From Larkinella rosea (GTDB lineage Bacteria > Bacteroidota > Bacteroidia > Cytophagales > Spirosomataceae), in the NCBI RefSeq assembly GCF_003858635.1, contig NZ_RQJO01000011.1, forward strand, positions 501,739-565,738: a DNA stretch of 64,000 nucleotides. Direction: 5' to 3'. The notes beneath the pieces are model-generated. The model made no database searches, was not told the DNA's origin, and worked only from the letters and a program-made list of their open reading frames with translations. Numbering within the stretch: position 1 is the first letter of the stretch; the number at the start of each line of letters is the position of its first letter. The position numbers were made by a program, and so were the translations under genes. Shown here piece by piece: positions 1-64,000 of the stretch.

Positions 1-2180
1 TCGCCCTTCTGCACCGTGTGGTAAACAATTTCCTCCGAAACCTGTGGGTCTGGGGAGGCACTGCCCGACGAACCGGATGGGCTCCTGGAAACTTCACCGC
101 CCTCGCCTTTGATGATGAGCGATTGTCCAACCGCCAGTTTATCGTTCTGGGTCAGTCGGTTCCATTGGAGTACCTCATCGACAGTCACATTATAAAGCCG
201 GGAAATGCTGTAATACGTTTGGCCTGATTCTACTTTATGCGTAAACGAGCGGGTGCCTGAACCGTTGGACCGGGTCGTCGTAGCGGCCGGGGTGGAACGG
301 CTAACAGCGGGGACTGGGGTTGGTTCTTCCCGCGACTCGGTTACCGGACGTCTGGCACTGGCGGTCACAGGTGCGGAAGTCTGACCTGCGTCGACCGGTT
401 TGCGTTCGTTGGGGCGTCTCGCCGAGGCCGTTGACGTACCGGAACTGGTTCGCATCGGTGTTGCATCCCAATCGGATTTGGGCGAATTTGAATTTTCCGG
501 GCGGACAATCACCACCCGTTGCGTATTGCCGGAGCTTTGCGAAGTCACCGTTGGAGCGCTCACGGGTTCCGCCGAAACCGGCGTATTGGTTACGGTACTG
601 GTCGGATTGTCAATGGGTTGACTGGTTGCCGGAGCGGCTGTAGCAACGCGTGACTCTGGCTGAGCCGAAGGCGCAGAGGCCGGTGAATCTTTTGATTCGA
701 CCAGTTTCGGCGAATACATTTTTCGCTCCGATGCATTCCTTGGAATAGTGTTGGCCGGGCGAGTCGTATTCGTTGACTGGCTCAACTGGCTGTCCGTTGT
801 TGTAGGCTGGCCCGCAATGGGTCGCGAAGAAGGCGCGGGCGTAGTTGGCATTTTGATGATTTCGACGGCTTTATTGCCCGGACGACGTTCGCGCAGCCAC
901 ATCACCCGACCCACCTGTAAGCGATCCGTTCGATCCATGCGGTTGTAGCGCAACAGCTTTTTCAGCCGGATGCCGTACATCTGCGAAATGCTCTGGGTGG
1001 ATTCGCCCGCCTGAACCGTATGGCGGGGAACAACCGCTTTCCGCATTTTCTTGGCCAGGTAATAGACTTCATTTTCTGTAACCGGATCGCGGTCACTCAT
1101 GTCGTTGTAGCGCAAAAAACTCGACAAGCTGATGCGGGCTTTACTAGCCAGCGTGGAGGCATTGTCGCCCGCCAGTGCCTGAATACCGGGCAAACCGTTA
1201 ATTTCGTACAGCACAACATCCGGTTTTCCCTTGGAATAATTGACCTTGCGCAACACCGGAAAACCGGTGTCGAATTTGGCCGCAGCCGGGGCTTTGGCCT
1301 GACTCACCAGTTGGGTTCGTTGCAGCTGTTTCCGCAGGGAAGCTGCCTGTTCGCTTGTGGCCGGAATGGCCAGCACGTATTCCTTATCGTCCGGAATGTT
1401 GTCGCCCAGAATCCAGCGGTTGTATTTACGAATCTCTACATCGCTGATTTTCAAATCCTGCGAAACCTGAGCGACGGTTTTTCCACTGCCATACGGATAT
1501 TCGACCAGCGCAATCGGATTGGCGGTTCGGTAGGTCGGCAGCACACTTTCGAAGGCAAATTTGTGGGCAAAAAACCGGAGAATGTACCGATCGGTTTTGT
1601 CGTCCAGTGTGATTTCTTTGGCGTAGGACCATTCCGCCGGAATCAGTTTGCTCACACCGGTGGTGCCGAGGTAATACGAATAGAGTGAGGTGACCCAGTT
1701 GTTGTAAACCGTATTGTTCCGCTTGAAATACCGGGCTGCACCGTGCGTAGAGGCTACAATACTTTTGCGCTCGTCCACTTCGTCATCGACGCGCATGCCG
1801 TGGTCGGTAGCGGTTTCTTTCTTGAACTGCCAGTAGCCCACGGCGACCGAAGCCGAAACCGCATCGGGCGTCAGCGAGCTTTCCTGAACGGCTAAATATT
1901 TCAGATCGATGGGCACTTCTTCCTCCGCCAAAATCGACTCGATCAGCGGGAAATACAGCACGACACGGTCGAGTTTGGCTTCCCAGTATTTCTTGTTGGA
2001 CTGAATGAGCGAGGTTATATCCTGTCGGATAATCCGGCGCGCACTTTCGTCGAAGCGCACGTTCAGATCGGCAAACTGAATGGATTCCGGCACGTCGATC
2101 GCAACCGGGGGATCGCCGGCAAAGAGGGGAAAATGGGTGACGAAAAGAAAGAGTGACAGAGTTAATAGTTTCTTTTTCAT
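1..2180 (-). CDS. MltD-like membrane-bound lytic murein transglycosylase with multiple LysM domains (partial)
   Basis: The frame opens at the ATG complementary to 2178-2180 and runs off the window start, so the C-terminus is missing; at least 726 codons are present. A signal peptide (MKKKLLTLSLFLFVTHF) is followed by an SLT lysozyme-like domain around residues 80-190. It carries the family pattern AVQESSL..., with the likely catalytic Glu at residue 100, and GYWQF downstream. Weak LysM-like segments follow around residues 250-350. A clear LysM lies near 385-430 (HTVQAGESTQSISQMYGI), then a long Pro/Ser/Thr-rich linker, another LysM near 645-690 (HKVESGQTYYSISRLYNV), and the start of one more at the edge. 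The enzyme should cleave glycan strands of peptidoglycan to 1,6-anhydromuropeptides in the periplasm. It starts 6 bp after the O-methyltransferase stop, so the two are probably cotranscribed. The family call is firm; the MltD subtype is inferred from SLT plus LysM order. Confidence 0.9.
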   Translation of the reverse strand, partial: MKKKLLTLSLFLFVTHFPLFAGDPPVAIDVPESIQFADLNVRFDESARRIIRQDITSLIQSNKKYWEAKLDRVVLYFPLIESILAEEEVPIDLKYLAVQESSLTPDAVSASVAVGYWQFKKETATDHGMRVDDEVDERKSIVASTHGAARYFKRNNTVYNNWVTSLYSYYLGTTGVSKLIPAEWSYAKEITLDDKTDRYILRFFAHKFAFESVLPTYRTANPIALVEYPYGSGKTVAQVSQDLKISDVEIRKYNRWILGDNIPDDKEYVLAIPATSEQAASLRKQLQRTQLVSQAKAPAAAKFDTGFPVLRKVNYSKGKPDVVLYEINGLPGIQALAGDNASTLASKARISLSSFLRYNDMSDRDPVTENEVYYLAKKMRKAVVPRHTVQAGESTQSISQMYGIRLKKLLRYNRMDRTDRLQVGRVMWLRERRPGNKAVEIIKMPTTPAPSSRPIAGQPTTTDSQLSQSTNTTRPANTIPRNASERKMYSPKLVESKDSPASAPSAQPESRVATAAPATSQPIDNPTSTVTNTPVSAEPVSAPTVTSQSSGNTQRVVIVRPENSNSPKSDWDATPMRTSSGTSTASARRPNERKPVDAGQTSAPVTASARRPVTESREEPTPVPAVSRSTPAATTTRSNGSGTRSFTHKVESGQTYYSISRLYNVTVDEVLQWNRLTQNDKLAVGQSLIIKGEGGEVSRSPSGSSGSASPDPQVSEEIVYHTVQKG

Positions 2181-2186
2181 ACGCTG

Positions 2187-2852
2187 TTATCGTTTGTAAA
2201 TCATCATTAATCCGTCCCGAACAGGCATCAAAACCTGTTCGACGCGCGGATCTTCACTGACTTTGCGGTTAAAATCAAGCACAGCTTGCGTGTCTTTGTC
2301 GGCCCGTCGTTCGGCTGCGGTTCGTCCGTTCCCAATCGGTCGCACGACCTTCCCGCTCCACAATACATTATCAGCTAAAATAATGCCACCGGTTCGCACT
2401 TTGTTGAAAACCAGGTCGTAATACAAACTATAATTTTCTTTGTCGGCGTCGATGAACACCAGGTCGAACGGACCGTCAATTTCGGGGATTAATTCGGTAG
2501 CGATTCCCAGTCGCAAATCGATGAGATGGCCCACCGGTGACTGGTTCCAGTAGGAGCGGGCGAAGGTTTCGAGTTCGTCGTCTTTTTCGATGGTAATCAA
2601 CACGCCGTCGTCAGTCAGACCTTCGGCTAGACAGAGGGCGGAATAACCGGTAAACGTGCCGATTTCGAGAATCCGGCGGGGACGAAGCATCCGGGAGAGC
2701 ATCGAGAGGACTCGTCCCTGCAAGTGGCCCGACAACATCCGGGGATAGAGCATCCGGGCGCGGGTGTTGCGGTTGAGCTGGCGCAGCAGTTCGCTTTCGG
2801 GCGAGGTATGCGCTTCTGAATAAGCTGAAATGTCAGGTGGCAAAAAATCCAT
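2187..2852 (-). CDS. Class I SAM-dependent O-methyltransferase (COMT/CCoAOMT-like)
   Basis: This 221-residue protein has the usual length for the bacterial catechol/caffeoyl-CoA-type O-methyltransferase family (Methyltransf_3). The SAM-binding glycine-rich strand is visible as EIGTFTGYSALCLAEGL, the acidic residue after strand 2 as ITIEKDDE, and the metal-binding region as DLVFIDADKENY, followed by ILADNVLWSGKV. Such enzymes transfer a methyl group from SAM to a hydroxyl group on a small aromatic substrate, usually with a divalent metal. The physiological substrate cannot be told from sequence. It starts at ATG 2852 and lies 6 bp upstream of the lytic transglycosylase gene on the same strand. 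It is cytoplasmic, with no signal peptide. Confidence 0.9.
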   Translation of the reverse strand: MDFLPPDISAYSEAHTSPESELLRQLNRNTRARMLYPRMLSGHLQGRVLSMLSRMLRPRRILEIGTFTGYSALCLAEGLTDDGVLITIEKDDELETFARSYWNQSPVGHLIDLRLGIATELIPEIDGPFDLVFIDADKENYSLYYDLVFNKVRTGGIILADNVLWSGKVVRPIGNGRTAAERRADKDTQAVLDFNRKVSEDPRVEQVLMPVRDGLMMIYKR

Positions 2853-2989
2853 GCCTGGTTACTGTGGATTTAGGCAGATGAAAATGAAACCGGTGGTTAT
2901 GTAAAAATACGACTATTCTGTTAACGGGAATGAGTCGGGACTATTTTATAATTGTTCCGGCGAAAGTTTACGAAAAGGAAGGAATGACG

Positions 2990-4237
2990 TTATTCGTCCT
3001 CGTCCGGTTCCGGCACAAATGTCAGGTGGCTCAGGTGGTTTTCGTCGAACATTTCGTTGGCCAGATCCTGCAGTAAACCGGCGTCGACCTGACGGATTTC
3101 GTTGAAAATTTCTTCCAGCGAATCCAGTTTGCCGGTATCGAGAATGCTTTTTGCCATCGTGAGCATGAAGCTCTGGTTGCTTTCTTCCGACATCGCCAAC
3201 TGCCCCATCAACTGCTCTTTGGTGTTGTGGAGCTGGAGTTTCGTGAGGGTTTTTTCGCGCAGCATTTTGAGTTCGCGGCTAATGAGGACGTTGCTGCGAT
3301 CGAGGTGTTTCTGATCAGTTCCGAAGTAAATACCCAGAAAACCGGTGTCCAAAAACGGGGTGTAACTGGCTTCAACGGAATAAACCAGTCCGTATTTTTC
3401 ACGCAGATTCATGTTCAGCCGCGAGTTCATGCCCGGCCCGCCGAGGAGGTTGACCAGCATGAAAAACGGCAACCGGCGCGAATCCGTCAGCGCATACGAA
3501 GGGCGACCGATGGCGCACTGCGCCTGCGTAATGGGTCGCTCAACCGTTACGCGTTGCGGTTCGTAATTGTCGGGCGCCAGCCGTTTCCGTTCCGACGTCC
3601 GGTGCGGAACGTCACTCAAATATTTAGACGCAATCTTTTTGACTTTGCGGAACGGCATGTTGCTCACCGACGAAAAAACCACCTGTTCGGTGTTCAGATT
3701 CTCGCCGATAAACTGCTGAAGTTGTTCGCGCGTAAAAGACTTTACGGTTTCGGGCGTACCGAGGATGTTGCCGCCCAGCGGGTGGTTTTTAAAAACCACC
3801 TGATCGAAATCGTCCTGCAGCGCGTCTTCCGGCGAGTCGTAATACATCGCCATTTCTTCCAGAATCACGCTGCGTTCTTTCTCGATCTGCTTTTCAGGAA
3901 ACACCGAGTGAAATGCAATATCGGCCAGTAGCTCCGTCGCTTTTTCGAAATGCAGGCCCAAAACCGACGCGTGAAAGCAGACTTTTTCTTTGGTGGTGTA
4001 CGCGTTCAATTCGCCCCCGACGGTTTCGAGCCGGTTGATGATGTGAAAGGATTTACGCTTTTTGGTGCCCTTAAACGCCATGTGTTCCCAGAAGTGGGCC
4101 AGGCCTTCCTGCTGGGGGAGTTCGTCGCGGCTCCCGATGTCGAGCATGATGCCACAATGGGCAATTTGGGTATGCGGTACTTGTTTATGAACAATCCGGA
4201 TTCCGTTCGGTAACGTATAAACTTCGTAATCTTCCAT
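2990..4237 (-). CDS. M16 family zinc peptidase (pitrilysin/processing-peptidase-like)
   Basis: I place the start at the ATG at 4237 (MEDYEVYTLPNGIRIVHK), where similarity to the M16 N-terminus begins. An in-frame ATG at 4351 would add 38 residues of unlikely character. The inverted zinc motif HxxEH is present as HFWEH at residues 48-52, and a downstream Glu that completes the zinc site is expected in the ERSVILEEMAMYYD helix. The protein has 415 residues, which fits a single-chain two-domain M16B peptidase. The second half (PITQAQCAIGRPSYALTDSR) is the inactive M16_C domain with the GGPGMNSRLNMNLREK motif. These enzymes degrade peptides or process short substrates. No signal peptide is seen, so it is probably cytoplasmic. 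It is transcribed away from the beta-barrel-like gene at 4361. Confidence 0.9.
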   Translation of the reverse strand: MEDYEVYTLPNGIRIVHKQVPHTQIAHCGIMLDIGSRDELPQQEGLAHFWEHMAFKGTKKRKSFHIINRLETVGGELNAYTTKEKVCFHASVLGLHFEKATELLADIAFHSVFPEKQIEKERSVILEEMAMYYDSPEDALQDDFDQVVFKNHPLGGNILGTPETVKSFTREQLQQFIGENLNTEQVVFSSVSNMPFRKVKKIASKYLSDVPHRTSERKRLAPDNYEPQRVTVERPITQAQCAIGRPSYALTDSRRLPFFMLVNLLGGPGMNSRLNMNLREKYGLVYSVEASYTPFLDTGFLGIYFGTDQKHLDRSNVLISRELKMLREKTLTKLQLHNTKEQLMGQLAMSEESNQSFMLTMAKSILDTGKLDSLEEIFNEIRQVDAGLLQDLANEMFDENHLSHLTFVPEPDEDE

Positions 4238-4360
4238 TCGTTTCCAACCCTGTTTTGCATCACGGGGTCTGATGACAATCAATACCGGCGGTTTGGTGGA
4301 GTTGCAGGTATAGAATAAAGAACTAAATTTAGTCAAAGAATAGTTCATCACAATACAACG

Positions 4361-4981
4361 ATGAAGACAATCGCTCTCCTGTTAGTCGGAATATTGATTC
4401 AGAGTGATGAGTTGATCGCTCAATCAAATACCTTTCGGATCGGTCTCAACGCAGTACCATTGGCTAACCGAACAATCGAACTGAATGCCTCGCTAACCGG
4501 GAAGGGTGTGCTTGAATTTTATGGGCATGGTGGCTACACGCTGCCCGGTTTTTACGCCAAGGATAAAAATGATTTTAGCTCCCGATATTGGGAAGGAACA
4601 GGTGGCGGGGCTTACCTGCGAATAGGTGCAAGAACTTTTCTGAATAAAACCGGGCAATTACGCCTGTTTTTGGGCACTCATCTAACGGCTGGTTACCTTC
4701 AACAGGCTGAAAAATCGACAACAGTAATAAAGTGTTTCATCGGCCCCTGCCCGCCTTTGGTAGGTGAGGGAAAAAACGAACAATATTCACTCAGTGCGGG
4801 TATTACGGCCGGAGTTAAAGTCAACATACTGCCACGTTTCACGCTGGATTTGGGCGTTCTGGCTAACCGATTTCTGTTTGAAAAACCGGATCTGAACAAT
4901 CCGGATATGTATATTCCGGGTTATGGCCGAAAACCGGTTCAGGCAGTCGCTTCGGTTCAATACATATTGAAAGGACGATGA
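4361..4981 (+). CDS. Secreted protein of unknown function, possible outer-membrane beta-barrel
   Basis: This 206-residue protein begins with a cleavable-type signal peptide (MKTIALLLVGILIQSDELIAQ). The mature part is rich in alternating aromatic and polar strands ending in glycine turns (FRIGLNAVPLANRTIELNAS, LEFYGHGGYTLPGFY, GAYLRIGARTFL, LRLFLGTHLTAGY) and ends with a strand-like segment VQAVASVQYILKGR. This is typical of small outer-membrane porin-like or DUF3575-type barrels in Bacteroidota, but I do not recognise a specific family. It is divergent from the M16 peptidase with about 120 bp between start codons, and is followed by a palindromic terminator at 4994-5017. Confidence 0.65.
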   Translation: MKTIALLLVGILIQSDELIAQSNTFRIGLNAVPLANRTIELNASLTGKGVLEFYGHGGYTLPGFYAKDKNDFSSRYWEGTGGGAYLRIGARTFLNKTGQLRLFLGTHLTAGYLQQAEKSTTVIKCFIGPCPPLVGEGKNEQYSLSAGITAGVKVNILPRFTLDLGVLANRFLFEKPDLNNPDMYIPGYGRKPVQAVASVQYILKGR

Positions 4982-4993
4982 GTTGGTTTTATC

Positions 4994-5030
4994 AGCCCAC
5001 GGTTCAAACCGTGGGCTGGAAAATTTTAAA
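4994..5030. terminator. Palindromic bidirectional terminator between convergent genes
   Basis: A perfect 10-bp stem (AGCCCACGGT at 4994-5003 with ACCGTGGGCT at 5008-5017) encloses a 4-base loop between the stop of the 4361 gene and the stop of the minus gene at 5026. The plus side is followed by GGAAAATTTT. On the minus side the stem is followed by a T-poor stretch, so termination is probably stronger in the plus direction. Confidence 0.6.
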
Positions 5031-5373
5031 TTGGGTTTTGTAGGCCCGGTTTTATTCGACGAAACCGCATCACCAAAACCGTTCCGGTGAAAACAAGTAT
5101 ACCCACAATGGATCCGATCAATCCTGGCATTTCGCTGACAGGCAGCATCAAACCAACCGACTGAAAGGCGCGGTATTTGATCAAGTCTTTTTCCAGAATG
5201 TTCTTCCTGGAGACATCAAACGTTCGGTCGAACTGGATTTTTCGGCCGTCTCGATGTCCATTAATCCGGATCGAGAGCGTGGTTCCGTTATCGACTACCC
5301 GGGTTTCCAACACGGTATGGGCCATCGCAGCGGGGGCGATGATGAGCAGGAAGAAAAGTAGGATGGTTTTCAT
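5026..5373 (-). CDS. Small exported membrane protein downstream of the FtsX permease
   Basis: This 115-residue protein has a signal peptide (MKTILLFFLLIIAPAAMA) and then about 55 residues of soluble sequence with a strand-rich segment (TVLETRVVDNGTTLSIRING). One transmembrane helix near residues 80-102 (GLIGSIVGILVFTGTVLVM) ends in a basic tail RFRRIKPG, giving a periplasmic N-domain with a cytoplasmic tail. No family is recognised. It starts 15 bp after the stop of the 905-residue permease on the same strand, so it is likely the third gene of the PadR-permease operon and may be an accessory subunit. That role is inferred only from position. Confidence 0.6.
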   Translation of the reverse strand: MKTILLFFLLIIAPAAMAHTVLETRVVDNGTTLSIRINGHRDGRKIQFDRTFDVSRKNILEKDLIKYRAFQSVGLMLPVSEMPGLIGSIVGILVFTGTVLVMRFRRIKPGLQNPI

Positions 5374-5388
5374 GGATTAACGGCTTGT

Positions 5389-8106
5389 TTATTCACTGCG
5401 TAAACTCTTCACCGGATTCACCAGCGCAGCTTTAATGGTTTGAAAACTGACCGTCGCCAGGGCGATCAGGATGGCGGATAAACCAACTCCGGCGAATACC
5501 CAGAAGCTGATCTGAATCCGCTCCAGGTAATTATCCAGCCACGTATTCATCAAAAACCAGGCAATCGGAATGGCAACCAGCAGGGCAATTACTACCAGTT
5601 TGACAAAATCGCGCGACAGCACCACAATGATGTTTGGAATGCTGGCACCCATCACTTTCCGGATACCGATTTCTTTCGTGCGCTGCTCGATTACCATCAT
5701 CGCGACGGCGAATAATCCCAGGCAGGACAATAAAATGGCAATTCCGGACGCCAGACTACAGATTTTGGCCATTTGCTCCTCATTTTGGTACCACGCGTCG
5801 ACATTGGCGTCCATAAACGAACCAATAAATTCGGATTGGGGGGCCACTTCCTGCCAGATGGCTTTCAGCTTCTCCATCGAACCCGCCAGACTCTGCGGGG
5901 TAACCCGGACGAAAATGTAGTGAATGGGTTCCGAATTGGAAATGTGCATCGTAATCGGCCTGGCCTGGTCGGCCAGCGAATACAAATGGAAATCCGGAAT
6001 GACCCCAATGATCCGAAGTTTGGAATCTGTAGAATCGGCATCATCACCGAGCAACAGACCAACCGGGTTCTTTTCGCCCATCATTTTCGCCAGACTTTCC
6101 GTGATGATCACACTTTTCAGCGAATCGGTCGAATAAGCCCGGTCAAAATCGCGACCAGACAGGGGTCTAATATTCAAGGTTTTAAGGTAATCGTAATCGA
6201 CCAGCAGCCAATCTGACGTAACATCTTTGCCTTTGTAGGTATAACCGGACGTCGATCGGGAGCTGACCCGATCCATTCCCCGTCCAATGTTGACGTTCGT
6301 GCCGGTTACAGCCAGCACCGACGGATCGTTAACCAGTTTATTGCGCAAGCGTCCGAGTACCTGCCGGCCATTCACCTGCGTGCCTACGGGAATGCTGATG
6401 ACCTGATCCTTCTGAAAACCGAGTGGTCGGGCGCGGAGGTAATCGACCTGCTGGGCCGCAATAATGGTGCAACACGCCAACAGGGCTGACATCGCGAATT
6501 GGGTAACGATCAGTGAGTTGCGCAGGATGCCCGGTCGTTTCATGGATAGTTTCCCTTTCAGTACTTCCACCGCATTGAATTTGGACATTTGCCAGGCCGG
6601 ATACCCTCCGGCTACCAGCGTAACGAGTAGGAATATGCTTAGGATCAGGCCGATAAAACCGGGTTGCAGCATGTAATCCAGATTAAGCCTGGCGTCGAAA
6701 GTAGCGTTGAACCGGGGCAGAAGCAGAATGGTGAGCACCAGGCCAACCCCAAATCCGACCAGACAGAGCAGGGTTGATTCGCCCCAAATCTGGACGAAAA
6801 GCTGGTTTTTAAGCGCCCCCAACGATTTCCGAACCCCAATCTCCCGGGCGCGGGTGAACGACCGGGCGATACTTAGGTTGATAAAGTTGATACAGGCGAT
6901 CAGCAGAATAAAAAAAGCAATCGCCAGGATCGTGTAAACCAGCGCAATGGGCGCGCCCCGTCCGCTGCTTATTTCCCGGTCGAAATGAATATCGGAAAGA
7001 TGCTGCAACCGCACCGCAAATACATCGCCCTGCTGATCTGGTTTGGCTCCCTTCTTTTGGAGTTCGTCCAGTCTACCGCGGAAGTACTTTTGAACGAACG
7101 GTTTTAAGCGGTTTTCGAAGGTTGCTTTGTTGATCTGGGGCGGTAATTTGAGATAAACCGCATGTGAATTCGAAGCCCAAGCGTCTTTCCCGGTCTGATA
7201 GCCGGGCCAGCTTTCGGGGCGAACCAACGCGTCGTACTGAATGGTCGAGTTGTTGGGTGCGTCACCTATAACGCCGGTTACAACATACTGTCTTTTATCC
7301 GCATCGTTGCCGACCTCAATGGGTTTGCCCATCGGATTTTCGGTGCCAAATAACGCAGTCGCCATGTTTTCACTGATGACGATACTGCTCAAATCTCGCA
7401 GTGCAATGGCCCGGTTTCCCCGGATTAGCGGAAAAGAAAAGATTTTCAGAAAATCGGCATCGGTCTGCACCACCAGTTTATCGAAATAATTCCCCTTCAC
7501 TTCCACCAGGCTTTTACGACCGGCAATGACCCGGGTTGCCGCTTCCAGCTCGGGATAATCGGCTTTTAAGGCAGGCAGCAATGGCAAGGGCATGGTTCCA
7601 CTTCGGGTGGGTCTTTCCGGGTCATTCGAGAAATAATAGGTCTGGAAAATCCGGTCGCCATCTTTGTGAAAGGAGTCGTAGGTTAACTGGAGATAAGCGG
7701 TCAGAAACAAAAAGACGCAGATGCAAAACGCCACCGAAAGCCCAACGACGTTGATGGCGGCATACCCCTTGCTTTTCCAGAGGTTGCGAAAGGCGATTTT
7801 TAAGTAATTACGGAGCATGTCGGGATGGAGAAAATGAGGTGGTTGATCGCGAGTTGATGCAAAGGGTTGAGCGGTTTTTAAAACCGGTTTGGTCAGGTGG
7901 GCGGCCCGGCGTTTCAGAAAATACGGTCGGCAGAATCGGATGACTTCCAGGACGTACAACCGCCGGGCTTTTGATTCACCGACTTGCTGAACGTGATCCT
8001 CGAACTGCTCGTGCAGATCGCCCAGCAGTTCTTCGAGCAGATAAGGCGGGCAGAAGCCTTTCAGCAAACGATCGGCCCAGGCCGGTGGGTGCGGATTGCT
8101 GTTCAC
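5389..8106 (-). CDS. FtsX/MacB-type ABC transporter permease with N-terminal permease prefix domain
   Basis: The protein has 905 residues. Residues 1-75 form the short prefix (PPAWADRLLKGFCPPYLLEE...GDLHEQFEDH) typical of many Cytophagales permeases. A TM helix follows (residues 115-140, AINVVGLSVAFCICVFLFLTA), then a MacB_PCD periplasmic domain and a three-helix FtsX domain (around residues 385-500, with ACINFINLSIARSFTRAREIGVRKSLGA). The TM-PCD-FtsX unit then repeats and ends with EQRTKEIGIRKVMGAS. No ATP-binding domain is present, so an ATPase from elsewhere must pair with it. The start is a GTG at 8106 that overlaps the PadR stop as GTGA, implying translational coupling. These proteins are usually annotated as macrolide or antimicrobial-peptide efflux or lipoprotein-release permeases; the real substrate is unknown. 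Confidence 0.92.
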   Translation of the reverse strand: MNSNPHPPAWADRLLKGFCPPYLLEELLGDLHEQFEDHVQQVGESKARRLYVLEVIRFCRPYFLKRRAAHLTKPVLKTAQPFASTRDQPPHFLHPDMLRNYLKIAFRNLWKSKGYAAINVVGLSVAFCICVFLFLTAYLQLTYDSFHKDGDRIFQTYYFSNDPERPTRSGTMPLPLLPALKADYPELEAATRVIAGRKSLVEVKGNYFDKLVVQTDADFLKIFSFPLIRGNRAIALRDLSSIVISENMATALFGTENPMGKPIEVGNDADKRQYVVTGVIGDAPNNSTIQYDALVRPESWPGYQTGKDAWASNSHAVYLKLPPQINKATFENRLKPFVQKYFRGRLDELQKKGAKPDQQGDVFAVRLQHLSDIHFDREISSGRGAPIALVYTILAIAFFILLIACINFINLSIARSFTRAREIGVRKSLGALKNQLFVQIWGESTLLCLVGFGVGLVLTILLLPRFNATFDARLNLDYMLQPGFIGLILSIFLLVTLVAGGYPAWQMSKFNAVEVLKGKLSMKRPGILRNSLIVTQFAMSALLACCTIIAAQQVDYLRARPLGFQKDQVISIPVGTQVNGRQVLGRLRNKLVNDPSVLAVTGTNVNIGRGMDRVSSRSTSGYTYKGKDVTSDWLLVDYDYLKTLNIRPLSGRDFDRAYSTDSLKSVIITESLAKMMGEKNPVGLLLGDDADSTDSKLRIIGVIPDFHLYSLADQARPITMHISNSEPIHYIFVRVTPQSLAGSMEKLKAIWQEVAPQSEFIGSFMDANVDAWYQNEEQMAKICSLASGIAILLSCLGLFAVAMMVIEQRTKEIGIRKVMGASIPNIIVVLSRDFVKLVVIALLVAIPIAWFLMNTWLDNYLERIQISFWVFAGVGLSAILIALATVSFQTIKAALVNPVKSLRSE

Positions 8107-8429
8107 GACCAGGAAGGGGTTGGAATGGAATCCCAGAGTTCGTTGCGCACCTGCCGCATTTCGCCCAGCGTTTGTTTGCCAGCGGCCGTAATGCCGAATA
8201 ACCGCTTCCGCCGACCTCCGCGGGCGGCCGTAGCTCCTCCTAATTCCGATTTGACGAACCCTTTTTCCTCCAGCCGATACAGGGCAATGTGTACTCCGCT
8301 CAGGCTGATGATCCGGTCGGTGCGCTGCTTGAGTTCAGCCGCAATCGTGACGCCGTAAGCCCCGCCGTCCAGCACCGCAACGGTCAGTAATACCAGTTCT
8401 TCAAATTCGCCCAGATACGGTCGACCCAT
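8103..8429 (-). CDS. PadR family transcriptional regulator
   Basis: This 108-residue protein has the PadR winged-helix pattern: LGEFEELVLLTVAVLDGGAYGVTI, then a recognition helix and wing (SGVHIALYRLEEKGFVKSELG), GRRKRLFGITAAGKQTL, and a short C-terminal helix. It is the compact PadR-s1 type. Its stop overlaps the GTG start of the FtsX permease by four bases. In Cytophagales this PadR plus prefix-permease pairing is common, and the regulator probably represses its own operon. Candidate operator repeats lie about 100-145 bp upstream at 8528-8576. Confidence 0.93.
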   Translation of the reverse strand: MGRPYLGEFEELVLLTVAVLDGGAYGVTIAAELKQRTDRIISLSGVHIALYRLEEKGFVKSELGGATAARGGRRKRLFGITAAGKQTLGEMRQVRNELWDSIPTPSWS

Positions 8430-8758
8430 CGTTGTTTTTATTTTCTTGTTATTTGCTAAACAAATGCCTTGCCAAAATTACAATACCGTCTTCCCGACCA
8501 AACCGAGCCGGTTTTTGTTCGTCAAACGACACTACAGTGTCCAGAAACGGACAGCGTTTGTTCAGTAATGGACAGCCGGTTTGGAATGAAATGCCCAGAA
8601 TAAAGTGATTGGTTACCGGAACAAAACCGCCCGGTTTTTCGATAAAAGATAGACTTCAGGTTAGAATAGCGTTGCGGGCTTTTGGAGTCGATGTTTTTTT
8701 TATCTACTATTGAATTGATTAACTTGTTGAGTTGTAAAGCTGTCCAGAAACTTGCTAA
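8430..8758. other. Divergent intergenic region between padR-like gene and GT9 gene
   Basis: This 329-bp region separates divergent genes. It contains the operator-like repeats reported separately at 8528-8576, and TGTCCAGAAAC recurs near 8740, just before the GT9 start. A long minus-strand reading frame crosses it (8522-9421), but it is the antisense shadow of the GT9 gene. Promoters for both neighbours must lie here; I could not assign -33/-7 elements. Confidence 0.5.
8528..8576. promoter_or_regulatory. Candidate operator: inverted and direct GGAC/GTCC repeats
   Basis: GACACT-AC-AGTGTC (8528-8541) is a perfect 6-bp-arm palindrome. It overlaps GTCC-AGAAAC-GGAC (8538-8551). GGACAGC occurs at 8549-8555 and again at 8570-8576, 21 bp apart, which is two helical turns. 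The cluster sits upstream of the PadR-like gene. PadR proteins usually bind short palindromes, so this is a plausible autoregulatory site; binding is inferred. Confidence 0.4.
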
Positions 8759-9757
8759 ATGAACCACCCACACCGGTTTTTGATTGTCCAAACCGCTTTC
8801 ATCGGCGATGTCATTCTGGCCACTTCGCTGGTGGAAAAACTCCATTTTCATTTTCCGGACGCCACCATCGACTTTTTGCTCCGAAAAGGCAATGAAAGCT
8901 TGCTGAAAAACCACCCGCATCTGAATGAAATACTGATCTGGGATAAAAAGAACGGTAAGTACAAGGATTTGCTTCGATTGATTCGGGTGATTCGACCGCG
9001 TCATTATGATAAAGTGATCAATTTGCAGCGCTTTGGGGCCACGGGATTGTTGACCGCCCTGTCGGGAGCGACCGAAACAATCGGGTTTAGCAAAAATCCG
9101 TTTTCCCGGTTTTTTACCCACCGTATCGAACACCGGATTGCGCCCGATATTCACGAAATAAACCGCAATACAGAACTGGTGAGCGGTTTTACCAACCGCA
9201 CTGCACTGAACCCCAAACTCTATCCATCGACGCAAGACAGCATCCGGATCAAACCGTACCAGACCAAACCCTACATCTGTGTTGCACCCACTTCGGTCTG
9301 GTTTACCAAGCAATATCCGGAAGAAAAATGGGTCGATTTTCTGCAACAGATTCCGGAGCAGTTGACGGTTTACCTGCTGGGTGCACCGGCCGATTCGGAA
9401 GCTGCTGAACGAATCCGTCAAATCGTGAATAGCGACCGCGTGGTGAATCTATCGGGAAAGCTGTCATTTCTGGAATCGGCGGTTTTGATGAAAGGGGCAC
9501 AAATGAACTACGTCAACGACTCCGCCCCGATGCACCTGGCGTCGGCGGTGAATGCGCCCACAACCGCCATTTTCTGCTCGACGATTCCGCAGTTTGGCTT
9601 TGGTCCGCTGGCCGATGAGGCTCATGTGGTTGAGATCGAAGAATTACTCGACTGTCGGCCCTGCGGTTTGCACGGGCGCAAAGCCTGTCCGTTGGGGCAT
9701 TTTCAGTGTGCCCACGGAATTCGGACGGCGCAACTACTGGAAATCCTGCCGAAGTAA
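8759..9757 (+). CDS. Glycosyltransferase family 9 (heptosyltransferase-like)
   Basis: The 332-residue protein matches GT9, the ADP-heptose:LPS heptosyltransferase family, in length and motifs. The N-terminal Rossmann start is FLIVQTAFIGDVILATSLVEKL, with the conserved Asp near residue 19. The C-terminal nucleotide-binding half has ICVAPTSVWFTKQYPEEKWVDF, and the donor-binding segment YVNDSAPMHLASAVNAPTTAIF matches the family's D(S/T)xxxHLAAA pattern. It should add a heptose or similar sugar to the lipopolysaccharide core at the cytoplasmic membrane face. A Cys-rich C-terminus (DCRPCGLHGRKACPLGHFQC) is common in this branch. It is a lone gene, followed by the MscS gene on the same strand. Confidence 0.92.
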   Translation: MNHPHRFLIVQTAFIGDVILATSLVEKLHFHFPDATIDFLLRKGNESLLKNHPHLNEILIWDKKNGKYKDLLRLIRVIRPRHYDKVINLQRFGATGLLTALSGATETIGFSKNPFSRFFTHRIEHRIAPDIHEINRNTELVSGFTNRTALNPKLYPSTQDSIRIKPYQTKPYICVAPTSVWFTKQYPEEKWVDFLQQIPEQLTVYLLGAPADSEAAERIRQIVNSDRVVNLSGKLSFLESAVLMKGAQMNYVNDSAPMHLASAVNAPTTAIFCSTIPQFGFGPLADEAHVVEIEELLDCRPCGLHGRKACPLGHFQCAHGIRTAQLLEILPK

Positions 9758-9839
9758 CGCCTTGATTTTTTACACCGGACTTACTTTTGAAACATAGCCA
9801 TTGCTGCTGAGACAGTAACAATTGTTGTATTTTGCGCCT

Positions 9840-10706
9840 ATGCTGAATGTAGGAGAAGTCGTGCGACTCATTTTCGAGCGCCTGGAAGGGTGGGTGAAAA
9901 CCGCCGTCGTTTCACTGCCGAATCTGGCGGTGGCGCTGCTGGTCATCTTGTTGTTCAATGTAGTTTCCCGGTATTTTCGGCGGTTGGTGGTGCGGGGTTT
10001 CCACCGGTTTAGTGATAATGTATCGCTCATCAACCTGACCGGAACGGTGGCGCAATTGGCCATCATGACGCTTGGCGTGTTCATTGCGCTGGACGTTTTG
10101 GGGTTGGAAAAAACCGTAGCGTCGTTGCTGGCCGGTGCCGGAGTGCTGGCGCTGGCGATCGGTTTTGCGTTTCAGGATCTGACGGCCAACTTCATTTCGG
10201 GGACGATCATTGCCCTCCAGCGGCCCATCGAAGTTGGCGATGTGGTGAACACGAACGGTTTTCAGGGGAAAGTGGTCAGTATCAAACTCCGTTCGATTGT
10301 GCTCGATAATTCGGCAGGGCAAACCATTGAGATTCCCAGTAAGGACGTTTTTCAGAAACCCATCATTAACTTTTCACGGTCGGGTCAACGGCGGATCGAG
10401 CTTACGGCAGGCGTTTCGCACCTTGATGATTTAAGCAAGGCGCAGCAGGTCGCGATCAGTGCCGTGAAAGCGCTGCCGTTTATTCGAAAAGACAAACCGG
10501 TTGAAATGCACTACAAAGGCGTTTCGCTCGAAATGATCCAGTTTCTGGTCTGGTTCTGGATTGAGCCCTCCAAAGTCGACGCCACCAAAGCACTCAGCGA
10601 AGCCATCAAAGCCGTGAAAAAAGCGTTCGACGAGAACGATGTGCTGATGGTGTTTCCTGCCCACACCTACGATCTGAAAAAAAGAGCCGGAGAGTCAACC
10701 GACTAA
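9840..10706 (+). CDS. MscS family small-conductance mechanosensitive channel
   Basis: I chose the ATG at 9840 (MLNVGEVVRL), which gives 288 residues; a TTG 18 bp upstream is less likely. TM helices lie near residues 20-45 (VVSLPNLAVALLVILLFNVV), 60-85 and 90-125. The last is the pore-lining TM3 with alanines and glycines (VASLLAGAGVLALAIGFAFQ). The hallmark DLTANFISGTIIALQRPIEVGDVV begins the beta domain. A cytoplasmic alpha-beta domain completes the channel. It releases osmolytes on hypo-osmotic shock. The stop is 3 bp from the convergent YD-repeat gene, with no obvious terminator between. Confidence 0.95.
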   Translation: MLNVGEVVRLIFERLEGWVKTAVVSLPNLAVALLVILLFNVVSRYFRRLVVRGFHRFSDNVSLINLTGTVAQLAIMTLGVFIALDVLGLEKTVASLLAGAGVLALAIGFAFQDLTANFISGTIIALQRPIEVGDVVNTNGFQGKVVSIKLRSIVLDNSAGQTIEIPSKDVFQKPIINFSRSGQRRIELTAGVSHLDDLSKAQQVAISAVKALPFIRKDKPVEMHYKGVSLEMIQFLVWFWIEPSKVDATKALSEAIKAVKKAFDENDVLMVFPAHTYDLKKRAGESTD

Positions 10707-10709
10707 TAA

Positions 10710-11543
10710 TCAGTATTTTTCGTATTCGTATTGCTCCAGAACCGTCGAGTTGCTGGCCTGCACCCGACGGACGGGCAGGTTATTATCGTAGACGTAACGG
10801 AATTCGCTAACGTCCGGTTTGGCCTGAACACCGGAGCCGGTCAGGTAAGTAGACGCCCGGATGCAATTGTTTTTCGACCAGCTCATCTGATCAAAAATCG
10901 GGCAATCGGCCAGACGGTAGGGGTTGGGTTTGTTGTCATATTCGTACACAATCCGGCGGGTCTGCGATGAGGCAGCTGCACTCCGTTGCAAGGGAACGGT
11001 CGTCACGGTTTCTTCGATCAGATTTCCACCCGTATCGTACCGGTATTGATTGGTCGTCAGTGTAATCGGTGAATTACTTCCCATGTCGGCCCGGGGAGAA
11101 TACGTGTAGCGCTGACGACCCACAATCTGGCCGGTGGCATTGTACATCAGGGAATCCGAGAAAAAAAGTGATTTTTCGGGCTGGTCTACCGAGAGCCCTT
11201 TGCGAAGCACATAGCGCTCTTTTGAATTCAACTGACCCGTCGGACCGTAATTGTAGTATTCCGCATACCCGTAATTCCAGGGCGCATCGGGCGACTGATA
11301 CCGCATCGAATAGGAAGTCAGTTTCCCGGCGGGGCTGTAGCCGTGCTGAATCTGGCTGATAGCGGTTTTTTCGCGGGTGAGTTCTTCTTTGGTTAATTTT
11401 CCGGCGGCATCGTAAAAAAACTGGCGGGTTGTTCCGTCGGTATAAGTGATTTTCTTGAGTCGATTTTGGGCAAGTGCCGGCTGCGCAAGCACCAATCCGG
11501 CTAAAAAGCTGAGGAATAAGACAAAATGGGACTTTTTCTGCAT
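10710..11543 (-). CDS. Secreted YD/RHS-repeat-like protein
   Basis: The start is taken as the ATG at 11543 (MQKKSHFVLFLSFLAGLVLAQPALAQ), a clear signal peptide; an upstream TTG only adds 13 residues. The 277-residue protein contains several YD-type beta-strand repeats, such as RLKKITYTDGTTRQFFYDAAGKL, YSPAGKLTSYSMRYQS, YYNYGPTGQLNSKERYV and YRYDTGGNLIEETVT. It ends with YEYDNKPNPYRL and VLEQYEYEKY. No toxin domain is attached and the number of repeats is small, so it is not a polymorphic toxin. It is probably a periplasmic or surface protein of unknown role. It lies downstream of the TPR gene, behind that gene's terminator. Confidence 0.75.
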   Translation of the reverse strand: MQKKSHFVLFLSFLAGLVLAQPALAQNRLKKITYTDGTTRQFFYDAAGKLTKEELTREKTAISQIQHGYSPAGKLTSYSMRYQSPDAPWNYGYAEYYNYGPTGQLNSKERYVLRKGLSVDQPEKSLFFSDSLMYNATGQIVGRQRYTYSPRADMGSNSPITLTTNQYRYDTGGNLIEETVTTVPLQRSAAASSQTRRIVYEYDNKPNPYRLADCPIFDQMSWSKNNCIRASTYLTGSGVQAKPDVSEFRYVYDNNLPVRRVQASNSTVLEQYEYEKY

Positions 11544-11596
11544 AACGCTGGGGTATTGATTGGGTTTACAAGTCGATTGCAAAAACTATGCCCGTA

Positions 11597-11628
11597 AAAA
11601 AAGCCACTCTGAACAGGGCGGCTTTTTT
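11597..11628 (-). terminator. Rho-independent terminator of the TPR gene
   Basis: On the minus strand the sequence reads AAAAAAGCC (complement of 11620-11628), a 14-base loop, then GGCTTTTTT (complement of 11597-11605). It lies 16 bp after the stop of the TPR gene at 11645 and upstream of the YD-repeat gene start. Confidence 0.75.
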
Positions 11629-11644
11629 CGGCGACGGGCGCCAG

Positions 11645-13048
11645 TTAGTTTTTACGGTATTGCTCGATAATCTTATAAAGTGCTTTCTGCTTTTCCAGTT
11701 CCGGGAAAAACTCGAACAACTGAATGTGTAGGTCGTAATTGAGTGTTAAGGCTGCTTCCAGACTGACGAGGGCTTCGCGGTACATACCGGCGTGGATGAG
11801 GTAAATCACGGCCCGGTAATACAGATCGGCTTCCTGCGGCAGTTCTCCAATCCCCATCTCGATGATTTCGTAGGCTCGGGTAAAATCGCCCTGATCGAAC
11901 AGCACCAGCGACCACTGCAAATAGACATCTACATTGGTTGGATCGGCTTCAACAGCTTTCTCGAAAGCTTCAAGACTTGAAACGCCATTCCCTAATTTGT
12001 ATTCGGTTTCGGCCAGCGCAAGCCAGTATTCGGCATTTTTTTCATTCAGTTTCAGTGCCTTCCGCAAAAAAGGGATGGATTCGTGCCATTTGCCCAACTC
12101 GCTCAGACAGATGCCGATGCCGTAATAGCCTTCGTCCCACAACTTGTCCAGATGAACGGCGTCGCGGTACCGGGTGATGGCTTCGCCGAAGCGGTTTTGT
12201 TTCTCCAGACTGGCACCCAGGTAACAATAGGTTTCGGGCGTTGCTTCTTCGTATTTCAGCGTATTCCGGTACGCTTCCTCGGCTTTCACAAATTCGCCCA
12301 GGTTCATGTAGGTATTGCCCAGATTAAAGTAGGCCGACGCAAAATCTTCTTTGATGATGGTCGCGTAATCGTAGGCTTCGGCCGCGTCTTTATACCGACT
12401 GAGTTTACTGTAGGCAATCCCGATATTATACCAGGCATTGTGCGAATACGGGTCGCGGTCGATCAACTGCTGGTAATAATCCAGGCTGTTTTCCAACTCA
12501 CCCATCAGATCGAGGCAAAACGCCAGCTCGTACAGGGAATTTTCGTTGTTGATATTATAATTGATCGACGTCTTGTAATTCTCGATGGCCTGCTCGTATT
12601 TCCCCCAGTTTTGGTAAGTCTGCCCGATCTGGAAATAGATGTCATCCTTCTCATCGGCGTTTTCCAGCAAATCCGTCAGAATCTCGATGGATTGTTCGTA
12701 ATTACCGGCCAGGTTACTGATGGTTCCCTGCATGTACTGGATATCCGGGTCGCTGGGATTATACAGGGCGGCACTATCGAGCAGGTTCAGGGCGGTTTCG
12801 TACTTACCGTTAGTCGCCAATAACTGGGCTTTGTCCAGCATCAATTCCAGCGAGTAGGGGAAATTGCCGAGTCCGGCTTCGCAAGCTTTCATGGCCTTTT
12901 CGAGGTCGCCCTCTTCCATGTAATGTTCGACCATCTGCTCGTAAACGTCCAGATCGAAGAACTGGTTTTCGGAGCCATTCAGCATACTCTCAAATCGCTG
13001 TAACGAGGCCTTTATTTCGCTTTCTCTTTCCTCAAACTCTTGCTCCAT
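11645..13048 (-). CDS. Tetratricopeptide-repeat protein
   Basis: The ATG at 13048 (MEQEFEERESEIKASLQRFE) is preferred over the GTG two codons upstream. The protein has 467 residues and is almost entirely TPR helices. Clear repeats include EQSIEILTDLLENADEKDDIYFQIGQTYQNWGKYEQAIENYK, ENSLDYYQQLIDRDPYSHNAWYNIGIAYSKLSRYKDAAEAYD and FVKAEEAYRNTLKYEEATPETYCYLGASL; I count about ten to twelve units. No signal peptide is visible, so it is probably a cytoplasmic scaffold. Close relatives are widespread single-copy genes in Bacteroidota, but their function is not known to me. Confidence 0.9.
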   Translation of the reverse strand: MEQEFEERESEIKASLQRFESMLNGSENQFFDLDVYEQMVEHYMEEGDLEKAMKACEAGLGNFPYSLELMLDKAQLLATNGKYETALNLLDSAALYNPSDPDIQYMQGTISNLAGNYEQSIEILTDLLENADEKDDIYFQIGQTYQNWGKYEQAIENYKTSINYNINNENSLYELAFCLDLMGELENSLDYYQQLIDRDPYSHNAWYNIGIAYSKLSRYKDAAEAYDYATIIKEDFASAYFNLGNTYMNLGEFVKAEEAYRNTLKYEEATPETYCYLGASLEKQNRFGEAITRYRDAVHLDKLWDEGYYGIGICLSELGKWHESIPFLRKALKLNEKNAEYWLALAETEYKLGNGVSSLEAFEKAVEADPTNVDVYLQWSLVLFDQGDFTRAYEIIEMGIGELPQEADLYYRAVIYLIHAGMYREALVSLEAALTLNYDLHIQLFEFFPELEKQKALYKIIEQYRKN

Positions 13049-13230
13049 ATTCACTTCGTACAGGGGTTACGTATATACTATACACCACTATTCAGCGTGG
13101 AAATGTAGTAGAAATATACAACTAATAATCTATTCTGCAAGTATTCCGGCAAAAAAAGGAGGCAGTGGTTTCCAGCGGTTTTTCGCATGAATTGGCGCTC
13201 AGGAATTTAGATCGGATTCACGCGCCGGGA

Positions 13231-14262
13231 TCACTGCTTCTGTTTAAAAAACACAGAAATCCGCTGAATCGTTTCGTCGATTTTGCGGTAGCGGAAGGGG
13301 AGCTGTTTTTCGATCTTCTGCCCGTTATACTGGTAGGAGCCCGAAGCTGAGCGGGCGGTTTCGCGCGTAATCAGCGGAGCCTTGCCCGTAAACCAGGAAC
13401 GGACGGCTTCCAGCGGCCACAGCAATTGCGTGAGCTTGGGGGAGACGCGAAAGCCTGGTCTTTTTTTACCCAGCGCGTCCGCCAGTTTATCCAGGAATTC
13501 CTTGTACGACAAACTTTGGGCGCTCAGAATAAACCGTTCGGCGGAAATGTCGCTCTGCATCAACTGAAAAACCGCTTCGGCCACATCCCGGACATCGACC
13601 AGATTCACGATTCCGGCGGGATAGAATGGTTTTTCATCGAAGGCATATTTAAAGAGTTGCGTGCTGCTCCGGGTCCAGTCGCCTTCGCCCAGCACCAGCG
13701 CCGGGTTGACCATCACCACATCCAGCCCTTCGGCGCTTCCCCGCCAGACTTCCAGTTCCGCCCGGTATTTGGTTTGGCCATAAAACGAATTCTGGGGGGA
13801 TTCCTCCCAGCGCTGCTCTTCATCGATCACCAGCGTTGCGGTTGCCGCATCTCCCTTGATGGCCGGGCGACCCACCGCGGCTATGGAACTGACGTAGCCA
13901 AGCTTCCGGATGCCCAGGGCCAGACAGGTGTTGACCACGTTGGCGGTTCCTTCCACGTTGACTTTCTCCATCCGGTCGCGATCTTTCGGCGAATACGAAA
14001 TCATGGCCGCTACGTGCACGACATCCACTGTTCCGGTAGCCTGGGCCGTCAGAAGGGCCTCTTCCAGTGCCGGAATGTCCAGAATATCGCCTTCGAGCCA
14101 GGTAACGCGGTTTTTAATATCGTTCACCAGGCTCAGATCGCTGTCGGCCCGACGAAGAGCCGCAACGTTCCGGCCCGCGTCGAGATACCGCCGGATGATG
14201 TGACTGCCGATGAGGCCATTGGCGCCGGTGACGAGGGTGATATCAGGTGGTGAGGAAGTCAT
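13231..14262 (-). CDS. NAD(P)-dependent epimerase/dehydratase (extended SDR)
   Basis: The 343-residue protein starts with a Rossmann nucleotide-binding motif TLVTGANGLIGSHIIRRYLD (GxxGxxG) and has the active-site YGQTK (YxxxK) preceded by SSIAAVG. The extended C-terminal substrate domain includes NPALVLGEGDW and FILSAQSLSYKEFLDKLADAL. It resembles dihydroflavonol-4-reductase-like or 3-beta-HSD-like SDRs, which act on sugar nucleotides or hydroxy-ketone substrates; the substrate is unknown. Its ATG at 14262 overlaps the end of the TOPRIM-like gene by 20 bp, so it may be read from the same transcript, although its function appears unrelated. Confidence 0.9.
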   Translation of the reverse strand: MTSSPPDITLVTGANGLIGSHIIRRYLDAGRNVAALRRADSDLSLVNDIKNRVTWLEGDILDIPALEEALLTAQATGTVDVVHVAAMISYSPKDRDRMEKVNVEGTANVVNTCLALGIRKLGYVSSIAAVGRPAIKGDAATATLVIDEEQRWEESPQNSFYGQTKYRAELEVWRGSAEGLDVVMVNPALVLGEGDWTRSSTQLFKYAFDEKPFYPAGIVNLVDVRDVAEAVFQLMQSDISAERFILSAQSLSYKEFLDKLADALGKKRPGFRVSPKLTQLLWPLEAVRSWFTGKAPLITRETARSASGSYQYNGQKIEKQLPFRYRKIDETIQRISVFFKQKQ

Positions 14263-14743
14263 TCAGAATGTTTTCGAGGGTGATGAAACCGGGGGCGTTG
14301 CGGTTTTTGAGTTCGGTGAGGAGTTGGAGGTAGTTGGGGTCGGTTTCAATTTCTATCCGTTTTAACATGTCTCCTAATGGCTTCACTTCGGTTGGAAAAC
14401 CGTAATTGGTAACGGCAAGGTTTACTTCAGAAGCATTCCACAATAAGAATGACTCGATTGCCTTATCGATAAAAATTAGGTATTCATTTGACTCTGGTTT
14501 GTGGAGATAGCATATCCTATTTTTCTCGTCGGTTTTATAAAATGATCTGAAGTAACGTGGCTTGTGTTTATCATTGTCGACAATACCAACCACCTTCTTA
14601 AATTCTTGAATGGATCGCTGCATATTCTTGGCGACTTCATTAATTCCTGCCGAGTGTCTCAGTAAGTCTTCATCTTTAACTAAGAATCGAATTAAAGCGG
14701 TATCGGCATGACATTCTGGAAATAACCGTATCGATTCACCCAT
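14243..14743 (-). CDS. Small TOPRIM-like protein paired with AAA ATPase
   Basis: I prefer the ATG at 14743 (MGESIRLFPECHADTALIRF), giving 166 residues; a TTG lies three codons upstream. The sequence has the layout of a TOPRIM nuclease/primase core: an acidic motif E-C-H-A-D (Glu10, Asp14), then VVGIVDNDK with a D-x-D (Asp56, Asp58), separated by a spacing normal for TOPRIM domains. The remainder is unfamiliar. The start overlaps the stop of the upstream ATPase by 8 bp, implying translational coupling. OLD-family nucleases join an ABC-type ATPase to a TOPRIM domain, and PARIS, Gabija and related defence systems use similar pairs, so a split nuclease is the best guess. The assignment rests on motif reading only. 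Confidence 0.6.
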   Translation of the reverse strand: MGESIRLFPECHADTALIRFLVKDEDLLRHSAGINEVAKNMQRSIQEFKKVVGIVDNDKHKPRYFRSFYKTDEKNRICYLHKPESNEYLIFIDKAIESFLLWNASEVNLAVTNYGFPTEVKPLGDMLKRIEIETDPNYLQLLTELKNRNAPGFITLENILNDFLTT

Positions 14744-15854
14744 CGTGCTCAAACCTACTCATGTTAAAAAATACGTTTGTGCTGTAATCCAGAATATCAA
14801 TAAATTCCTCCTCGGTTAATGCCCGCACATGAGTCTGATAATCTTTGTAATAGGTAACGAAAACGTTTAAATCTTTGCGATCCATCTTTTCAATGAATGG
14901 ATGAAGCATATAAGGACTGTGCGTGGAGATGAAGTATTGATTATTTTCATCGTAAATCATTCGGTAAGCCAATTCATGCGTGTAAGGGGGGAAAGAATGA
15001 ACTTCTGGCTCCTCAAAAACAATGACAGAATCTGTATTTGACTCGATTGCAGTTACATAAAATATGTACCGCCGAAAAGTATCGGCAATGCTAAAATAAG
15101 GATACCGTTTTAGCCGGGGGCCTTCCTTCTTTTGGAGCGCAAGACTCTGTTCGCGATCTAAAAGCACAAATTCTAAATTTTGATCTTGGAAAACATTATT
15201 AAATCCTTGCCACAAGGCAGGGTAGCGATTGATAACAGCATACAAATTGTCACCGTGTGGAGGAAGGAGATATTGGCTAAATGTATACTTAAATGAATCT
15301 AGGGATATAAAATCATATTTTTTGACGGGACTTGTACGGTATATTTCAAAATCATCTTTTTCCTTGCGATCATCAAATAGTCCCGCTCCTTGTGCTTCTA
15401 CTTGGCCTTTATTACCCAGTGAAAAACTTCTGTAATTAAAAGAGCCACTTTCTCTTGTTAAGCTGAAAGAATCTTCGATCGTGCTTTCTATGGGCTTGCC
15501 CTGTTCTATTCTCTCTAATCTGGCAGTAAGTTGGTTTGTTTTGATTATGATTGAATTATCAAAATTGTAATCAGTAAATAAGTCTCTTACATCCTCATAT
15601 CGAATCGATCCGTTTAAATATTTTTCATCACTATAATTCGCCCCCAACAACCCCAGCGCTTCCAGAATATTCGACTTCCCCACGTTCGGCTTGCCGATGA
15701 AGACGTTCACCCGTTTGCAGTCCAGGTGCAAATCCTTGATCGACTTGAAGTTTTTGATGTCAACCCAGTTCAGGAAATTCGTCGTGCTTTCCGTATTGTT
15801 ATCCATAATTCGTCCGTCGACCGGTTTTTGATCGGCCATCCGATTTGTAAACAT
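14736..15854 (-). CDS. AAA family ATPase (OLD/AAA_15-like, ABC-type fold)
   Basis: The 372-residue protein opens with WVDIKNFKSIKDLHLDCKRV, the standard N-terminus of SMC/OLD-like ATPases. It has a Walker A GKPNVGKS (residues 54-61 from ATG 15854) and a late Walker B VIVFEEPEVHSFPP near residues 278-290, followed by the D-loop/H-loop region YFISTHSPYML. In-frame ATGs at 15839 and 15806 are alternative starts. Such ATPases gate nuclease partners in overcoming-lysogenization-defect and related anti-phage systems. It is coupled to the TOPRIM-like gene by an 8-bp overlap and divergent from metG. The interior (roughly 14345-15640, spanning both genes) is visibly more AT-rich than the two flanks, suggesting acquisition or recombination. 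Confidence 0.85.
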   Translation of the reverse strand: MFTNRMADQKPVDGRIMDNNTESTTNFLNWVDIKNFKSIKDLHLDCKRVNVFIGKPNVGKSNILEALGLLGANYSDEKYLNGSIRYEDVRDLFTDYNFDNSIIIKTNQLTARLERIEQGKPIESTIEDSFSLTRESGSFNYRSFSLGNKGQVEAQGAGLFDDRKEKDDFEIYRTSPVKKYDFISLDSFKYTFSQYLLPPHGDNLYAVINRYPALWQGFNNVFQDQNLEFVLLDREQSLALQKKEGPRLKRYPYFSIADTFRRYIFYVTAIESNTDSVIVFEEPEVHSFPPYTHELAYRMIYDENNQYFISTHSPYMLHPFIEKMDRKDLNVFVTYYKDYQTHVRALTEEEFIDILDYSTNVFFNMSRFEHDG

Positions 15855-15982
15855 AACAACCTTTGCCGCCGATTTGCTAATTTCGCGCCAAAATTAGGTT
15901 TGACGTACTCGATTTGTCTCCCGGTGGAACCCACTTTTGTTTGACCGATGAACCGAATACCGAAAACCGTAAACCGACCAAC

Positions 15983-18064
15983 ATGTCACTCGAAAATCCG
16001 CAACGATACACCGTCACGGCGGCCCTGATTTACGCCAACGGACCGATTCACATCGGACACCTCGCCGGTTGTTACCTGCCCGCCGATATTTATGTGCGGT
16101 ATCTGCGGGCGACCGGCAAAGACGTGGCCTTCATCAGCGGCACCGACGAACACGGCGTTCCCATCACCATTCGCGCTCAGAAAGAGGGCATTACGCCCCA
16201 GGAAGTGGTGGATAAATATTACGTGCAGATCAAACGGTCGTTTGAGGATTTCGGCATTTCGTTCGACCTGTATTCGCGGACGTCGAAACCGATTCACCAC
16301 GAAACCTCGCGGGAGTTTTTCCTGAATCTGTACAACTCCGGCAATTTCACGGAAGAAATCACGGAACAGTATTACGACGAATCGGCGAAGCAATTTCTGG
16401 CCGACCGCTACATCGTGGGCGTTTGCCCGGTTTGTGGAAACCCCAATGCCTACGGTGACCAGTGCGAAAACTGCGGTTCCACGCTGAGTCCCACGGAGTT
16501 GAAAGAACCGCTGCGCTCGATGTTATCCGGTTCTAAACCGGTTTTGAAAGCAACCAAAAACTGGTATTTGCCGCTGGATCGGATGCAGCCGCGCATCGAA
16601 GAATACGTCAATGGCCATCCGGAGTGGAAAACCAACGTGATGGGCCAGTGCCAGTCGTGGCTGAAAGAAGGTTTGCGCCCCCGCGCCATGACCCGCGACC
16701 TCGACTGGGGCATCAAGGTGCCGCTGCCCGATACCGACGGCAAGGTCCTGTACGTCTGGTTCGATGCGCCGATCGGTTATATTTCGATGACGAAGGAATG
16801 GGCCGAGCAACAGGGCCGGGACTGGGAGTTGTACTGGCGCAACAAGGATACGAAACTGGTCCATTTCATCGGCAAGGACAACATCGTGTTTCACTGCATC
16901 ATTTTTCCGGCGATGTTGATGCACGAAGGAAGTTATATTCTGGCGGATAATGTGCCCGCCAACGAGTTCATGAACCTGGAGGGCGACAAGATTTCGACCT
17001 CGCGGAACTGGGCGGTCTGGCTGCACGAATACCTCGACGAATTGCCGGGCAAGCAGGACGTGTTGCGCTACGTTCTGGCGGCCAATGGACCGGAAACGAA
17101 AGACAGCGAGTTTACCTGGAAGGATTTTCAGACCCGCAACAACAGCGAACTGGTCGGCATTTTTGGCAATTTCGTCAACCGGGCGGTAGTGCTCACGCAG
17201 AAATTCTGCGAAGGGAAAGTGCCGACAAGGGGCGAACTGACCGAAACCGATCAGGCGGTTTTGGACGAACTGGCGCAGTTTCCGGACCGCATCGGTCAGG
17301 CAATTGAACAGTACCGGTTTCGTGAAGCCTTGTCGTATCTGATGGATCTGGCGCGGCTGGGCAACAAGTACCTGGCGGAAACCGAACCGTGGAAAGTGGC
17401 AAAAACCGACTTGACGCGCGTCCATACCATTCTGAACATTGCCCTGCAAATTTCGGCCAGTCTCAGCATCGTTTGCGAACCGTTTCTGCCATTTACCGCC
17501 GAAAGATTACGGAAATTGCTGAATACCGATCAGGTTTCGGCTAAAGATGCCACGGGCTCGGCGTTTCACTGGATCAACGCCGGAAAACCGGATTTGCTGC
17601 CCCACGGCCATGCCCTGGGCGAAGCGGTTTTGCTGTTCGAGAAGCTGGAAGACGACGTGATCAATCAACAAATCAATAAACTGCACGAATCCAAACGCAT
17701 GAACGAACTGGCTGTTAAAACCGTACCGGAGGCCAAACCGGCGATTCAGTACGACGATTTTGCCAAAATGGACATTCGGATCGGCACCATTCTGGAAGCC
17801 GAACGCGTCCCGAAAAGTGATAAACTCCTGAAGCTGAAAGTGGATGATGGAACCGGCACGCGCCAGATTCTGAGCGGTATTGCCAAACATTTCGAACCGG
17901 AAAAACTCATTGGCGTTCAGGTGACGTTCCTGGCCAATCTGGCTCCGCGCAAAATGATGGGACTCGAATCGCAGGGAATGATTCTGATGGCCGAAGACCG
18001 TGACGGCAGCCTGTCACTGATCGGACCGGACAAGGCGGTTTGGAACGGGGGAACGGTGTCATAA
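15983..18064 (+). CDS. metG: Methionine--tRNA ligase with C-terminal tRNA-binding domain
   Basis: The start is the ATG at 15983 ([20 protein letters not shown]), giving 693 residues. The HIGH signature is at residues 23-26 and the KMSKS equivalent KISTS at 336-340. A four-cysteine zinc knuckle (Cys148, 151, 161, 164; CPVCG...CENCG) identifies the MetG1-type enzyme. The C-terminal 110 residues ([20 protein letters not shown] ... LLKLKVDDG) form the EMAPII/Trbp111-like OB fold that aids dimerisation and tRNA binding. It charges tRNA(Met) and is essential. It is divergent from the AAA ATPase and followed by a 37-bp inverted repeat. Confidence 0.98.
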
Positions 18065-18067
18065 GTC

Positions 18068-18163
18068 CTGAACTGGGATTACGCGGATTAAAGGATTAAG
18101 AGGATTAGCTGCGCAATCTTTTATATTCCTCTTAATCCTTTAATCCGCGTAATCCCAGTTCAG
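18068..18163. repeat. Perfect 37-bp inverted repeat (palindromic element)
   Basis: The arm at 18068-18104 (beginning CTGAACTGGGATTACGCGG) is an exact reverse complement of 18127-18163, with a 22-bp loop. Inside each arm the word GGATTA recurs (three copies). The arms start 4 bp after the metG stop codon. The size and symmetry suggest a REP/MITE-like dispersed element or a very strong transcription stop; there is no poly-T tail, which argues against a classical terminator. Confidence 0.85.
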
Positions 18164-18170
18164 ACAGCTA

Positions 18171-18210
18171 CAAAAAGATAAAGCCTCCCGATCATTGCGA
18201 GAGGCTTTAT
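18171..18210 (-). terminator. Probable minus-strand rho-independent terminator
   Basis: ATAAAGCCTC (18178-18187) pairs perfectly with GAGGCTTTAT (18201-18210) around a 13-base loop. Reading the minus strand, the stem is followed by CTTTTTG (complement of 18171-18177), a fair U-tract. It could end pth transcripts or a separate non-coding RNA from the AT-rich region upstream. Confidence 0.55.
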
Positions 18211-18613
18211 ACTGACTATTCCTAAACCCTTAACCTTTTCTTCTTGAATTACTTACCTTCTTTTCGTTATACCGTCAGTTCGTTTTCTGAAAGAACTATA
18301 CTTAAGACGTAACAACTTTTCAGAAGTAACAAATCAAAATCAGAATATTCTAAAGTAACGACTAATTTCCTGATTTTGTTCAATTGTTCCTCTGTTGAAG
18401 AACGATACAAATATCGCAATAAATTTTAAGAGTACAAATTTTATTTTATGCCAGATCACCTGTAGGTGTTTGGTATGGTATTGATTTGTAGTTGATTACA
18501 ACGCCATTTCTACGCATTTTATGCGGTATTTTAAAACAAAATACTACAAATCGCACAATTTAGCCAAAGGAAATTTTTATTTAAAAAAATGAAAAAATCT
18601 TTAAATAGTTCTA

Positions 18614-19174
18614 TTATTGGTTGAAAAAATTCATCGTGTGCTGCAGGCCGGAAGTACAGAAACTAATGACGGCATCACCGGCCCGGTCCAGATGTTGCGG
18701 TAATACCTCCATTTCGTCCGGCGGAAATTTGCCTAAAACAAAATCGACCTGCCTTCCTTTCGAAAAATCATTGCCGATCCCGAACCGCAGCCGGGCGTAT
18801 TCCTGGGTGCCCAGCACCTCGTCGATGCTTCGCAGTCCATTATGACCACCCGCTGACCCTTTGGGTTTTAGCCGCAGTTTTCCGAACGGCAAATCCTTGT
18901 CATCCGTAATCACCAGCAAATTTTCGACCGGAATAGCAAACTGCTTTAAATAGGAGCTAACGGCCCGCCCGCTCAAATTCATGTAGGTCGTCGGTTTGAT
19001 CAGGTGGATAATTTTACCCTTGTGTCGCCATTCGGCTGTGTAGGCCAGTCGATTCATCGAAAATGTAAAACCGTATTGAGCCGCCAGCCGATCCACGACC
19101 ATAAAACCGGCGTTGTGGCGAGTCAGCATATATTCCGGGCCAATGTTACCAAGCCCGGTGATGAGAAATTTCAT
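18614..19174 (-). CDS. pth: Peptidyl-tRNA hydrolase
   Basis: The start is the ATG at 19174 (MKFLITGLGNIGPEYMLTRH), giving 186 residues, the usual size; the open frame extends 25 codons further upstream without similarity. The catalytic His20 lies in TRHNAGFMV, the catalytic Asp in VITDDKDLPFGK, and the tRNA-binding motif is KPKGSAGGHNGLRSI. The substrate-contacting Asn10 is in GLGNIG. It recycles peptidyl-tRNA that drops off ribosomes. It stands alone, divergent from pyrR with about 120 bp between starts. Confidence 0.97.
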   Translation of the reverse strand: MKFLITGLGNIGPEYMLTRHNAGFMVVDRLAAQYGFTFSMNRLAYTAEWRHKGKIIHLIKPTTYMNLSGRAVSSYLKQFAIPVENLLVITDDKDLPFGKLRLKPKGSAGGHNGLRSIDEVLGTQEYARLRFGIGNDFSKGRQVDFVLGKFPPDEMEVLPQHLDRAGDAVISFCTSGLQHTMNFFNQ

Positions 19175-19293
19175 AGAAAACCTTTTTTTACGTTGTCCAT
19201 CAATGGCTACCGGGTGCAAAGTTCGCAGAAACCTTTCAACAAAAAACACCCGCCGGAAACCGAAAACTCAAAACCGACTACTATCTTTCGTTC

Positions 19294-19833
19294 ATGAATC
19301 AAAAACGCCTTATCCTGGCCAGCCCATTGCTGGAGATTGTTATCAGCCGGTTGTGTCAGGAACTGATTGAAAACCACCAGGGTTTCGCCGAAACGGTGGT
19401 GCTGGGCATGCAGCCGCGCGGCATTTATTTTGCCGAACGGATCGTGCGGGAACTGAGTCGGACGTTGCAGAAAGAAATACCGCTGGGGTATCTGGATGCC
19501 ACTTTTTACCGCGACGACTTCCGGCGTCGGGAGTCGCCCCTGCGCCCCAACACGACGAATGTGCCGTTTCTAATTGAGAATAAGAAGGTGATTCTGGTCG
19601 ATGATGTCATATCGACGGGGCGAATGGTGCGGGCCGCACTGGATGCGATGACGGCTTTCGGCCGGCCGCGCTCGATCGAACTTCTGGTGTTGGTCGACCG
19701 CCGGTATAACCGCGATTTGCCGATCAAACCCGATTACATTGGCAAACGCGTCAACACGCTCGAATCACAGCGCGTGCTGGTCGAATGGACGGAGCAGGGG
19801 GCCGAAACCGACCGGATTTGGTTGATGGAGTAA
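19294..19833 (+). CDS. pyrR: Bifunctional pyr operon regulator / uracil phosphoribosyltransferase PyrR
   Basis: The 179-residue protein has the type I phosphoribosyltransferase fold. The PRPP-binding loop VILVDDVISTGRMVRAALD is typical, and LGMQPRGIYFAERIVREL and GYLDATFYRDDF match PyrR. The C-terminal PIKPDYIGKRVNTLESQRVLV is also characteristic. In Firmicutes PyrR controls pyr transcription by RNA binding; in Bacteroidota the regulatory role is less clear, and UPRT activity (uracil plus PRPP to UMP) may be its main role. There are no pyr genes beside it. It is followed 24 bp later by the DUF1304 gene, so the two may be cotranscribed. Confidence 0.93.
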   Translation: MNQKRLILASPLLEIVISRLCQELIENHQGFAETVVLGMQPRGIYFAERIVRELSRTLQKEIPLGYLDATFYRDDFRRRESPLRPNTTNVPFLIENKKVILVDDVISTGRMVRAALDAMTAFGRPRSIELLVLVDRRYNRDLPIKPDYIGKRVNTLESQRVLVEWTEQGAETDRIWLME

Positions 19834-19857
19834 CTTAAAAGTAAAAACCGTACGCCG

Positions 19858-20223
19858 ATGCTTGCTAAAATTCTGATTGGGCTGGTGGCCGCGATCCACG
19901 TCTACATTCTCTGGCTCGAAATGTTCGCGTGGACAACCCGCGGGCCGAAAGTTTTCAAGAATTTTCCGGCCCACTTGTTTCCGGCCACCAGGTCGCTGGC
20001 AGCTAATCAGGGGTTGTACAACGGTTTTCTGGCGGCAGGTCTGGTGTGGTCATTCTTCATTGGTGATCCGCAGTGGCAACACAACGTCGCCTTATTTTTT
20101 CTGTCCTGTGTGGCGGTTGCCGGTATTTACGGAACGGTTACTGCTGATAAAAAGATCTTCTTTACCCAGGCACTTCCCGCGCTGGTCGCCATTGGGTTTC
20201 TGCTGATCCAAAAATACGTTTAA
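19858..20223 (+). CDS. DUF1304 family small membrane protein
   Basis: The 121-residue protein has four predicted TM helices: LAKILIGLVAAIHVYILWLE, GLYNGFLAAGLVWSFFIG, NVALFFLSCVAVAGIYGTV and ALPALVAIGFLLIQKY. The motif HVYILWLEMFAW...F is characteristic of DUF1304. Function is unknown. The last 132 bases lie antisense to the 3' end of the minus gene at 20092-20940. A short hairpin CGGTT-CCGG-AACCG followed by GCTTTTTC at 20225-20244 is a plausible terminator right after the stop. Confidence 0.92.
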   Translation: MLAKILIGLVAAIHVYILWLEMFAWTTRGPKVFKNFPAHLFPATRSLAANQGLYNGFLAAGLVWSFFIGDPQWQHNVALFFLSCVAVAGIYGTVTADKKIFFTQALPALVAIGFLLIQKYV

Positions 20224-20940
20224 CGGTTCCGGAACCGGCTTTTTCTCCTTTTGTTTCAGCGGTTCGGCATAGGCCGATAACAAGACCGGGCGGTTTTTGG
20301 CGTTTGAATAATGAACGCCCAGGCGGTAACTATAACGATACTGCGGGTTGGACAGAATCAACTGAAACTCACCGTACCCCAAATTTCCCAAATCGAGGTA
20401 GCGTTTGTACTTCGGCTGGCTACTAATTTCCTGATAAACGGCATTTCCGGTTGGATCGAATAGTGCAATGGAGACCGGTTTTTCATTGGGCTGCGTATAA
20501 TACAACGCAATTTTGTCGTCAGGTGTTGGAACGACGGTGGCTCGAAAACCGGCGAATACGGAATCAGGCACCGAACTCCCCAGCAGTGAAAACCGTTCCG
20601 CAGTCGGTTGCATCTGAGTGGAAGAAGCGTTGGACGTTAGCTGGTCAGGTAAAACCGTTGATGCGACCAACTGATTGGTTGCCAGTAGGCTACAGGTTTG
20701 GTCGAGTCGCCGGATGTTTTTACGGGTTAGCCGGATGTGTCTGCCCGGCAAGGTTTCCTGATAAATAATCCGGTTATGATTGTCGTAAAAAGCCACCACG
20801 GTCGTCTGCGAAACGGCGTCGGTGTGGAGTTGCCAGTGATACGATCGATAATACGCATCGGTTTGCGCGAAGGCGGAACAGACAGGGAACAACATGTATA
20901 CACACATTGCCAATTTTCGGAAGTTCATAAGTTGTTGCAT
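20092..20940 (-). CDS. Secreted protein of unknown function
   Basis: The 282-residue frame begins with a signal peptide (RKLAMCVYMLFPVCSAFAQ). ATG 20940 or ATG 20928 are both possible starts. The mature region has strand-rich segments such as YHWQLHTDAVSQTTVVAFYD, RIIYQETLPGRHIRLTRKNI and KIALYYTQPNEKPVSIALFD. The last looks like a T9SS- or FN3-like beta fold (DPTGNAVYQEI...LGNLGYGEFQLILSNPQYRYSYRLGV). The final ~43 residues are antisense to DUF1304 and of unusual composition, so the original stop may have been lost and the tail read through. No family is recognised. Confidence 0.6.
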   Translation of the reverse strand: MQQLMNFRKLAMCVYMLFPVCSAFAQTDAYYRSYHWQLHTDAVSQTTVVAFYDNHNRIIYQETLPGRHIRLTRKNIRRLDQTCSLLATNQLVASTVLPDQLTSNASSTQMQPTAERFSLLGSSVPDSVFAGFRATVVPTPDDKIALYYTQPNEKPVSIALFDPTGNAVYQEISSQPKYKRYLDLGNLGYGEFQLILSNPQYRYSYRLGVHYSNAKNRPVLLSAYAEPLKQKEKKPVPEPLNVFLDQQKPNGDQRGKCLGKEDLFISSNRSVNTGNRHTGQKK

Positions 20941-20988
20941 CTGATTCGGAACTGGGAGGTGAAATTGATTTTTTCTGCTAAAAAAACG

Positions 20989-21009
20989 CCGGTTTTGTTA
21001 CAAAACCGG
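20989..21009. repeat. Hairpin CCGGTTTTG/CAAAACCGG in leader region
   Basis: A perfect 9-bp stem with a TTA loop lies between the divergent genes at 20940 and 21202. On the minus strand it is followed by CGTTTTTT (complement of 20981-20988). It therefore looks like a terminator or attenuator 40 bp upstream of the secreted-protein gene. It also contains two copies of the overrepresented AAACCGG motif. Confidence 0.45.
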
Positions 21010-21201
21010 ATTTTTAGGCCAACACGGAAGCAAACCGGACAGATGCTGGTCAAGCCGTATGAATTGCGTTTGCGGGACAAATCCGGCGTTTGTCGGACGT
21101 TGATGTTGTTCGTCTAAAAAAAGCGGTTTTCGACGGGCAGGATCAGGCAAATCGGTACCTTTAACTGGTTTTACGGAAGAGAAGTCCAAACGTCGACCCC
21201 A

Positions 21202-22332
21202 ATGGAATCACTTTTCAAGCTCTTATTTCGCCACCGAATTGCCTGGCACGGCCTGTTCTGGCTGCTGCTGCTGGTGTATGAAGGAGTGATTCTGGGTAGT
21301 GTTGACGACTCCTATCAGCAGCGGTTTACCATTTCGCTCATCGAATTGCCGGTCAAACTGCTGGCAACGTACGTTACGCTTTATCTGCTGATTGACAAGC
21401 TGTTGCTCCGCAAACGATACGGTTATTTTCTGGCGTGGTTGCTGCTGGCGATGGCCGTAACCGGCATGGTTCAGCGGGTGATGGCCTACTATTTCATCTA
21501 CCCGTTGTATTACCCGACGGCTTTAGCAGCACCGGTTTTTTTCTGGCCTAAAGTGCTGATTTACACCTTTGCTACCTACGCGATGGTGTCGATCCCGACC
21601 ACGATTCACCTGATGAAAAAAGGGTATATCGACCAGCAATCCAACCAGCAACTGCGGGAAATAAGTCAGCAACTGGCCAAAGAAAAACTGGAAGCCGAAC
21701 TGAAACTACTGAAGTCGCAGATTCATCCGCATTTTTTATTCAACACGCTCAACAACCTGTATGCACTGACCGTCAATCAATCGCCCAAAGCGCCCGAAAT
21801 CGTTTTTAAACTGTCGGAACTGATGAGCTATATGCTGTATGACAGTAACTTAGCTCAGGTGCCGCTTCGGAAGGAAATTCAGTATATCGAGAATTACATC
21901 ACGCTGGAAAAGATCCGGTATGGCGACCGGCTGGATGTTTCGCTCAATATTTACGCCCCACTCGATGGCATTTTGATTGCACCCCTGATCATCCTTCCTT
22001 TTGTCGAAAACAGTTTTAAACACGGCGTGAGTCGCCAGCTCGATTGTGTTTGGGTGCGGGTCGATGTCTTGACGAACGATAATGCACTGATTTTCAAGAT
22101 CGAAAATAGCAAGGCCAACGACCCGGCGGCATCGGTTCCGAGAGCCCATTCCGGTATTGGCCTGCAGAATGTTCGCAAACGACTCGACATTATTTACGGG
22201 GCACGTTATTCCCTGCAACTGTTCAATGAAGAAGATACGTATCTCGTGGTTTTGAAGATTGAACTGGAGCCAACCGGTTTGGGATCAACCGATTCGGGCG
22301 TGCAACTAGGCGAAAAAGTGTTATCGAATTAG
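21202..22332 (+). CDS. LytS-type sensor histidine kinase
   Basis: The 376-residue protein has four N-terminal TM helices within residues 10-135 and a coiled linker (QQLREISQQLAKEKLEAELK). The His_kinase domain (PF06580) carries the phospho-acceptor motif LKSQIHPHFLFNTLNNLYAL, with the His near residue 176. The HATPase region shows LPFVENSFKHGV (N-box) and GIGLQNVRKRLDIIYG (G-box). The TM part has no recognisable ligand domain. It is followed 3 bp later by the LytTR response regulator, so the two form a two-component pair. Confidence 0.95.
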   Translation: MESLFKLLFRHRIAWHGLFWLLLLVYEGVILGSVDDSYQQRFTISLIELPVKLLATYVTLYLLIDKLLLRKRYGYFLAWLLLAMAVTGMVQRVMAYYFIYPLYYPTALAAPVFFWPKVLIYTFATYAMVSIPTTIHLMKKGYIDQQSNQQLREISQQLAKEKLEAELKLLKSQIHPHFLFNTLNNLYALTVNQSPKAPEIVFKLSELMSYMLYDSNLAQVPLRKEIQYIENYITLEKIRYGDRLDVSLNIYAPLDGILIAPLIILPFVENSFKHGVSRQLDCVWVRVDVLTNDNALIFKIENSKANDPAASVPRAHSGIGLQNVRKRLDIIYGARYSLQLFNEEDTYLVVLKIELEPTGLGSTDSGVQLGEKVLSN

Positions 22333-22335
22333 CTC

Positions 22336-23058
22336 ATGAACTGTGTCATTATTGAAGATGAACCACTGGCGTTGAACCTGCTGGAATCGTATGTCCGGCA
22401 GGTGGAAGGGCTGACACTGATCCGAAGTTACACCAACGCGGTGGATGCGTTTACCTTTCTGCAATCCAAAACCGTTGATTTGCTGTTTCTGGACATCGAA
22501 TTGCCGCAGATTTCGGGACTGGAATTGCTGAAATCGCTCAAAAACCGCCCGCCGGTCATCATGACCACCGCTTACCGTGATTATGCCGTCGATGCCTACG
22601 ACCTCGATGTGGTGGATTACCTGCTAAAACCGGTGACATTCGAGCGGTTTTTGCGGTCCATCAGTAAAGTATACCAGGGTAGTCAGTCGACCAGTGTCGA
22701 AGCGGCTGCGAATCCATTGACCAACGATTTCGACCGGGCGTATATTTTTCTGCGGGAAGACCGTGAAATGGTGAAGGTGTACCTGAAAGATATTCTTTAT
22801 ATTGAAAGTCTGCGCGATTATGTTCGGGTAAAAACGCACGACCGGCAGATTATTACGTACCAGAAAATCAGTTATTTAGAGCAGAAATTACCCGAGAACA
22901 AATTCATCCGGATTCATCGCTCTTTTCTGGTCGCGATTGAAAAAGTGACGGGTTTTACACCACTTACGGTGTTGATCGGCGAAAAAACGCTTCCGCTGGG
23001 TCGCAATTATAAATATCAGGCACTCAAGGCGTTCCACAGCGATAATGTGATATTTTAA
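22336..23058 (+). CDS. LytTR-family response regulator
   Basis: The 240-residue protein has a receiver domain: MNCVIIEDEPLALNLLESYV, phospho-acceptor Asp near residue 54 in LLFLDIELPQISGLEL, conserved Thr in IMTTAYRDYAVDAYD, and Lys in YLLKPV. A LytTR DNA-binding domain follows from about residue 135 (FLREDREMVKVYLKDILYIES...VKTHDRQIITY...KFIRIHRSFLVAI). Phosphorylated by the adjacent LytS-like kinase, it should control target promoters with paired LytTR repeats. Targets are unknown. The truncated haemoglobin gene lies 42 bp downstream on the same strand and may be cotranscribed. Confidence 0.96.
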   Translation: MNCVIIEDEPLALNLLESYVRQVEGLTLIRSYTNAVDAFTFLQSKTVDLLFLDIELPQISGLELLKSLKNRPPVIMTTAYRDYAVDAYDLDVVDYLLKPVTFERFLRSISKVYQGSQSTSVEAAANPLTNDFDRAYIFLREDREMVKVYLKDILYIESLRDYVRVKTHDRQIITYQKISYLEQKLPENKFIRIHRSFLVAIEKVTGFTPLTVLIGEKTLPLGRNYKYQALKAFHSDNVIF

Positions 23059-23100
23059 GAATAATTACAATATTTCTTCCGCTGATTCGACTCCGGTACT

Positions 23101-23580
23101 ATGAATGAAAAGGCAATTCCGACATTAAACGACTGGCTCGGCGGAACCGATCGGCTGGAGCAACTGACCACCCTTTTTTACCAGAAAGTATTGAAAGACG
23201 ACTTGCTTGAACCCGTGTTCCGGCACATGTCGCCCGAACACGCGAGCCACGTTGCGCACTTCATTGGTGAAGTTTTTGGCGGACCAAAGCACTATACGGA
23301 AACCGACGGTGGGAGCCATGCCAGCATGGTGGCGCATCACCTCGGCAAGCACCTCGACGAAGCCAAACGTCGTCGCTGGATGAGCCTGTTGCTCGAAACG
23401 GCGGATGAAATCGGTCTGCCCGACGATCCGGAGTTTCGGTCGGCTTTTTTAGGATATCTGGAATGGGGCAGCCGGATTGCCGTGCTGAACTCAACGGCCG
23501 TCAACAACCCGATTCAGACCGACGCAGCGATGCCGGTTTGGGGGTGGGGCGAAACCGGTGGCCCCTATATTCCCGACTGA
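23101..23580 (+). CDS. Truncated haemoglobin (group II-like)
   Basis: The 159-residue protein shows the 2-on-2 globin pattern. It has LTTLFYQKVLKDDLLEPVFRHM in helices B/C, then the E-F region HVAHFIGEVFGGPKHYT, and the proximal histidine region SHASMVAHHLGKHLDEAKRRRW. The last contains the RW typical of TrpG8 in groups II and III. A short N-terminal extension (NEKAIPTLNDWLGGTDRLEQ) contains the usual GG-x-D. Proteins of this type bind O2/NO and may act in NO or peroxide detoxification. A strong terminator follows at 23609-23654. Confidence 0.92.
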   Translation: MNEKAIPTLNDWLGGTDRLEQLTTLFYQKVLKDDLLEPVFRHMSPEHASHVAHFIGEVFGGPKHYTETDGGSHASMVAHHLGKHLDEAKRRRWMSLLLETADEIGLPDDPEFRSAFLGYLEWGSRIAVLNSTAVNNPIQTDAAMPVWGWGETGGPYIPD

Positions 23581-23608
23581 TCATTCAATCTTTTTTGACC
23601 AAATCACC

Positions 23609-23654
23609 AGACTACGACTGAGCCCAGCTACCGGCAAAGGTCGTAGTCTTTTTT
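23609..23654 (+). terminator. Rho-independent terminator after the haemoglobin gene
   Basis: AGACTACGAC (23609-23618) pairs with GTCGTAGTCT (23640-23649), loop 21 bases, followed by a run of six T residues to 23654. It lies about 30 bp after the stop codon of the truncated haemoglobin gene. Confidence 0.8.
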
Positions 23655-23932
23655 ATGCGAATGCAGCGGTTCCGGTTCCGACTTGCCCACTGGTTTCACT
23701 TCATTAAGCTGCTCTCCTCCTGAAAACCGCTGACCGGTTTTACGGCATTCCTGCGCCCGAACCTATTCCTGAATAAAAACCGGGTGATGCAACAATGGCA
23801 TGGTTTTTATATAGATGGGCGAGCCGGTTTCTGCTATACTGACGACGACTTATTATAACGTGTATGGCAAAAACTTTCCAGCCACTTTTACGCGGGCCTA
23901 TTGATTGGAAAAATGGACCGGTTTTCAGCCAT

Positions 23933-23968
23933 TTGGTACAAACGCGATAGTAATTGGTACAAACACGA
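23933..23968. repeat. Helically phased direct repeat (operator-like)
   Basis: TTGGTACAAACGCGA (23933-23947) is repeated as TTGGTACAAACACGA (23954-23968) with one mismatch and a 21-bp period. Two-turn spacing of 15-bp direct repeats is a common layout for tandem regulator sites, for example LytTR-type regulators. It is about 500 bp upstream of the next gene. Confidence 0.4.
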
Positions 23969-24085
23969 CAAGCTTTTAACAAAAGGCCTGATACGTTTGC
24001 CCCGGTAAAAATGGCCGTTTCAAGCTTACCGATCCGAACAATTCCTGAACGCTAATCCTGGCTTTAATTAGGCCGGGCCGGCCTT

Positions 24086-24124
24086 ATAATATTGAAGTAA
24101 AAATCAGATTTACTTCGATATTAT
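24086..24124. repeat. 16-bp-stem inverted repeat upstream of the surface protein
   Basis: ATAATATTGAAGTAAA (24086-24101) pairs with TTTACTTCGATATTAT (24109-24124) with a single G-T wobble and a 7-base loop. There is no T-tract, so a regulatory hairpin or operator is more likely than a terminator. A second hairpin, TTTCTAAC/GTTAGAAA (24162-24183), follows. Confidence 0.5.
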
Positions 24125-24469
24125 GATGAATTAAGGCGTTTTTGAAATAGGATTTCGAACCTTTCTAACTTTCAGGTTAGAAATTAACGTAAAAATTTTC
24201 AAGATTTTCACTATTGATATTTAAGTAGTTGAATTTCAATACACTATACCAAAAAATAACAAAAATATTCCATTGGCATTGCTTTTGCATAATTCATTTT
24301 GCAAACAATCATTTGTATAATTATCAGACATCTTTTAAAGTATGGATACGAAAAGCTACAAGTCTGATTTTGCGAGAATGATTGCTTGTGTGAAGTGAAA
24401 GAGAATGAATAAAGGGTAAGCTTGTACTGCCCAATTGTTGGATCACATTAAAAATTTCTCAACGTTATT

Positions 24470-27400
24470 ATGGTTTCAAATCTACCTGTCCGCATTTCGT
24501 GGCCTTCCTTTTCAGCTCATTTTACGGAGTATGTATTTAAGCTTGTATTCCTTCTCATTTCGGGAATTCAGCTGGCCCATGCGGGGCCCGCTGACGGCCT
24601 TGGCCGACCCTCACCTTCGCCCCGTAACCTGCGTCAGGCGCCCCCCGTTATTGATGGACAGCGCTACATTGGTCTGACCATTTTTAACTTCGAAACCGAT
24701 CCGCGCATCGACGACGAGCGCATTGAGTTTTCGGCTTCGACCGGTTGTAACGCCGTTGAGATCACCATCAACTGGGATCAGGTCTACACGTCCATCGACA
24801 GCGCACCTAACTGGGGAGTCATCGATTCGCACGTCCAGACCGCCCAGCGACTCGGGCTCAAGGTTGCCCTGCGCGTCTTTGTCGGACGCGAAGCTTCCCG
24901 GCTGGGTGGCTTCTGGAATCTGCACGAAACCATGCAGGCTGCCGACAGTTCCCGCCGGATCACCAACCTGGGGAATATCCAGTTTACTTTTTCCAGCAAA
25001 CCGGTCATCGAACGCGTCAATTCGTTCGTGCTCGAAACCGTAAATCGTTACCGTTATCTTCAGGATCAGGGACAACTGCTGTTTTTTTCCGTGGTTTCTT
25101 CCCCCGCGCTGGAGTCGGAATATTCACCCGTCTACGATCCTTATAATGGCAGTAAATACGTAGTACCTTTCGACTACAGCCGGTACGAACTCGATGCGTT
25201 CCGCCAGTATCTGCAGGCCCGCTTCAGCCTTCCCCAACTTAACCAGCGCTGGGGAACGGACTTCAGTCAGTGGAGCCGCGTGATACCTCCAGCCAACGAT
25301 CCGGCCAATCCTTATGCTTCGACCGCCGGAACCCGGGGGGAAGACTGGTACGTGTTTCGCCATCGCCAGCTCAAGAGCTTTATCGACAAAATCAACAGTA
25401 CCGTCAAAGGGGTTGACCCTTCCATCGTGGTGGTTAACCAGCACGGTTGCGTTTGGGACCGTATTTCGGGGTTACGGGCAACGTTTGCCTTCAAAAATCT
25501 GGGTCAGTCGGCCGACGGCCTTAAATTTAACGACGGACCCGACTACAACCACCGGTTTTCGATGGACATTGTTCGGAGCAACATGAAACCGGGGGCCTTC
25601 CTCATCAACGCTATCGATGGCATGTTCCACATGTCGGTATCGCTCGATAAGTACTATCAGCAAGTGGCCCAGTGTTACGAACATGGTGCCAAAATGATTA
25701 CCCTGGCTAATTTCGGAGGGAAAGACGCCCGGCCCAAACTCACCGATCTGATTGCGATGGTGGTGAATAACGGCCTGTTGAACCAGCCGGTACCGACGGT
25801 GCAAACCGCTATGGTCAATGGTAAGAATGTGGGCTATAAGCTGTCAGAAATCCTTCGTAACTATACGATTGCCCAGGATCGCTGGAGTTCTTTTTATAAC
25901 CAGAATGGCAACAAACCGGTACGCATTGAACTGGATGAAGATTTGCTGCGGAATGAACCCCCGATCATCAATGCCCTGCCCGTGTTGAGTCAGACTTTGG
26001 TTGATCAGTCGGGGACCGTGGGCCAACCCTTCAATTATTCGATCGGGTCTGCCTTTACCGATCCCGATGGATCGATCGTGAGTGTCGACGTAAGTGGTTT
26101 GCCGCTGGGCCTGCAATGGGTCAGCGCTACGGGGGAAGTGACCGGTACCCCCACCCGGCAGGAGTCTTCGCTGGTGACGTTATTAGCTAAGGACAATCTG
26201 GGAGCAACCGTGAGCGGTAGTTTTCGCATTACCGTTACCGACCCCACTACGGCTAACCGCTCGCCAGTGGCCCCTATTCTGGCGGCCCAGATCGGGCAGG
26301 TTGGCGTGGGGATGTCGTATACATTACCACTGTTTACCGATCCTGAAGATCAGCCTTTGGTGCATCAATTGAGAGGAGAGGTGCCGGGCCTGACATTTGC
26401 TTCGGAGACCAATGTAATGAGTGGCACACCAACGACGGCAGGGGTGTATTCGCTGACCTACACGGCGACTGATCCGGCTCAGGCGATTTCTTCGACGCTT
26501 TTTCAGGTAACAATTCGGGAAGCAACACAACCAACGAAACGGACGGGTAATTTTGAAGGCTATCTGGATAAATTCAACTGTGAAGGCGACATCTTTGGGT
26601 GGGTTTGGGACCGCAATTTACCGAACACACCGATGCCGATCGAAGTGCTCGACGGGCCGAGACTGATTGGGACGTTTATGGCTGACGTTAGCCGGCCGGA
26701 TCTGGTGGCGGCCAAAAAGGGCAACGGTGCCCACGGCTATCAGTTTATCATCCCGGCCAGCATTAAAGATGACAAACCGCACGTGATTTCGATGCGGATC
26801 GAGAATTCGGATTATTCGTTGAAGGGTTCCCCGACAACGATTACGTGTCCGTCGAGTACGGCCCAGGTGACCGATCCGGCGAATCAGCCTCCCGTGGCCG
26901 TTCCGATTCCGATTCAGTATGCGTACGTAAATATCCCTTACACCTACACCATTCCGGATTTTCCGCACGAAGAAGGTCAAACGCTGGTGTATGCGCTGAC
27001 GGGGGGCGTGCTGGGGTTGAGTTACAATCAGGCGACGCGGACGTTTAGCGGGACGCCGAGTACGATCGGGACCTACACGGCGAGCCTGATTGTGTCGGAT
27101 GGGATTGGCGGTTATACGCCAACACTGGTGACGATAGTCGTGACGCCAGCTCCGGCAAACCGTCCTCCGGTGGTGAGTCAGTCGATTGCCGACCAATCAG
27201 GTCGGGAAGGGCAGCCTTTTTCGTTTACGATTGGGGCGGGAACCTTCACGGATCCGGATAATAACCTGGCCAGTATTCAGGTGACCGGTTTGCCCGACGG
27301 TTTGTCGTATGCATCGGCTAATAAAGTGATCAGCGGAACGCCCACCAGTGCGGGCGTGTATACGGTGGTGGTGAAAGCGACGGATGCGCTGAGCGCGACG

Positions 27401-30400
27401 GCGGTAACTAGTTTTCGGATCACGGTGGAAGCCCAACCCCGCCCAGCGCCGAATATGCCGCCGGTAGTGGTTCAGGTACCATCGAATCAGACGGCGACGG
27501 TGGGCCAAACGTTCAGTTATCAGCTTCCAGCTAACGGTTTTACGGACCCGGATGGCAGTATTGTGAGTGTTGCCGTGTCCGGATTGCCCGCAGGTTTGAA
27601 CTATACCCCGAATAACCGCATCATTTCCGGAATACCAACTACTCCGCAAACCGCTACGGTGACAGTAACCGCAACGGATAACGAGGGTGAACCGATCTCG
27701 ACGACGTTTCGAGTCGTTGTGAATGCCGCCCCATCTGTCAATCAGGCTCCTGCAGTTGCCCAGCTCATTCCGAACCAAACGGCTACTACCGGGCAGCTTT
27801 TTACCTACACCATCGGCTCGAATGTGTTTACGGATACGGACGGTACCGTTGCGAAAGTAGAAGTCCTGAGCGGTTTGCCGGCCGGATTAGCCTACACGCA
27901 AAGCAGCCAGTTGATCAGCGGAACACCCACGGCACCTTCGACGACGACGGTTACGGTGAAAGCGACCGACAACGACGGCGGCTGGGTGACGACAACCTTT
28001 AAGCTGACCGTAAATCCGGCCCCGGACGTACCGAATGTGGATCCATTTGTAGCGGTGAGCATTCCGAGTCAAACCGCTACTGCCGGTCAACTGTTCACCT
28101 ACACCATTGGCGGGAATGTATTTGGCGACACGGATGGCTCCATTGCGAAAGTGGAAATAACCGGCGGTTTGCCAGCCGGGTTGAACTATACGCAAGCCAC
28201 GCGCGTGATCAGTGGAACACCCACGGCACCTTCGACGACGACGGTTACGGTGAAAGCGACCGACAACGACGGCGGCTGGGTAACGACTACCTTTAAGCTG
28301 ACCGTAAATCCGGCCCCGGATGTACCGAATGTGGATCCATTTGTAGCGGTGAGCATTCCGAGTCAAACCGCTACTGCCGGTCAACTGTTCACCTACACCA
28401 TTGGCGGGAATGTATTTGGTGATACAGATGGCACCATTGCGAAAGTGGAGGTAGTGAGCGGTTTGCCAGCCGGATTGAACTATACGCAAGTGAGCCGGGT
28501 GATCAGTGGAACGCCTACTGCACCTTCGACGACGACGGTTACGGTGAAGGCAACCGACAACGCTGGCGGTTGGGTAACCACTACCTTTAAGCTGACCGTA
28601 AATCCGGCCCCGGTGGTAGAAAATGTTGCCCCAACTGTTGCCCAGACAATTCCGGAACAGACGGCAACGGTGGGTCAACTGTTCACCTATACCATTGGCG
28701 GAAATGTATTTGGCGACACGGATGGCACCATTGTGAAAGTGGAAATAACCGGCGGTTTGCCAAACGGATTGACCTATACGCAAGCCACGCGCGTGATCAG
28801 CGGAACACCCACGGCACCTTCAACGACGACGGTTACGGTGAAGGCAACCGACAACGATGGCGGTTGGGTAACCACTACCTTTAAGTTGACGGTGAATCCG
28901 GCGCCGAATGTCACGCCCGTTGTGGCAGTGACGATTCCGAACCAGACGGCAACGGCGGGCCAATTGTTTACCTACACCATTGGCGGGAATGTATTTAGTG
29001 ACACGGATGGTACGATTGCGAAAGTGGAAATAACCGGCGGTTTGCCCAACGGATTGACCTATACGCAAAGCAGTCGGGTGATCAGCGGAACACCCACCGC
29101 GCCTTCGACAACGACGGTTACGATAAAAGCAACCGACAATGATGGCGCCTGGGTGACGACCACCTTCCGGTTGACGGTCAATCCGGCACCGGTGGAAAAT
29201 AAGGCACCAACAGTGGCCGTGACAATTCCAGATCAGGTCGCTACCGTGGGTGTGGCCTTTACGTATACAATTGGCGCAAATGTGTTTGCCGATGCCGATG
29301 GCACGATTGCGAAAGTGGAAGTGGTGAGCGGTTTACCAACCGGTTTAACCTATACGCAAAGCAGCCGGGTGATCAGTGGAACGCCCACAACAGCTGCGGT
29401 GTCGACGGTTACGGTAAAAGCAACCGACAACCAGGGTGCGACGGCAACGACTACCTTTAAAATAACGGTGAATGCACCACCTGCGGGGGCGAATCAGCCG
29501 CCCATATTGGTAAAAGAAATTCCGACTCAAACGCCAACGATCAGCCTTCCGTACTCCTACACCATTGGGAAGCAGAACTTCTCAGATCCGGATGGCAGCG
29601 TTTCGTCGGTGGAAGTAACCAATTTACCCACCGGGCTCGTCTATAACAAAACAACGGGGGTCATCAGCGGTACTCCGCTATTGATCCAGAACCTGATGGT
29701 CGTGGTGAAAGCCGTCGATAATAAATCGGCGTCGGTGACCACCACCTTTAACATGGCGATCAAGGAAAACATCATTATGAAACTGTATAAAGCAGGGAAG
29801 GGGCCGGAGCCACAGAACTATATGCAGGATCTGAATACCGGAACCGTACTAATGTCGAATACATTGCCGGATATGGTCAACATCTTCTTCGAAGTTGAAT
29901 CGAAAGCTGGAAGTGTCAAGTTTGAATTAACGGGTACTAAAAACCTGACCTTCTCGGAAAATTTTGCGCCCTGGGCGTTGGCAGGTGACAATGGTGGAAT
30001 TCTGTTGTTACCAGGCGACTATGCGCTGCGTGTAAACGCTTATAAAGATCCGAATCTGAAAGGGAACTTGCTCGTTTCGCGACTCATCACATTTAGTGTC
30101 AAGAAAGCCTCAAGTAAGCGGGACAATGCGGAGTTCTCTGTGTCTGATAATGAGCCTGCGGTCTGGGGTGTATATCCGAACCCATTCAGGGATGAAATCA
30201 CGGTGAATCTGCCCCATGAACCCAATACCCAGCTTACGCCCCTGGCCCCGTATCGTTTTGCCATCGTGTCGCCGTCGGGACGGCAGGTGCCGGTTTCGGA
30301 ACAGAACACACGGTTTGAGCCCGGAAAAGCCATCCTGAATGTTCAGCCACTTGGTTTACCAGCGGGCATTTATTTCCTGCAGATTCAACGGGGTGAGGGC

Positions 30401-30433
30401 CGACTACGTACCCTGAAAGTAATCAAAGAGTAA
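24470..30433 (+). CDS. Giant surface protein: GH42-like domain, about 12 Ig-like repeats, T9SS C-terminal signal
   Basis: The 1987-residue protein has a signal peptide (residues 1-38). Residues ~60-490 resemble a GH42-type TIM barrel: NWGVIDSHVQTAQRLGLKVA, LESEYSPVYD (candidate acid Glu in a SEY motif in place of NEY) and YLQARFSLPQLNQRWGTDFS are visible. Residues ~498-1760 hold about twelve putative-Ig (He_PIG, cadherin-like) domains, each with TDPDGSI or DTDGTIAKVEV and a later ISGTPT strand. One 100-residue GWVWD domain (692-792) interrupts them. Ig units 6-11 are about 98 residues apart and nearly identical at DNA level. The last ~95 residues (VWGVYPNPFRDEITVNLP ... AGIYFLQIQ) form a type A T9SS sorting domain, so the protein should be exported and anchored on the cell surface. 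A carbohydrate-related role is likely, but activity is unproven. Confidence 0.85.
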   Translation: MVSNLPVRISWPSFSAHFTEYVFKLVFLLISGIQLAHAGPADGLGRPSPSPRNLRQAPPVIDGQRYIGLTIFNFETDPRIDDERIEFSASTGCNAVEITINWDQVYTSIDSAPNWGVIDSHVQTAQRLGLKVALRVFVGREASRLGGFWNLHETMQAADSSRRITNLGNIQFTFSSKPVIERVNSFVLETVNRYRYLQDQGQLLFFSVVSSPALESEYSPVYDPYNGSKYVVPFDYSRYELDAFRQYLQARFSLPQLNQRWGTDFSQWSRVIPPANDPANPYASTAGTRGEDWYVFRHRQLKSFIDKINSTVKGVDPSIVVVNQHGCVWDRISGLRATFAFKNLGQSADGLKFNDGPDYNHRFSMDIVRSNMKPGAFLINAIDGMFHMSVSLDKYYQQVAQCYEHGAKMITLANFGGKDARPKLTDLIAMVVNNGLLNQPVPTVQTAMVNGKNVGYKLSEILRNYTIAQDRWSSFYNQNGNKPVRIELDEDLLRNEPPIINALPVLSQTLVDQSGTVGQPFNYSIGSAFTDPDGSIVSVDVSGLPLGLQWVSATGEVTGTPTRQESSLVTLLAKDNLGATVSGSFRITVTDPTTANRSPVAPILAAQIGQVGVGMSYTLPLFTDPEDQPLVHQLRGEVPGLTFASETNVMSGTPTTAGVYSLTYTATDPAQAISSTLFQVTIREATQPTKRTGNFEGYLDKFNCEGDIFGWVWDRNLPNTPMPIEVLDGPRLIGTFMADVSRPDLVAAKKGNGAHGYQFIIPASIKDDKPHVISMRIENSDYSLKGSPTTITCPSSTAQVTDPANQPPVAVPIPIQYAYVNIPYTYTIPDFPHEEGQTLVYALTGGVLGLSYNQATRTFSGTPSTIGTYTASLIVSDGIGGYTPTLVTIVVTPAPANRPPVVSQSIADQSGREGQPFSFTIGAGTFTDPDNNLASIQVTGLPDGLSYASANKVISGTPTSAGVYTVVVKATDALSATAVTSFRITVEAQPRPAPNMPPVVVQVPSNQTATVGQTFSYQLPANGFTDPDGSIVSVAVSGLPAGLNYTPNNRIISGIPTTPQTATVTVTATDNEGEPISTTFRVVVNAAPSVNQAPAVAQLIPNQTATTGQLFTYTIGSNVFTDTDGTVAKVEVLSGLPAGLAYTQSSQLISGTPTAPSTTTVTVKATDNDGGWVTTTFKLTVNPAPDVPNVDPFVAVSIPSQTATAGQLFTYTIGGNVFGDTDGSIAKVEITGGLPAGLNYTQATRVISGTPTAPSTTTVTVKATDNDGGWVTTTFKLTVNPAPDVPNVDPFVAVSIPSQTATAGQLFTYTIGGNVFGDTDGTIAKVEVVSGLPAGLNYTQVSRVISGTPTAPSTTTVTVKATDNAGGWVTTTFKLTVNPAPVVENVAPTVAQTIPEQTATVGQLFTYTIGGNVFGDTDGTIVKVEITGGLPNGLTYTQATRVISGTPTAPSTTTVTVKATDNDGGWVTTTFKLTVNPAPNVTPVVAVTIPNQTATAGQLFTYTIGGNVFSDTDGTIAKVEITGGLPNGLTYTQSSRVISGTPTAPSTTTVTIKATDNDGAWVTTTFRLTVNPAPVENKAPTVAVTIPDQVATVGVAFTYTIGANVFADADGTIAKVEVVSGLPTGLTYTQSSRVISGTPTTAAVSTVTVKATDNQGATATTTFKITVNAPPAGANQPPILVKEIPTQTPTISLPYSYTIGKQNFSDPDGSVSSVEVTNLPTGLVYNKTTGVISGTPLLIQNLMVVVKAVDNKSASVTTTFNMAIKENIIMKLYKAGKGPEPQNYMQDLNTGTVLMSNTLPDMVNIFFEVESKAGSVKFELTGTKNLTFSENFAPWALAGDNGGILLLPGDYALRVNAYKDPNLKGNLLVSRLITFSVKKASSKRDNAEFSVSDNEPAVWGVYPNPFRDEITVNLPHEPNTQLTPLAPYRFAIVSPSGRQVPVSEQNTRFEPGKAILNVQPLGLPAGIYFLQIQRGEGRLRTLKVIKE
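27740..29480 (+). repeat. Tandem Ig-domain DNA repeats of about 294 bp
   Basis: Six consecutive units of 291-294 bp encode Ig domains 6-11. Units are nearly identical in long blocks. For example, GTACCGAATGTGGATCC occurs at 28028 and again at 28322, exactly 294 bp apart, embedded in well over 100 bp of near-identical sequence. This indicates recent unequal recombination or slippage. Confidence 0.85.
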
Positions 30434-30470
30434 TCGTATTACTGATCAATTCAATAACCTGGACTAACTG

Positions 30471-30506
30471 AATAGCCTGTTCCCTTTGGGGGCAGGCTAT
30501 TTTAAT
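30471..30506 (+). terminator. Terminator of the giant surface protein gene
   Basis: AATAGCCTG (30471-30479) pairs with CAGGCTATT (30493-30501), followed by TTAATTT. It lies 38 bp after the stop codon. Confidence 0.7.
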
Positions 30507-30721
30507 TTAAACGCATTGGAAGGGGCCGGAGCAGCGGCTGAATTACCCAATAAAGAATAACTAATTTTAGTAACAAACGTGTCTGATAAAAATGAGAAAA
30601 TTTATTTGAGAATTTTTATCAATAGGCTTTTTTAGCCAAATGAGCGCCTTTTTTTGAGATTAAGTTTGCTACCGAATAATAACATTGATAAGTATTATTA
30701 CTTAATTCATTTGTTGTCCTC

Positions 30722-30729
30722 TATATTTG
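30722..30729 (+). promoter_or_regulatory. Possible Bacteroidota -7 promoter element
   Basis: TATATTTG matches the sigma-ABfr-type -7 consensus TAnnTTTG and lies 27 bp before ATG 30757. No TTTG -33 element is seen at the usual distance, so the call is tentative. Confidence 0.3.
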
Positions 30730-30756
30730 AACTGTCTTACCAATAACAGTAACATA

Positions 30757-30990
30757 ATGTATACTAACAGGAATAAATCGAACGGAATGGTATCCAGTCA
30801 GGCACATACTCATTTGCCATCCAGTTGGTTTACAAACCTACCGCAGGCGATTGGTTGCGCCAACCGGTTTTTTATGGAAGGGCATAATGTCCAGATTATT
30901 GCCAGAGACAAAAATTCATATTTAGTCGTTTCTCCCGAAACGGCCCGCCAGATGTTTACCAAAGGATTTAAGCTGATCTACGGCAACTGA
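30757..30990 (+). CDS. Small hypothetical protein, 77 residues
   Basis: I use the ATG at 30757 (MYTNRNKSNGMVSSQAHTH) instead of the TTG at 30727. The C-terminal half has a compact alpha-beta look (AIGCANRFFMEGHNVQIIARDKNSYLVVSPETARQMFTKGF...), with no signal peptide or TM. No family is recognised. It lies between two terminators and stands alone, with a possible promoter box 27 bp upstream, so it appears to be an independently expressed small gene. Confidence 0.5.
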   Translation: MYTNRNKSNGMVSSQAHTHLPSSWFTNLPQAIGCANRFFMEGHNVQIIARDKNSYLVVSPETARQMFTKGFKLIYGN

Positions 30991-31035
30991 GTCATAAATA
31001 GGTACCTTAAATAGTGAGAATATCAGGTTATAAAA

Positions 31036-31066
31036 GAAAAAACCAGTCAATTGACTGGTTTTTTTC
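31036..31066. terminator. Bidirectional terminator between convergent genes
   Basis: The sequence is a perfect palindrome: an A-tract, CCAGTCAATTGACTGG at 31043-31058, and a T-tract. It lies between the small gene ending at 30990 and the heparinase-like gene ending at 31136, and would terminate transcription from both sides. Confidence 0.85.
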
Positions 31067-31135
31067 TAAATACTCTATCCATGTTACTATCTTCAATTTC
31101 TGCCCGATAGGAGTACGGTTTTTAACCTGAACAGC

Positions 31136-33094
31136 TCAGGATTGTACCACAATCTGATGCTGCAATTCGACCCGCCTTTCGCTCCCGAGTGTCAGATACG
31201 CCCTGAAAACGCAGGTGGCCTGTTTCTGATATAGTTCCGGCGAATACCAGCCCAGCAGATTGGGCTGCATCTGCCCATTTACAACTTCTACCTGGAGGGC
31301 CGGATCAATGTGCAGCGTCACCAGCCGCTTGGTGTGCGGGTGTGACAGCACAAAATGATTTTTGCCCTTTGCCCGAAACCGCACGGTCGGGTGAACGTGA
31401 AAAAGAACTTCAACAACGTGACTGCCCGCTCGTCGGTTCTCAATCTGGTCCTCGATGAGCAGCCGTTTTTTTAACTTGTCGAACTCAATCCGGCGCTGAT
31501 GCAAACAGCCGAACCAGTCATACCCGTTGTGAGTGGCAATGATTTCGTCGCAATTATCGCTGGTTTCGGCTTTCAGCACACTAACCGCATACGGGTGTAA
31601 CCACCGTAACTGATCGTCCTGAAACGCCTGATTCTGGTAATCGATACAAACCGTATTGTGGGCTCGGGTGCTGACAAAATACCGGCGCCAGTCCGAATTG
31701 CCCCGCTGGACATACGTCCCCGAATCCACAAAAAAAGGCTGGCCATCGACCTGCATCGTAAACGACAGTGCATCGGCGTGACCGTGGGCCGCTGCCACCG
31801 GGAAACCCAGCGGAGCCGCATTGAAGTGAATGTAAATTTCGCTCCGGTCGGCTTCCTGTTTCCGCAGAATATAATGACCTTCTGAGCGGTAAAACTGGCT
31901 GTTTAAGGCCGTTTCCTGCCCCGAAATGGCATTGAACTTGCGCAACCCTTCATCGCCGAAGAGCAGGCGGTTTTTGAGGTCAAATCCGTTGGACCGCTGC
32001 TTGGAAGCCGGATCACTGAACAGGACGGCCGCCGAGGTAAGCAGCGACCGAAAGTTACTGAACGACGTTGGGTCGTCAACACCCCATAAGCGCCCGCCCC
32101 CTTCGTCGCCGTAATTGGGAACATTCCCGTGTTCGTCCAGCAAATGAAAGATATACGAGAAGATATTTTCCAACTGATTGGCGTACAGCGCCGAAAACGG
32201 ATTGTTCGTTCGTAAACCGGTAATGTACGTCAACAGAAACAGATCGGCCGTGAACTGAATGTAGTCGGCGGCTTCTTCGCGGTTGACCCCGTTGGGGCTG
32301 TGCTGGCGCTGCATTTCCTGCTCAAGACCGGTTTTGGCAAAGGCATTCCAGGTAGCCGATTCCGGAAAATTCCAGAACGCACTGGCCAGAAACAGCCCGG
32401 CATAGCTGGCAATGAGCTGGTGGTTGGCTGCCGACGGATAAGGCAAATTCGTTCGACTATAAACGCAATGCTGGTAAATAATCGGGAGCCAGGTCGATTC
32501 GGCAAAACGTTGAAAAACCGGATCGGTCTTCGCCAGCGCGGTCGCATCCAGAATATTCCAGCAGACAAACCAGTTAATCAGTCGAACGTTCACTTCCAGG
32601 TTGTTATACCAGTTGATACCGAGCAAATACGGATTTGCTTTTCCCCAGGACGAAATAATGGCGACCAGCCGACTCAGTTCGCGCGGATCGGGCGTGAGTC
32701 GGTAACGCAGCGCCAGGGCCGGTAGAAAAGGAAACCGGTTGACTTCCCAGACATATTTTTCGTTGCCATACGCCGGATTCCGGAGGTTGATATCCCTGGC
32801 GTAAGTCAGCGGAAAACGTTTATTGGTACCGATGTCGAGATGCCAGTCAATCGGATAATTGTAATCGAGTGAGTGTTCAAAAATTTTGTGTTCGTGGAAA
32901 AACGTTACCGCCGGAAAACGCTCCGGTTGAATGAATAGAATGCTGTCCGGCCACGTTGGAAGCTGAACGGAGGCTTTCCAGCCAACCTGTTGTTTGTCCG
33001 CCTGTTTCTGGAAATACTGCCGTAGCCGGAAGATAACTTCCGCCGTCGATAAGGATCGTAGCCGGTAGTAAAACCAGTGGTACTGATTCAGCAT
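31136..33094 (-). CDS. Heparinase II/III family protein (alginate-lyase-like)
   Basis: The ATG at 33094 (MLNQYHWFYYRLRSLSTAEV) gives 652 residues. The N-terminal (alpha/alpha)-toroid region (residues ~60-370) includes WEVNRFPFLPALALRYRLTP and INWYNNLEVNVRLINW. The C-terminal heparinase II/III beta-sandwich (from ~385) has the conserved AAHGHADALSFTMQVDGQPFFVDSGTYV, with the catalytic-region histidine. No signal peptide is seen. Proteins of this type often sit in capsule or exopolysaccharide loci and may cleave or trim uronic-acid polymers by beta-elimination. A sugar transferase and a LytTR regulator lie upstream on the same strand, supporting a polysaccharide role. Confidence 0.9.
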   Translation of the reverse strand: MLNQYHWFYYRLRSLSTAEVIFRLRQYFQKQADKQQVGWKASVQLPTWPDSILFIQPERFPAVTFFHEHKIFEHSLDYNYPIDWHLDIGTNKRFPLTYARDINLRNPAYGNEKYVWEVNRFPFLPALALRYRLTPDPRELSRLVAIISSWGKANPYLLGINWYNNLEVNVRLINWFVCWNILDATALAKTDPVFQRFAESTWLPIIYQHCVYSRTNLPYPSAANHQLIASYAGLFLASAFWNFPESATWNAFAKTGLEQEMQRQHSPNGVNREEAADYIQFTADLFLLTYITGLRTNNPFSALYANQLENIFSYIFHLLDEHGNVPNYGDEGGGRLWGVDDPTSFSNFRSLLTSAAVLFSDPASKQRSNGFDLKNRLLFGDEGLRKFNAISGQETALNSQFYRSEGHYILRKQEADRSEIYIHFNAAPLGFPVAAAHGHADALSFTMQVDGQPFFVDSGTYVQRGNSDWRRYFVSTRAHNTVCIDYQNQAFQDDQLRWLHPYAVSVLKAETSDNCDEIIATHNGYDWFGCLHQRRIEFDKLKKRLLIEDQIENRRAGSHVVEVLFHVHPTVRFRAKGKNHFVLSHPHTKRLVTLHIDPALQVEVVNGQMQPNLLGWYSPELYQKQATCVFRAYLTLGSERRVELQHQIVVQS

Positions 33095-33481
33095 ATTTGC
33101 ATTGCACGTTGAATAATAAACAGACAATTAGAAGGAATTTGTCAACCTGTTTTCGCATGCTTCCATTCGTTGGATACCCCCGAAATCCCACGGAAAATGA
33201 CATCAGGCAACCGGATAGTGGGACAAGTACGGATGGGCAAAAACCGGGTCAGTCAAGCGAACATTCGTTCTGCGGCAGCGTTCGACAGGCACAGCGGTTT
33301 TGAAAGGCAATCTGCAACGGGCCTGGTGATCGTTTCTGGAAGAACGGGTTCGCCAGCGAAACGACGAGTCACCAGGCCGTGCATGTTTTTCATTGTTAAC
33401 GTTGAGTAAATTAAATAGGGATACTTTGACTGTTAATTAAAAGGGCTTGCTATAACATTCAAAAAGAATCAACATCGATAT
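33095..33481. other. Intergenic region between LytTR gene and heparinase-like gene
   Basis: This 387-bp region contains an imperfect 71-nt hairpin at 33313-33383 and otherwise no recognisable feature. Short plus-strand frames (33097-33303, 33170-33409) lack a start context or similarity and are not called. The promoter of the heparinase-like gene should lie here. Confidence 0.45.
33313..33383. repeat. Long imperfect hairpin
   Basis: The outer stem TGC-ACGG-CCTGGTGA pairs with TCACCAGG-CCGT-GCA with two single-base bulges. It is followed inward by TCGTTT/AAACGA, CTGG/CCAG and GAAC/GTTC. The plus-side flank is TGTTTTT. It could be a structured RNA, a palindromic repeat element or a weak plus-strand terminator. 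Confidence 0.5.
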
Positions 33482-33838
33482 TTACGAGAACACCAAACTG
33501 AAATATTTGGCCAGGGTAACGATTGATTTTACCCTCCGGCGGCTGACCGGTAATCTAGTTTCGTCTGATAATTCGATCCAGCTATTGTGCATATCATGCA
33601 AATCCATTTGAATGATATGTTCCGGATTTACCAGGTGTGAGCGCGAAATTCGCCAGAAAGAAGGGTGGTATTCCTGCTGCTCCTTCAAGGTATAACTGGA
33701 CACGAAACCGTTCTGTTTGTTAAGAAAAATACGACTATAATTGCTCCAGCCTTCAAAAAAGAGGATTTGCTTCGAAGGGATGGTGATCGCTCTTCCTCTG
33801 CGGTCTCTGACTTTAATGCTGGTACGGGCTGTATTCAT
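33482..33838 (-). CDS. Stand-alone LytTR DNA-binding protein
   Basis: The ATG at 33838 (MNTARTSIKVRDRRGRAITI) gives 118 residues that consist only of a LytTR domain: IPSKQILFFEGWSNYSRIFL, HPSFWRISRSHLVNPEHIIQ and ETRLPVSRRRVKSIVTLAKY. There is no receiver domain, so its activity is not controlled by direct phosphorylation. It lies between the sugar transferase and the heparinase-like gene on the same strand and may regulate exopolysaccharide genes. Confidence 0.9.
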   Translation of the reverse strand: MNTARTSIKVRDRRGRAITIPSKQILFFEGWSNYSRIFLNKQNGFVSSYTLKEQQEYHPSFWRISRSHLVNPEHIIQMDLHDMHNSWIELSDETRLPVSRRRVKSIVTLAKYFSLVFS

Positions 33839-33960
33839 AAACAAGTAACGATGAGTGCTTAGCTTTCATAAACGCGAGCAAACTCTATGCCATTGTGTTA
33901 CTAATTTAATTTTAATAGTTACATTATTGTCTGTTAATTGATAATGTAACCGCTCATGTA

Positions 33961-34608
33961 TTAGCCTGCGGCTTTGAAACGGCCTGAAATTGCCCACCAG
34001 CATATTTTAAAATCAAGGAGTAAAGAGCACCGGCGGACGTACCACCTGTCGTAGCGAAACGAATGTGGCATTTGAATCAATCCCGAAATTTCTTTCTGAT
34101 AAATGCGGGTTTGAACGAGTCCGGTAATTCCCGGTCGTACGGTATGCCGGTCCCGGTAACCGGGCAATGTCCAGTGTTGCGCATCATACTGAAGCGTATG
34201 CGGACGTGGGCCGACAATGCTCATATCCCCGGCCAGCACATTGAAAAAATTGGGTATCTCATCCAGGTGGGTTGAGCGCAAAAACCGGCCGATAGCCGTT
34301 ACTTCGGGTTCGTGTTTGGCGAAGCCGTTCTGAAAAAGGGGGGCTGTGGTGCGAAATTTGAGATGCCGGAACGGACGACCGTTTCGACCCGTTCGGAGCT
34401 GCACCACAAATACCGGCCCCTGCGAGGTCAGGACAATGGCCAAAGCAATCAGTGGGGCTAACCAAACCAAAACCAACGTGGTGACCAGTGAGGTTACGAG
34501 CAGGTCAAAAAAGCGTTTTCCTGCCAGTGTATAAACCGTCTGAGCTTCCTTTCGGGAGGGCCGGGCATGGGAGGGTAAGGGATAGACCCTCGATTCAAGA
34601 CTTATCAT
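33961..34608 (-). CDS. Bacterial sugar transferase (phosphoglycosyl transferase)
   Basis: The 215-residue protein is a short PF02397 monotopic phosphoglycosyl transferase. It has GKRFFDLLVTSLVTTLVLVW (membrane re-entrant helix), QGPVFVVQLRTGRNGRPFRHLKFRT, the catalytic region FLRSTHLDEIPNFFNVLAGD, SIVGPRPHTLQYDAQHW and TVRPGITGLVQ. The usual catalytic Asp-Glu dyad is seen in HLDEIPN. It would move a sugar-phosphate from a nucleotide sugar to undecaprenyl phosphate, the first step of exopolysaccharide or O-antigen assembly. No Wzx/Wzy or other glycosyltransferase is adjacent. An inverted repeat lies 39-66 bp upstream of the start. Confidence 0.93.
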   Translation of the reverse strand: MISLESRVYPLPSHARPSRKEAQTVYTLAGKRFFDLLVTSLVTTLVLVWLAPLIALAIVLTSQGPVFVVQLRTGRNGRPFRHLKFRTTAPLFQNGFAKHEPEVTAIGRFLRSTHLDEIPNFFNVLAGDMSIVGPRPHTLQYDAQHWTLPGYRDRHTVRPGITGLVQTRIYQKEISGLIQMPHSFRYDRWYVRRCSLLLDFKICWWAISGRFKAAG

Positions 34609-35503
34609 AAACGTTGAGTTGTAAAAATGTCAATTCATACTGGGACCTGATTTTAGCGATTGTACTAAAATCAGAATCCATTATTTTAAAACTAGATCCT
34701 TACAGGCTATTTAACCAACAGTACAATAAAGCCTTTTGAGAGATTTTATTGTAAAAGGTATACTATGTCGATTGAGTTTAGGACTATAAATTGCCATTAT
34801 TGATTAAAAAATGGCTCTTTTTTGAGGAAACAGAGTAAAATGGAAGGGTCAAGAGCAAAAAATATCTTCTATTTATCAGACAATAATAATTCTTATTTAC
34901 TCCCTGGGCAATTTGTCGGACTGAAAGTGATTTAGTGGTTTTTCAGGATTTCCCAATAAGACAACCTCCTGTGCGGAACCTCAGACACCTGTCGGAAGGT
35001 GCTAAAAACGCAACACATAAAGAGCATGCATAAATTACTTATTGTCAGACATCAAGTGTATCTACTTATGCTGGGTTCAGAATTTGAGTAGGTATAAAAG
35101 AGAAGTTTAGATTTTACAACCGGGCTCAATCTTTACCTGATTTCTATCATTTTCAGGGCGGTTTTACCCCATAATTCGCAAAAATGATGGCTTTTGTAAT
35201 GTGTCGGGATGGAAGACCGGCTAACCGTTTACTGGGAGATACTTATATCGATCAGGATTATTACGGTAATTAACAGACAATTAGATGAAGAATTAGTAAG
35301 AAAAATCCAAAGCGGGAGCTATCGGAAGTGTTCCAGCTAACTCTGGAGCCGGCTGATGCATTACAGGGTGTAACCATTGTTTGGCTTTAATGACCTTTTA
35401 ATAACAATTTATTAATAAGTGGTAAAATTTATCAAAAAATAATGCGTACAAATACTTAGTAATATGTAATATTGCACAACGATTTTAGACGCCGTATCGA
35501 CTC
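34609..35503. other. Gene-free AT-rich stretch, 895 bp
   Basis: Apart from the inverted repeat at 34647-34674 I see no gene, RNA or repeat. The sequence is AT-rich with short stop-riddled frames on both strands. Divergent promoters for the sugar transferase and the 107-residue gene should lie near its ends. Confidence 0.5.
34647..34674. promoter_or_regulatory. Perfect inverted repeat upstream of the sugar transferase
   Basis: CTGATTTTAG (34647-34656) and CTAAAATCAG (34665-34674) form a perfect 10-bp palindrome with an 8-bp spacer, 39 bp upstream of the sugar transferase ATG. It may be an operator or a leader hairpin. Confidence 0.45.
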
Positions 35504-35827
35504 ATGAAAGACTTTATCGTTGTGCATTACGATGGCAACAGCACGAACCTGACGTATACTGATACTGAAGAGGATGCCCGCGCTTATTTGGCCGCCTTGA
35601 TTACGACCAATCAGGTGAGTAAGAATGATACGTTGTCCATTGTTCGGGTGCACGACGATTATCTGGTCTATTTCAAACGCCGGAACAATACCCTCAAAAC
35701 CGTACTGGGCAAAGACAGTCAGTCTTCAGTAAGCTGGACCGAATTGATGTTTGGTCCGCTTCAGGAATTCTTTGCAAAGCTCTTCAAAAAAATGGGTAAT
35801 CTGGGCGTTGTATTTGGTAGCCGGTAA
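35504..35827 (+). CDS. Hypothetical protein, 107 residues
   Basis: The ATG at 35504 (MKDFIVVHYDGNSTNLTYTD) opens a 107-residue frame with good coding character and its own downstream terminator. The N-terminal 65 residues look like a small alpha-beta domain (TDTEEDARAYLAALITTNQV...DTLSIVRVHDDYLVYFKRRN). The C-terminus is amphipathic (LQEFFAKLFKKMGNLGVVFG). It has no signal peptide or TM, and no family is recognised. Confidence 0.55.
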   Translation: MKDFIVVHYDGNSTNLTYTDTEEDARAYLAALITTNQVSKNDTLSIVRVHDDYLVYFKRRNNTLKTVLGKDSQSSVSWTELMFGPLQEFFAKLFKKMGNLGVVFGSR

Positions 35828-35892
35828 ACGTATGCTGTTTCGCCCATCTATCCGTGACTGACGTTAGGCAGTTTCGTCCAAGACTATAGATA

Positions 35893-35926
35893 AAAACCGT
35901 TCGCATCCCGAACGGTTTTCTTTTTT
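35893..35926 (+). terminator. Rho-independent terminator
   Basis: AAAACCGTTCG (35893-35903) pairs with CGAACGGTTTT (35909-35919) around a 5-base loop, followed by CTTTTTT. It lies 66 bp after the 107-residue gene. Confidence 0.85.
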
Positions 35927-36066
35927 ACCTCATCCATCCTTTCTGGATTTCGGTACCCGGTTTTAGTTTGGGGATTAATCCACCCAAGTGGACCGGTTTT
36001 CCGTAGCATGGCCATCGTGCGGCCCCGCATTTTCCGCCACTAAATCCTTCCTTTTCATTCACTATC

Positions 36067-36093
36067 AAACCTATACGGCGAAACTATAGGTTT
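36067..36093. promoter_or_regulatory. Perfect inverted repeat upstream of the exporter/kinase operon
   Basis: AAACCTATA (36067-36075) and TATAGGTTT (36085-36093) form a perfect 9-bp palindrome with a 9-bp spacer, 45 bp upstream of ATG 36138. The position fits an operator for the five-gene operon. Confidence 0.4.
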
Positions 36094-36137
36094 TCCTGTA
36101 CCCAAAATGTAGGTCTTTGCGGATTGAACGCGGGGCC

Positions 36138-37511
36138 ATGAAGCGAGACCTTTGTCAGGTAATCATTCAAACAAAGGCCCACATGCAAGCTGTATCGTCT
36201 ACTTCTGCCTCCCAACCGATTCGTACGACCGAGTCCGATCCCAAAAACGACGGATTTTTCGCGGTTCTCTACGACATTATCCGGAATCACCCGCTGTTGT
36301 TCACGGCGTTTTTCATGATTCCTTTTCTGGCGCTGCTCATTTCGCTGGGGCTGAAATGGTATTACGTTTTCCACGATACAACGCATTATTTGTCTGATTT
36401 CCAGATTGATCCGGCAACCGGAAAGTGGACGGACGCTCGGGCCTACTTCAATCCCGGCATCGATAAATACATTCGCGAACTCGATATTGCCGGTTTGCTG
36501 GGCGGGATCGTCGGGATTTTCATCGGTTTGTATGTGACCGTTACGACCGAAAAAGCAAACCGGCTGAAAGAACGACTGAATCAGCAGGAAATGGACCACA
36601 TTAAAACCCAGACCAATCTGCTGGTGCAGGCCACGCAGTCGCTCAACACGCTGATGATCGACGTGAGCGGCAAAGTCAACGAAAAAGTGTTGCTGATGGA
36701 AGGCTCCGACGAGGTGCTGAAAGGCATTGGCCGGGTGGTGGAGTCGGCGCAGACGCAGGGCAACGATTTGCTGGTACTATCCAACACGGCCCGCGTGGAA
36801 GGCATTGCGCCGTTCCGGATGGATTACGTCGCCAAACACGCCGACCTGAAACCGCACGAACTCCGGAATGCCACCCAGTTCGATTACGCCCGCAAAGCCG
36901 AAGGATTGCAGCGCGACTGCACGGATGTGGAAAATAAGCTGAAAGGAGCCGCCATTTATTTGCAGAATATGGGCAGCGACGCCCACGTCGAGTTTGTGAC
37001 GCTCAACGACCAGAATGAAGGGGCCAGCCACGCTTTCCTGAAATACCTCGGCAAAGTCATCAACGAACACGTTTCTGTGGAAACCTATCGACCCGGCAGT
37101 AACGTGCTGCTGAGCCAGACCGACAGCGTTCCGCACCACAACCGGTTTTTAATTCCGTCGTCGGCCACCGAGCCGACTGATCCGAAAGCTTTGCTGGTGA
37201 ATCAGTTATATACCGAACATACGCAGGCCATTCGGGAAATGCAGGAACTGGGTATCCGGATAACGAAGGCTAACAAGACGCTGCCCATTCAGCTTTTCAT
37301 CAGTGCACCCCGCGAAAACAAACCGGGTATTTACCGCGGCCTTTGCGTCTGTATTCTCGGCAGTGGTTCGAGCACGAGCGGCCGGGCGACCAAATTGACG
37401 GCATTTTTAACCGAAGATCCGCACATCGTTGCGTCGATGACCGAGCTTTTCTACGATTACCAAACCGACGGCAAACTGAATACCCAGGAATTTATCCGCC
37501 AGATGATCTGA
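36138..37511 (+). CDS. Membrane protein of unknown function, first gene of exporter/kinase operon
   Basis: The ATG at 36138 (MKRDLCQVIIQTKAHM) gives 457 residues; ATG 36183 is an alternative. Two TM helices (HPLLFTAFFMIPFLALLISLG and LDIAGLLGGIVGIFIGLYVTV) flank a short external loop. A coiled coil follows (KANRLKERLNQQEMDHIKTQTN). The C-terminal ~270 residues form a soluble domain with FVTLNDQNEGASHAFLKYLG, SVPHHNRFLIP and GLCVCILGSGSSTSGRATKL. I do not recognise it; it lacks the HKD pair of phospholipase D. Its TGA overlaps the ATG of the ABC transporter by one base (TGATG), implying translational coupling. Confidence 0.7.
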   Translation: MKRDLCQVIIQTKAHMQAVSSTSASQPIRTTESDPKNDGFFAVLYDIIRNHPLLFTAFFMIPFLALLISLGLKWYYVFHDTTHYLSDFQIDPATGKWTDARAYFNPGIDKYIRELDIAGLLGGIVGIFIGLYVTVTTEKANRLKERLNQQEMDHIKTQTNLLVQATQSLNTLMIDVSGKVNEKVLLMEGSDEVLKGIGRVVESAQTQGNDLLVLSNTARVEGIAPFRMDYVAKHADLKPHELRNATQFDYARKAEGLQRDCTDVENKLKGAAIYLQNMGSDAHVEFVTLNDQNEGASHAFLKYLGKVINEHVSVETYRPGSNVLLSQTDSVPHHNRFLIPSSATEPTDPKALLVNQLYTEHTQAIREMQELGIRITKANKTLPIQLFISAPRENKPGIYRGLCVCILGSGSSTSGRATKLTAFLTEDPHIVASMTELFYDYQTDGKLNTQEFIRQMI

Positions 37512-39292
37512 TGAATACCTTCGTTTTGATCCGAAAATTGTGGCCGTTCGTTCGAACGTACCGGGGTAGTCTCGTACTGGCGCTCCTGCTAACGACCATC
37601 GGGGCGCTGCTCGCCCAGGTGACGCCCCTGGTGATGGAACATACGGTCAATACCGTGCAGAATTTGTTGAAGAAACCGATTGATAAACAGGACGTAAGCT
37701 GGGTCGTTGGCACGCTGGTAGCTATTTTGCTGTCAAAAGAACTACTGAGTCTGCTGGTTCAACTGGGGCAGAAATTCCTGAGCGACCGCATCCGGTTTCG
37801 CATGGCCGCTGACCTCTACGATTACACGATCCAGCGGATTGTTTCGTACCACCTGTCGTTTTTTGCGCTGGGTCAGAACCAGACCGGGAAGCTCGAAAAA
37901 CGCATCGACAAAGGCATCGATAGCCTGACAAAAACCGTCAAAAACCTGTTTGTGGACATTGTTCCGATGCTGGCCAATGCCGCCTTTGCGCTGGTTCTGA
38001 TTTATAACAAGAACGTCGGCGTGGGAGTCGTGGCCACACTGGTGTTGCCGGTTTATGCGTACATCAGCCGCGAGCAAACCCACCGTCAGAAGCAGATTCG
38101 CCGAAATATTCAGGAAATCCGGGAAAACAAAGCCAATGCGTTGTTCGGTTTGCTGGAGTCAATTTTTGTGGTAAAATCCTTCGTTCGGGAGGGCTACGAG
38201 CAGGGCCGCCAGCATGATTTCAACCATCGTCTGGCCGAAAACGAAATCCGCCACCACCGCACCAATTATTTGTTCGACGGCCTGAAGAGTGTTGCCGAGC
38301 AGTTGGGCATTGTGCTGGTTTTTGTCGTCACGATCTATTTTGTACTGAACCGGCAGATGAGCGTGGGCGCCATTTTACTTCACATCATGTTGTTCAACAA
38401 CGTGTCGGCGCCGGTTCGGCATCTGCACCGCATCTACGACGAATACACCGAAGCGCTGGTCTACGCCGAAGGGTTTTTCGACATGATCGAGAACAATACG
38501 TATCTGCTCCAGCGCGGTTCGCTGAAAACCGCTACCTGGCAGGGTCATTTTGCGCTCCAACAGGTGGATTTTGTGTATCCGAATGGCAAACAGGCACTTA
38601 AGCATATCAACCTTGAACTGAAACCGGGCAAAGTCACGGCCTTGGTGGGGCTGTCGGGAGCCGGGAAAAGCTCGGCGCTGAATCTGCTGGCCGGTTTTTA
38701 CGATCCGACAAAGGGCAGTGTCTTGCTCGATGGGCAGCCGCTCTCGGACTACGACAGTGAGTTTGTTCGGGAAAATGTGGGGCTGGTTCTTCAGAAAAAC
38801 CACATTTTTGCCGGAACCATTGAAGAAAATATTCGGTACGGCAAACTCGATGCTCCGTTTGAGGACGTTGTGGAGGCCGCCCGCCGGGCCAGTTTGCACG
38901 AACAGGTATTGCAGTTGCCGAATGGGTACCAGACCGAAGCCCGGGCGTTGTCAGGTGGTCAGCAGCAGCGGATCGCCATCGCCCGGCTTTTCCTGAAAAA
39001 CCCGCCGGTTTTGCTGCTCGACGAACCGACCGCCAGTCTGGACGCCATTACGACCGAGCAAATCAAGGACAGCCTCGACGCGATCAAGAAAAACCGCACG
39101 GTGTTGATCATTTCGCACAACATCAGCCAGATCATGGACGCCGACCAGATTTACGTTTTTCAGGAAGGGGAAGTAATCGGCGAAGGAACGCACGAATCGC
39201 TCTACCGCAAAGGCGGTTTGTACCGTGACATCATCGACTCGAATGCCCGGTCGATGAACCTGACGCGACTGGCGGCCACGGTTTTGGGTTAG
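37511..39292 (+). CDS. ABC transporter, fused permease and ATPase (type IV exporter half)
   Basis: The ATG at 37511 (MNTFVLIRKLWPFVRTYRGS) gives 593 residues. Six TM helices span residues ~20-310. The nucleotide-binding domain has Walker A GLSGAGKSSALNLL, Q-loop GLVLQKNHIFAG, signature LSGGQQQRIAIARL, Walker B VLLLDEPTASLD and the H-loop LIISHNISQ. It should act as a homodimeric exporter of a lipid, peptide or drug-like substrate. It is coupled to the upstream membrane protein by a one-base overlap and followed 30 bp later by a protein kinase gene. Confidence 0.96.
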   Translation: MNTFVLIRKLWPFVRTYRGSLVLALLLTTIGALLAQVTPLVMEHTVNTVQNLLKKPIDKQDVSWVVGTLVAILLSKELLSLLVQLGQKFLSDRIRFRMAADLYDYTIQRIVSYHLSFFALGQNQTGKLEKRIDKGIDSLTKTVKNLFVDIVPMLANAAFALVLIYNKNVGVGVVATLVLPVYAYISREQTHRQKQIRRNIQEIRENKANALFGLLESIFVVKSFVREGYEQGRQHDFNHRLAENEIRHHRTNYLFDGLKSVAEQLGIVLVFVVTIYFVLNRQMSVGAILLHIMLFNNVSAPVRHLHRIYDEYTEALVYAEGFFDMIENNTYLLQRGSLKTATWQGHFALQQVDFVYPNGKQALKHINLELKPGKVTALVGLSGAGKSSALNLLAGFYDPTKGSVLLDGQPLSDYDSEFVRENVGLVLQKNHIFAGTIEENIRYGKLDAPFEDVVEAARRASLHEQVLQLPNGYQTEARALSGGQQQRIAIARLFLKNPPVLLLDEPTASLDAITTEQIKDSLDAIKKNRTVLIISHNISQIMDADQIYVFQEGEVIGEGTHESLYRKGGLYRDIIDSNARSMNLTRLAATVLG

Positions 39293-39322
39293 TAAACGAC
39301 TTATTTTCAATTTATTACCACA

Positions 39323-40168
39323 ATGAATCAGCCGATACGAGGATATACGCTGACCCAATGGGTCGGGTCGGGCGGGATGGGAGAGGTGTATCAGGCCTAC
39401 CACACTGCGACGCAACGAACGGTTGCCATCAAAATGCTGAGCCGGGTGGAGCAGGCCGAGCGGTTTCGGAACGAAGCCGCCGTTCAGGCGTCGCTCCGGC
39501 ATCCGCACATCGCGCTGGTGTACGAGTTTTTCGTGGAAAACAACCTCTCGTGTCTGGTGCTGGAATACATCGAGGGGCCAACCATCGAGCAGTATATCAA
39601 AAAAAGCGGCCCGTTATCGGAAGAAGTGGCCTGGAATTTACTGGCGCAGATTGCGTCGGCGATGGATTATCTGCACAACCGGGGCATCGTTCACCGCGAT
39701 TTGAAAGCGGGAAACGTCAAAATTGCCCGACAGGGAAAAGCGAAACTGCTGGATTTTGGACTGGCCCGGTTTGCCAATTCACCCAAACTGACGCATGAGG
39801 GTTACGTCATCGGAACGACGGGGTCGATGGCGCCCGAGCAGTTTTCCGGACAAAGCAGTTCGGCTTCCGATTGCTGGGCGCTGGGCGTTTTGTTGTACGA
39901 AATGCTGACGGGGCAATCTCCCTTTGGTGGAAGTACGCTGAGCGAAATCAGTCGCCGGATTCAGAAAGCGGATTATGTGGCCCCCCAAAAACTGAATCCC
40001 AGGCTCTCGAAAGCCAGCGAACGGCTGATTGATAAGCTATTGACGGTTTCGCCCGATCGCCGGTTTACGGCCCGACAAGTGGTGGAAGCCCTGCGCCATC
40101 CGCATCTGCTGGACTCGCCGGATTGGGTCGGGCAGATGCGGAAATGGTGGGATCGGGTGAAACCTTGA
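39323..40168 (+). CDS. Hanks-type serine/threonine protein kinase
   Basis: The 281-residue protein is a kinase catalytic domain without TM or sensor region. The glycine loop GSGGMGEVY is at residues 15-23, the ATP-binding Lys at 37 (VAIKML), the catalytic loop is HRDLKAGN, the metal motif is DFG in LLDFGLARF, and the activation segment ends TTGSMAPEQF. It ends with RFTARQVVEALRHPHLL. The HRD and DFG motifs are intact, so it should be active. It lies between an ABC exporter and a cyclic-nucleotide phosphodiesterase gene; it may phosphorylate the exporter or the first-gene membrane protein, which is an inference. Confidence 0.95.
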   Translation: MNQPIRGYTLTQWVGSGGMGEVYQAYHTATQRTVAIKMLSRVEQAERFRNEAAVQASLRHPHIALVYEFFVENNLSCLVLEYIEGPTIEQYIKKSGPLSEEVAWNLLAQIASAMDYLHNRGIVHRDLKAGNVKIARQGKAKLLDFGLARFANSPKLTHEGYVIGTTGSMAPEQFSGQSSSASDCWALGVLLYEMLTGQSPFGGSTLSEISRRIQKADYVAPQKLNPRLSKASERLIDKLLTVSPDRRFTARQVVEALRHPHLLDSPDWVGQMRKWWDRVKP

Positions 40169-40215
40169 ATTGGTGCCAGGAAATCGGTAGTTTTAGCGGT
40201 GTAATTCCCTGCTGC

Positions 40216-41175
40216 ATGTTCCACCGATCGCTGTTCCTGCTATTTTTCCTGCCAATTGGATTTGTCACGCTGGCCCAAAAACCGCCTACGACCTCGTTCC
40301 AGGTGGTTCCGCTGGGGGTGAAAGGCGGTATCGACGAAAGTAACCTGTCGGCGTATCTGCTGGCTCCGCAGGGAACGAATGACTTCATCTGTCTCGATGC
40401 CGGAACGATTCATGCCGGAATTGAAAAAGCTGTTCAGAATCAGACGTTTAAAGTTGGTTCCGAAACCGTTTTGAAGGACTACATCAAAGCTTACCTGATT
40501 AGCCACGCCCACCTCGATCATCTGTCCGGTTTGATTATTAATTCGACGGAAGACGCTAAAAAGCCGATTTACGGCATGTCGGCCTGCATCGACGTGCTCA
40601 AAAACAATTACTTCAACTGGAAAAGCTGGCCCAACCTCGCCAACGAAGGCGACGCCCCGGCGCTGAGCAAATACCGCTATACGGTTTTGGCACCGAACAC
40701 CGAAACGCCCATCGAATCGACCGGCATGAGTGTCCGGATGTTTCCGCTGAGTCACGGCATGGCGTACCAAAGTGCGGCTTTTCTGATCAAAAATGGGCCG
40801 AATTATATGCTGTACCTGGGTGATACCGGCCCGGATCTGATCGAAAAGTCTAGAAATCTATCGCAGCTCTGGCAGGCTATTCAGCCGTTGATACTGTCAA
40901 AATCCCTCAAGGCCATTTTCATCGAAGTGTCGTACCCAAACGAGCAGCCGGATAACCAGCTTTACGGTCACCTGACGCCCAACTGGCTCATGCACGAATT
41001 GACTGCTTTGGGTAAATTAACCGGCGCGAATGCCTTGAGCGGTTTTCCGTTGGTGATCACGCACATCAAACCGGCGGGTTCCAACGAAGCAACCATCAAG
41101 AAACAGCTTCAGGAAGCGAATGCGCTGAACGTAAAACTGATCTTTCCCGAACAGGGCAAACCGCTCAGTTTTTAG
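40216..41175 (+). CDS. Exported class II 3',5'-cyclic-nucleotide phosphodiesterase
   Basis: The ATG at 40216 (MFHRSLFLLFFLPIGFVTLA) opens with a signal peptide and gives 319 residues. The PF02112 (CpdP/PDE1-like) metallo-beta-lactamase motif is present as SHAHLDHLSGLIINS, with His97, His99, Asp101 and His102. Other family segments are VPLGVKGGIDESNLSAYLLA, MFPLSHGMAYQSAAFLI and LYLGDTGPD. It should hydrolyse cAMP (or cGMP) in the periplasm. The gap to the kinase gene is 47 bp, so it likely shares the operon. An exported cAMP phosphodiesterase could scavenge external cyclic nucleotides. Confidence 0.92.
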   Translation: MFHRSLFLLFFLPIGFVTLAQKPPTTSFQVVPLGVKGGIDESNLSAYLLAPQGTNDFICLDAGTIHAGIEKAVQNQTFKVGSETVLKDYIKAYLISHAHLDHLSGLIINSTEDAKKPIYGMSACIDVLKNNYFNWKSWPNLANEGDAPALSKYRYTVLAPNTETPIESTGMSVRMFPLSHGMAYQSAAFLIKNGPNYMLYLGDTGPDLIEKSRNLSQLWQAIQPLILSKSLKAIFIEVSYPNEQPDNQLYGHLTPNWLMHELTALGKLTGANALSGFPLVITHIKPAGSNEATIKKQLQEANALNVKLIFPEQGKPLSF

Positions 41176-41223
41176 CGAAAGACCGGTATCATTTTTATCA
41201 TTTCAATCACCGTAATCATCGTC

Positions 41224-41751
41224 ATGTTTCCCCTCTGGTCGACCTTTTTATTTGCTGTTCTAGCAATTGCGGGCGCTGTCCTGCTTATCAAAAGTATCGG
41301 GAAAATGATTGCGGTGTATGACACAAAAATCAAAATTGAATGGGCGGCCCAATTACCGGTTTTTGACTTTTCGTTAAACGAGCCCGGCGCTTACGAAATT
41401 GCGGTTAAGCGACCGTCAATTACCGGCATTATTCCGACCCATATTCCGCTTCAGTTGTCCGATTTATCCGCCGGGAAACCTGTTCCGGTGCAGGCCTTTG
41501 TCAACCTGTTGTCGCAGCGGAAAGACATGGCGGGCAACCGGGTGGTCCCCATCGCCGAATTTACGATCGATCAACCCGGAAATTTCCGGATGACCAATCC
41601 CGCTATCGACCGGTTTAAAGAAAAGGATAAACTTCTGGTGATGCCCAAAACCGGCTCGAAAGGTTTCCTGCTGATTTTCGCCATCTTGTTTTCGGCGATT
41701 TTGTTTATTGGCGGGCTGGTGCTGTTTATTTTATCGTTGGTGAAGAAATAA
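41224..41751 (+). CDS. Membrane protein of unknown function
   Basis: The 175-residue protein has one TM helix at each end (LWSTFLFAVLAIAGAVLLIKSI at residues 3-24 and GFLLIFAILFSAILFIGGLV near residues 148-167). Between them is a soluble domain (LPVFDFSLNEPGAYEIAVKR ... PGNFRMTNPAIDRF) that looks like a beta sandwich, probably periplasmic. No family is recognised. It is the last gene of the operon that starts at 36138; the gap to the phosphodiesterase gene is 48 bp. Confidence 0.6.
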   Translation: MFPLWSTFLFAVLAIAGAVLLIKSIGKMIAVYDTKIKIEWAAQLPVFDFSLNEPGAYEIAVKRPSITGIIPTHIPLQLSDLSAGKPVPVQAFVNLLSQRKDMAGNRVVPIAEFTIDQPGNFRMTNPAIDRFKEKDKLLVMPKTGSKGFLLIFAILFSAILFIGGLVLFILSLVKK

Positions 41752-42240
41752 ACGAGTACGAATTTGGCAAAAGATAGCTACGTATAGAGATAGCAGTTGA
41801 TAGGTTTTGTACTACTAAATGATGCTATTTATTTCTTATTTCAGCTACTTTTTAAGGAGTATTGGCTTGCCGGATTGCATTAAAATGTGTATATTGTATC
41901 ATTATTCGAGATGTAAATCCTGCCTTTCTATTGTTTCTCTGACCCCATGTTTTTAGCTCTACCCGGTTTTATTCCGCCTTTAAAAGGCCGGTATTTACAC
42001 GGATTGCCCGCAATTAATCCGCGCTTCATTCATCAATGGTACAGTAGGATTGGTCGTTACCTCAGTTGACGTCTTTCTCTTTTCCTAAAATCGTATTTGC
42101 ATTTTCATTCCGAAGCCGGAAAGTTAGTAGGAAGCGTGTGTCTTCCACTTGCATTGTATCCTCATGTAATTTAAAACCTGCTACTCAACGCTGGAAAACC
42201 GCTTTCTAGTACACTTATTTTTAACCTATTTCACCCTCTT
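41752..42240. other. Intergenic region before the LRR surface protein
   Basis: This 489-bp AT-rich stretch contains no gene, RNA or clear repeat that I can see. It should contain the promoter of the LRR protein gene and the end of the upstream operon, but I found neither a strong hairpin nor a convincing promoter. Confidence 0.4.
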
Positions 42241-45200
42241 ATGCATCATTTTTACAAAAATGCACCAAACTGGCTCATCGTCGCCAGACATTCATTTTTT
42301 TATCTGGTAATTAACTTCGTTCTACTGGCTTCGGCTTCTGTGCAGGCTTCTAGTGCCGATCCACATCCTGATTATGCACCTCTGGCCGATCTTTATAATT
42401 CGACTAATGGTCCAGGCTGGACCAAATCTACCAACTGGCTGACGACGGATAATCCGTGTGGGTGGTATGGAATAAGCTGTAAAGAAAACCGGGTTACTGA
42501 CATCAATCTTGAGAATAACAATTTAATCGGTTCAATTCCAGGCACTATAGGCGATCTGGCTAATCTGCGCTTGCTTTCTTTATATAACAATACATTGAGT
42601 GGAGAAATACCGGGCAATTTGGGTAACTTGATTAAGTTGGTTTATCTTTTTCTAGATAATAACAAATTAAGTGGAAGTCTACCCGCGAGTTTAGGCAATC
42701 TAATCAATCTAAGTAACATTGCGCTGAACGATAATGAATTGAGTGGGCCAATTCCCAGCAGTTTTGGGAACTTGACCAATCTGGTAAACTTCTATAGTTA
42801 TAATAACAACTTAACGGGCACTATTCCCACTAGTTTGGGCAATCTAACCAAGCTGCAAGGAATTAGTCTGGGTAACAATGCATTGAGTGGAGAAATACCG
42901 GACAGCTTCGGGAATTTGACTAACCTCGTATCGCTATCTTTATACGAAAACCAGTTGGAAGGCACTCTTCCCAGTAGCCTGGGAAATCTTGTCAATCTGA
43001 CTTTTTTAAGTTTAAGTACCAACAAATTAAGTGGAGAAATACCGGACAGCTTCGGAAAGCTAATCAAGGTTTGGTATCTCACGCTGGACTATAACGAATT
43101 AAGTGGACCGCTCCCCGGTAGCTTGGGAAATATGGCATCTCTTGAGCATCTAGCTTTAAATCGTAACAAACTGACTGGAACGCTCCCCGATAATTTCAAA
43201 AACCTGACCAAATTAAGTCGGCTATATGCTGGACAAAACCAGTTTAGTGGCGACTTTCCTGCATTATTGTTAAATCTGAAAAATCTGCAAAGCATTAGTT
43301 TGAATTACAATCAATTCAGTGGAACGATTCCATCTACGTTAGGAACCTTGGAAAAGTTGGAAACGCTCGCTTTGGATCACAACCAATTTACGGGTGCTAT
43401 TCCGGCCAGTTTGGGAAATTTGACGAAGGTTAAATACATAAATTTAAGGGGAAACCGCTTAAGTGGCTGCTTTCCTGTTACTTTAAAAGCGCTATGTGGC
43501 CAAACAATCGACTTTACTGACAACCCCGGCCTGCCCGGTGGTGGCAACTTCACAGCATTTTGCAACAATGAGCCAGGCAGCAATACCATGTCAGCTCCCA
43601 CGCTGGCGTTGTCAGCCGGTGTTTCACAGCCGGTTTTACAAAACACCCCTTCGGTTTCAATAACCGTCTCCGGCTGTGAGGGCGGAACGGTCAACTGGGC
43701 GGGGCCGAACAATACGAAAGGCACTGGCGCAACGATTCCGGTTCCTACTGCTGCCGTCGGTACGTTTGCTTACTCGGCCACCTGCACCGTTGGCAGTTGC
43801 GTGAGTCCGTCCGGAACCGCTTCGGTGGTGATCAGTGCAGGTTCAACTGCCGGAAATTTCGACGGTTTTGTGTACGGCATCGACTGTGAAACGTTCCGGG
43901 GCTGGGCCTGGGATCGCGATAAAGTCAATACCGTTATTACCGTCGATATTCTGGATGGAGCCAACGTCATTGCCACGATTCCGGCGGGTGATTTTCGGCA
44001 GGACTTGCTCAACGCGGGCAAAGGAAACGGAAAACACGCCTTCAGCTTCCCGATCCCGGCCAGTTTGAAAGATGGGCGGCCGCATCAACTCACGGCCCGG
44101 GTAGCGGGAAGCAATTTTCAGCTGAAAAATCCGCCTAAAGCATTGACCTGTCAGGGCAGCGGAGGGCCGGTCAATCTGCCGCCGGTTGCGCCCGTAACCA
44201 GTCCGCTATCGGCAACCATCGGTCAGCTTTTTTGGTTGAACTTACCGGCTTTTTCCGATCCCGAAAATAGCACACTAGTGTACACGCTGACGGGGTTGCC
44301 GCTTGGTTTGAATTTTACAGCTCAAGATCGTCTCATTATCGGATCACCGATGATGTATGGCAATTTTACGTTGACTTATTCGGCTAAGGACAATCAGCAG
44401 GCAACTACCCAGGTGTTTATTTCGTTGACAGTGGCCCTCAATCAACTTCCTGTTGCTCCAACAACAACGCCTTTATCGGCCACGATTGGAAATGCTTTCA
44501 GTACGGTTTTGCCTGCTTTCACCGATCCCGAAAACCAATCGCTGACGTATGCCCTAAGCGGTTTACCAGTCGGATTGAGTTTCACGGCCGGAAACCGCAC
44601 GATCAGTGGCACGGCAGCCAGCGGTACGGCGGGTTCCTACGTGTTGACGTACTCTGCCAGCGACGGTACGAATACGACACCGGTTAGCATCAGTTTGACC
44701 GTTGCTTCGGGCTCGACAGCTCCGCCAATCAGTGTGACGGGTGAATTTGAAGGGTATTTATCGGTCGTGAGTTGCCAGGAAATGCGGGGTTGGGTCTGGG
44801 ATCGCACCAAACCCAATACACCGTTGATGGTGGAGTTTTTCTCCGACGGTATTTCCATCGGAACCATGGAAGCGAAAAACTATCGCCAGGATTTGAAAGA
44901 TGCCCAGAAGGGCAACGGAAACCACGGGTACGTGTTTCCAACGCCAGCAGGGATCAAAAACAACGTCACCCATCAAATCAGTGCCAAAGTTCAGAACAGT
45001 ATATACTTCCTGAAAGGCTCACCGATAGCCCTGAAATGCGCTCCTTCAGGCCGGTTGTCGGCCGAAAGTCCGGATCGCCTTGAGGTGATTTTGCTGGGCA
45101 ATCCGGTTTCACGAGACCAGATCGAGGTGCAAATCCGGGGCGCGGAAGGCCAATCGCTGAAACTGGAATTGACCGATGCCAGTGGCCGGTTGGTGCAGCA

Positions 45201-45330
45201 GCTGCTGGTGGAACGGATGAGAACCATCGAGCAGCAAACCCTGGATATTAGTCGCCAGTTGCCCGGACTGTTGCTGCTTCGGGCCACGAGCGGCTCTCAG
45301 TCGGTGACGCTGAAGGTGTTGAAACCGTAG
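42241..45330 (+). CDS. Leucine-rich-repeat surface protein with Ig-like domains and T9SS signal
   Basis: The 1029-residue protein has a signal peptide (FFYLVINFVLLASASVQA) and an LRR cap (LADLYNSTNGPGWTKSTNWL ... CGWYGISC). About fifteen plant-type 24-residue LRRs of the form LSGEIPxSFGNLTNLxxLSL follow to residue ~430. A region of unknown fold (~440-530) precedes a GWAWD domain (536-640), two He_PIG Ig domains (~645-822), a second GWVWD domain (833-930) and a T9SS type A sorting domain (LEVILLGNPVSRDQIEVQIR ... LPGLLLLRA). It should be a cell-surface adhesion or recognition protein. The LRR-coding DNA is clearly more AT-rich than the C-terminal half. A terminator follows. Confidence 0.9.
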   Translation: MHHFYKNAPNWLIVARHSFFYLVINFVLLASASVQASSADPHPDYAPLADLYNSTNGPGWTKSTNWLTTDNPCGWYGISCKENRVTDINLENNNLIGSIPGTIGDLANLRLLSLYNNTLSGEIPGNLGNLIKLVYLFLDNNKLSGSLPASLGNLINLSNIALNDNELSGPIPSSFGNLTNLVNFYSYNNNLTGTIPTSLGNLTKLQGISLGNNALSGEIPDSFGNLTNLVSLSLYENQLEGTLPSSLGNLVNLTFLSLSTNKLSGEIPDSFGKLIKVWYLTLDYNELSGPLPGSLGNMASLEHLALNRNKLTGTLPDNFKNLTKLSRLYAGQNQFSGDFPALLLNLKNLQSISLNYNQFSGTIPSTLGTLEKLETLALDHNQFTGAIPASLGNLTKVKYINLRGNRLSGCFPVTLKALCGQTIDFTDNPGLPGGGNFTAFCNNEPGSNTMSAPTLALSAGVSQPVLQNTPSVSITVSGCEGGTVNWAGPNNTKGTGATIPVPTAAVGTFAYSATCTVGSCVSPSGTASVVISAGSTAGNFDGFVYGIDCETFRGWAWDRDKVNTVITVDILDGANVIATIPAGDFRQDLLNAGKGNGKHAFSFPIPASLKDGRPHQLTARVAGSNFQLKNPPKALTCQGSGGPVNLPPVAPVTSPLSATIGQLFWLNLPAFSDPENSTLVYTLTGLPLGLNFTAQDRLIIGSPMMYGNFTLTYSAKDNQQATTQVFISLTVALNQLPVAPTTTPLSATIGNAFSTVLPAFTDPENQSLTYALSGLPVGLSFTAGNRTISGTAASGTAGSYVLTYSASDGTNTTPVSISLTVASGSTAPPISVTGEFEGYLSVVSCQEMRGWVWDRTKPNTPLMVEFFSDGISIGTMEAKNYRQDLKDAQKGNGNHGYVFPTPAGIKNNVTHQISAKVQNSIYFLKGSPIALKCAPSGRLSAESPDRLEVILLGNPVSRDQIEVQIRGAEGQSLKLELTDASGRLVQQLLVERMRTIEQQTLDISRQLPGLLLLRATSGSQSVTLKVLKP

Positions 45331-46038
45331 CAGGAAGCCCTATCATACCGAGTAGCCCGAACGTTGGCTGCTCGGTTCCAAAATCGAAACCTTCCGATCC
45401 GTAGCGTAACGACCAATCGGAAGGTTTTTTATGTCATATGCGTTCCTTTCCGAGTTGAACCTCTTCTGTTTTCTCAGCCCATCTCCGGCTGTTTTCAAAC
45501 TTTTTTGAAAAAAAATGAGGCTGATTCCGGGTTGGAAAAAATTACCGGTGAAAAAGTAAAATTATCGGAAAAGTACTACTGTATTTTTAAAAAATTTTCA
45601 TAATACTCTGAATTAACTGAAATTAGCCATTCCCGATTTACGGATAATCATTGAAAATTTGCAGTTAATCCATGGCGATTGAATGGCACTAAGACCGTTT
45701 TAGCCTGTTCTTTTTTCAAGATCTCGCTCGAAAAAATCGTAATAAATGCAACTATTTTACAAAGACTCCGGTCTTAGCCATTACATCCATCTCACCAGCA
45801 TAAATCAATAGGCTCCACATACCAACGGGAGGTTTAACCCTGGCTGTTCTTCTCCGTTCGTAGCTGTCCGCGATTCCTGTTGATTTTAAATCTCCCAATG
45901 TAAGGTTCATTAAAATGTCATTAATACTATCTAGTGTTATGGCATAAATTAATTACCATATTTTAATTTTTTAATTTTACATTTTTCCAATTCTCTATTT
46001 CCAAATCCAATCGCCGTTGTAACGGCCTTCAAAACTCT
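45331..46038. other. Intergenic region before the SusC gene
   Basis: Beyond the terminator at 45387-45430 this 708-bp stretch is AT-rich and contains no gene. A plus frame at 45364-45603 is not credible because it begins inside the terminator and its composition is not coding-like. The SusC promoter should lie in the last 200 bp. Confidence 0.4.
45387..45430 (+). terminator. Rho-independent terminator of the LRR gene
   Basis: AAACCTTCCGAT (45387-45398) pairs with ATCGGAAGGTTT (45416-45427) across a 17-base loop, followed by further T residues. It lies 57 bp after the stop codon. Confidence 0.85.
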
Positions 46039-49000
46039 ATGATAAAATTCGTACTACCGCAAGCCCAGCTTAGCAGGATGGTGAAACTTTGCCTTTTCCC
46101 AACCCTACTGGCTTTTGTCTGCACGAGTATCGCCTTCGCTGCGAAGGCTCCTAATTCAGGAACATCGAAAACCGCTCTCGCCACCGCACTGGTGGACCGT
46201 ACCCTGACCGGGAAAGTAATCGACGAAACCAACTCGGCTTTGCCGGGGGTCAGCATTGTTATTAAGGGAACAACCCGTGGTACCGTAACGGATGCCAACG
46301 GTGAGTACAAAATTGAAGTGCCCGAATCAGGCGCTACGCTGGTCTATTCGTTTGTGGGCTACCTCTCGCAGGAAGTCAGTGTCGGGGGGCGTAACTCGAT
46401 CGATGTCAGCCTGAAAGCCGACAATAAAGTACTGGACGAGATCGTCGTCATCGGGTATGGTACGGCCAAGAAAAGTGACTTGACAGGTGCAGTCGGAACG
46501 GTCAAAGAAGCCGAACTGAAAGAACGGCCCGCTCCATCGCTGCAACAGGCGCTGTCGGGTCGGATGCCGGGTGTGCAGGTCAACACCAACTCGGGTCGCC
46601 CCGGTGGCCGGACCACCATCCGCGTACGTGGTTTTAGCTCGATCAACTCCTCGAACAACCCGTTGTACGTGGTCGATGGGGTGATGCTGCCCCAGGGCAA
46701 CGGGGCTCAGTTTAGCTCGGCCATCGACTACATCAACCCCAACGACATCGTATCGGTTGAGGTTCTGAAAGATGCCTCTTCGACGGCCATTTACGGGGCG
46801 CGGGGTGCCAACGGCGTGGTGCTGGTGACGACCAAAAAGGGCAAATCCGGTCAGGGCCAGGTAACCTATAACGTTGATTTCAGCGTGAACACGATCGGGC
46901 CCAATCGCCCGCATGTATTGAATTCCGCACAATACGTTGCAACGGAGGATCTGGCGTGGGCGAACATGGCCAAATACGATCCCGTCGGCTGGGCCGCTGG
47001 CAAATGGGCGTACCTGAACCCGAAACTGCGCCGGACCGACCCCCGGGTGTGGAACTCCGACGGCAGCCCGAAATACGATACGAACTGGCTGGAAGAAGCG
47101 ACTCAGAACAAACTCTCGCAAAACCACCAGCTGGGTTTCAGTGGCGGTAATGAGCGGACTCAGTACTCGATCTCATTGGGTTACCGGGACGATCAGGGCT
47201 TGATCAAAACCTCGTATCTGAAACGGTATTCGGGCCGGTTTACGATCGACGATCAGGTCAAAAAGTGGTTGAAAATCGGGGGCACGCTGAGCTACAACAA
47301 CCAGTCGGAAAACATTGTGGATCAGGGTGATGCCGTCGCTCGTCAGATCGTGGAAGACTTCCCGTTCCTGCCGGTGAAATACGACGACGGAACCTACGCC
47401 AACAACCGGGACTATCCCTACGCGGAAGGAACGATGAGCTCAGTGCACCGTTTGATGGATACCAAATACATCCTGAATACGCAAACGACCCTGGGGAGCA
47501 TGTACTCCAACATCACCTTCGCCAAAGGGCTGGAAATGCGCACCATTCTGGGAGCCAACATTCAAACCCAGGAAAACAATCAATCGGTGACCCGGACGCT
47601 GAACATTGGCGGGAATGGTAACGCATCGACTTCAAACCGCAAAGAATCGTTCTGGTCGCTGGAAAACTATTTGACCTACAACAAGCAGATCAACGAAAAA
47701 CACGCCATCAACGCCCTGTTGGGGATTTCATGGCAGGAAACGAACGTGTTTAGCCAGAGTGCCAGTGTGAGCGGTTTTGCGACGGACTACTTCGGGTTCA
47801 ACAACCTCGGTGCCGGTGCCACTAACCCCAGTGTGGGTTCTGGCGCATCGCGGTTTGCGTTCAACTCGTACTTCGGCCGGATCAACTACAGCCTGATGGA
47901 CAAATACCTGTTGACGGTGACGGGTCGGGCGGATGGCTCCTCAAAATTTGGGGAAAACCACAAGTTTGCCTTCTTCCCTTCGACGGCACTGGCCTGGCGG
48001 GCATCGGAAGAAGAGTTCCTGAAAGGCAACCCAGTGATCTCGAATTTGAAAGTTCGGACCAGCTTCGGTTTGACGGGTAACTCCGAAATTCCGGCGTACA
48101 CCTCCCTGTCGCTTTTAAGTTCCAATTATGCGACGGTTTACGGCGATACAAAAGTAACGGGAACGGGGATCAGCCGGTTGGCCAACCCGGATTTACGTTG
48201 GGAAAAAACCGCTCAGACCGACGTGGGCGTTGAACTGGGCCTGTTGAAAGGTCGCATCAACATCGAAGCGGACTATTATTACCGCAAGACGACCGACATG
48301 CTGCTGGATGCGCCGGTGCCGCGTACGAGCGGTTACGCCACCATTCGCCGGAACGTGGGTTCGATGCAGAACAAGGGGGTTGAACTGGGCATCAATACGG
48401 TGAACATCGACGCGGGCGGTTTTCAGTGGAACACGACCTTCAACATTTCATTCAACCGCAACAAGGTATTGTCGCTGGCGACGCCTTCGGATATTTTCAA
48501 CGTTGGGGGGCCAAACTTTACCAACCCGACCAACGTGATTCGGGTGGGCCAGCCGGTCGGTTCGTTCTGGGGTCTGACCCGCGTGGGTGTCTGGAGCGAA
48601 GCCGAGCGCGAAGAAGCCGCCAAATTCACCAGCTACCGGAACGGGTTGACGATTCTGCCGGGTGACATCAAGTACCTGGATGTCAACGGTGACAAAGCCA
48701 TCACGGATGCCGACCGGAGCATCATCGGCAACGGTAGCCCGAAAGGCTGGGGTGCCTTCACCAACAGCTTCCGCTACAAGAACTTCGATTTGACGTTTGA
48801 GACCCAGTTCTCCTACGGCAACAAAGTCATGTTGATGAACCTGCACCCGAGCGAAGACCGTCAGGCTTTGGCCAACAGCTACACTTCGGTGTTGAATGCC
48901 TGGACGCCAACGAACCAGAATACGATGATCGCCGAAATCCGCGACACGCGGGCGGGTTACGTAACGAACGTGGACAGCCACTGGATCAAGGACGGATCGT

Positions 49001-49254
49001 TCCTGCGCGGTAAAAACCTGTTGCTGGGGTACACCTTCCCGAGTCTGATCACGAATAAATTGAAACTGAACCGTCTGCGGGCGTATCTGTCGGTACAGAA
49101 TTTCTTCCTGCTGGTGAAAGATCCGATCGTGGGTGATCCAGAAGTTACGCCGACCAACCAGGGGGATGATAACAGCGCGTTCTCACAAGGGATGATCTGG
49201 CACAACTATCCCAAACCGACCACCTATATGTTCGGTTTGCAGATTGGTTTGTAA
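46039..49254 (+). CDS. SusC/RagA family TonB-linked outer membrane protein
   Basis: The 1071-residue protein has a signal peptide (CLFPTLLAFVCTSIAFA) and a carboxypeptidase-regulatory-like domain (LTGKVIDETNSALPGVSIVI, residues ~54-130). A TonB box-like stretch EIVVIGYGTAKKSDLTGAV and plug domain (LSGRMPGVQVNTNSGRPGG ... LYVVDGVM ... VEVLKDASSTAIYGARGANG) follow, then a 22-strand barrel ending in FGLQIGL. It imports a nutrient, usually an oligosaccharide or peptide, with its SusD partner 172 bp downstream. No sigma/anti-sigma pair or glycosidase is adjacent, so the substrate is not predictable. Confidence 0.97.
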   Translation: MIKFVLPQAQLSRMVKLCLFPTLLAFVCTSIAFAAKAPNSGTSKTALATALVDRTLTGKVIDETNSALPGVSIVIKGTTRGTVTDANGEYKIEVPESGATLVYSFVGYLSQEVSVGGRNSIDVSLKADNKVLDEIVVIGYGTAKKSDLTGAVGTVKEAELKERPAPSLQQALSGRMPGVQVNTNSGRPGGRTTIRVRGFSSINSSNNPLYVVDGVMLPQGNGAQFSSAIDYINPNDIVSVEVLKDASSTAIYGARGANGVVLVTTKKGKSGQGQVTYNVDFSVNTIGPNRPHVLNSAQYVATEDLAWANMAKYDPVGWAAGKWAYLNPKLRRTDPRVWNSDGSPKYDTNWLEEATQNKLSQNHQLGFSGGNERTQYSISLGYRDDQGLIKTSYLKRYSGRFTIDDQVKKWLKIGGTLSYNNQSENIVDQGDAVARQIVEDFPFLPVKYDDGTYANNRDYPYAEGTMSSVHRLMDTKYILNTQTTLGSMYSNITFAKGLEMRTILGANIQTQENNQSVTRTLNIGGNGNASTSNRKESFWSLENYLTYNKQINEKHAINALLGISWQETNVFSQSASVSGFATDYFGFNNLGAGATNPSVGSGASRFAFNSYFGRINYSLMDKYLLTVTGRADGSSKFGENHKFAFFPSTALAWRASEEEFLKGNPVISNLKVRTSFGLTGNSEIPAYTSLSLLSSNYATVYGDTKVTGTGISRLANPDLRWEKTAQTDVGVELGLLKGRINIEADYYYRKTTDMLLDAPVPRTSGYATIRRNVGSMQNKGVELGINTVNIDAGGFQWNTTFNISFNRNKVLSLATPSDIFNVGGPNFTNPTNVIRVGQPVGSFWGLTRVGVWSEAEREEAAKFTSYRNGLTILPGDIKYLDVNGDKAITDADRSIIGNGSPKGWGAFTNSFRYKNFDLTFETQFSYGNKVMLMNLHPSEDRQALANSYTSVLNAWTPTNQNTMIAEIRDTRAGYVTNVDSHWIKDGSFLRGKNLLLGYTFPSLITNKLKLNRLRAYLSVQNFFLLVKDPIVGDPEVTPTNQGDDNSAFSQGMIWHNYPKPTTYMFGLQIGL

Positions 49255-49426
49255 AATTTTGGTTGACGGTTTTCCGTTTACGGTATTTGCTGGGCCGACG
49301 TTTCGGTAGGCTGACGCATTCATTACTTTAACCGACTGTAACCCCAAAACGGAACGCCGTATGCCCGAAACCCTATTTGCAAAGTTACCCCGTTGATACT
49401 AAGTACTTTAAAAAGCGATTCTTACA

Positions 49427-50983
49427 ATGAAACATATAGTGAATAAAGTAAGCAAAGTAGCCCTGTTAGGAGCTATTCTGCTGGGTCCGGTCGGTTGCAA
49501 GGATTTCCTCAAAGAGCAGGCTCCTTCCAACCTGACGCCCGACAATTTTTACACCATTCCCGATCACGCCGAAGCGGCTATTGCTTCGGTCTACGCCGAC
49601 ATGCGATTTATGGGCGATGGGGCCGGGATTTTCTCGTCGAACTGGCAATTGCTGGAAGCTCTGACCGGAACATCCACGACGGAAACCGCCCAGAATTCCG
49701 ATTTGAACAACCTGTACGGGTTGGTGCATGATGGCAACACGATTCATGTGGTCAACTACTGGAACGGACTTTACAAAGTGATCGCGCAGGCCAACCAGGT
49801 GCTCGATAAGGTGCCGGGCATCACGCCGATGGACGACGCTCAGAAAAAGAAAATTCTGGGAGAAGCCCGGTTTTTGCGGGCTAATGCGTATTTCACGGCG
49901 GTTCGGCTTTGGGGTGATATTCCCCTGATTACCAAGCCGCAAACGGCTTCTTCGGAAGACTTCCAACCTTCACGGACTCCGCAGGAAGATGTTTACAAAC
50001 TGATCGTGGATGATCTGGTGGCGGCTGAAGCGGCCGGTTTGGCCTGGACGGATGTGTCGGGACGCGTGAATCTGGCGGCAGTGAAAACGCTGCTGTCGAA
50101 AGTGTACCTGACGATGGCCGGTTTTCCGCTGAGCAAAGGGGCCACGCACTACAAACTGGCGGCTGATAAGGCCTTCGAAGTCATCACCTACGCCAATGCG
50201 AATCCCACCGAAATCGGCCTGTTTGCTTCGCTGGAGGATGTACACAAGGAAAGCACCGAAAACCGACTGGAGCATCTTTTTGAGTTGCAGTATAACACGC
50301 TGGTGGCCGGAAATCCGATGGACAACATGTATCCCAACTTCAAACCGGTGACGTACAACGGTCCATCCGGAACGGGTAGTACGGTGCCAACGCCCTCATT
50401 CTACGCTTCCTACGAAAAAGGCGATTTGCGGGCGAAAGATCAGGGCTATTTCTACTCGACTTACTTCACCAATGGCAGTGGAGACCGGTTTGAGCTGGGA
50501 GCGAACTACATCTTCAAGCATTTCAACCGGACGGCCAACGGTACTCAGGGAGTAGCCGGAACGCGTCAGAACAACCTGAACGTGCCGCAAATCCGGTATG
50601 CCGAAACGCTGCTGATCTTTGCGGAAGCGCAGAACGAAGTGGGCGCTCCGACGCAGGCGGCTTACGATGCGCTGAAGAAAGTTCGGGATCGGGCGGGTCT
50701 GACGACGCCGGCTTTAGGCACCTACACCCAGGCAACGTTCCGCGAAGCGGTTTGGCGGGAGCGGTGGCACGAACTGAGCTACGAGCAGATCACCTGGTTC
50801 GACATGGTGCGGCTGCGGAAAGTGTACAACGACAAAACGAATGGGTTTGACAACTTTGTGGGTCACGTAAATCCGAGTTCGAACCAGCCGTTGCAGGAAA
50901 AACATTTGCTGCTGCCGCTGGGCAAGCAGGAAATGCTGAACAACCCGAACCTGAAACCGCAGAATCCGGGTTATCCGAACTAA
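49427..50983 (+). CDS. RagB/SusD family nutrient uptake outer membrane lipoprotein
   Basis: The 518-residue protein has a lipoprotein signal (LLGAILLGPVGCKDFL, lipobox Cys at residue 25). SusD features include LTPDNFYTIPDHAEAAIASV, YWNGLYKVIAQANQVLDKVP and LGEARFLRANAYFTAVRLWG in the TPR-like part. The C-terminal part shows NLNVPQIRYAETLLIFAEAQ and FREAVWRERWHELSYEQITW. It forms the lid on the SusC transporter on the outer surface and captures the ligand. A terminator follows at 51001-51051. Confidence 0.97.
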   Translation: MKHIVNKVSKVALLGAILLGPVGCKDFLKEQAPSNLTPDNFYTIPDHAEAAIASVYADMRFMGDGAGIFSSNWQLLEALTGTSTTETAQNSDLNNLYGLVHDGNTIHVVNYWNGLYKVIAQANQVLDKVPGITPMDDAQKKKILGEARFLRANAYFTAVRLWGDIPLITKPQTASSEDFQPSRTPQEDVYKLIVDDLVAAEAAGLAWTDVSGRVNLAAVKTLLSKVYLTMAGFPLSKGATHYKLAADKAFEVITYANANPTEIGLFASLEDVHKESTENRLEHLFELQYNTLVAGNPMDNMYPNFKPVTYNGPSGTGSTVPTPSFYASYEKGDLRAKDQGYFYSTYFTNGSGDRFELGANYIFKHFNRTANGTQGVAGTRQNNLNVPQIRYAETLLIFAEAQNEVGAPTQAAYDALKKVRDRAGLTTPALGTYTQATFREAVWRERWHELSYEQITWFDMVRLRKVYNDKTNGFDNFVGHVNPSSNQPLQEKHLLLPLGKQEMLNNPNLKPQNPGYPN

Positions 50984-51000
50984 GTAATTGATTTTAAGTC

Positions 51001-51051
51001 AAAACCGCACTGTTCTAATTGATTCATTCAATTGGGATCGTGCGGTTTTTT
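51001..51051 (+). terminator. Terminator of the SusCD operon
   Basis: AAAACCGCAC (51001-51010) pairs with GTGCGGTTTT (51040-51049), with an inner AATTGA/TCAATT stem, followed by TT. It lies 17 bp after the SusD stop. Confidence 0.8.
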
Positions 51052-51140
51052 GTGGGTAATGGATGCGTGTTTTCCGCAGTAGGCTGGTTGCGGCTGCCGA
51101 TGCGAAGCGGTTTTTGGTAGTAGGTTGAAGCCGCAAAAGC

Positions 51141-51174
51141 AAACCGTCCGGATTAAAGTCCGGGCGGTTTTTAT
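51141..51174 (+). terminator. Second terminator-like hairpin
   Basis: AAACCGTCCGGA (51141-51152) pairs with TCCGGGCGGTTT (51159-51170), one G-T wobble, 6-base loop, followed by TTATTTAT. It may be a backup terminator after the SusCD operon. Confidence 0.55.
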
Positions 51175-51771
51175 TTATACTGCCCGGAATGCCCCATCGA
51201 ATAGCGATTAAAATAGTATCAAATGTGATTTTTTATTTGTTAAAACTGTCCTTCAATTTACGATTCTGCCGTACTTTTGAGTTTCCAGTTTTTGATTTTC
51301 CACACACTTGCTATCAAATCAATCGCCGTGCTTCATTTCAGGATTAAAAATGGAACGCAAAAAAAAATGACGACAATGGGCGGTTGGCATCTTCGGAGCA
51401 TTGAGTAGTTGGCCGGGTATGCATTGGTAGGACTCATCAAATTTAGAATGTAGACTGAACCGCCAGGAAATTGGCTGAAAGAGGACTCGTTGTGTCCAAA
51501 CTACAGGAATTGAACGTAAGCGGAGGGGCAGATTACAGGAAATCGTACGGTTTTCCTTAGTAGAAATACTGACATGTGGGTATATGTTGACCTAATTGGT
51601 ATAGCTACTTTTACCTTGTTTCTGAAAGGGCTATTTGAGTAATATAAAGTGAATTATTCGAGTAGGGTCGGAAGGCTGTCGGCAGCGGTCAAAAAAAACT
51701 CATTTTTTTTAAATCGGGCTGATAACCTTCCGTTGCTTTCGGGCATTGATGGGTACAAAATCAAATTCTTT

Positions 51772-52998
51772 ATGCGGTCAATCATTCTTCTCTGCGTTTG
51801 TTTTTTCAGCCTGGCGCCTGTGCGGGCCCAATCCCAACCGACTTTCCACGTCATTCTGGTCGGTGCTACCGAAGACAAAGTTCTGGCCCGGGCCTGTCAG
51901 AACGATGTGGTTGAAGTGCACGAACAGTTTAAGCGTATTGCCGAAAGCATCGGTTATGCCTATAAACCGCGCCTGTTGGCGAAAGACCATTTCAGTAATG
52001 ACTACATCGGGGGGGTCGTGAATCAGTTAACCTGCGCTCCGGAGGATATTATCGTGTTTTACTACACCGGACACGGTTTTAACACCACCAAATACGACGG
52101 AAATTTCCCGATCATGATGGTGGATACGGTCGGAAGTAACTATCCTCTCATGCTGATTCACCAGGAGTTGATGAAAAAGAAACCCCGGTTTTGTCTGACC
52201 ATTGGCGATTGCTGCAATAAAGTAGTCGACGAAAAACTGCCAAAAGACCGCTCGATGGTGAAAGGGACGCAGTGCGATGCGGCCATTTACCGGCAGTTAT
52301 TTCTGGAACAGCAGGGGGGGGTTATTGCAACGAGCAGCAAACGGGGGCAGGTGTCGGGCGCTTCAGTGGACGGAAGTTTTTATACCAAGGCCCTTCTGGA
52401 AGCGATGGATTACGCCTGTCATTACAACAATCAGGTGACGTGGAGTCAATTGCTCGAAGATACTCAAACCCGGATGTGGGGCATTAAAGCGGCTCGTTTG
52501 GCCGGGCAGAAATCGATTTTTGAACTCGGATTGATCAACAATGCGGCAACCCCGCCCGCACCGGCGGTTGTTGCTCAGAACAACCCGGCGAATTCCAACG
52601 CCGGTCAGCCGGTTGCTGCAGTAACGCCGGTCGCACCGCCCGCAATGCCAGCCGGTTCCGGTCAACCGGCTCCCGCACCAGCTCAAGGCCCGAATTTCAG
52701 TGATGTCAACAGTTTTTTAAACACCCTGACGGACGAATCAATCGCCTATAAGGTACGCACGGTAACGCAAACGCAGGCCGGCAAATACTTTGTTCACAAC
52801 GCCCGGGTGAAAGTTTACGTCAACGCAACGCAGGTTGCGCAAATGCCGCTCGACCAGTTAATGAGCCGCTATTCGTCCCTGGCGGCCAGCATCCGGCAGG
52901 TCAACGTGGTGGAACGGCTTTCCAAATTAGATTCCTCCGGCCAGCTTTATACCGAAGTGGCCGTTCAGGAAATCTGGGAACCGGTGAAGAAAAATTAA
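51772..52998 (+). CDS. Secreted caspase-like protease (C14 family), first gene of caspase operon
   Basis: The ATG at 51772 (MRSIILLCVCFFSLAPVRAQ) starts a signal peptide and gives 408 residues; an upstream GTG would bury the signal. The caspase p20-like fold is evident: TFHVILVGATEDKVLARACQ, IIVFYYTGHGFNTTKYDGNF with His101, and CLTIGDCCNKV with Cys147/Cys148, the latter aligning with the catalytic Cys. VIATSSKRGQVSGASVDGSF and YTKALLEAMDYA match the later caspase strands. A Pro/Ala-rich linker (~255-305) leads to a C-terminal ~100-residue domain of unknown function. A periplasmic or surface endopeptidase is likely; the DCCN around the nucleophile is unusual. Confidence 0.85.
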   Translation: MRSIILLCVCFFSLAPVRAQSQPTFHVILVGATEDKVLARACQNDVVEVHEQFKRIAESIGYAYKPRLLAKDHFSNDYIGGVVNQLTCAPEDIIVFYYTGHGFNTTKYDGNFPIMMVDTVGSNYPLMLIHQELMKKKPRFCLTIGDCCNKVVDEKLPKDRSMVKGTQCDAAIYRQLFLEQQGGVIATSSKRGQVSGASVDGSFYTKALLEAMDYACHYNNQVTWSQLLEDTQTRMWGIKAARLAGQKSIFELGLINNAATPPAPAVVAQNNPANSNAGQPVAAVTPVAPPAMPAGSGQPAPAPAQGPNFSDVNSFLNTLTDESIAYKVRTVTQTQAGKYFVHNARVKVYVNATQVAQMPLDQLMSRYSSLAASIRQVNVVERLSKLDSSGQLYTEVAVQEIWEPVKKN

Positions 52999-53027
52999 CT
53001 CAATCAATTCCACATTCCACGATACGA

Positions 53028-53663
53028 ATGAAATCATTTTTGCTACTGACACTGCTGACGGTTTCTTCAACTGCGGCCTGGTCCAATGAAAATGTTTCCG
53101 CCGATTCGGATACGCTGACCCAACAGCAACTGGAGGGCTTTGGCCGCGAAGCTAAAAACCGGATCAGTACTTTGGTCGATTATCTGGGGGTAATTGTGAA
53201 TAAAAACCGCTCTTACGAGGAAAGGAAAGACGCCATCCGGCAGGCTTCGCTCATGTTTTCGGAAAAAGCCACGGTCGAAGTGTCCAACATCAAAACCGGG
53301 ATGATTACCCGATTACCCATTCGGCAGTACCTCGAAAAAATAAAGATGCTTTCCTACGACCGGGTGGAGATCAAAAGCTACTGGCCGGCTGGATTGAGTG
53401 TCTGGAAAAAGGTGGCGGATGGCTCTTATCAGGCTTCCGGGCAGTATTTTCTGGAATTTGAGGCCTGGAGAAACGGAAATACGAAGTCCGTTGAGGCAGA
53501 TGAATCCGTGAAAATCATTTCTGCCGAGCTCAAAACCGTGGATGACCCTTTCTATGGGGGCAAGAAATGGATGCTTTTGTTTACGGGAGAATCGACAATG
53601 AGTATTCAGAGTAAATCCGTGGATTCCAGTGCGGTTATGCGGCAGCCGGTGAAAAAGAACTAA
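53028..53663 (+). CDS. Secreted protein of unknown function, paralogue A
   Basis: The 211-residue protein has a signal peptide (KSFLLLTLLTVSSTAAWS). It shares with the next gene the segments DTLTQQQLE-FG-EAKNRI, VDYLGVI, KNRS-EER-DAIRQA, VE-SNI-TG, PIRQYLEKIK-LSYDRVEI, DGSY-A-GQYF and DPFY, at clearly more than 40 per cent identity. The pattern is compatible with an NTF2/SnoaL-like alpha-beta cone, but that is a guess. It is 29 bp downstream of the first caspase gene. Its C-terminus (RQPVKKN) resembles the caspase C-terminus (WEPVKKN). Confidence 0.65.
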   Translation: MKSFLLLTLLTVSSTAAWSNENVSADSDTLTQQQLEGFGREAKNRISTLVDYLGVIVNKNRSYEERKDAIRQASLMFSEKATVEVSNIKTGMITRLPIRQYLEKIKMLSYDRVEIKSYWPAGLSVWKKVADGSYQASGQYFLEFEAWRNGNTKSVEADESVKIISAELKTVDDPFYGGKKWMLLFTGESTMSIQSKSVDSSAVMRQPVKKN

Positions 53664-53686
53664 CCTAACTAAACAAGATACGACCA

Positions 53687-54313
53687 ATGAAACCATTTTT
53701 TCTATCGCTGGCACTGAGTCTGATGGGATTCTGCCATTCGGTCCATGCGCAGGGGATGCAAAAAGCGCCCGCCAGTGCGGATACGCTGACGCAGCAACAA
53801 CTGGAGGACTTTGGTAATGAGGCTAAAAACCGGATTAAAGCATTCGTAGACTATCTGGGGGTGATTGCGGATAAAAACCGTTCATTCGAAGAACGGAACG
53901 ATGCCATCCGACAGGCCATGCTGATGTTCCAGAAAACAACCATGAATGGAAAACCTCCAATGGTTGAAATCTCCAACATTCGAACCGGGAAGTACAGCTA
54001 CTATCCCATCCGCCAATATCTGGAGAAGATAAAAACATTGTCCTACGATCGAGTGGAAATTACCAATTTTGAGTCGGTTCGGCTTAATAACTGGGAAAAG
54101 CAACCGGATGGCTCGTATCGGGCGACCGGACAGTACTTCCAGGGATTCAAGGCCTGGAAAAACGGCAATACGCAGCCAGTTTATGCGGATAAAACGACCA
54201 AAAAAATTGCCGCCGATCTCAATGTCAGGGAAGATCCTTTTTACAAAGAGAAGCAGTGGATGGTACTGTTTGGCGATATCACGGTTGCCATGACGGAACA
54301 GGACAACAATTAA
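53687..54313 (+). CDS. Secreted protein of unknown function, paralogue B
   Basis: The 208-residue protein starts with the signal peptide KPFFLSLALSLMGFCHSVHA and is a tandem duplicate of the preceding gene, 23 bp away. Conserved blocks with paralogue A span almost the full length. Differences concentrate in a short insertion (TTMNGKPPM) and in the C-terminal tail. The duplication is old enough that the DNA is well diverged. Function unknown; likely periplasmic. Confidence 0.65.
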   Translation: MKPFFLSLALSLMGFCHSVHAQGMQKAPASADTLTQQQLEDFGNEAKNRIKAFVDYLGVIADKNRSFEERNDAIRQAMLMFQKTTMNGKPPMVEISNIRTGKYSYYPIRQYLEKIKTLSYDRVEITNFESVRLNNWEKQPDGSYRATGQYFQGFKAWKNGNTQPVYADKTTKKIAADLNVREDPFYKEKQWMVLFGDITVAMTEQDNN

Positions 54314-54323
54314 ACCGCTCCGC

Positions 54324-55325
54324 ATGAAAATCTGGTATTTTTTAGTTGGATTGACGTTGCTCTCCACCAGCTACCGTCAGTTTGAGCGGGCTTTGCCCGG
54401 GCAGGAGATGTCGGCCGATACGCTCCGGCAGCCCATTGCTGCCGATACCCTGAAAAGCCGGCCCGCTGATTCACTGGCCCGACCGTATCTGACGGTGGTG
54501 AGTCGCCCGGCCGAACCGTTTATGATTCAGCGGATTGCGTTTGTGGACGATTTCCTGGCCCGGCTCAACTACCAGCGAACACCAACCCACCAGGCATTTG
54601 ATTCGCTGAGCCGACTGGCTTACCCGCGCGAACGCTACGTACGGATGTTATTTAACGAAGAAGATCCCCGGCTGAATCTGCGCTCGGGTCGGTACAGCCC
54701 GGCCTATCAGACGCTGGTCGACGATTTCGTAACCACGGTGGCAACCGATACGGCAGCGGTTTTATTACCCAAAGATTCGATGCAGTTATTTGGTGAAGTA
54801 GAGTATTCCGTTTTGTACCGGAATACACCCCATAAGATCCGGTTTTTTCTGAAACAACACCGGGTTGGGTCCGGCCACGACTGGAAGATCATCGATGCAC
54901 AGGCGGCTTTTCTGAAAATTACGAAGGCGGATACGATGACGAGCGATACCGTCAAACGCAATAACCCGCACCTGTACATCAGTTCCGAAACCCACGAAAC
55001 CCGGTTTTTAAACCTGTACAAATTGCTGCGCAGCCACGAAAACCTGCTGGCTTTTACGCTGGAGGGCTACCCGCCAAGTCCGGCGTTGCTCCGGCTGGCC
55101 CGGGCGTTGCGCGACGGCAGTCTGACGTTGCAGGAAACCCAGCAGGTGAATCTGTACCTGGATGTTCGCCGGGGGTGGTTGCTCAAACTGAATGATTTTC
55201 ACCGGGAAAAGGAGAATGCGGGCTGGCTCATTACCGACCTCTACAGCGTCGAATACCGGAGTCCGCTGCCCGCTCCAATTGACCGGTTTCTGACCTGGGC
55301 GGCATTGTCTAAAAAGTCTGACTAA
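54324..55325 (+). CDS. Secreted protein of unknown function in caspase operon
   Basis: The 333-residue protein has a short hydrophobic N-terminus (KIWYFLVGLTLLSTSY), probably a signal peptide. It has a Ser/Thr/Pro-rich stretch (~25-60) and then a domain with FMIQRIAFVDDFLARLNYQR, YPRERYVRMLFNEEDPRLNL, YQTLVDDFVTTVA, LFGEVEYSVLYRNTPHKIRF and HDWKIIDAQAAFL. A second region, LYISSETHETRFLNLYKLLR, ends the protein. No family is recognised. It starts 10 bp after paralogue B. Confidence 0.6.
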   Translation: MKIWYFLVGLTLLSTSYRQFERALPGQEMSADTLRQPIAADTLKSRPADSLARPYLTVVSRPAEPFMIQRIAFVDDFLARLNYQRTPTHQAFDSLSRLAYPRERYVRMLFNEEDPRLNLRSGRYSPAYQTLVDDFVTTVATDTAAVLLPKDSMQLFGEVEYSVLYRNTPHKIRFFLKQHRVGSGHDWKIIDAQAAFLKITKADTMTSDTVKRNNPHLYISSETHETRFLNLYKLLRSHENLLAFTLEGYPPSPALLRLARALRDGSLTLQETQQVNLYLDVRRGWLLKLNDFHREKENAGWLITDLYSVEYRSPLPAPIDRFLTWAALSKKSD

Positions 55326-55326
55326 G

Positions 55327-56355
55327 ATGGAACGCATGAAAAAGACACTGATATTGATTCTGCTGGGAATCTGGATTTCACTGGCAACCGGCTGGGCAAC
55401 TCCCCAAAAACCGTCGGGCATCGTTCTCATGGATTCGGCAGTAACGAATTTTCTGAAAAGATGGGAAAACCGGGTCAACCGACTCAGCAACCGGGTCGAT
55501 TCGGCGGAAATTAACAACCGTCGACAGGCCGCTCTGACCGGTTTCTTTATCGCCGATACCGTCCAGATTCCGGACCTGCGTCAACCCGCCGTCATTTACC
55601 GGCATACCATTCCTCAGGTGTCGGCCCGGAACTGGGTTGGTGGCTTTTCGAACCTGTTTTGGGAAGATGTCTTTCAGTTCAAAATTAACCCCAGCCGGAT
55701 GCAGGTTGTGGCCAAAAAAAGGAACCGTGTGCAACTGGAGGTAACGGTTTTCGTCGAACTAACGGGGATTCGGAACGAAGGTCGGCAGCCGCATCACCTG
55801 CGCGATGCGTGGGTATTGACGCTGGAGGCCAAAGCTATGAAATCGGCTTACCGGGATTTGGCTATTCGCAGCATTCGTCGGCTTGGCGGGCCGGTTGAAC
55901 TCCCCGGTTTGACGCTGGCTAAAGTGGCGGACTACCACGATCGCCTGCAGCATTGGTTCGTGCGGTTTTTGGCCGATTCGAGCCAGCGCACCGAAGCCCG
56001 CTGGCACCTGAAGGAATTGATGCGATCGGACACGGTTTTGGTTCGAATTGATGAGAAAACCGATACGCTCACGCTGGATCAACTCCTGCAGTTAAAGCTG
56101 CGGACCGAGTCGGTGGCCCGTTTCCAGGTTCAGTCGTTCGATATGGAATATTGCGACGAATTTCTCCGGAATCCCGATAATGTGCTGGTAGGTCAGTTGA
56201 TTCTGCTCGAAGGCATTACGGTTTCGGCGGATAATCAGCAACTCTACCAGCGTCGACGCACCGATGCGGTTCCTTTTCCGTCCCATCATTCGGGCCGCTG
56301 GGCGCAGGTGTCAAACGTAACCGTAAACTGGAATAAACCGAGCCAAACCCGATGA
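55327..56355 (+). CDS. Secreted protein of unknown function in caspase operon
   Basis: The 342-residue protein has a signal peptide (KKTLILILLGIWISLATGWA); ATG 55327 or 55336 may be the start. The mature part includes FLKRWENRVNRLSNRVDSAE, RQAALTGFFIADTVQIPDLR and QVVAKKRNRVQLEVTVFVEL. It ends with WAQVSNVTVNW. The VEVTVFVEL...LRDAWVLTLEA strands hint at a beta-rich domain similar in layout to the preceding gene product, but I do not recognise a family. It starts 1 bp after the previous stop, and its own TGA overlaps the next ATG by 4 bp (ATGA). Confidence 0.6.
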   Translation: MERMKKTLILILLGIWISLATGWATPQKPSGIVLMDSAVTNFLKRWENRVNRLSNRVDSAEINNRRQAALTGFFIADTVQIPDLRQPAVIYRHTIPQVSARNWVGGFSNLFWEDVFQFKINPSRMQVVAKKRNRVQLEVTVFVELTGIRNEGRQPHHLRDAWVLTLEAKAMKSAYRDLAIRSIRRLGGPVELPGLTLAKVADYHDRLQHWFVRFLADSSQRTEARWHLKELMRSDTVLVRIDEKTDTLTLDQLLQLKLRTESVARFQVQSFDMEYCDEFLRNPDNVLVGQLILLEGITVSADNQQLYQRRRTDAVPFPSHHSGRWAQVSNVTVNWNKPSQTR

Positions 56356-57923
56356 AATCACTCCGGAATACGATACTGCTGGCGGCTTTGGTGAGCCTGA
56401 GTCTTTCGTTCCTGCAAGCCCAGTCAACCCGCACCGCCCAGCAATGGATGGACCTCGCCGACCAGGAAACCGATCCGCAGAAAGCCCTTGCATATTATAA
56501 GGAAGTACTGAAGATTCAGCCCGATGGGCCAACGGCCGCCGAAGCCTACAACGGTTGTGCGGTGATGCGTTCGGGGCCAACGGTGAAAGCTTACCGGGAA
56601 GCACTCGAGGACATCGAGCAGGCCATTCGGCGGAACGAAGGACCGGCCAAATACTACGCCCAGCGCGCTTACATCTACGTTCAGTTGAGCGAGTACGACC
56701 GGGCCGCCCGGGATTATGAGCAGGCCATCCGTCGGGCTCCCGCCAAAGCCGACTATTACAGCGGATTGAGCTATTGCCAGACCAAACACGGCCGGTTCGA
56801 TGAAGCCGAAACTACCGCGCAAAAAGGCATCGATTTAGATGCAAAATCGCCGTATGCCTACCGAAACCGGGGGCGGGCGCGGTTGCGGAAAGGTCAAATT
56901 GATGTAGCCATTGCCGATTTTCAGACCAGCCTGCAATTGAAACACGGCCAGCTTTTTCGGGTCTATTGTGATCTGGGCGAAGCGTATGAGCAAAAAGGCG
57001 ATTCGCAGCAGGCTCTGAAGTATTACCAGCAGGCCCTGGACCGCGACCCTGATTTTGCCGATGCGCTGGTGGGCAAACGGCAACTGGAGCAGAAGTTGAA
57101 GACGGGGGGCGGTGCGTCAATCCTGCCCGCGTCGAACTTTACGGGCCGCCGGGTGGCGCTGGTGCTGGGCAATTCCGGTTACCAGTACATCAATAGCCTG
57201 GACGGGCAACCCGCAAACGATGCCCGGAGCATGGAGAAACGATTGACCGAACTGGGCTTCGAAACCGTGCTGGCGGTGGATCTGGCGCGCGATGCCACCG
57301 AAAAAATGCTGCGGGAATTCTACGCAAAAGCCAGTAAAGCCGATGTGGTGCTCGTGTTCTATGCGGGTCACGGCGTACAGCATCATGGCGAAAACTACCT
57401 GTTGCCCATTGACATTCAGCTGAAAAAAGCGGAAGATATTGAACTACAGGCATTTTCGGTCACCAACCTGATCGATGCCCTGCAAAAGCAGGAACCCCGG
57501 TATTGCATTTTCATCATCGATGCCTGCCGCGATGACCCATTTAGTAAACCCGCTGGAACGGTTGCCCCCGTTGGAGCGAATAATCCGGATAAGGAAAAAC
57601 ACCGGTCCGTGGCGCTTCCGAAAGGAATCGAACAACCCAAACCCGGCCAGGGGATGGCGCGGGGTTTTCGGCCCATCCACGTCGAAAGCCGCATCCGTAA
57701 CTGCTACGTGGCCCTGGCAACGGCGCCGGGTGCGACCGCCCGCAACGGCCCGAATCAGAATGGCTATTATACGTCTGCCTTGCTGACACACCTGAAAAAA
57801 GGCAGACGGATCGACGACGTGTTTCGCGATGTGCGCAGCGAAGTGGTGAAGCAAACACAGAAAAGCGGTTTTTCCCAACAACCCGAATACATCGACCGAA
57901 CCGTTGAATACCTCATTTTATAA
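56352..57923 (+). CDS. Secreted TPR plus caspase (C14) protease
   Basis: The 523-residue protein has a signal peptide (ILLAALVSLSLSFLQAQ), about five TPR motifs (residues ~25-245, for example YYAQRAYIYVQLSEYDRAAR) and a C-terminal caspase domain (~262-523). The caspase part has RVALVLGNSGYQYINSL, ANDARSMEKRLTELGFETVL, VLVFYAGHGVQHHGENYLLP with His340, and YCIFIIDACRDDPF with Cys392. These are canonical bacterial orthocaspase motifs. GYYTSALLTHL and QTQKSGFSQQPEYID also match family strands. TPR-caspase fusions are typical of regulatory or scaffolded bacterial caspases. It is coupled to the preceding gene by ATGA. Confidence 0.92.
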   Translation: MKSLRNTILLAALVSLSLSFLQAQSTRTAQQWMDLADQETDPQKALAYYKEVLKIQPDGPTAAEAYNGCAVMRSGPTVKAYREALEDIEQAIRRNEGPAKYYAQRAYIYVQLSEYDRAARDYEQAIRRAPAKADYYSGLSYCQTKHGRFDEAETTAQKGIDLDAKSPYAYRNRGRARLRKGQIDVAIADFQTSLQLKHGQLFRVYCDLGEAYEQKGDSQQALKYYQQALDRDPDFADALVGKRQLEQKLKTGGGASILPASNFTGRRVALVLGNSGYQYINSLDGQPANDARSMEKRLTELGFETVLAVDLARDATEKMLREFYAKASKADVVLVFYAGHGVQHHGENYLLPIDIQLKKAEDIELQAFSVTNLIDALQKQEPRYCIFIIDACRDDPFSKPAGTVAPVGANNPDKEKHRSVALPKGIEQPKPGQGMARGFRPIHVESRIRNCYVALATAPGATARNGPNQNGYYTSALLTHLKKGRRIDDVFRDVRSEVVKQTQKSGFSQQPEYIDRTVEYLIL

Positions 57924-57942
57924 CACTAGTCTACTGACAATC

Positions 57943-59445
57943 ATGAAACGATTTATACGGACGGTTCCTGGGGCCTTGTTGTTGATTCTGACGGCTTTAC
58001 AGCTGGCGACGGCGCAGCAGAACTTTACGAAAGGCGACAGTGCGTCATTTATTATTCACTGCCATACGGCGCTGGAAGATTACGTCAGTTCGTTGAACGC
58101 AGCCGGTTTTTACTGCCAGTCGCAGGGGGAATTCAACAGCAAACAACAGGTGTTGATTGCGCAGTCATTTCTCGGCAAAGATGTGTTTGTGTACAGCGAT
58201 CTGGCGTCCGAACCCTACCCGATCGAGCAGTATTCGCAGCAATTCCGGCTTTATAAAGGCAATGCCGAAGTCAATCTGGATCAGGAGAAATACGTGCTGA
58301 GTCAGAATAAAACGGGAAAACCGGTGCTGATTGTGTACGTGACGCAAACGACGGAGTTTGAAAAACCGGGCACGAGCCGCACCAAACGGACGACTCCGCT
58401 GGCCATTCATTTTGCCTTCGATTTCAAGCCGGAAGCAACGGGTTTTGAACCCCAGAATTACCGGATTGTCCGGATCGAAAAGGCGGACGCCATTCCAGCG
58501 AGAGCCGTGCCGTTTCCGGCCGGAGTTAACCTGATTGCGCTGCGCGAGCGGGAACGCAGCCTGAGCTGGGCGACCTACCGGCTGGCTAAAAGCATCGCTG
58601 AAACCTTGCCTGATAAGAAACGCGCCGTGGTGATCCGGAAATTTTCGTATGAGAACAGCCAGCTGACCAATGCCTTTTCCGACCAGTTAGCCGATGAACT
58701 GCGGCATCGCCTTAAAACCGATCAGGGAATTCGGGTGGTGGCCGACGAAACGAGCCAGGAGCAGGGCATTCGCGGAAGTTACCGCGAAAGGGGGGGGCAG
58801 GTCGAAATTACGGCGGAACTTTTTGAGGTGGGAACCGACAAAAGCGTGACCAAACTCAAACCCAATCTGGATTTGCCGACCGTCTGGGTGCAGCAAAAAG
58901 GACTGAAACTGAAACCGGAGGATAACGATGCGGCCATTGCTACCCAGCAGGCCATCGTCGTGGATGCCCCTGCGCCAGCGGAAGCCGCCAAACCGGAAGC
59001 CCTGCTGGTGACGATGACGGCTTCGGGAAAGACACGAAAAAATCTGGAATTCTGGGAAAATGATACGATGACGGTTCGGGTGCGGGCCAATAAGCCCTGC
59101 CACGTGCGGCTCGTGTATGTGCAGTCCAACGGCGAAATCGCGATGCTCTGGAAAGATCTTGAAATCAAGGCTGGTGAGGAAAACAAAGACATCGTATTTC
59201 CCGAACAGTTCAAATGCATTCCACCTTTCGGTCAGGAAACGCTGATTGCGGCCGCTTCGACCTCACGGTTCTGCCCAATCGAAACCAAAGAAAATGAACA
59301 CGGTGCCGAGATCATTGTCGGTTCGATGAAAGATGCGCTGAAAAACATGCGGTGCGTCGATCGTGGGTTTACCCGAATTCCGCAACTGGCAGAAACGCGG
59401 CTTGTGCTGACCACCCGTGGTTCAAACCTGATGAGTCAAAAATAA
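57943..59445 (+). CDS. Secreted DUF4384-like protein
   Basis: The ATG at 57943 (MKRFIRTVPGALLLILTALQ) gives 500 residues with a signal peptide. The middle part resembles the FlgO/CsgG-like nucleotide-free alpha-beta fold: AKSIAETLPDKKRAVVIRKF, FSDQLADELRHRLKTDQGIR, VVADETSQEQGIRGSY and ITAELFEVGT. The C-terminus has the DUF4384 pattern WENDTMTVRVRANKPCHVRL, VQSNGEIAMLWKD and QETLIAAASTSRFC. DUF4384 domains commonly accompany bacterial caspases, which supports a shared role with the neighbouring gene. It follows the TPR-caspase gene by 19 bp. Confidence 0.8.
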   Translation: MKRFIRTVPGALLLILTALQLATAQQNFTKGDSASFIIHCHTALEDYVSSLNAAGFYCQSQGEFNSKQQVLIAQSFLGKDVFVYSDLASEPYPIEQYSQQFRLYKGNAEVNLDQEKYVLSQNKTGKPVLIVYVTQTTEFEKPGTSRTKRTTPLAIHFAFDFKPEATGFEPQNYRIVRIEKADAIPARAVPFPAGVNLIALRERERSLSWATYRLAKSIAETLPDKKRAVVIRKFSYENSQLTNAFSDQLADELRHRLKTDQGIRVVADETSQEQGIRGSYRERGGQVEITAELFEVGTDKSVTKLKPNLDLPTVWVQQKGLKLKPEDNDAAIATQQAIVVDAPAPAEAAKPEALLVTMTASGKTRKNLEFWENDTMTVRVRANKPCHVRLVYVQSNGEIAMLWKDLEIKAGEENKDIVFPEQFKCIPPFGQETLIAAASTSRFCPIETKENEHGAEIIVGSMKDALKNMRCVDRGFTRIPQLAETRLVLTTRGSNLMSQK

Positions 59446-59498
59446 CCAATCGCCTATTGAATCGAACTTTCTAATTATCCTGTCTAACCCATTCACGT

Positions 59499-61250
59499 AT
59501 GAAAATGCTGCGCTATTCGTTTCTGATGACCCTGCTGCTGTTGCTGCCAGCTATCCTGTTCGCCCAGAAGCGGGAAAAGAAGAAAAAGGAAGAAGAAAAA
59601 CCGGCCGTGGTAGCCCCTCAACCTGTTGTTGAAGACAAACCGGTGGATGATGTTCCGCGTAATAAGAATGCAAAAGGGACAATCATCGAGTTTAAGCCAC
59701 CTTATAATCACATGCTGGTGCTAGCCGAAGATGATGAAGAAGGGCGATATCGCCACGTTTTCCTAACCGATTCTACGCTGTTTCCGAAGCATAAGGTTTC
59801 ATATAATAAAGACAAGCGGAAACCGGTAAAACCGAAGGATTTAATCTCTCGTTCTTTTTTTCGGGCAGGGATGGAGATCAATTTCCATTTCGATCATTAC
59901 CAGAGTTCACTGCGAAATGTGGCCAAAGAAATTTATTTGGATGATGATTATTTTGGTAATGCGAAGGTCAATGGGATTCTGGAATTCCGGGATGGAAATC
60001 GGGCAGTAATTGATGGCCATGAAGTCCGGCTGGACAATGGAGCCGTGATCAAAGGGGAGGAGGAATGGAAAAACAAGACGTTCACCACCTTTAATCAGAT
60101 GCAACTGGGAGCCGAATTGACGGTACGCGGTCGGCGTGATACGACAGGCGTCATTTTTGTAAAAAAGGGGACCATGCGGCCAGTTGATATCACTAAGGAC
60201 GATTTGATGATGCGCCGAGCCATGAATCGCGCCATGGTGATGAACAAGGATGTTCTGCAGATCGGCAAGGAAACCTCATTCCGGTTTGTCACGGATCGGA
60301 ACATCTTTGCGTACGTCAACGACATTGGTCAGAAACTGATTCCGGAATACCTGAAATCGCTGGATATTGAACACCCCGATTTCATCAATTTTAAGTTTTA
60401 TCTCGTTCACGATGACTCGTTCAATGCATCCGCTTATCCGAATGGGACGGTTATTGTGCATACAGGCCTACTCAAACAGCTGGAAAACGAGGCTCAACTG
60501 GCGGCCATTCTGGGCCATGAAATTGCGCATGTGACCCAGCGGCATCATACCAAAAGTTATCGAAACGGAAAAGACTGGCAGGCATTTGCCGATTTTAGTA
60601 ACGTAGCACTCGGCACGCAGGTTTCCTCCGATATTCCGGCTCAGGTGATTCAGGCAGCGAAAGATATGAAGTATAGCAGCTATGATCGGAATCAGGAAAC
60701 CCAGGCTGACCGGATCGGTTTGCAGTACATGTTCAACGCTGGGTATGATCCTCGCGAGGCTGCCAAGATATGGGATAAACTGGCGCGGGAAGAAAAAAAC
60801 GATATTGAATCGCCCATCGAAGCCGAAGCCCTGCAATTTGCGATGAATGCATCGAGTACCGGTGAGCAACGAGCGGACAATAACGATCGGGCAAAAAAAA
60901 TGGCTGCAATGGGTCAATCAATGCGAAAACAGGATTTCGCATTAATGATGTTCCGGAATGTGGCGGCTAAAAAAGGGGAGTCGGTCTATGCGTCTCACCC
61001 GCGTTCCCGCGACCGGTATAACCACGTCAACTTCCTGCTATCGACGGCTTTTGCCTTCAAGGATTTTGAGAAACTGTCGACCGGCGAGAGCGAGTTTAAA
61101 AACATTCAGTCGAAGATAACGGCGCCCGCTTCAACGCCCGTACCGACCTCTACTCCGCCCGGATCCGGAAGCAATGGACCTAAACCCCCCAAGCCACTCA
61201 AAACTCCGAAAAGCAAACCCGGCGGGAAATCTTTCGTAAAACCTAAATGA
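59499..61250 (+). CDS. Secreted M48 family zinc metalloprotease
   Basis: The 583-residue protein has a signal peptide (FLMTLLLLLPAILFAQ), then a charged Lys/Glu tract. A ~200-residue N-terminal region of unknown function contains IIEFKPPYNHMLVLAEDDEE and a possible OB/KOW-like repeat. The M48 domain (from ~265) shows NAYP-like FNASAYPNGTVIVHTGLL, the zinc motif HEIAH at 340-344 and the third-ligand motif ETQAD at 400-404 with Glu400. The Pro-rich tail has the repeat PKPPKPLKTPKS. It would cleave misfolded or specific envelope proteins, like BepA or YcaL. It is the eighth gene of the operon, between a DUF4384 gene and a third caspase gene. Confidence 0.93.
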   Translation: MKMLRYSFLMTLLLLLPAILFAQKREKKKKEEEKPAVVAPQPVVEDKPVDDVPRNKNAKGTIIEFKPPYNHMLVLAEDDEEGRYRHVFLTDSTLFPKHKVSYNKDKRKPVKPKDLISRSFFRAGMEINFHFDHYQSSLRNVAKEIYLDDDYFGNAKVNGILEFRDGNRAVIDGHEVRLDNGAVIKGEEEWKNKTFTTFNQMQLGAELTVRGRRDTTGVIFVKKGTMRPVDITKDDLMMRRAMNRAMVMNKDVLQIGKETSFRFVTDRNIFAYVNDIGQKLIPEYLKSLDIEHPDFINFKFYLVHDDSFNASAYPNGTVIVHTGLLKQLENEAQLAAILGHEIAHVTQRHHTKSYRNGKDWQAFADFSNVALGTQVSSDIPAQVIQAAKDMKYSSYDRNQETQADRIGLQYMFNAGYDPREAAKIWDKLAREEKNDIESPIEAEALQFAMNASSTGEQRADNNDRAKKMAAMGQSMRKQDFALMMFRNVAAKKGESVYASHPRSRDRYNHVNFLLSTAFAFKDFEKLSTGESEFKNIQSKITAPASTPVPTSTPPGSGSNGPKPPKPLKTPKSKPGGKSFVKPK

Positions 61251-61269
61251 TTCTAACCCCAACACCGTG

Positions 61270-62532
61270 ATGCGCTTTATTTGTTATCTATCGCTTGTGA
61301 GTTTTGTCTGTCTGTTGGGCCTTCGGGCCCACGGGCAGGCGAAGCTGCATTTTATTGTTTTTGCCGATACCGACGATACGAGTCTCGGCGAAGCGAACCG
61401 GAAAACCTATAATTACCTGACGAACGATTTTGGCCCACACGCGGCTCAATACGCCGGGCTGGCGCTGGAGATGTCGACGTATAGCGGAAACCGCTGCCGG
61501 GCCGCCGAACTGGATCAGAAACTGGCTTCTCTGAACGTCGGAAATGACGATGTTGTCCTTTTTTACTTCATTGGGCACGGCTGGAACAATCGCACAAACG
61601 AGTATCCGTCCCTGATTTTTGGCAATGCCGGGGCCGACCGGGCCACGCTCGAAACCAGTTCGCGCAACCTGATGGCGGTTTATGAGCAGATTCGGGCCAA
61701 ACACCCCCGGCTGGCGCTGGTGATCGGCGAAGCCTGTAATAAGGAACGGAACGATGATCCACCGGTGACCAGCAAGCGGGAAGCCATTCCGATGAAACCG
61801 GTCACGCCCGATCCGGCCAAGTACAAATGGCTGTTTCGGAATTACGCCGGGAGTTTGATCATGAGCAGTTGCAAGCGCAATCAGTTCTCGTTCAGCGATC
61901 CGAAAGGGGGCTGGCTGGGGGTATCCCTGCACACGACATTCGATAACTTACTGGGCGTTACGGCAAAAGGAATGCCGTCCTGGGAGAGTGTTGTTAAAAT
62001 GACGACCGAACAGACCGAAGCGGCCGCCGTCAAAAATAACCAGAAGCAGAATCCGCAGCATATCATGGCCATCGTACCTTTCAAGGGCAATGGGAATGAT
62101 AATCCTCCGCCCCCTCCGCCACCGCCGGGAGATGGTCCCTGCCCGCCCGTGGATAGCTACGTCAACGAAACCGCTCTGGCGGGAATCCGGGAAGATTTGC
62201 CGTTTCTGCGCAAAATGGATGAGGAAATCAGTACGGACAACGCGGCCCAGTTTGCAAAAACCTTTGACACCTTTTATAAAAACCAGAAGAACTTCTACGA
62301 TTCCCTGAATAAAATGCTTTTCTACGAAAGTGCCGAAATGCCACCACGTTGTCAGGCGAGTTTTCAGCAGGACACCCGTTGGGTCAAAAACAGCACGACG
62401 GAAATCATTCGCCGGTATCAGATTGTTGTCAAATTGAGTAAAGAACCGCAGCAACTGGTGGCACAGGCCCGGAGCGAATTGCCCTCGCTGATCCTGCGGC
62501 TGGAGGAGATTTTGAAGAAGCTCGACAAGTAA
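61270..62532 (+). CDS. Secreted caspase-like protease, last gene of caspase operon
   Basis: The ATG at 61270 (MRFICYLSLVSFVCLLGLRA) follows a GTG and gives 420 residues with a signal peptide. The caspase core shows LHFIVFADTDDTSLGEANRK, VVLFYFIGHGWNNRTNEYPS with His103, and LALVIGEACNKE with Cys156. Here Glu replaces the usual Asp of DAC. LIMSSCKRNQFSFSD fits a later caspase strand. A polyproline linker (~274-282) leads to a ~130-residue helical C-terminal domain (NAAQFAKTFDTFYKNQKNFY). It resembles the first caspase of the operon in size and layout but has a different tail. The gap after the M48 gene is 19 bp, and a strong terminator follows. Confidence 0.85.
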   Translation: MRFICYLSLVSFVCLLGLRAHGQAKLHFIVFADTDDTSLGEANRKTYNYLTNDFGPHAAQYAGLALEMSTYSGNRCRAAELDQKLASLNVGNDDVVLFYFIGHGWNNRTNEYPSLIFGNAGADRATLETSSRNLMAVYEQIRAKHPRLALVIGEACNKERNDDPPVTSKREAIPMKPVTPDPAKYKWLFRNYAGSLIMSSCKRNQFSFSDPKGGWLGVSLHTTFDNLLGVTAKGMPSWESVVKMTTEQTEAAAVKNNQKQNPQHIMAIVPFKGNGNDNPPPPPPPPGDGPCPPVDSYVNETALAGIREDLPFLRKMDEEISTDNAAQFAKTFDTFYKNQKNFYDSLNKMLFYESAEMPPRCQASFQQDTRWVKNSTTEIIRRYQIVVKLSKEPQQLVAQARSELPSLILRLEEILKKLDK

Positions 62533-62576
62533 CTCAATGCGCTGATCGGTGGTGAGGTTCGGGATGGAAGAAAATC

Positions 62577-62612
62577 AAATGTGCCCCGCCCGTGAGCGGG
62601 GCACATTTTTGT
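62577..62612. terminator. Strong terminator of the caspase operon
   Basis: AAATGTGCCCCGC (62577-62589) pairs perfectly with GCGGGGCACATTT (62596-62608) around a 6-base loop and is followed by more T residues. It also lies 6 bp past the minus gene ending at 62618, so it probably acts in both directions. Confidence 0.9.
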
Positions 62613-62617
62613 CCGTT

Positions 62618-63217
62618 TCACTCCTGAGATTTGGAATTTTCTTCTACGATTTTTTGGGCGAGCCAGTTGCCAAAATCGTTCCAGAACTTGCTGTAGGTCT
62701 CGGATTGCTCCAAAACGGAATTCTTTGACGCTAAATAATAGTCAAGTTTGCCCGTATCGCCCATGATGACGATTTCGCCCGTAAATTCATGGGATTCTTT
62801 CGTCGGGCAGCCATCTCCGCGCACGCAGGCAAGAAACGATGAGGTTGTAAGGAGTTTTAGTGTTTCGGTATCCTCGTTATAGGAGTCAACGGTTATTGTG
62901 GTTTGGGGCTGTTCGCCCGAACCCGGCGCCAGCTTTTTCATGTACTCACTGGTCAAATCATCCATAAACCGTTGTGCCTGCTTCATTCGGAAGTCCTTCC
63001 TTTCCTGTTTCAGAACCTCGGCGATTCTTCTTTTTTCGGCTAGGGCAGCAGCTTCCGCAGCGTAAGAGTCGTCCACAGCCATAGCAGTATCTGACGCTAT
63101 TGTCACTGAATTGTCGGCTGTAGTACTTTCCGTTTGTTCACCAGATTTTGTTTCACAAGAGACAATACCCAAAAGCAAAAAACAAATTGATGCGAGTAAA
63201 AATGGTTTGGTTTTCAT
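62618..63217 (-). CDS. Lipoprotein of unknown function
   Basis: The 199-residue protein has a lipoprotein signal (FLLASICFLLLGIVSCET, lipobox Cys at residue 21). An acidic Ser/Thr-rich stretch and a coiled-coil region follow (AEAAALAEKRRIAEVLKQER). The C-terminal half has strands TTITVDSYNEDTETLKLLTT and EFTGEIVIMGDTGKLDYYLA, and two cysteines in FLACVRGDGCPTKES that may form a disulphide. No family is recognised. It is convergent with the caspase operon. Confidence 0.6.
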   Translation of the reverse strand: MKTKPFLLASICFLLLGIVSCETKSGEQTESTTADNSVTIASDTAMAVDDSYAAEAAALAEKRRIAEVLKQERKDFRMKQAQRFMDDLTSEYMKKLAPGSGEQPQTTITVDSYNEDTETLKLLTTSSFLACVRGDGCPTKESHEFTGEIVIMGDTGKLDYYLASKNSVLEQSETYSKFWNDFGNWLAQKIVEENSKSQE

Positions 63218-63397
63218 GTGTATGGTTGTTTAAGAAATTGTGGAATGATTGCCTTTACTCCCTTTCTGATCGACCCGCGATGCGTTGGGCAAAGGATAGC
63301 CAGGCTCACAGCATTTCTGGGGCTGCGGCTGGAAGAGAATCCGCCAGGTAGCTTTGTAGGAAAGAGTACGCGGTTCAACGGGCGTACACCGAACGGT

Positions 63398-64000
63398 TTA
63401 ATGCGGACCGGGATTGAAACTGCGTAAATAGTTGGCTAATGCCGATTGCAGTGTTCGGCCCTGGTGAATCGAAAACGGAATGATGTTGATCGCAACGGAG
63501 TAGGCGCCCCAGTTGTTTTCGGTTTCTTTGTCGTTGAGTTCCAGCCCCAACTGACCCGCTTGGGTGGCCAGAAAGACAGTGCCGTCGGGCTGATCGAAAT
63601 TCGCCAGCGTCGACCGGTCCGGAGCCGCCAGCAAATTGGAGTACGGTTTTCGGACGCAGGGATAGTAGCTCTGACCCAGCCTGACCAGCACGACACCGTG
63701 ATTCAACTGGGCGTATTGCGGTTTGTTGTAGATCTGCCGACCCGTTGGCATTCCGGTTGGGGGAATGTTTTGCGTAAAAAAGCCCAGTGAGGCCCGATCG
63801 GTTATTTCAACCAGCACCAGATCGCCGGCGGCCACCTGTTGTCCCGTCGGCATCACATCGGAGGTTGTGGCCGTAAATGAGGTGATGTTCGCGACCGAAA
63901 GCTGGCGTTGCACTTCCGTTCGAAGATCCTCACAGACACTGCTCCAGAGCGTAGAGGCTCCCCATTCGTTGGGGCCGGGGAAGGGGCCGGTTCCCCGGCC
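63398..64000 (-). CDS. Protein with possible LecA-like lectin domain (N-terminus outside window)
   Basis: The frame stays open from 63398 to the window edge, with 29 codons upstream of an internal GTG at 63913, so the true start lies beyond 64000. The visible 200 residues end in a galactose-lectin-like pattern. TSDVMPTGQQVAAGDLVLVE resembles the N-terminal strand of PA-IL type lectins. It is followed by GVVLVRLGQSYYPCVRKPYS, QPDGTVFLATQAGQLGLELN and DKETENNWGAYSVAINII, where Asn-Asn before GAYSV matches the Ca/sugar loop of LecA. It may be a lectin tail on a larger protein. Confidence 0.55.
   Translation of the reverse strand, partial: GRGTGPFPGPNEWGASTLWSSVCEDLRTEVQRQLSVANITSFTATTSDVMPTGQQVAAGDLVLVEITDRASLGFFTQNIPPTGMPTGRQIYNKPQYAQLNHGVVLVRLGQSYYPCVRKPYSNLLAAPDRSTLANFDQPDGTVFLATQAGQLGLELNDKETENNWGAYSVAINIIPFSIHQGRTLQSALANYLRSFNPGPH

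What the first reader, a model, noticed from the sequence alone, without database searches (positions are those of the whole stretch)
51772..62532. Nine-gene secreted caspase / metalloprotease operon
Nine plus-strand genes are packed with gaps of 53 bp or less and two coupled junctions, ending at a strong terminator. Three encode different exported caspase-like proteins (one fused to TPRs), one an exported M48 metalloprotease and one a DUF4384-like protein; four are exported proteins of unknown function. Known: bacterial caspases often occur with DUF4384 domains. Inference: because nearly all members carry signal peptides, this works in the periplasm or on the surface, unlike cytoplasmic caspase defence systems. 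It could be a proteolytic cascade, a stress response or a self-killing module. I know of no description of this exact set.
Basis: partly seen in the sequence, partly recalled or inferred. Interest (0 to 1): 0.78.

Follow-up and report, generated by a model that had tools for sequence, protein, structure and literature searches.

The report
Exported caspase operon of Larkinella relatives
A bacterium of the genus Larkinella carries a row of nine genes for exported proteins, three of them caspase-like protein cutters, and the core of this set recurs together in scattered members of its family, which points to a protein-cutting system of the cell envelope whose purpose is still unknown.

Summary
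Nine plus-strand genes (51772-62532) lie between two hairpin terminators. They encode three caspase-type peptidases with intact His-Cys motifs, a BepA-like M48 protease and a DUF4384 protein, all with export-like N-termini; all nine are under purifying selection. The genome is a Larkinella (Spirosomataceae). The core (caspase A, caspase B, NTF2-like gene, DUF4384 gene, often g4 and g5) recurs: of 24 caspase B loci of 15 kb or more, 23 carry the NTF2-like domain and 23 the DUF4384 domain; of 31 more distant caspase loci, none does. Distances of three families correlate at r 0.93-0.96, so the core is inherited as a unit. One domain, NTF2-like by predicted fold, recurs in caspase B, g2, g3, g5 and the DUF4384 protein. 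M48 plus caspases is a second module, joined to the core here. Relatives of both modules sit beside type VI secretion (T6SSiii) genes: 25 of 87 NTF2-domain hits are within 20 kb of TssC, about 0.4 expected, though mostly in a larger protein than the window's. The window genome has no TssC. Best explanation: a periplasmic proteolytic module that responds to envelope damage or contact attack (0.35); biochemistry and function are untested.

The parts
51141..51170 (+). Hairpin terminator behind the SusD gene; separates SusCD from the operon
   Evidence: 13-pair stem with T-rich tail; fold z -3.9
51772..52998 (+). g1, caspase B: exported, H101 and C148 (GHG...GDCCN), C-terminal domain homologous to g2/g3
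   Evidence: PF00656 8e-9; invariant columns in 11 sequences; hhalign of the C-terminal domain to g2/g3 99%. An in-frame GTG at 51649 gives a longer ORF; 51772 gives the signal peptide
53028..53663 (+). g2, exported NTF2-like protein (tandem copy of g3; three congeners have one gene here)
   Evidence: 56% identical to g3; single copy in L036/L037/L056/L059
53687..54313 (+). g3, exported NTF2-like protein
   Evidence: AlphaFold2 pLDDT 88.8; best Foldseek matches mostly of the NTF2-like fold, E 1e-3 to 1e-2
54324..55325 (+). g4, exported protein of unknown fold (two helix + three-strand units in the model)
   Evidence: AlphaFold2 pLDDT 77; no PDB match better than E 0.07; family in 15 of 24 core loci
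55327..56355 (+). g5, exported protein with domains related to g2/g3 and to the g7 N-terminus
   Evidence: hhalign g5 to g2/3 66%, g5 to g7N 92%
56352..57923 (+). g6, caspase A: exported TPR-caspase, GHG...DACRD
   Evidence: PF00656 1e-37 and TPRs; best caspase-region match in the PDB is MALT1, E 4e-10
57943..59445 (+). g7, exported: N-terminal g2/3-like domain, middle region, C-terminal DUF4384 (alternative start 57904)
   Evidence: PF14326 1e-7, in 19 of 19 homologues; hhalign g7N to g2/3 95%
59499..61250 (+). g8, exported M48 metalloprotease (HEIAH), BepA-like catalytic domain with its own N-terminal region
   Evidence: PF01435 2e-28; HE..H invariant in 7 sequences; PDB BepA 1e-27
61267..62532 (+). 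g9, caspase C: exported, GHG...GEACN, own C-terminal domain
   Evidence: PF00656 3.4e-5; 72-73% identical in three congeners
62577..62608 (.). Symmetric terminator-like hairpin that closes the operon
   Evidence: 14-pair stem called on the - strand; + strand RNA folds with z -5.5 and the stem runs into five T

Best explanation
A lineage-restricted proteolytic module of the cell envelope. Shown: an operon-like row of nine genes; three caspase-type peptidases with intact His-Cys motifs and an M48 protease with an intact HExxH; a recurring domain, NTF2-like by predicted fold, on or beside the caspases; a core inherited as a unit. Inferred, in order of falling certainty: (1) the proteins go through Sec into the periplasm and stay there or at the outer membrane (no lipobox, no T9SS tail); (2) the NTF2-like domains are the docking units that bring caspase B, g2/g3, g5 and g7 together, and the TPRs of caspase A recruit clients; (3) on envelope damage or contact attack (for example a T6SS hit) the caspases are activated and cut a small set of envelope proteins, while the BepA-like M48 clears misassembled ones; (4) the outcome is repair or removal of damaged or foreign envelope protein rather than death.
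For: Gene order, bounding hairpins and purifying selection. Of 24 caspase B loci of 15 kb or more, 23 have the NTF2-like domain, 23 DUF4384, 23 a caspase A. Of 24 strong caspase B places in 150 family genomes, 23 lie within 15 kb of g7 and 22 within 3 kb of the NTF2-like domain. Distances r 0.93-0.96 over 25 operons. Fusions of caspase B to the g2/3 domain and to DUF4384. GHG in 32 of 32 caspase B/C and 29 of 31 caspase A ORFs of L056-L084. Nearest solved M48 relatives include BepA (its quality-control role is recalled). T6SSiii linkage: 25 of 87 g2/3-domain hits within 20 kb of TssC, about 0.4 expected; M48 and caspases next to a ClpV-like gene in L127 and L145 and, with a kinase gene between, in L039; the core next to a ClpV-like gene and TssC in Spirosoma endophyticum. 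Sigma-factor-like genes near several core operons.
Against: No experiment. Export rests on hydropathy and reading by eye. The window genome has no TssC. By open-frame length, 17 of the 23 TssC genes with a g2/3-domain neighbour have a larger (about 340-445 aa) protein, not the window type. Only 1 of 24 strong caspase B places is within 15 kb of TssC (with 8 of 55 TssC places; the rest compared by eye), and contig breaks may hide others. Direct profile links of the caspase B domain to g5 (20%) and to g7 (2%) are weak; they go through g2/3. Sigma-factor matches exceed Pfam's cut-off only in L070 and L071 (region 4), and L078 has none. The operon is sporadic: g7 over 200 bits in 21 of 150 family genomes.
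Confidence: 0.35

Rival explanations
1. Housekeeping outer-membrane quality control: the M48 and caspases are ordinary envelope proteases that mature or clear outer-membrane proteins, with no link to attack or damage.
For: g8 catalytic domain is BepA-like; no known effector or toxin domain among the nine.
Against: Sporadic distribution (any g7 match in 27 of 150 family genomes); the M48 N-terminal region is in only 3 of 24 core loci.
Confidence: 0.22
2. Contact-warfare accessory or immunity: periplasmic proteases that process T6SSiii parts or degrade incoming T6SS effectors; in Larkinella an orphan copy kept for defence without its own T6SS.
For: T6SSiii linkage of the g2/3 domain, of M48 with caspases and of one full core.
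Against: No TssC in the window genome or in G001-G007; 23 of 24 strong caspase B places are not near TssC; linked genomes are related, so not independent.
Confidence: 0.2
3. Programmed self-killing from the periplasm: activated caspases cut essential envelope proteins.
For: Several caspases in one operon with intact motifs; caspases act in cell death elsewhere (established knowledge).
Against: No pore-former or known death effector among the nine; no inhibitor gene recognised.
Confidence: 0.13
4. Nutrient proteolysis: exported proteases for feeding, next to a SusCD pair.
For: SusCD lies directly upstream in the window.
Against: Terminator hairpin between them; in L. humicola, L. punicea and strain C7 the SusC gene lies behind the short caspase operon instead; TPR, NTF2-like and DUF4384 partners do not suggest bulk digestion.
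Confidence: 0.1

Closest known systems
Bacterial orthocaspases / metacaspases (peptidase family C14, PF00656)
   Same: Caspase domain with His-Cys motif in g1, g6, g9. Precedents in passages read: DUF4384 at the C-terminus of an alphaproteobacterial group with a trypsin-like domain, and a TAT-like signal on cyanobacterial pseudo-orthocaspases (PMC6426788)
   Different: Export-type N-termini on three distinct caspases in one operon, linked to NTF2-like partners; caspase B has a GDCCN active site and a C-terminal domain homologous to g2/g3
BepA / LoiP (periplasmic M48 proteases)
   Same: M48 catalytic domain, HExxH, export-type N-terminus; PDB match to BepA 1e-27
   Different: 118 bits against a BepA cut-off of 570; long N-terminal region of its own; no TPR match
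T6SSiii of Bacteroidota (TssNQOPR membrane complex, PMC10781749, passages read)
   Same: Relatives of the operon's families lie beside T6SSiii loci in several genera
   Different: No Tss gene recognised among the nine; no TssC in the window genome
NTP-dependent conflict systems with caspases (PMC7159879, passages read)
   Same: Caspase domains as members of operons with other domains
   Different: The passages describe systems built around MoxR-vWA, STAND, FtsH or GTPase components and one membrane-associated two-gene system; no such component among the nine
Polymorphic-toxin immunity proteins Imm-NTF2 and processing caspases (PMC3482391, passages read)
   Same: NTF2 fold and caspases, some with Sec signals, both occur in bacterial conflict
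   Different: No toxin domain among the nine; none of 23 g2/g3 homologues matches an NTF2-type Pfam family

Membership tests
Orthocaspase / metacaspase (C14) | PF00656 domain above cut-off | tested here: met
   g1, g6, g9
Orthocaspase / metacaspase (C14) | His-Cys catalytic dyad | tested here: met
   GHG and DxC/ExC motifs in the three window proteins; GHG in 32 of 32 B/C and 29 of 31 A homologues
Orthocaspase / metacaspase (C14) | Cleavage after Arg/Lys | not testable with these tools
   Needs an assay
BepA | M48 domain with HExxH and export-type N-terminus | tested here: met
BepA | NCBIfam BepA cut-off and TPR tail | tested here: not met
   118 of 570 bits; no TPR match in g8
PADLOC-listed defence systems | Strong match to system-specific models | tested here: not met
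   Only the generic caspase model (g6 41 bits, g9 20, g1 17) and a TPR model (15 bits)
T6SSiii | TssC sheath protein in the genome | tested here: not met
   0 matches in G000
T6SSiii-linked accessory | Families adjacent to Tss genes in relatives | tested here: inconclusive
   25 of 87 g2/3-domain hits and four loci with caspases (L039, L127, L145, L068/L123), but not the window and only 1 of 24 caspase B places
T9SS cargo | C-terminal sorting domain | tested here: not met
   No Por_Secre_tail in the nine, while window proteins 24470-30433 and 42241-45330 match it
NTF2-like superfamily (g2/g3) | NTF2-like alpha+beta fold | tested here: inconclusive
   Predicted model only: topology fits; Foldseek TMt 0.46-0.58 to scytalone dehydratase, ketosteroid isomerase, LinA, CaMKII association domain, but 0 matches at E <= 0.001 and no sequence match

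The most novel reading that the evidence does not exclude
An extracytoplasmic caspase signalling system: exported caspases of three kinds, scaffolded by NTF2-like domains, that senses contact-dependent attack on the envelope. It would have grown up next to T6SSiii in this family and become a free-standing defence or repair module in lineages such as Larkinella, most of which carry no T6SSiii.
Probability: 0.22. Interest if true: 0.85.

Novelty: new variant of a known kind. Interest (0 to 1): 0.6.

Why it matters
What bacterial caspases do is largely open, and the described bacterial caspase systems that I know of act mostly in the cytoplasm (recalled). A conserved export-type set of three caspases with named partner domains gives a defined operon, in genera with cultured species (Larkinella, Spirosoma, Dyadobacter), in which that question can be tested. 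The proximity of related genes to T6SSiii offers a concrete condition, contact attack, under which to look.

Tried and rejected
A single-protein scan of genome contigs with g1 found no relative; the scan with alignment A1 found 60 loci. A tubulin-like neighbour (L060) looked like a partner but passed the family cut-off in 1 of 11 genomes only. PF05943 as T6SS marker found nothing in 13 genomes; the TssC model PF17541 matched 7 of 13. A CsgG-like reading of the middle of g7 was not supported by hhalign. The Bacteroidetes promoter motif (recalled) gave 2 matches in the window, none near the operon, 1.6 expected. g4 has no recognisable fold. Polymorphic-toxin immunity, PADLOC defence and T9SS cargo were considered and dropped. 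Literature searches for an earlier description (open-licence PMC papers; titles and abstract starts of the listed papers only, and searches listed a part of what matched) showed none on an exported caspase operon of this kind or on caspases at T6SSiii loci.

Rows dropped before counts: three fragment rows of g7 (G000:C14 twice, G006:C9) and all M48 rows under 200 bits; two of the 87 g2/3-domain rows kept there are weak (E 7e-4, 8e-4). In one search five partial g7 places (G140, G090, G060, G078, G159) and the weaker A1 rows were dropped, keeping 24 strong and the next 25; one of the kept g7 places (G016) is the DUF4384 part alone. Only 8 of 55 TssC places were given; the other caspase-bearing genomes were compared by eye. 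The 0.38 expectation assumes 7 Mb genomes and uniform placement; the linked genomes come from 7 of the 13 genera with TssC (counted by hand) and are not independent. Four of the 31 distant loci are shorter than 10 kb.
Full report
What is there. The window belongs to an 8.17 Mb genome. Nine plus-strand genes run from 51772 to 62532 with gaps of 29, 23, 10, 1, -4, -20, 53 and 16 bp. The -20 overlap depends on a TTG start; the ATG at 57943 is likelier because the signal peptide then starts the protein (my reading). Hairpins bound the set: 51141-51170 behind SusD and 62577-62608 behind g9, with fold z-scores of -3.9 and -5.5. The scan as a whole found 20 terminator-like sites where 17.7 are expected, so the weight lies on these two folds. 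No convincing promoter was found.

The proteins. g1, g6 and g9 have PF00656 caspase domains above cut-off, g6 with TPRs; g8 is M48; g7 ends in DUF4384; g2-g5 have no match over a cut-off. All nine start with a hydrophobic segment, have no lipobox and no later transmembrane-like stretch. In six of nine (g1, g3, g6, g7, g8, g9) a glutamine follows a plausible cleavage site, as in the Bacteroidetes Q-rule (PMC5837995, start of abstract seen; sites judged by eye). None has a T9SS tail. The nine are 53-76% identical to their L. humicola counterparts with dN/dS 0.13-0.29, dS being near saturation.

One domain recurs. Profile-profile comparison links the C-terminal domain of caspase B, g2/g3, g5 and the N-terminus of g7: g2/3 to g1C 99%, to g7N 95%, to g5 66%; g5 to g7N 92%. 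The direct links of g1C to g5 (20%) and g7N (2%) are weak, and g4 is linked to nothing (3% at best). The model of g3 (pLDDT 88.8) has the helix-helix-strand-helix-strands order of NTF2-like proteins (recalled). The best Foldseek matches are mostly of that fold (fold membership recalled): scytalone dehydratase, ketosteroid isomerase, LinA and CaMKII association domain with TMt 0.46-0.58, and dioxygenase small subunits with 0.38-0.47; E is 1e-3 to 1e-2, none at or below 0.001, and a few BPI-like chains (SPLUNC1, BPIFA1) are among them. So the fold is probable, not proven. g4 gave a weaker model (pLDDT 77) and no fold match.

Active sites. The 32 caspase B/C ORFs of loci L056-L084 all have GHG; 26 of the 29 B proteins read GDCCN, the others GDCCS, GDMCN and ADCCN. 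Of 31 caspase A ORFs 29 have GHG. The two without are an ORF cut by a contig end (L058) and a WD40-caspase (L068). The best caspase-region match of g6 in the PDB is the paracaspase MALT1 (E 4e-10). Caspase B has only a weak match to trypanosome metacaspase MCA2 (E 0.005). g8 matches BepA (1e-27) but fails its NCBIfam cut-off.

Conservation as a unit. A scan of named genome contigs with caspase B brought 60 loci. Among the 29 closest, 24 are at least 15 kb long; of these 24, 23 carry the NTF2-like domain, 23 DUF4384, 23 a caspase A, 15 g4, 9 g5 and 3 the M48 N-terminal region and the g9 tail. The 24 include two loci from the same genome in some cases. None of the 31 more distant loci carries any of these; four of them are under 10 kb. 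In 150 family genomes, 23 of 24 strong caspase B places lie within 15 kb of g7 and 22 of 24 within 3 kb of the NTF2-like domain; one miss (G002) is a contig end, the other a caspase B-DUF4384 fusion (G016). At genome level 20 have both, one has g7 only, none caspase B only (strong rows). Distances of caspase B, NTF2-like protein and g7 over 25 operons (window and 24 loci) correlate at r 0.93-0.96, with 0 of 2000 permutations as high. Caspase B is fused to the g2/3 domain in the short Larkinella operons and to DUF4384 in Fibrella. Of 345 genomes of the class, 5 match g7: the window's, one family member, and three others with partial matches.

Variation. The full set is colinear in three of eight congeners (one split over two contigs) and, without g5, in a Cytophagales MAG. 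These congeners have one NTF2-like gene where the window has two, and after g9 a CsgG/LpoB-like gene and a fourth caspase (the CsgG/LpoB name comes from the homologue in L058). Homology to the congeners ends at the g9 stop. A CsgG-caspase pair 42% identical lies elsewhere in the window genome. A g8-type M48 over 200 bits occurs in 13 places in 150 genomes; 8 of 13 are within 10 kb of a g2/3-domain hit, seven of those also with a g7 on the same contig, so M48 is joined to a core in more than Larkinella. A second, shorter operon (caspase A, caspase B fused to g2/3, DUF4384) exists in L. humicola, L. punicea, sp. C7 and L. soli; in the window genome it survives only as fragments, several with stop codons, at C14:440343-441566. 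The four genes upstream of the operon in L. humicola, L. punicea and sp. C7 (ABC transporter, kinase, phosphodiesterase, 175-aa protein) are 67-92% identical to window genes at 37343-41751; in the window an LRR gene and SusCD stand in between. Core operons of other genera add export-type papain proteins, LamG/PKD proteins and sigma-factor-like genes (Pfam-checked only in L060, L061, L066, L070, L071, L077, L078, the rest by eye).

Link to T6SSiii. In Spirosoma endophyticum a core operon without g4 and g5, and with a WD40-caspase in place of the TPR one, runs into a ClpV-like gene, with TssC further on the same contig. The M48 gene stands next to a ClpV-like gene with three caspases in L145 and with one caspase seen before the locus end in L127, and in L039 with three caspases and a kinase gene between. 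A g4 relative lies 2.5 kb from a ClpV-like gene in a Runella genome. Over 150 family genomes, 25 of 87 g2/3-domain hits lie within 20 kb of a TssC gene, against about 0.4 expected under uniform placement, and 23 of 55 TssC genes have such a hit. Against a simple reading: in 17 of those 23 the hit is a larger protein (open frames); in L039 it has an OmpA-domain neighbour, and similar neighbours were judged by eye elsewhere. Only 1 of 24 strong caspase B places is near TssC, and the window genome and G001-G007 have no TssC, while G008 (L. soli) has one. The linkage is a lead about shared function, not proof.

How it most likely works. The parts point to the periplasm: an export-type set of caspases held by NTF2-like domains, with a quality-control type M48 protease added. 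I think the likeliest job is a response to envelope damage or contact attack (0.35). Rivals are plain outer-membrane quality control (0.22), T6SS accessory or immunity (0.20), self-killing (0.13) and feeding (0.10). Activation, substrates and outcome are inference throughout.

Novelty. The domain families are known, and exported bacterial caspases have precedents: TAT-like signals on cyanobacterial pseudo-orthocaspases (PMC6426788, passages) and Sec-exported toxins with caspase domains (PMC3482391, passages). The NTF2-scaffolded multi-caspase operon and its T6SSiii linkage did not appear in what I could search, nor in the passages of PMC6426788, PMC4933709, PMC7159879 and PMC3482391 that I saw. 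I rate it a new variant of a known kind.

Noticed in passing
G000:C14:440343-441566 (window genome, outside the window): Fragments, several with stop codons, of a second, shorter caspase B / g2/3 / DUF4384 operon that is intact in four congeners.
   Followed up: partly
L129-L148 and L039: A different cluster (lipoprotein-like protein, about 400-aa protein with C-terminal g2/3 domain, OmpA-like protein, g7N-like protein; mostly judged by eye) occurs beside T6SSiii in several genera and elsewhere beside tubulin-like or Hsp70-like genes.
   Followed up: partly
L108-L112: Bacteroidales MAGs (Prevotella, Paraprevotella, Bacteroides) carry two or three caspase genes of the caspase B type in tandem; none of the operon's partner families was found with them.
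   Followed up: no
L055:9984-11126: A caspase B-like protein in which the active-site cysteine motif reads VDGRD, so probably a pseudo-enzyme, next to one that keeps the Cys.
   Followed up: no
window 46039-50983: SusC is 88-89% identical to the gene that in L. humicola, L. punicea and strain C7 lies directly behind the short caspase operon; in the window the SusCD pair stands directly before the long one, which suggests a rearrangement between the two loci.
   Followed up: partly
window 24470-30433: 1987-aa protein with 12 matched He_PIG Ig-like stretches and a T9SS sorting tail.
   Followed up: no
G000:C10:1-927 (L054): A g9 paralogue (41% identical) with the start of a further caspase domain in the same frame, cut by the contig end; its active-site motif reads GEASN, without the Cys.
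   Followed up: no
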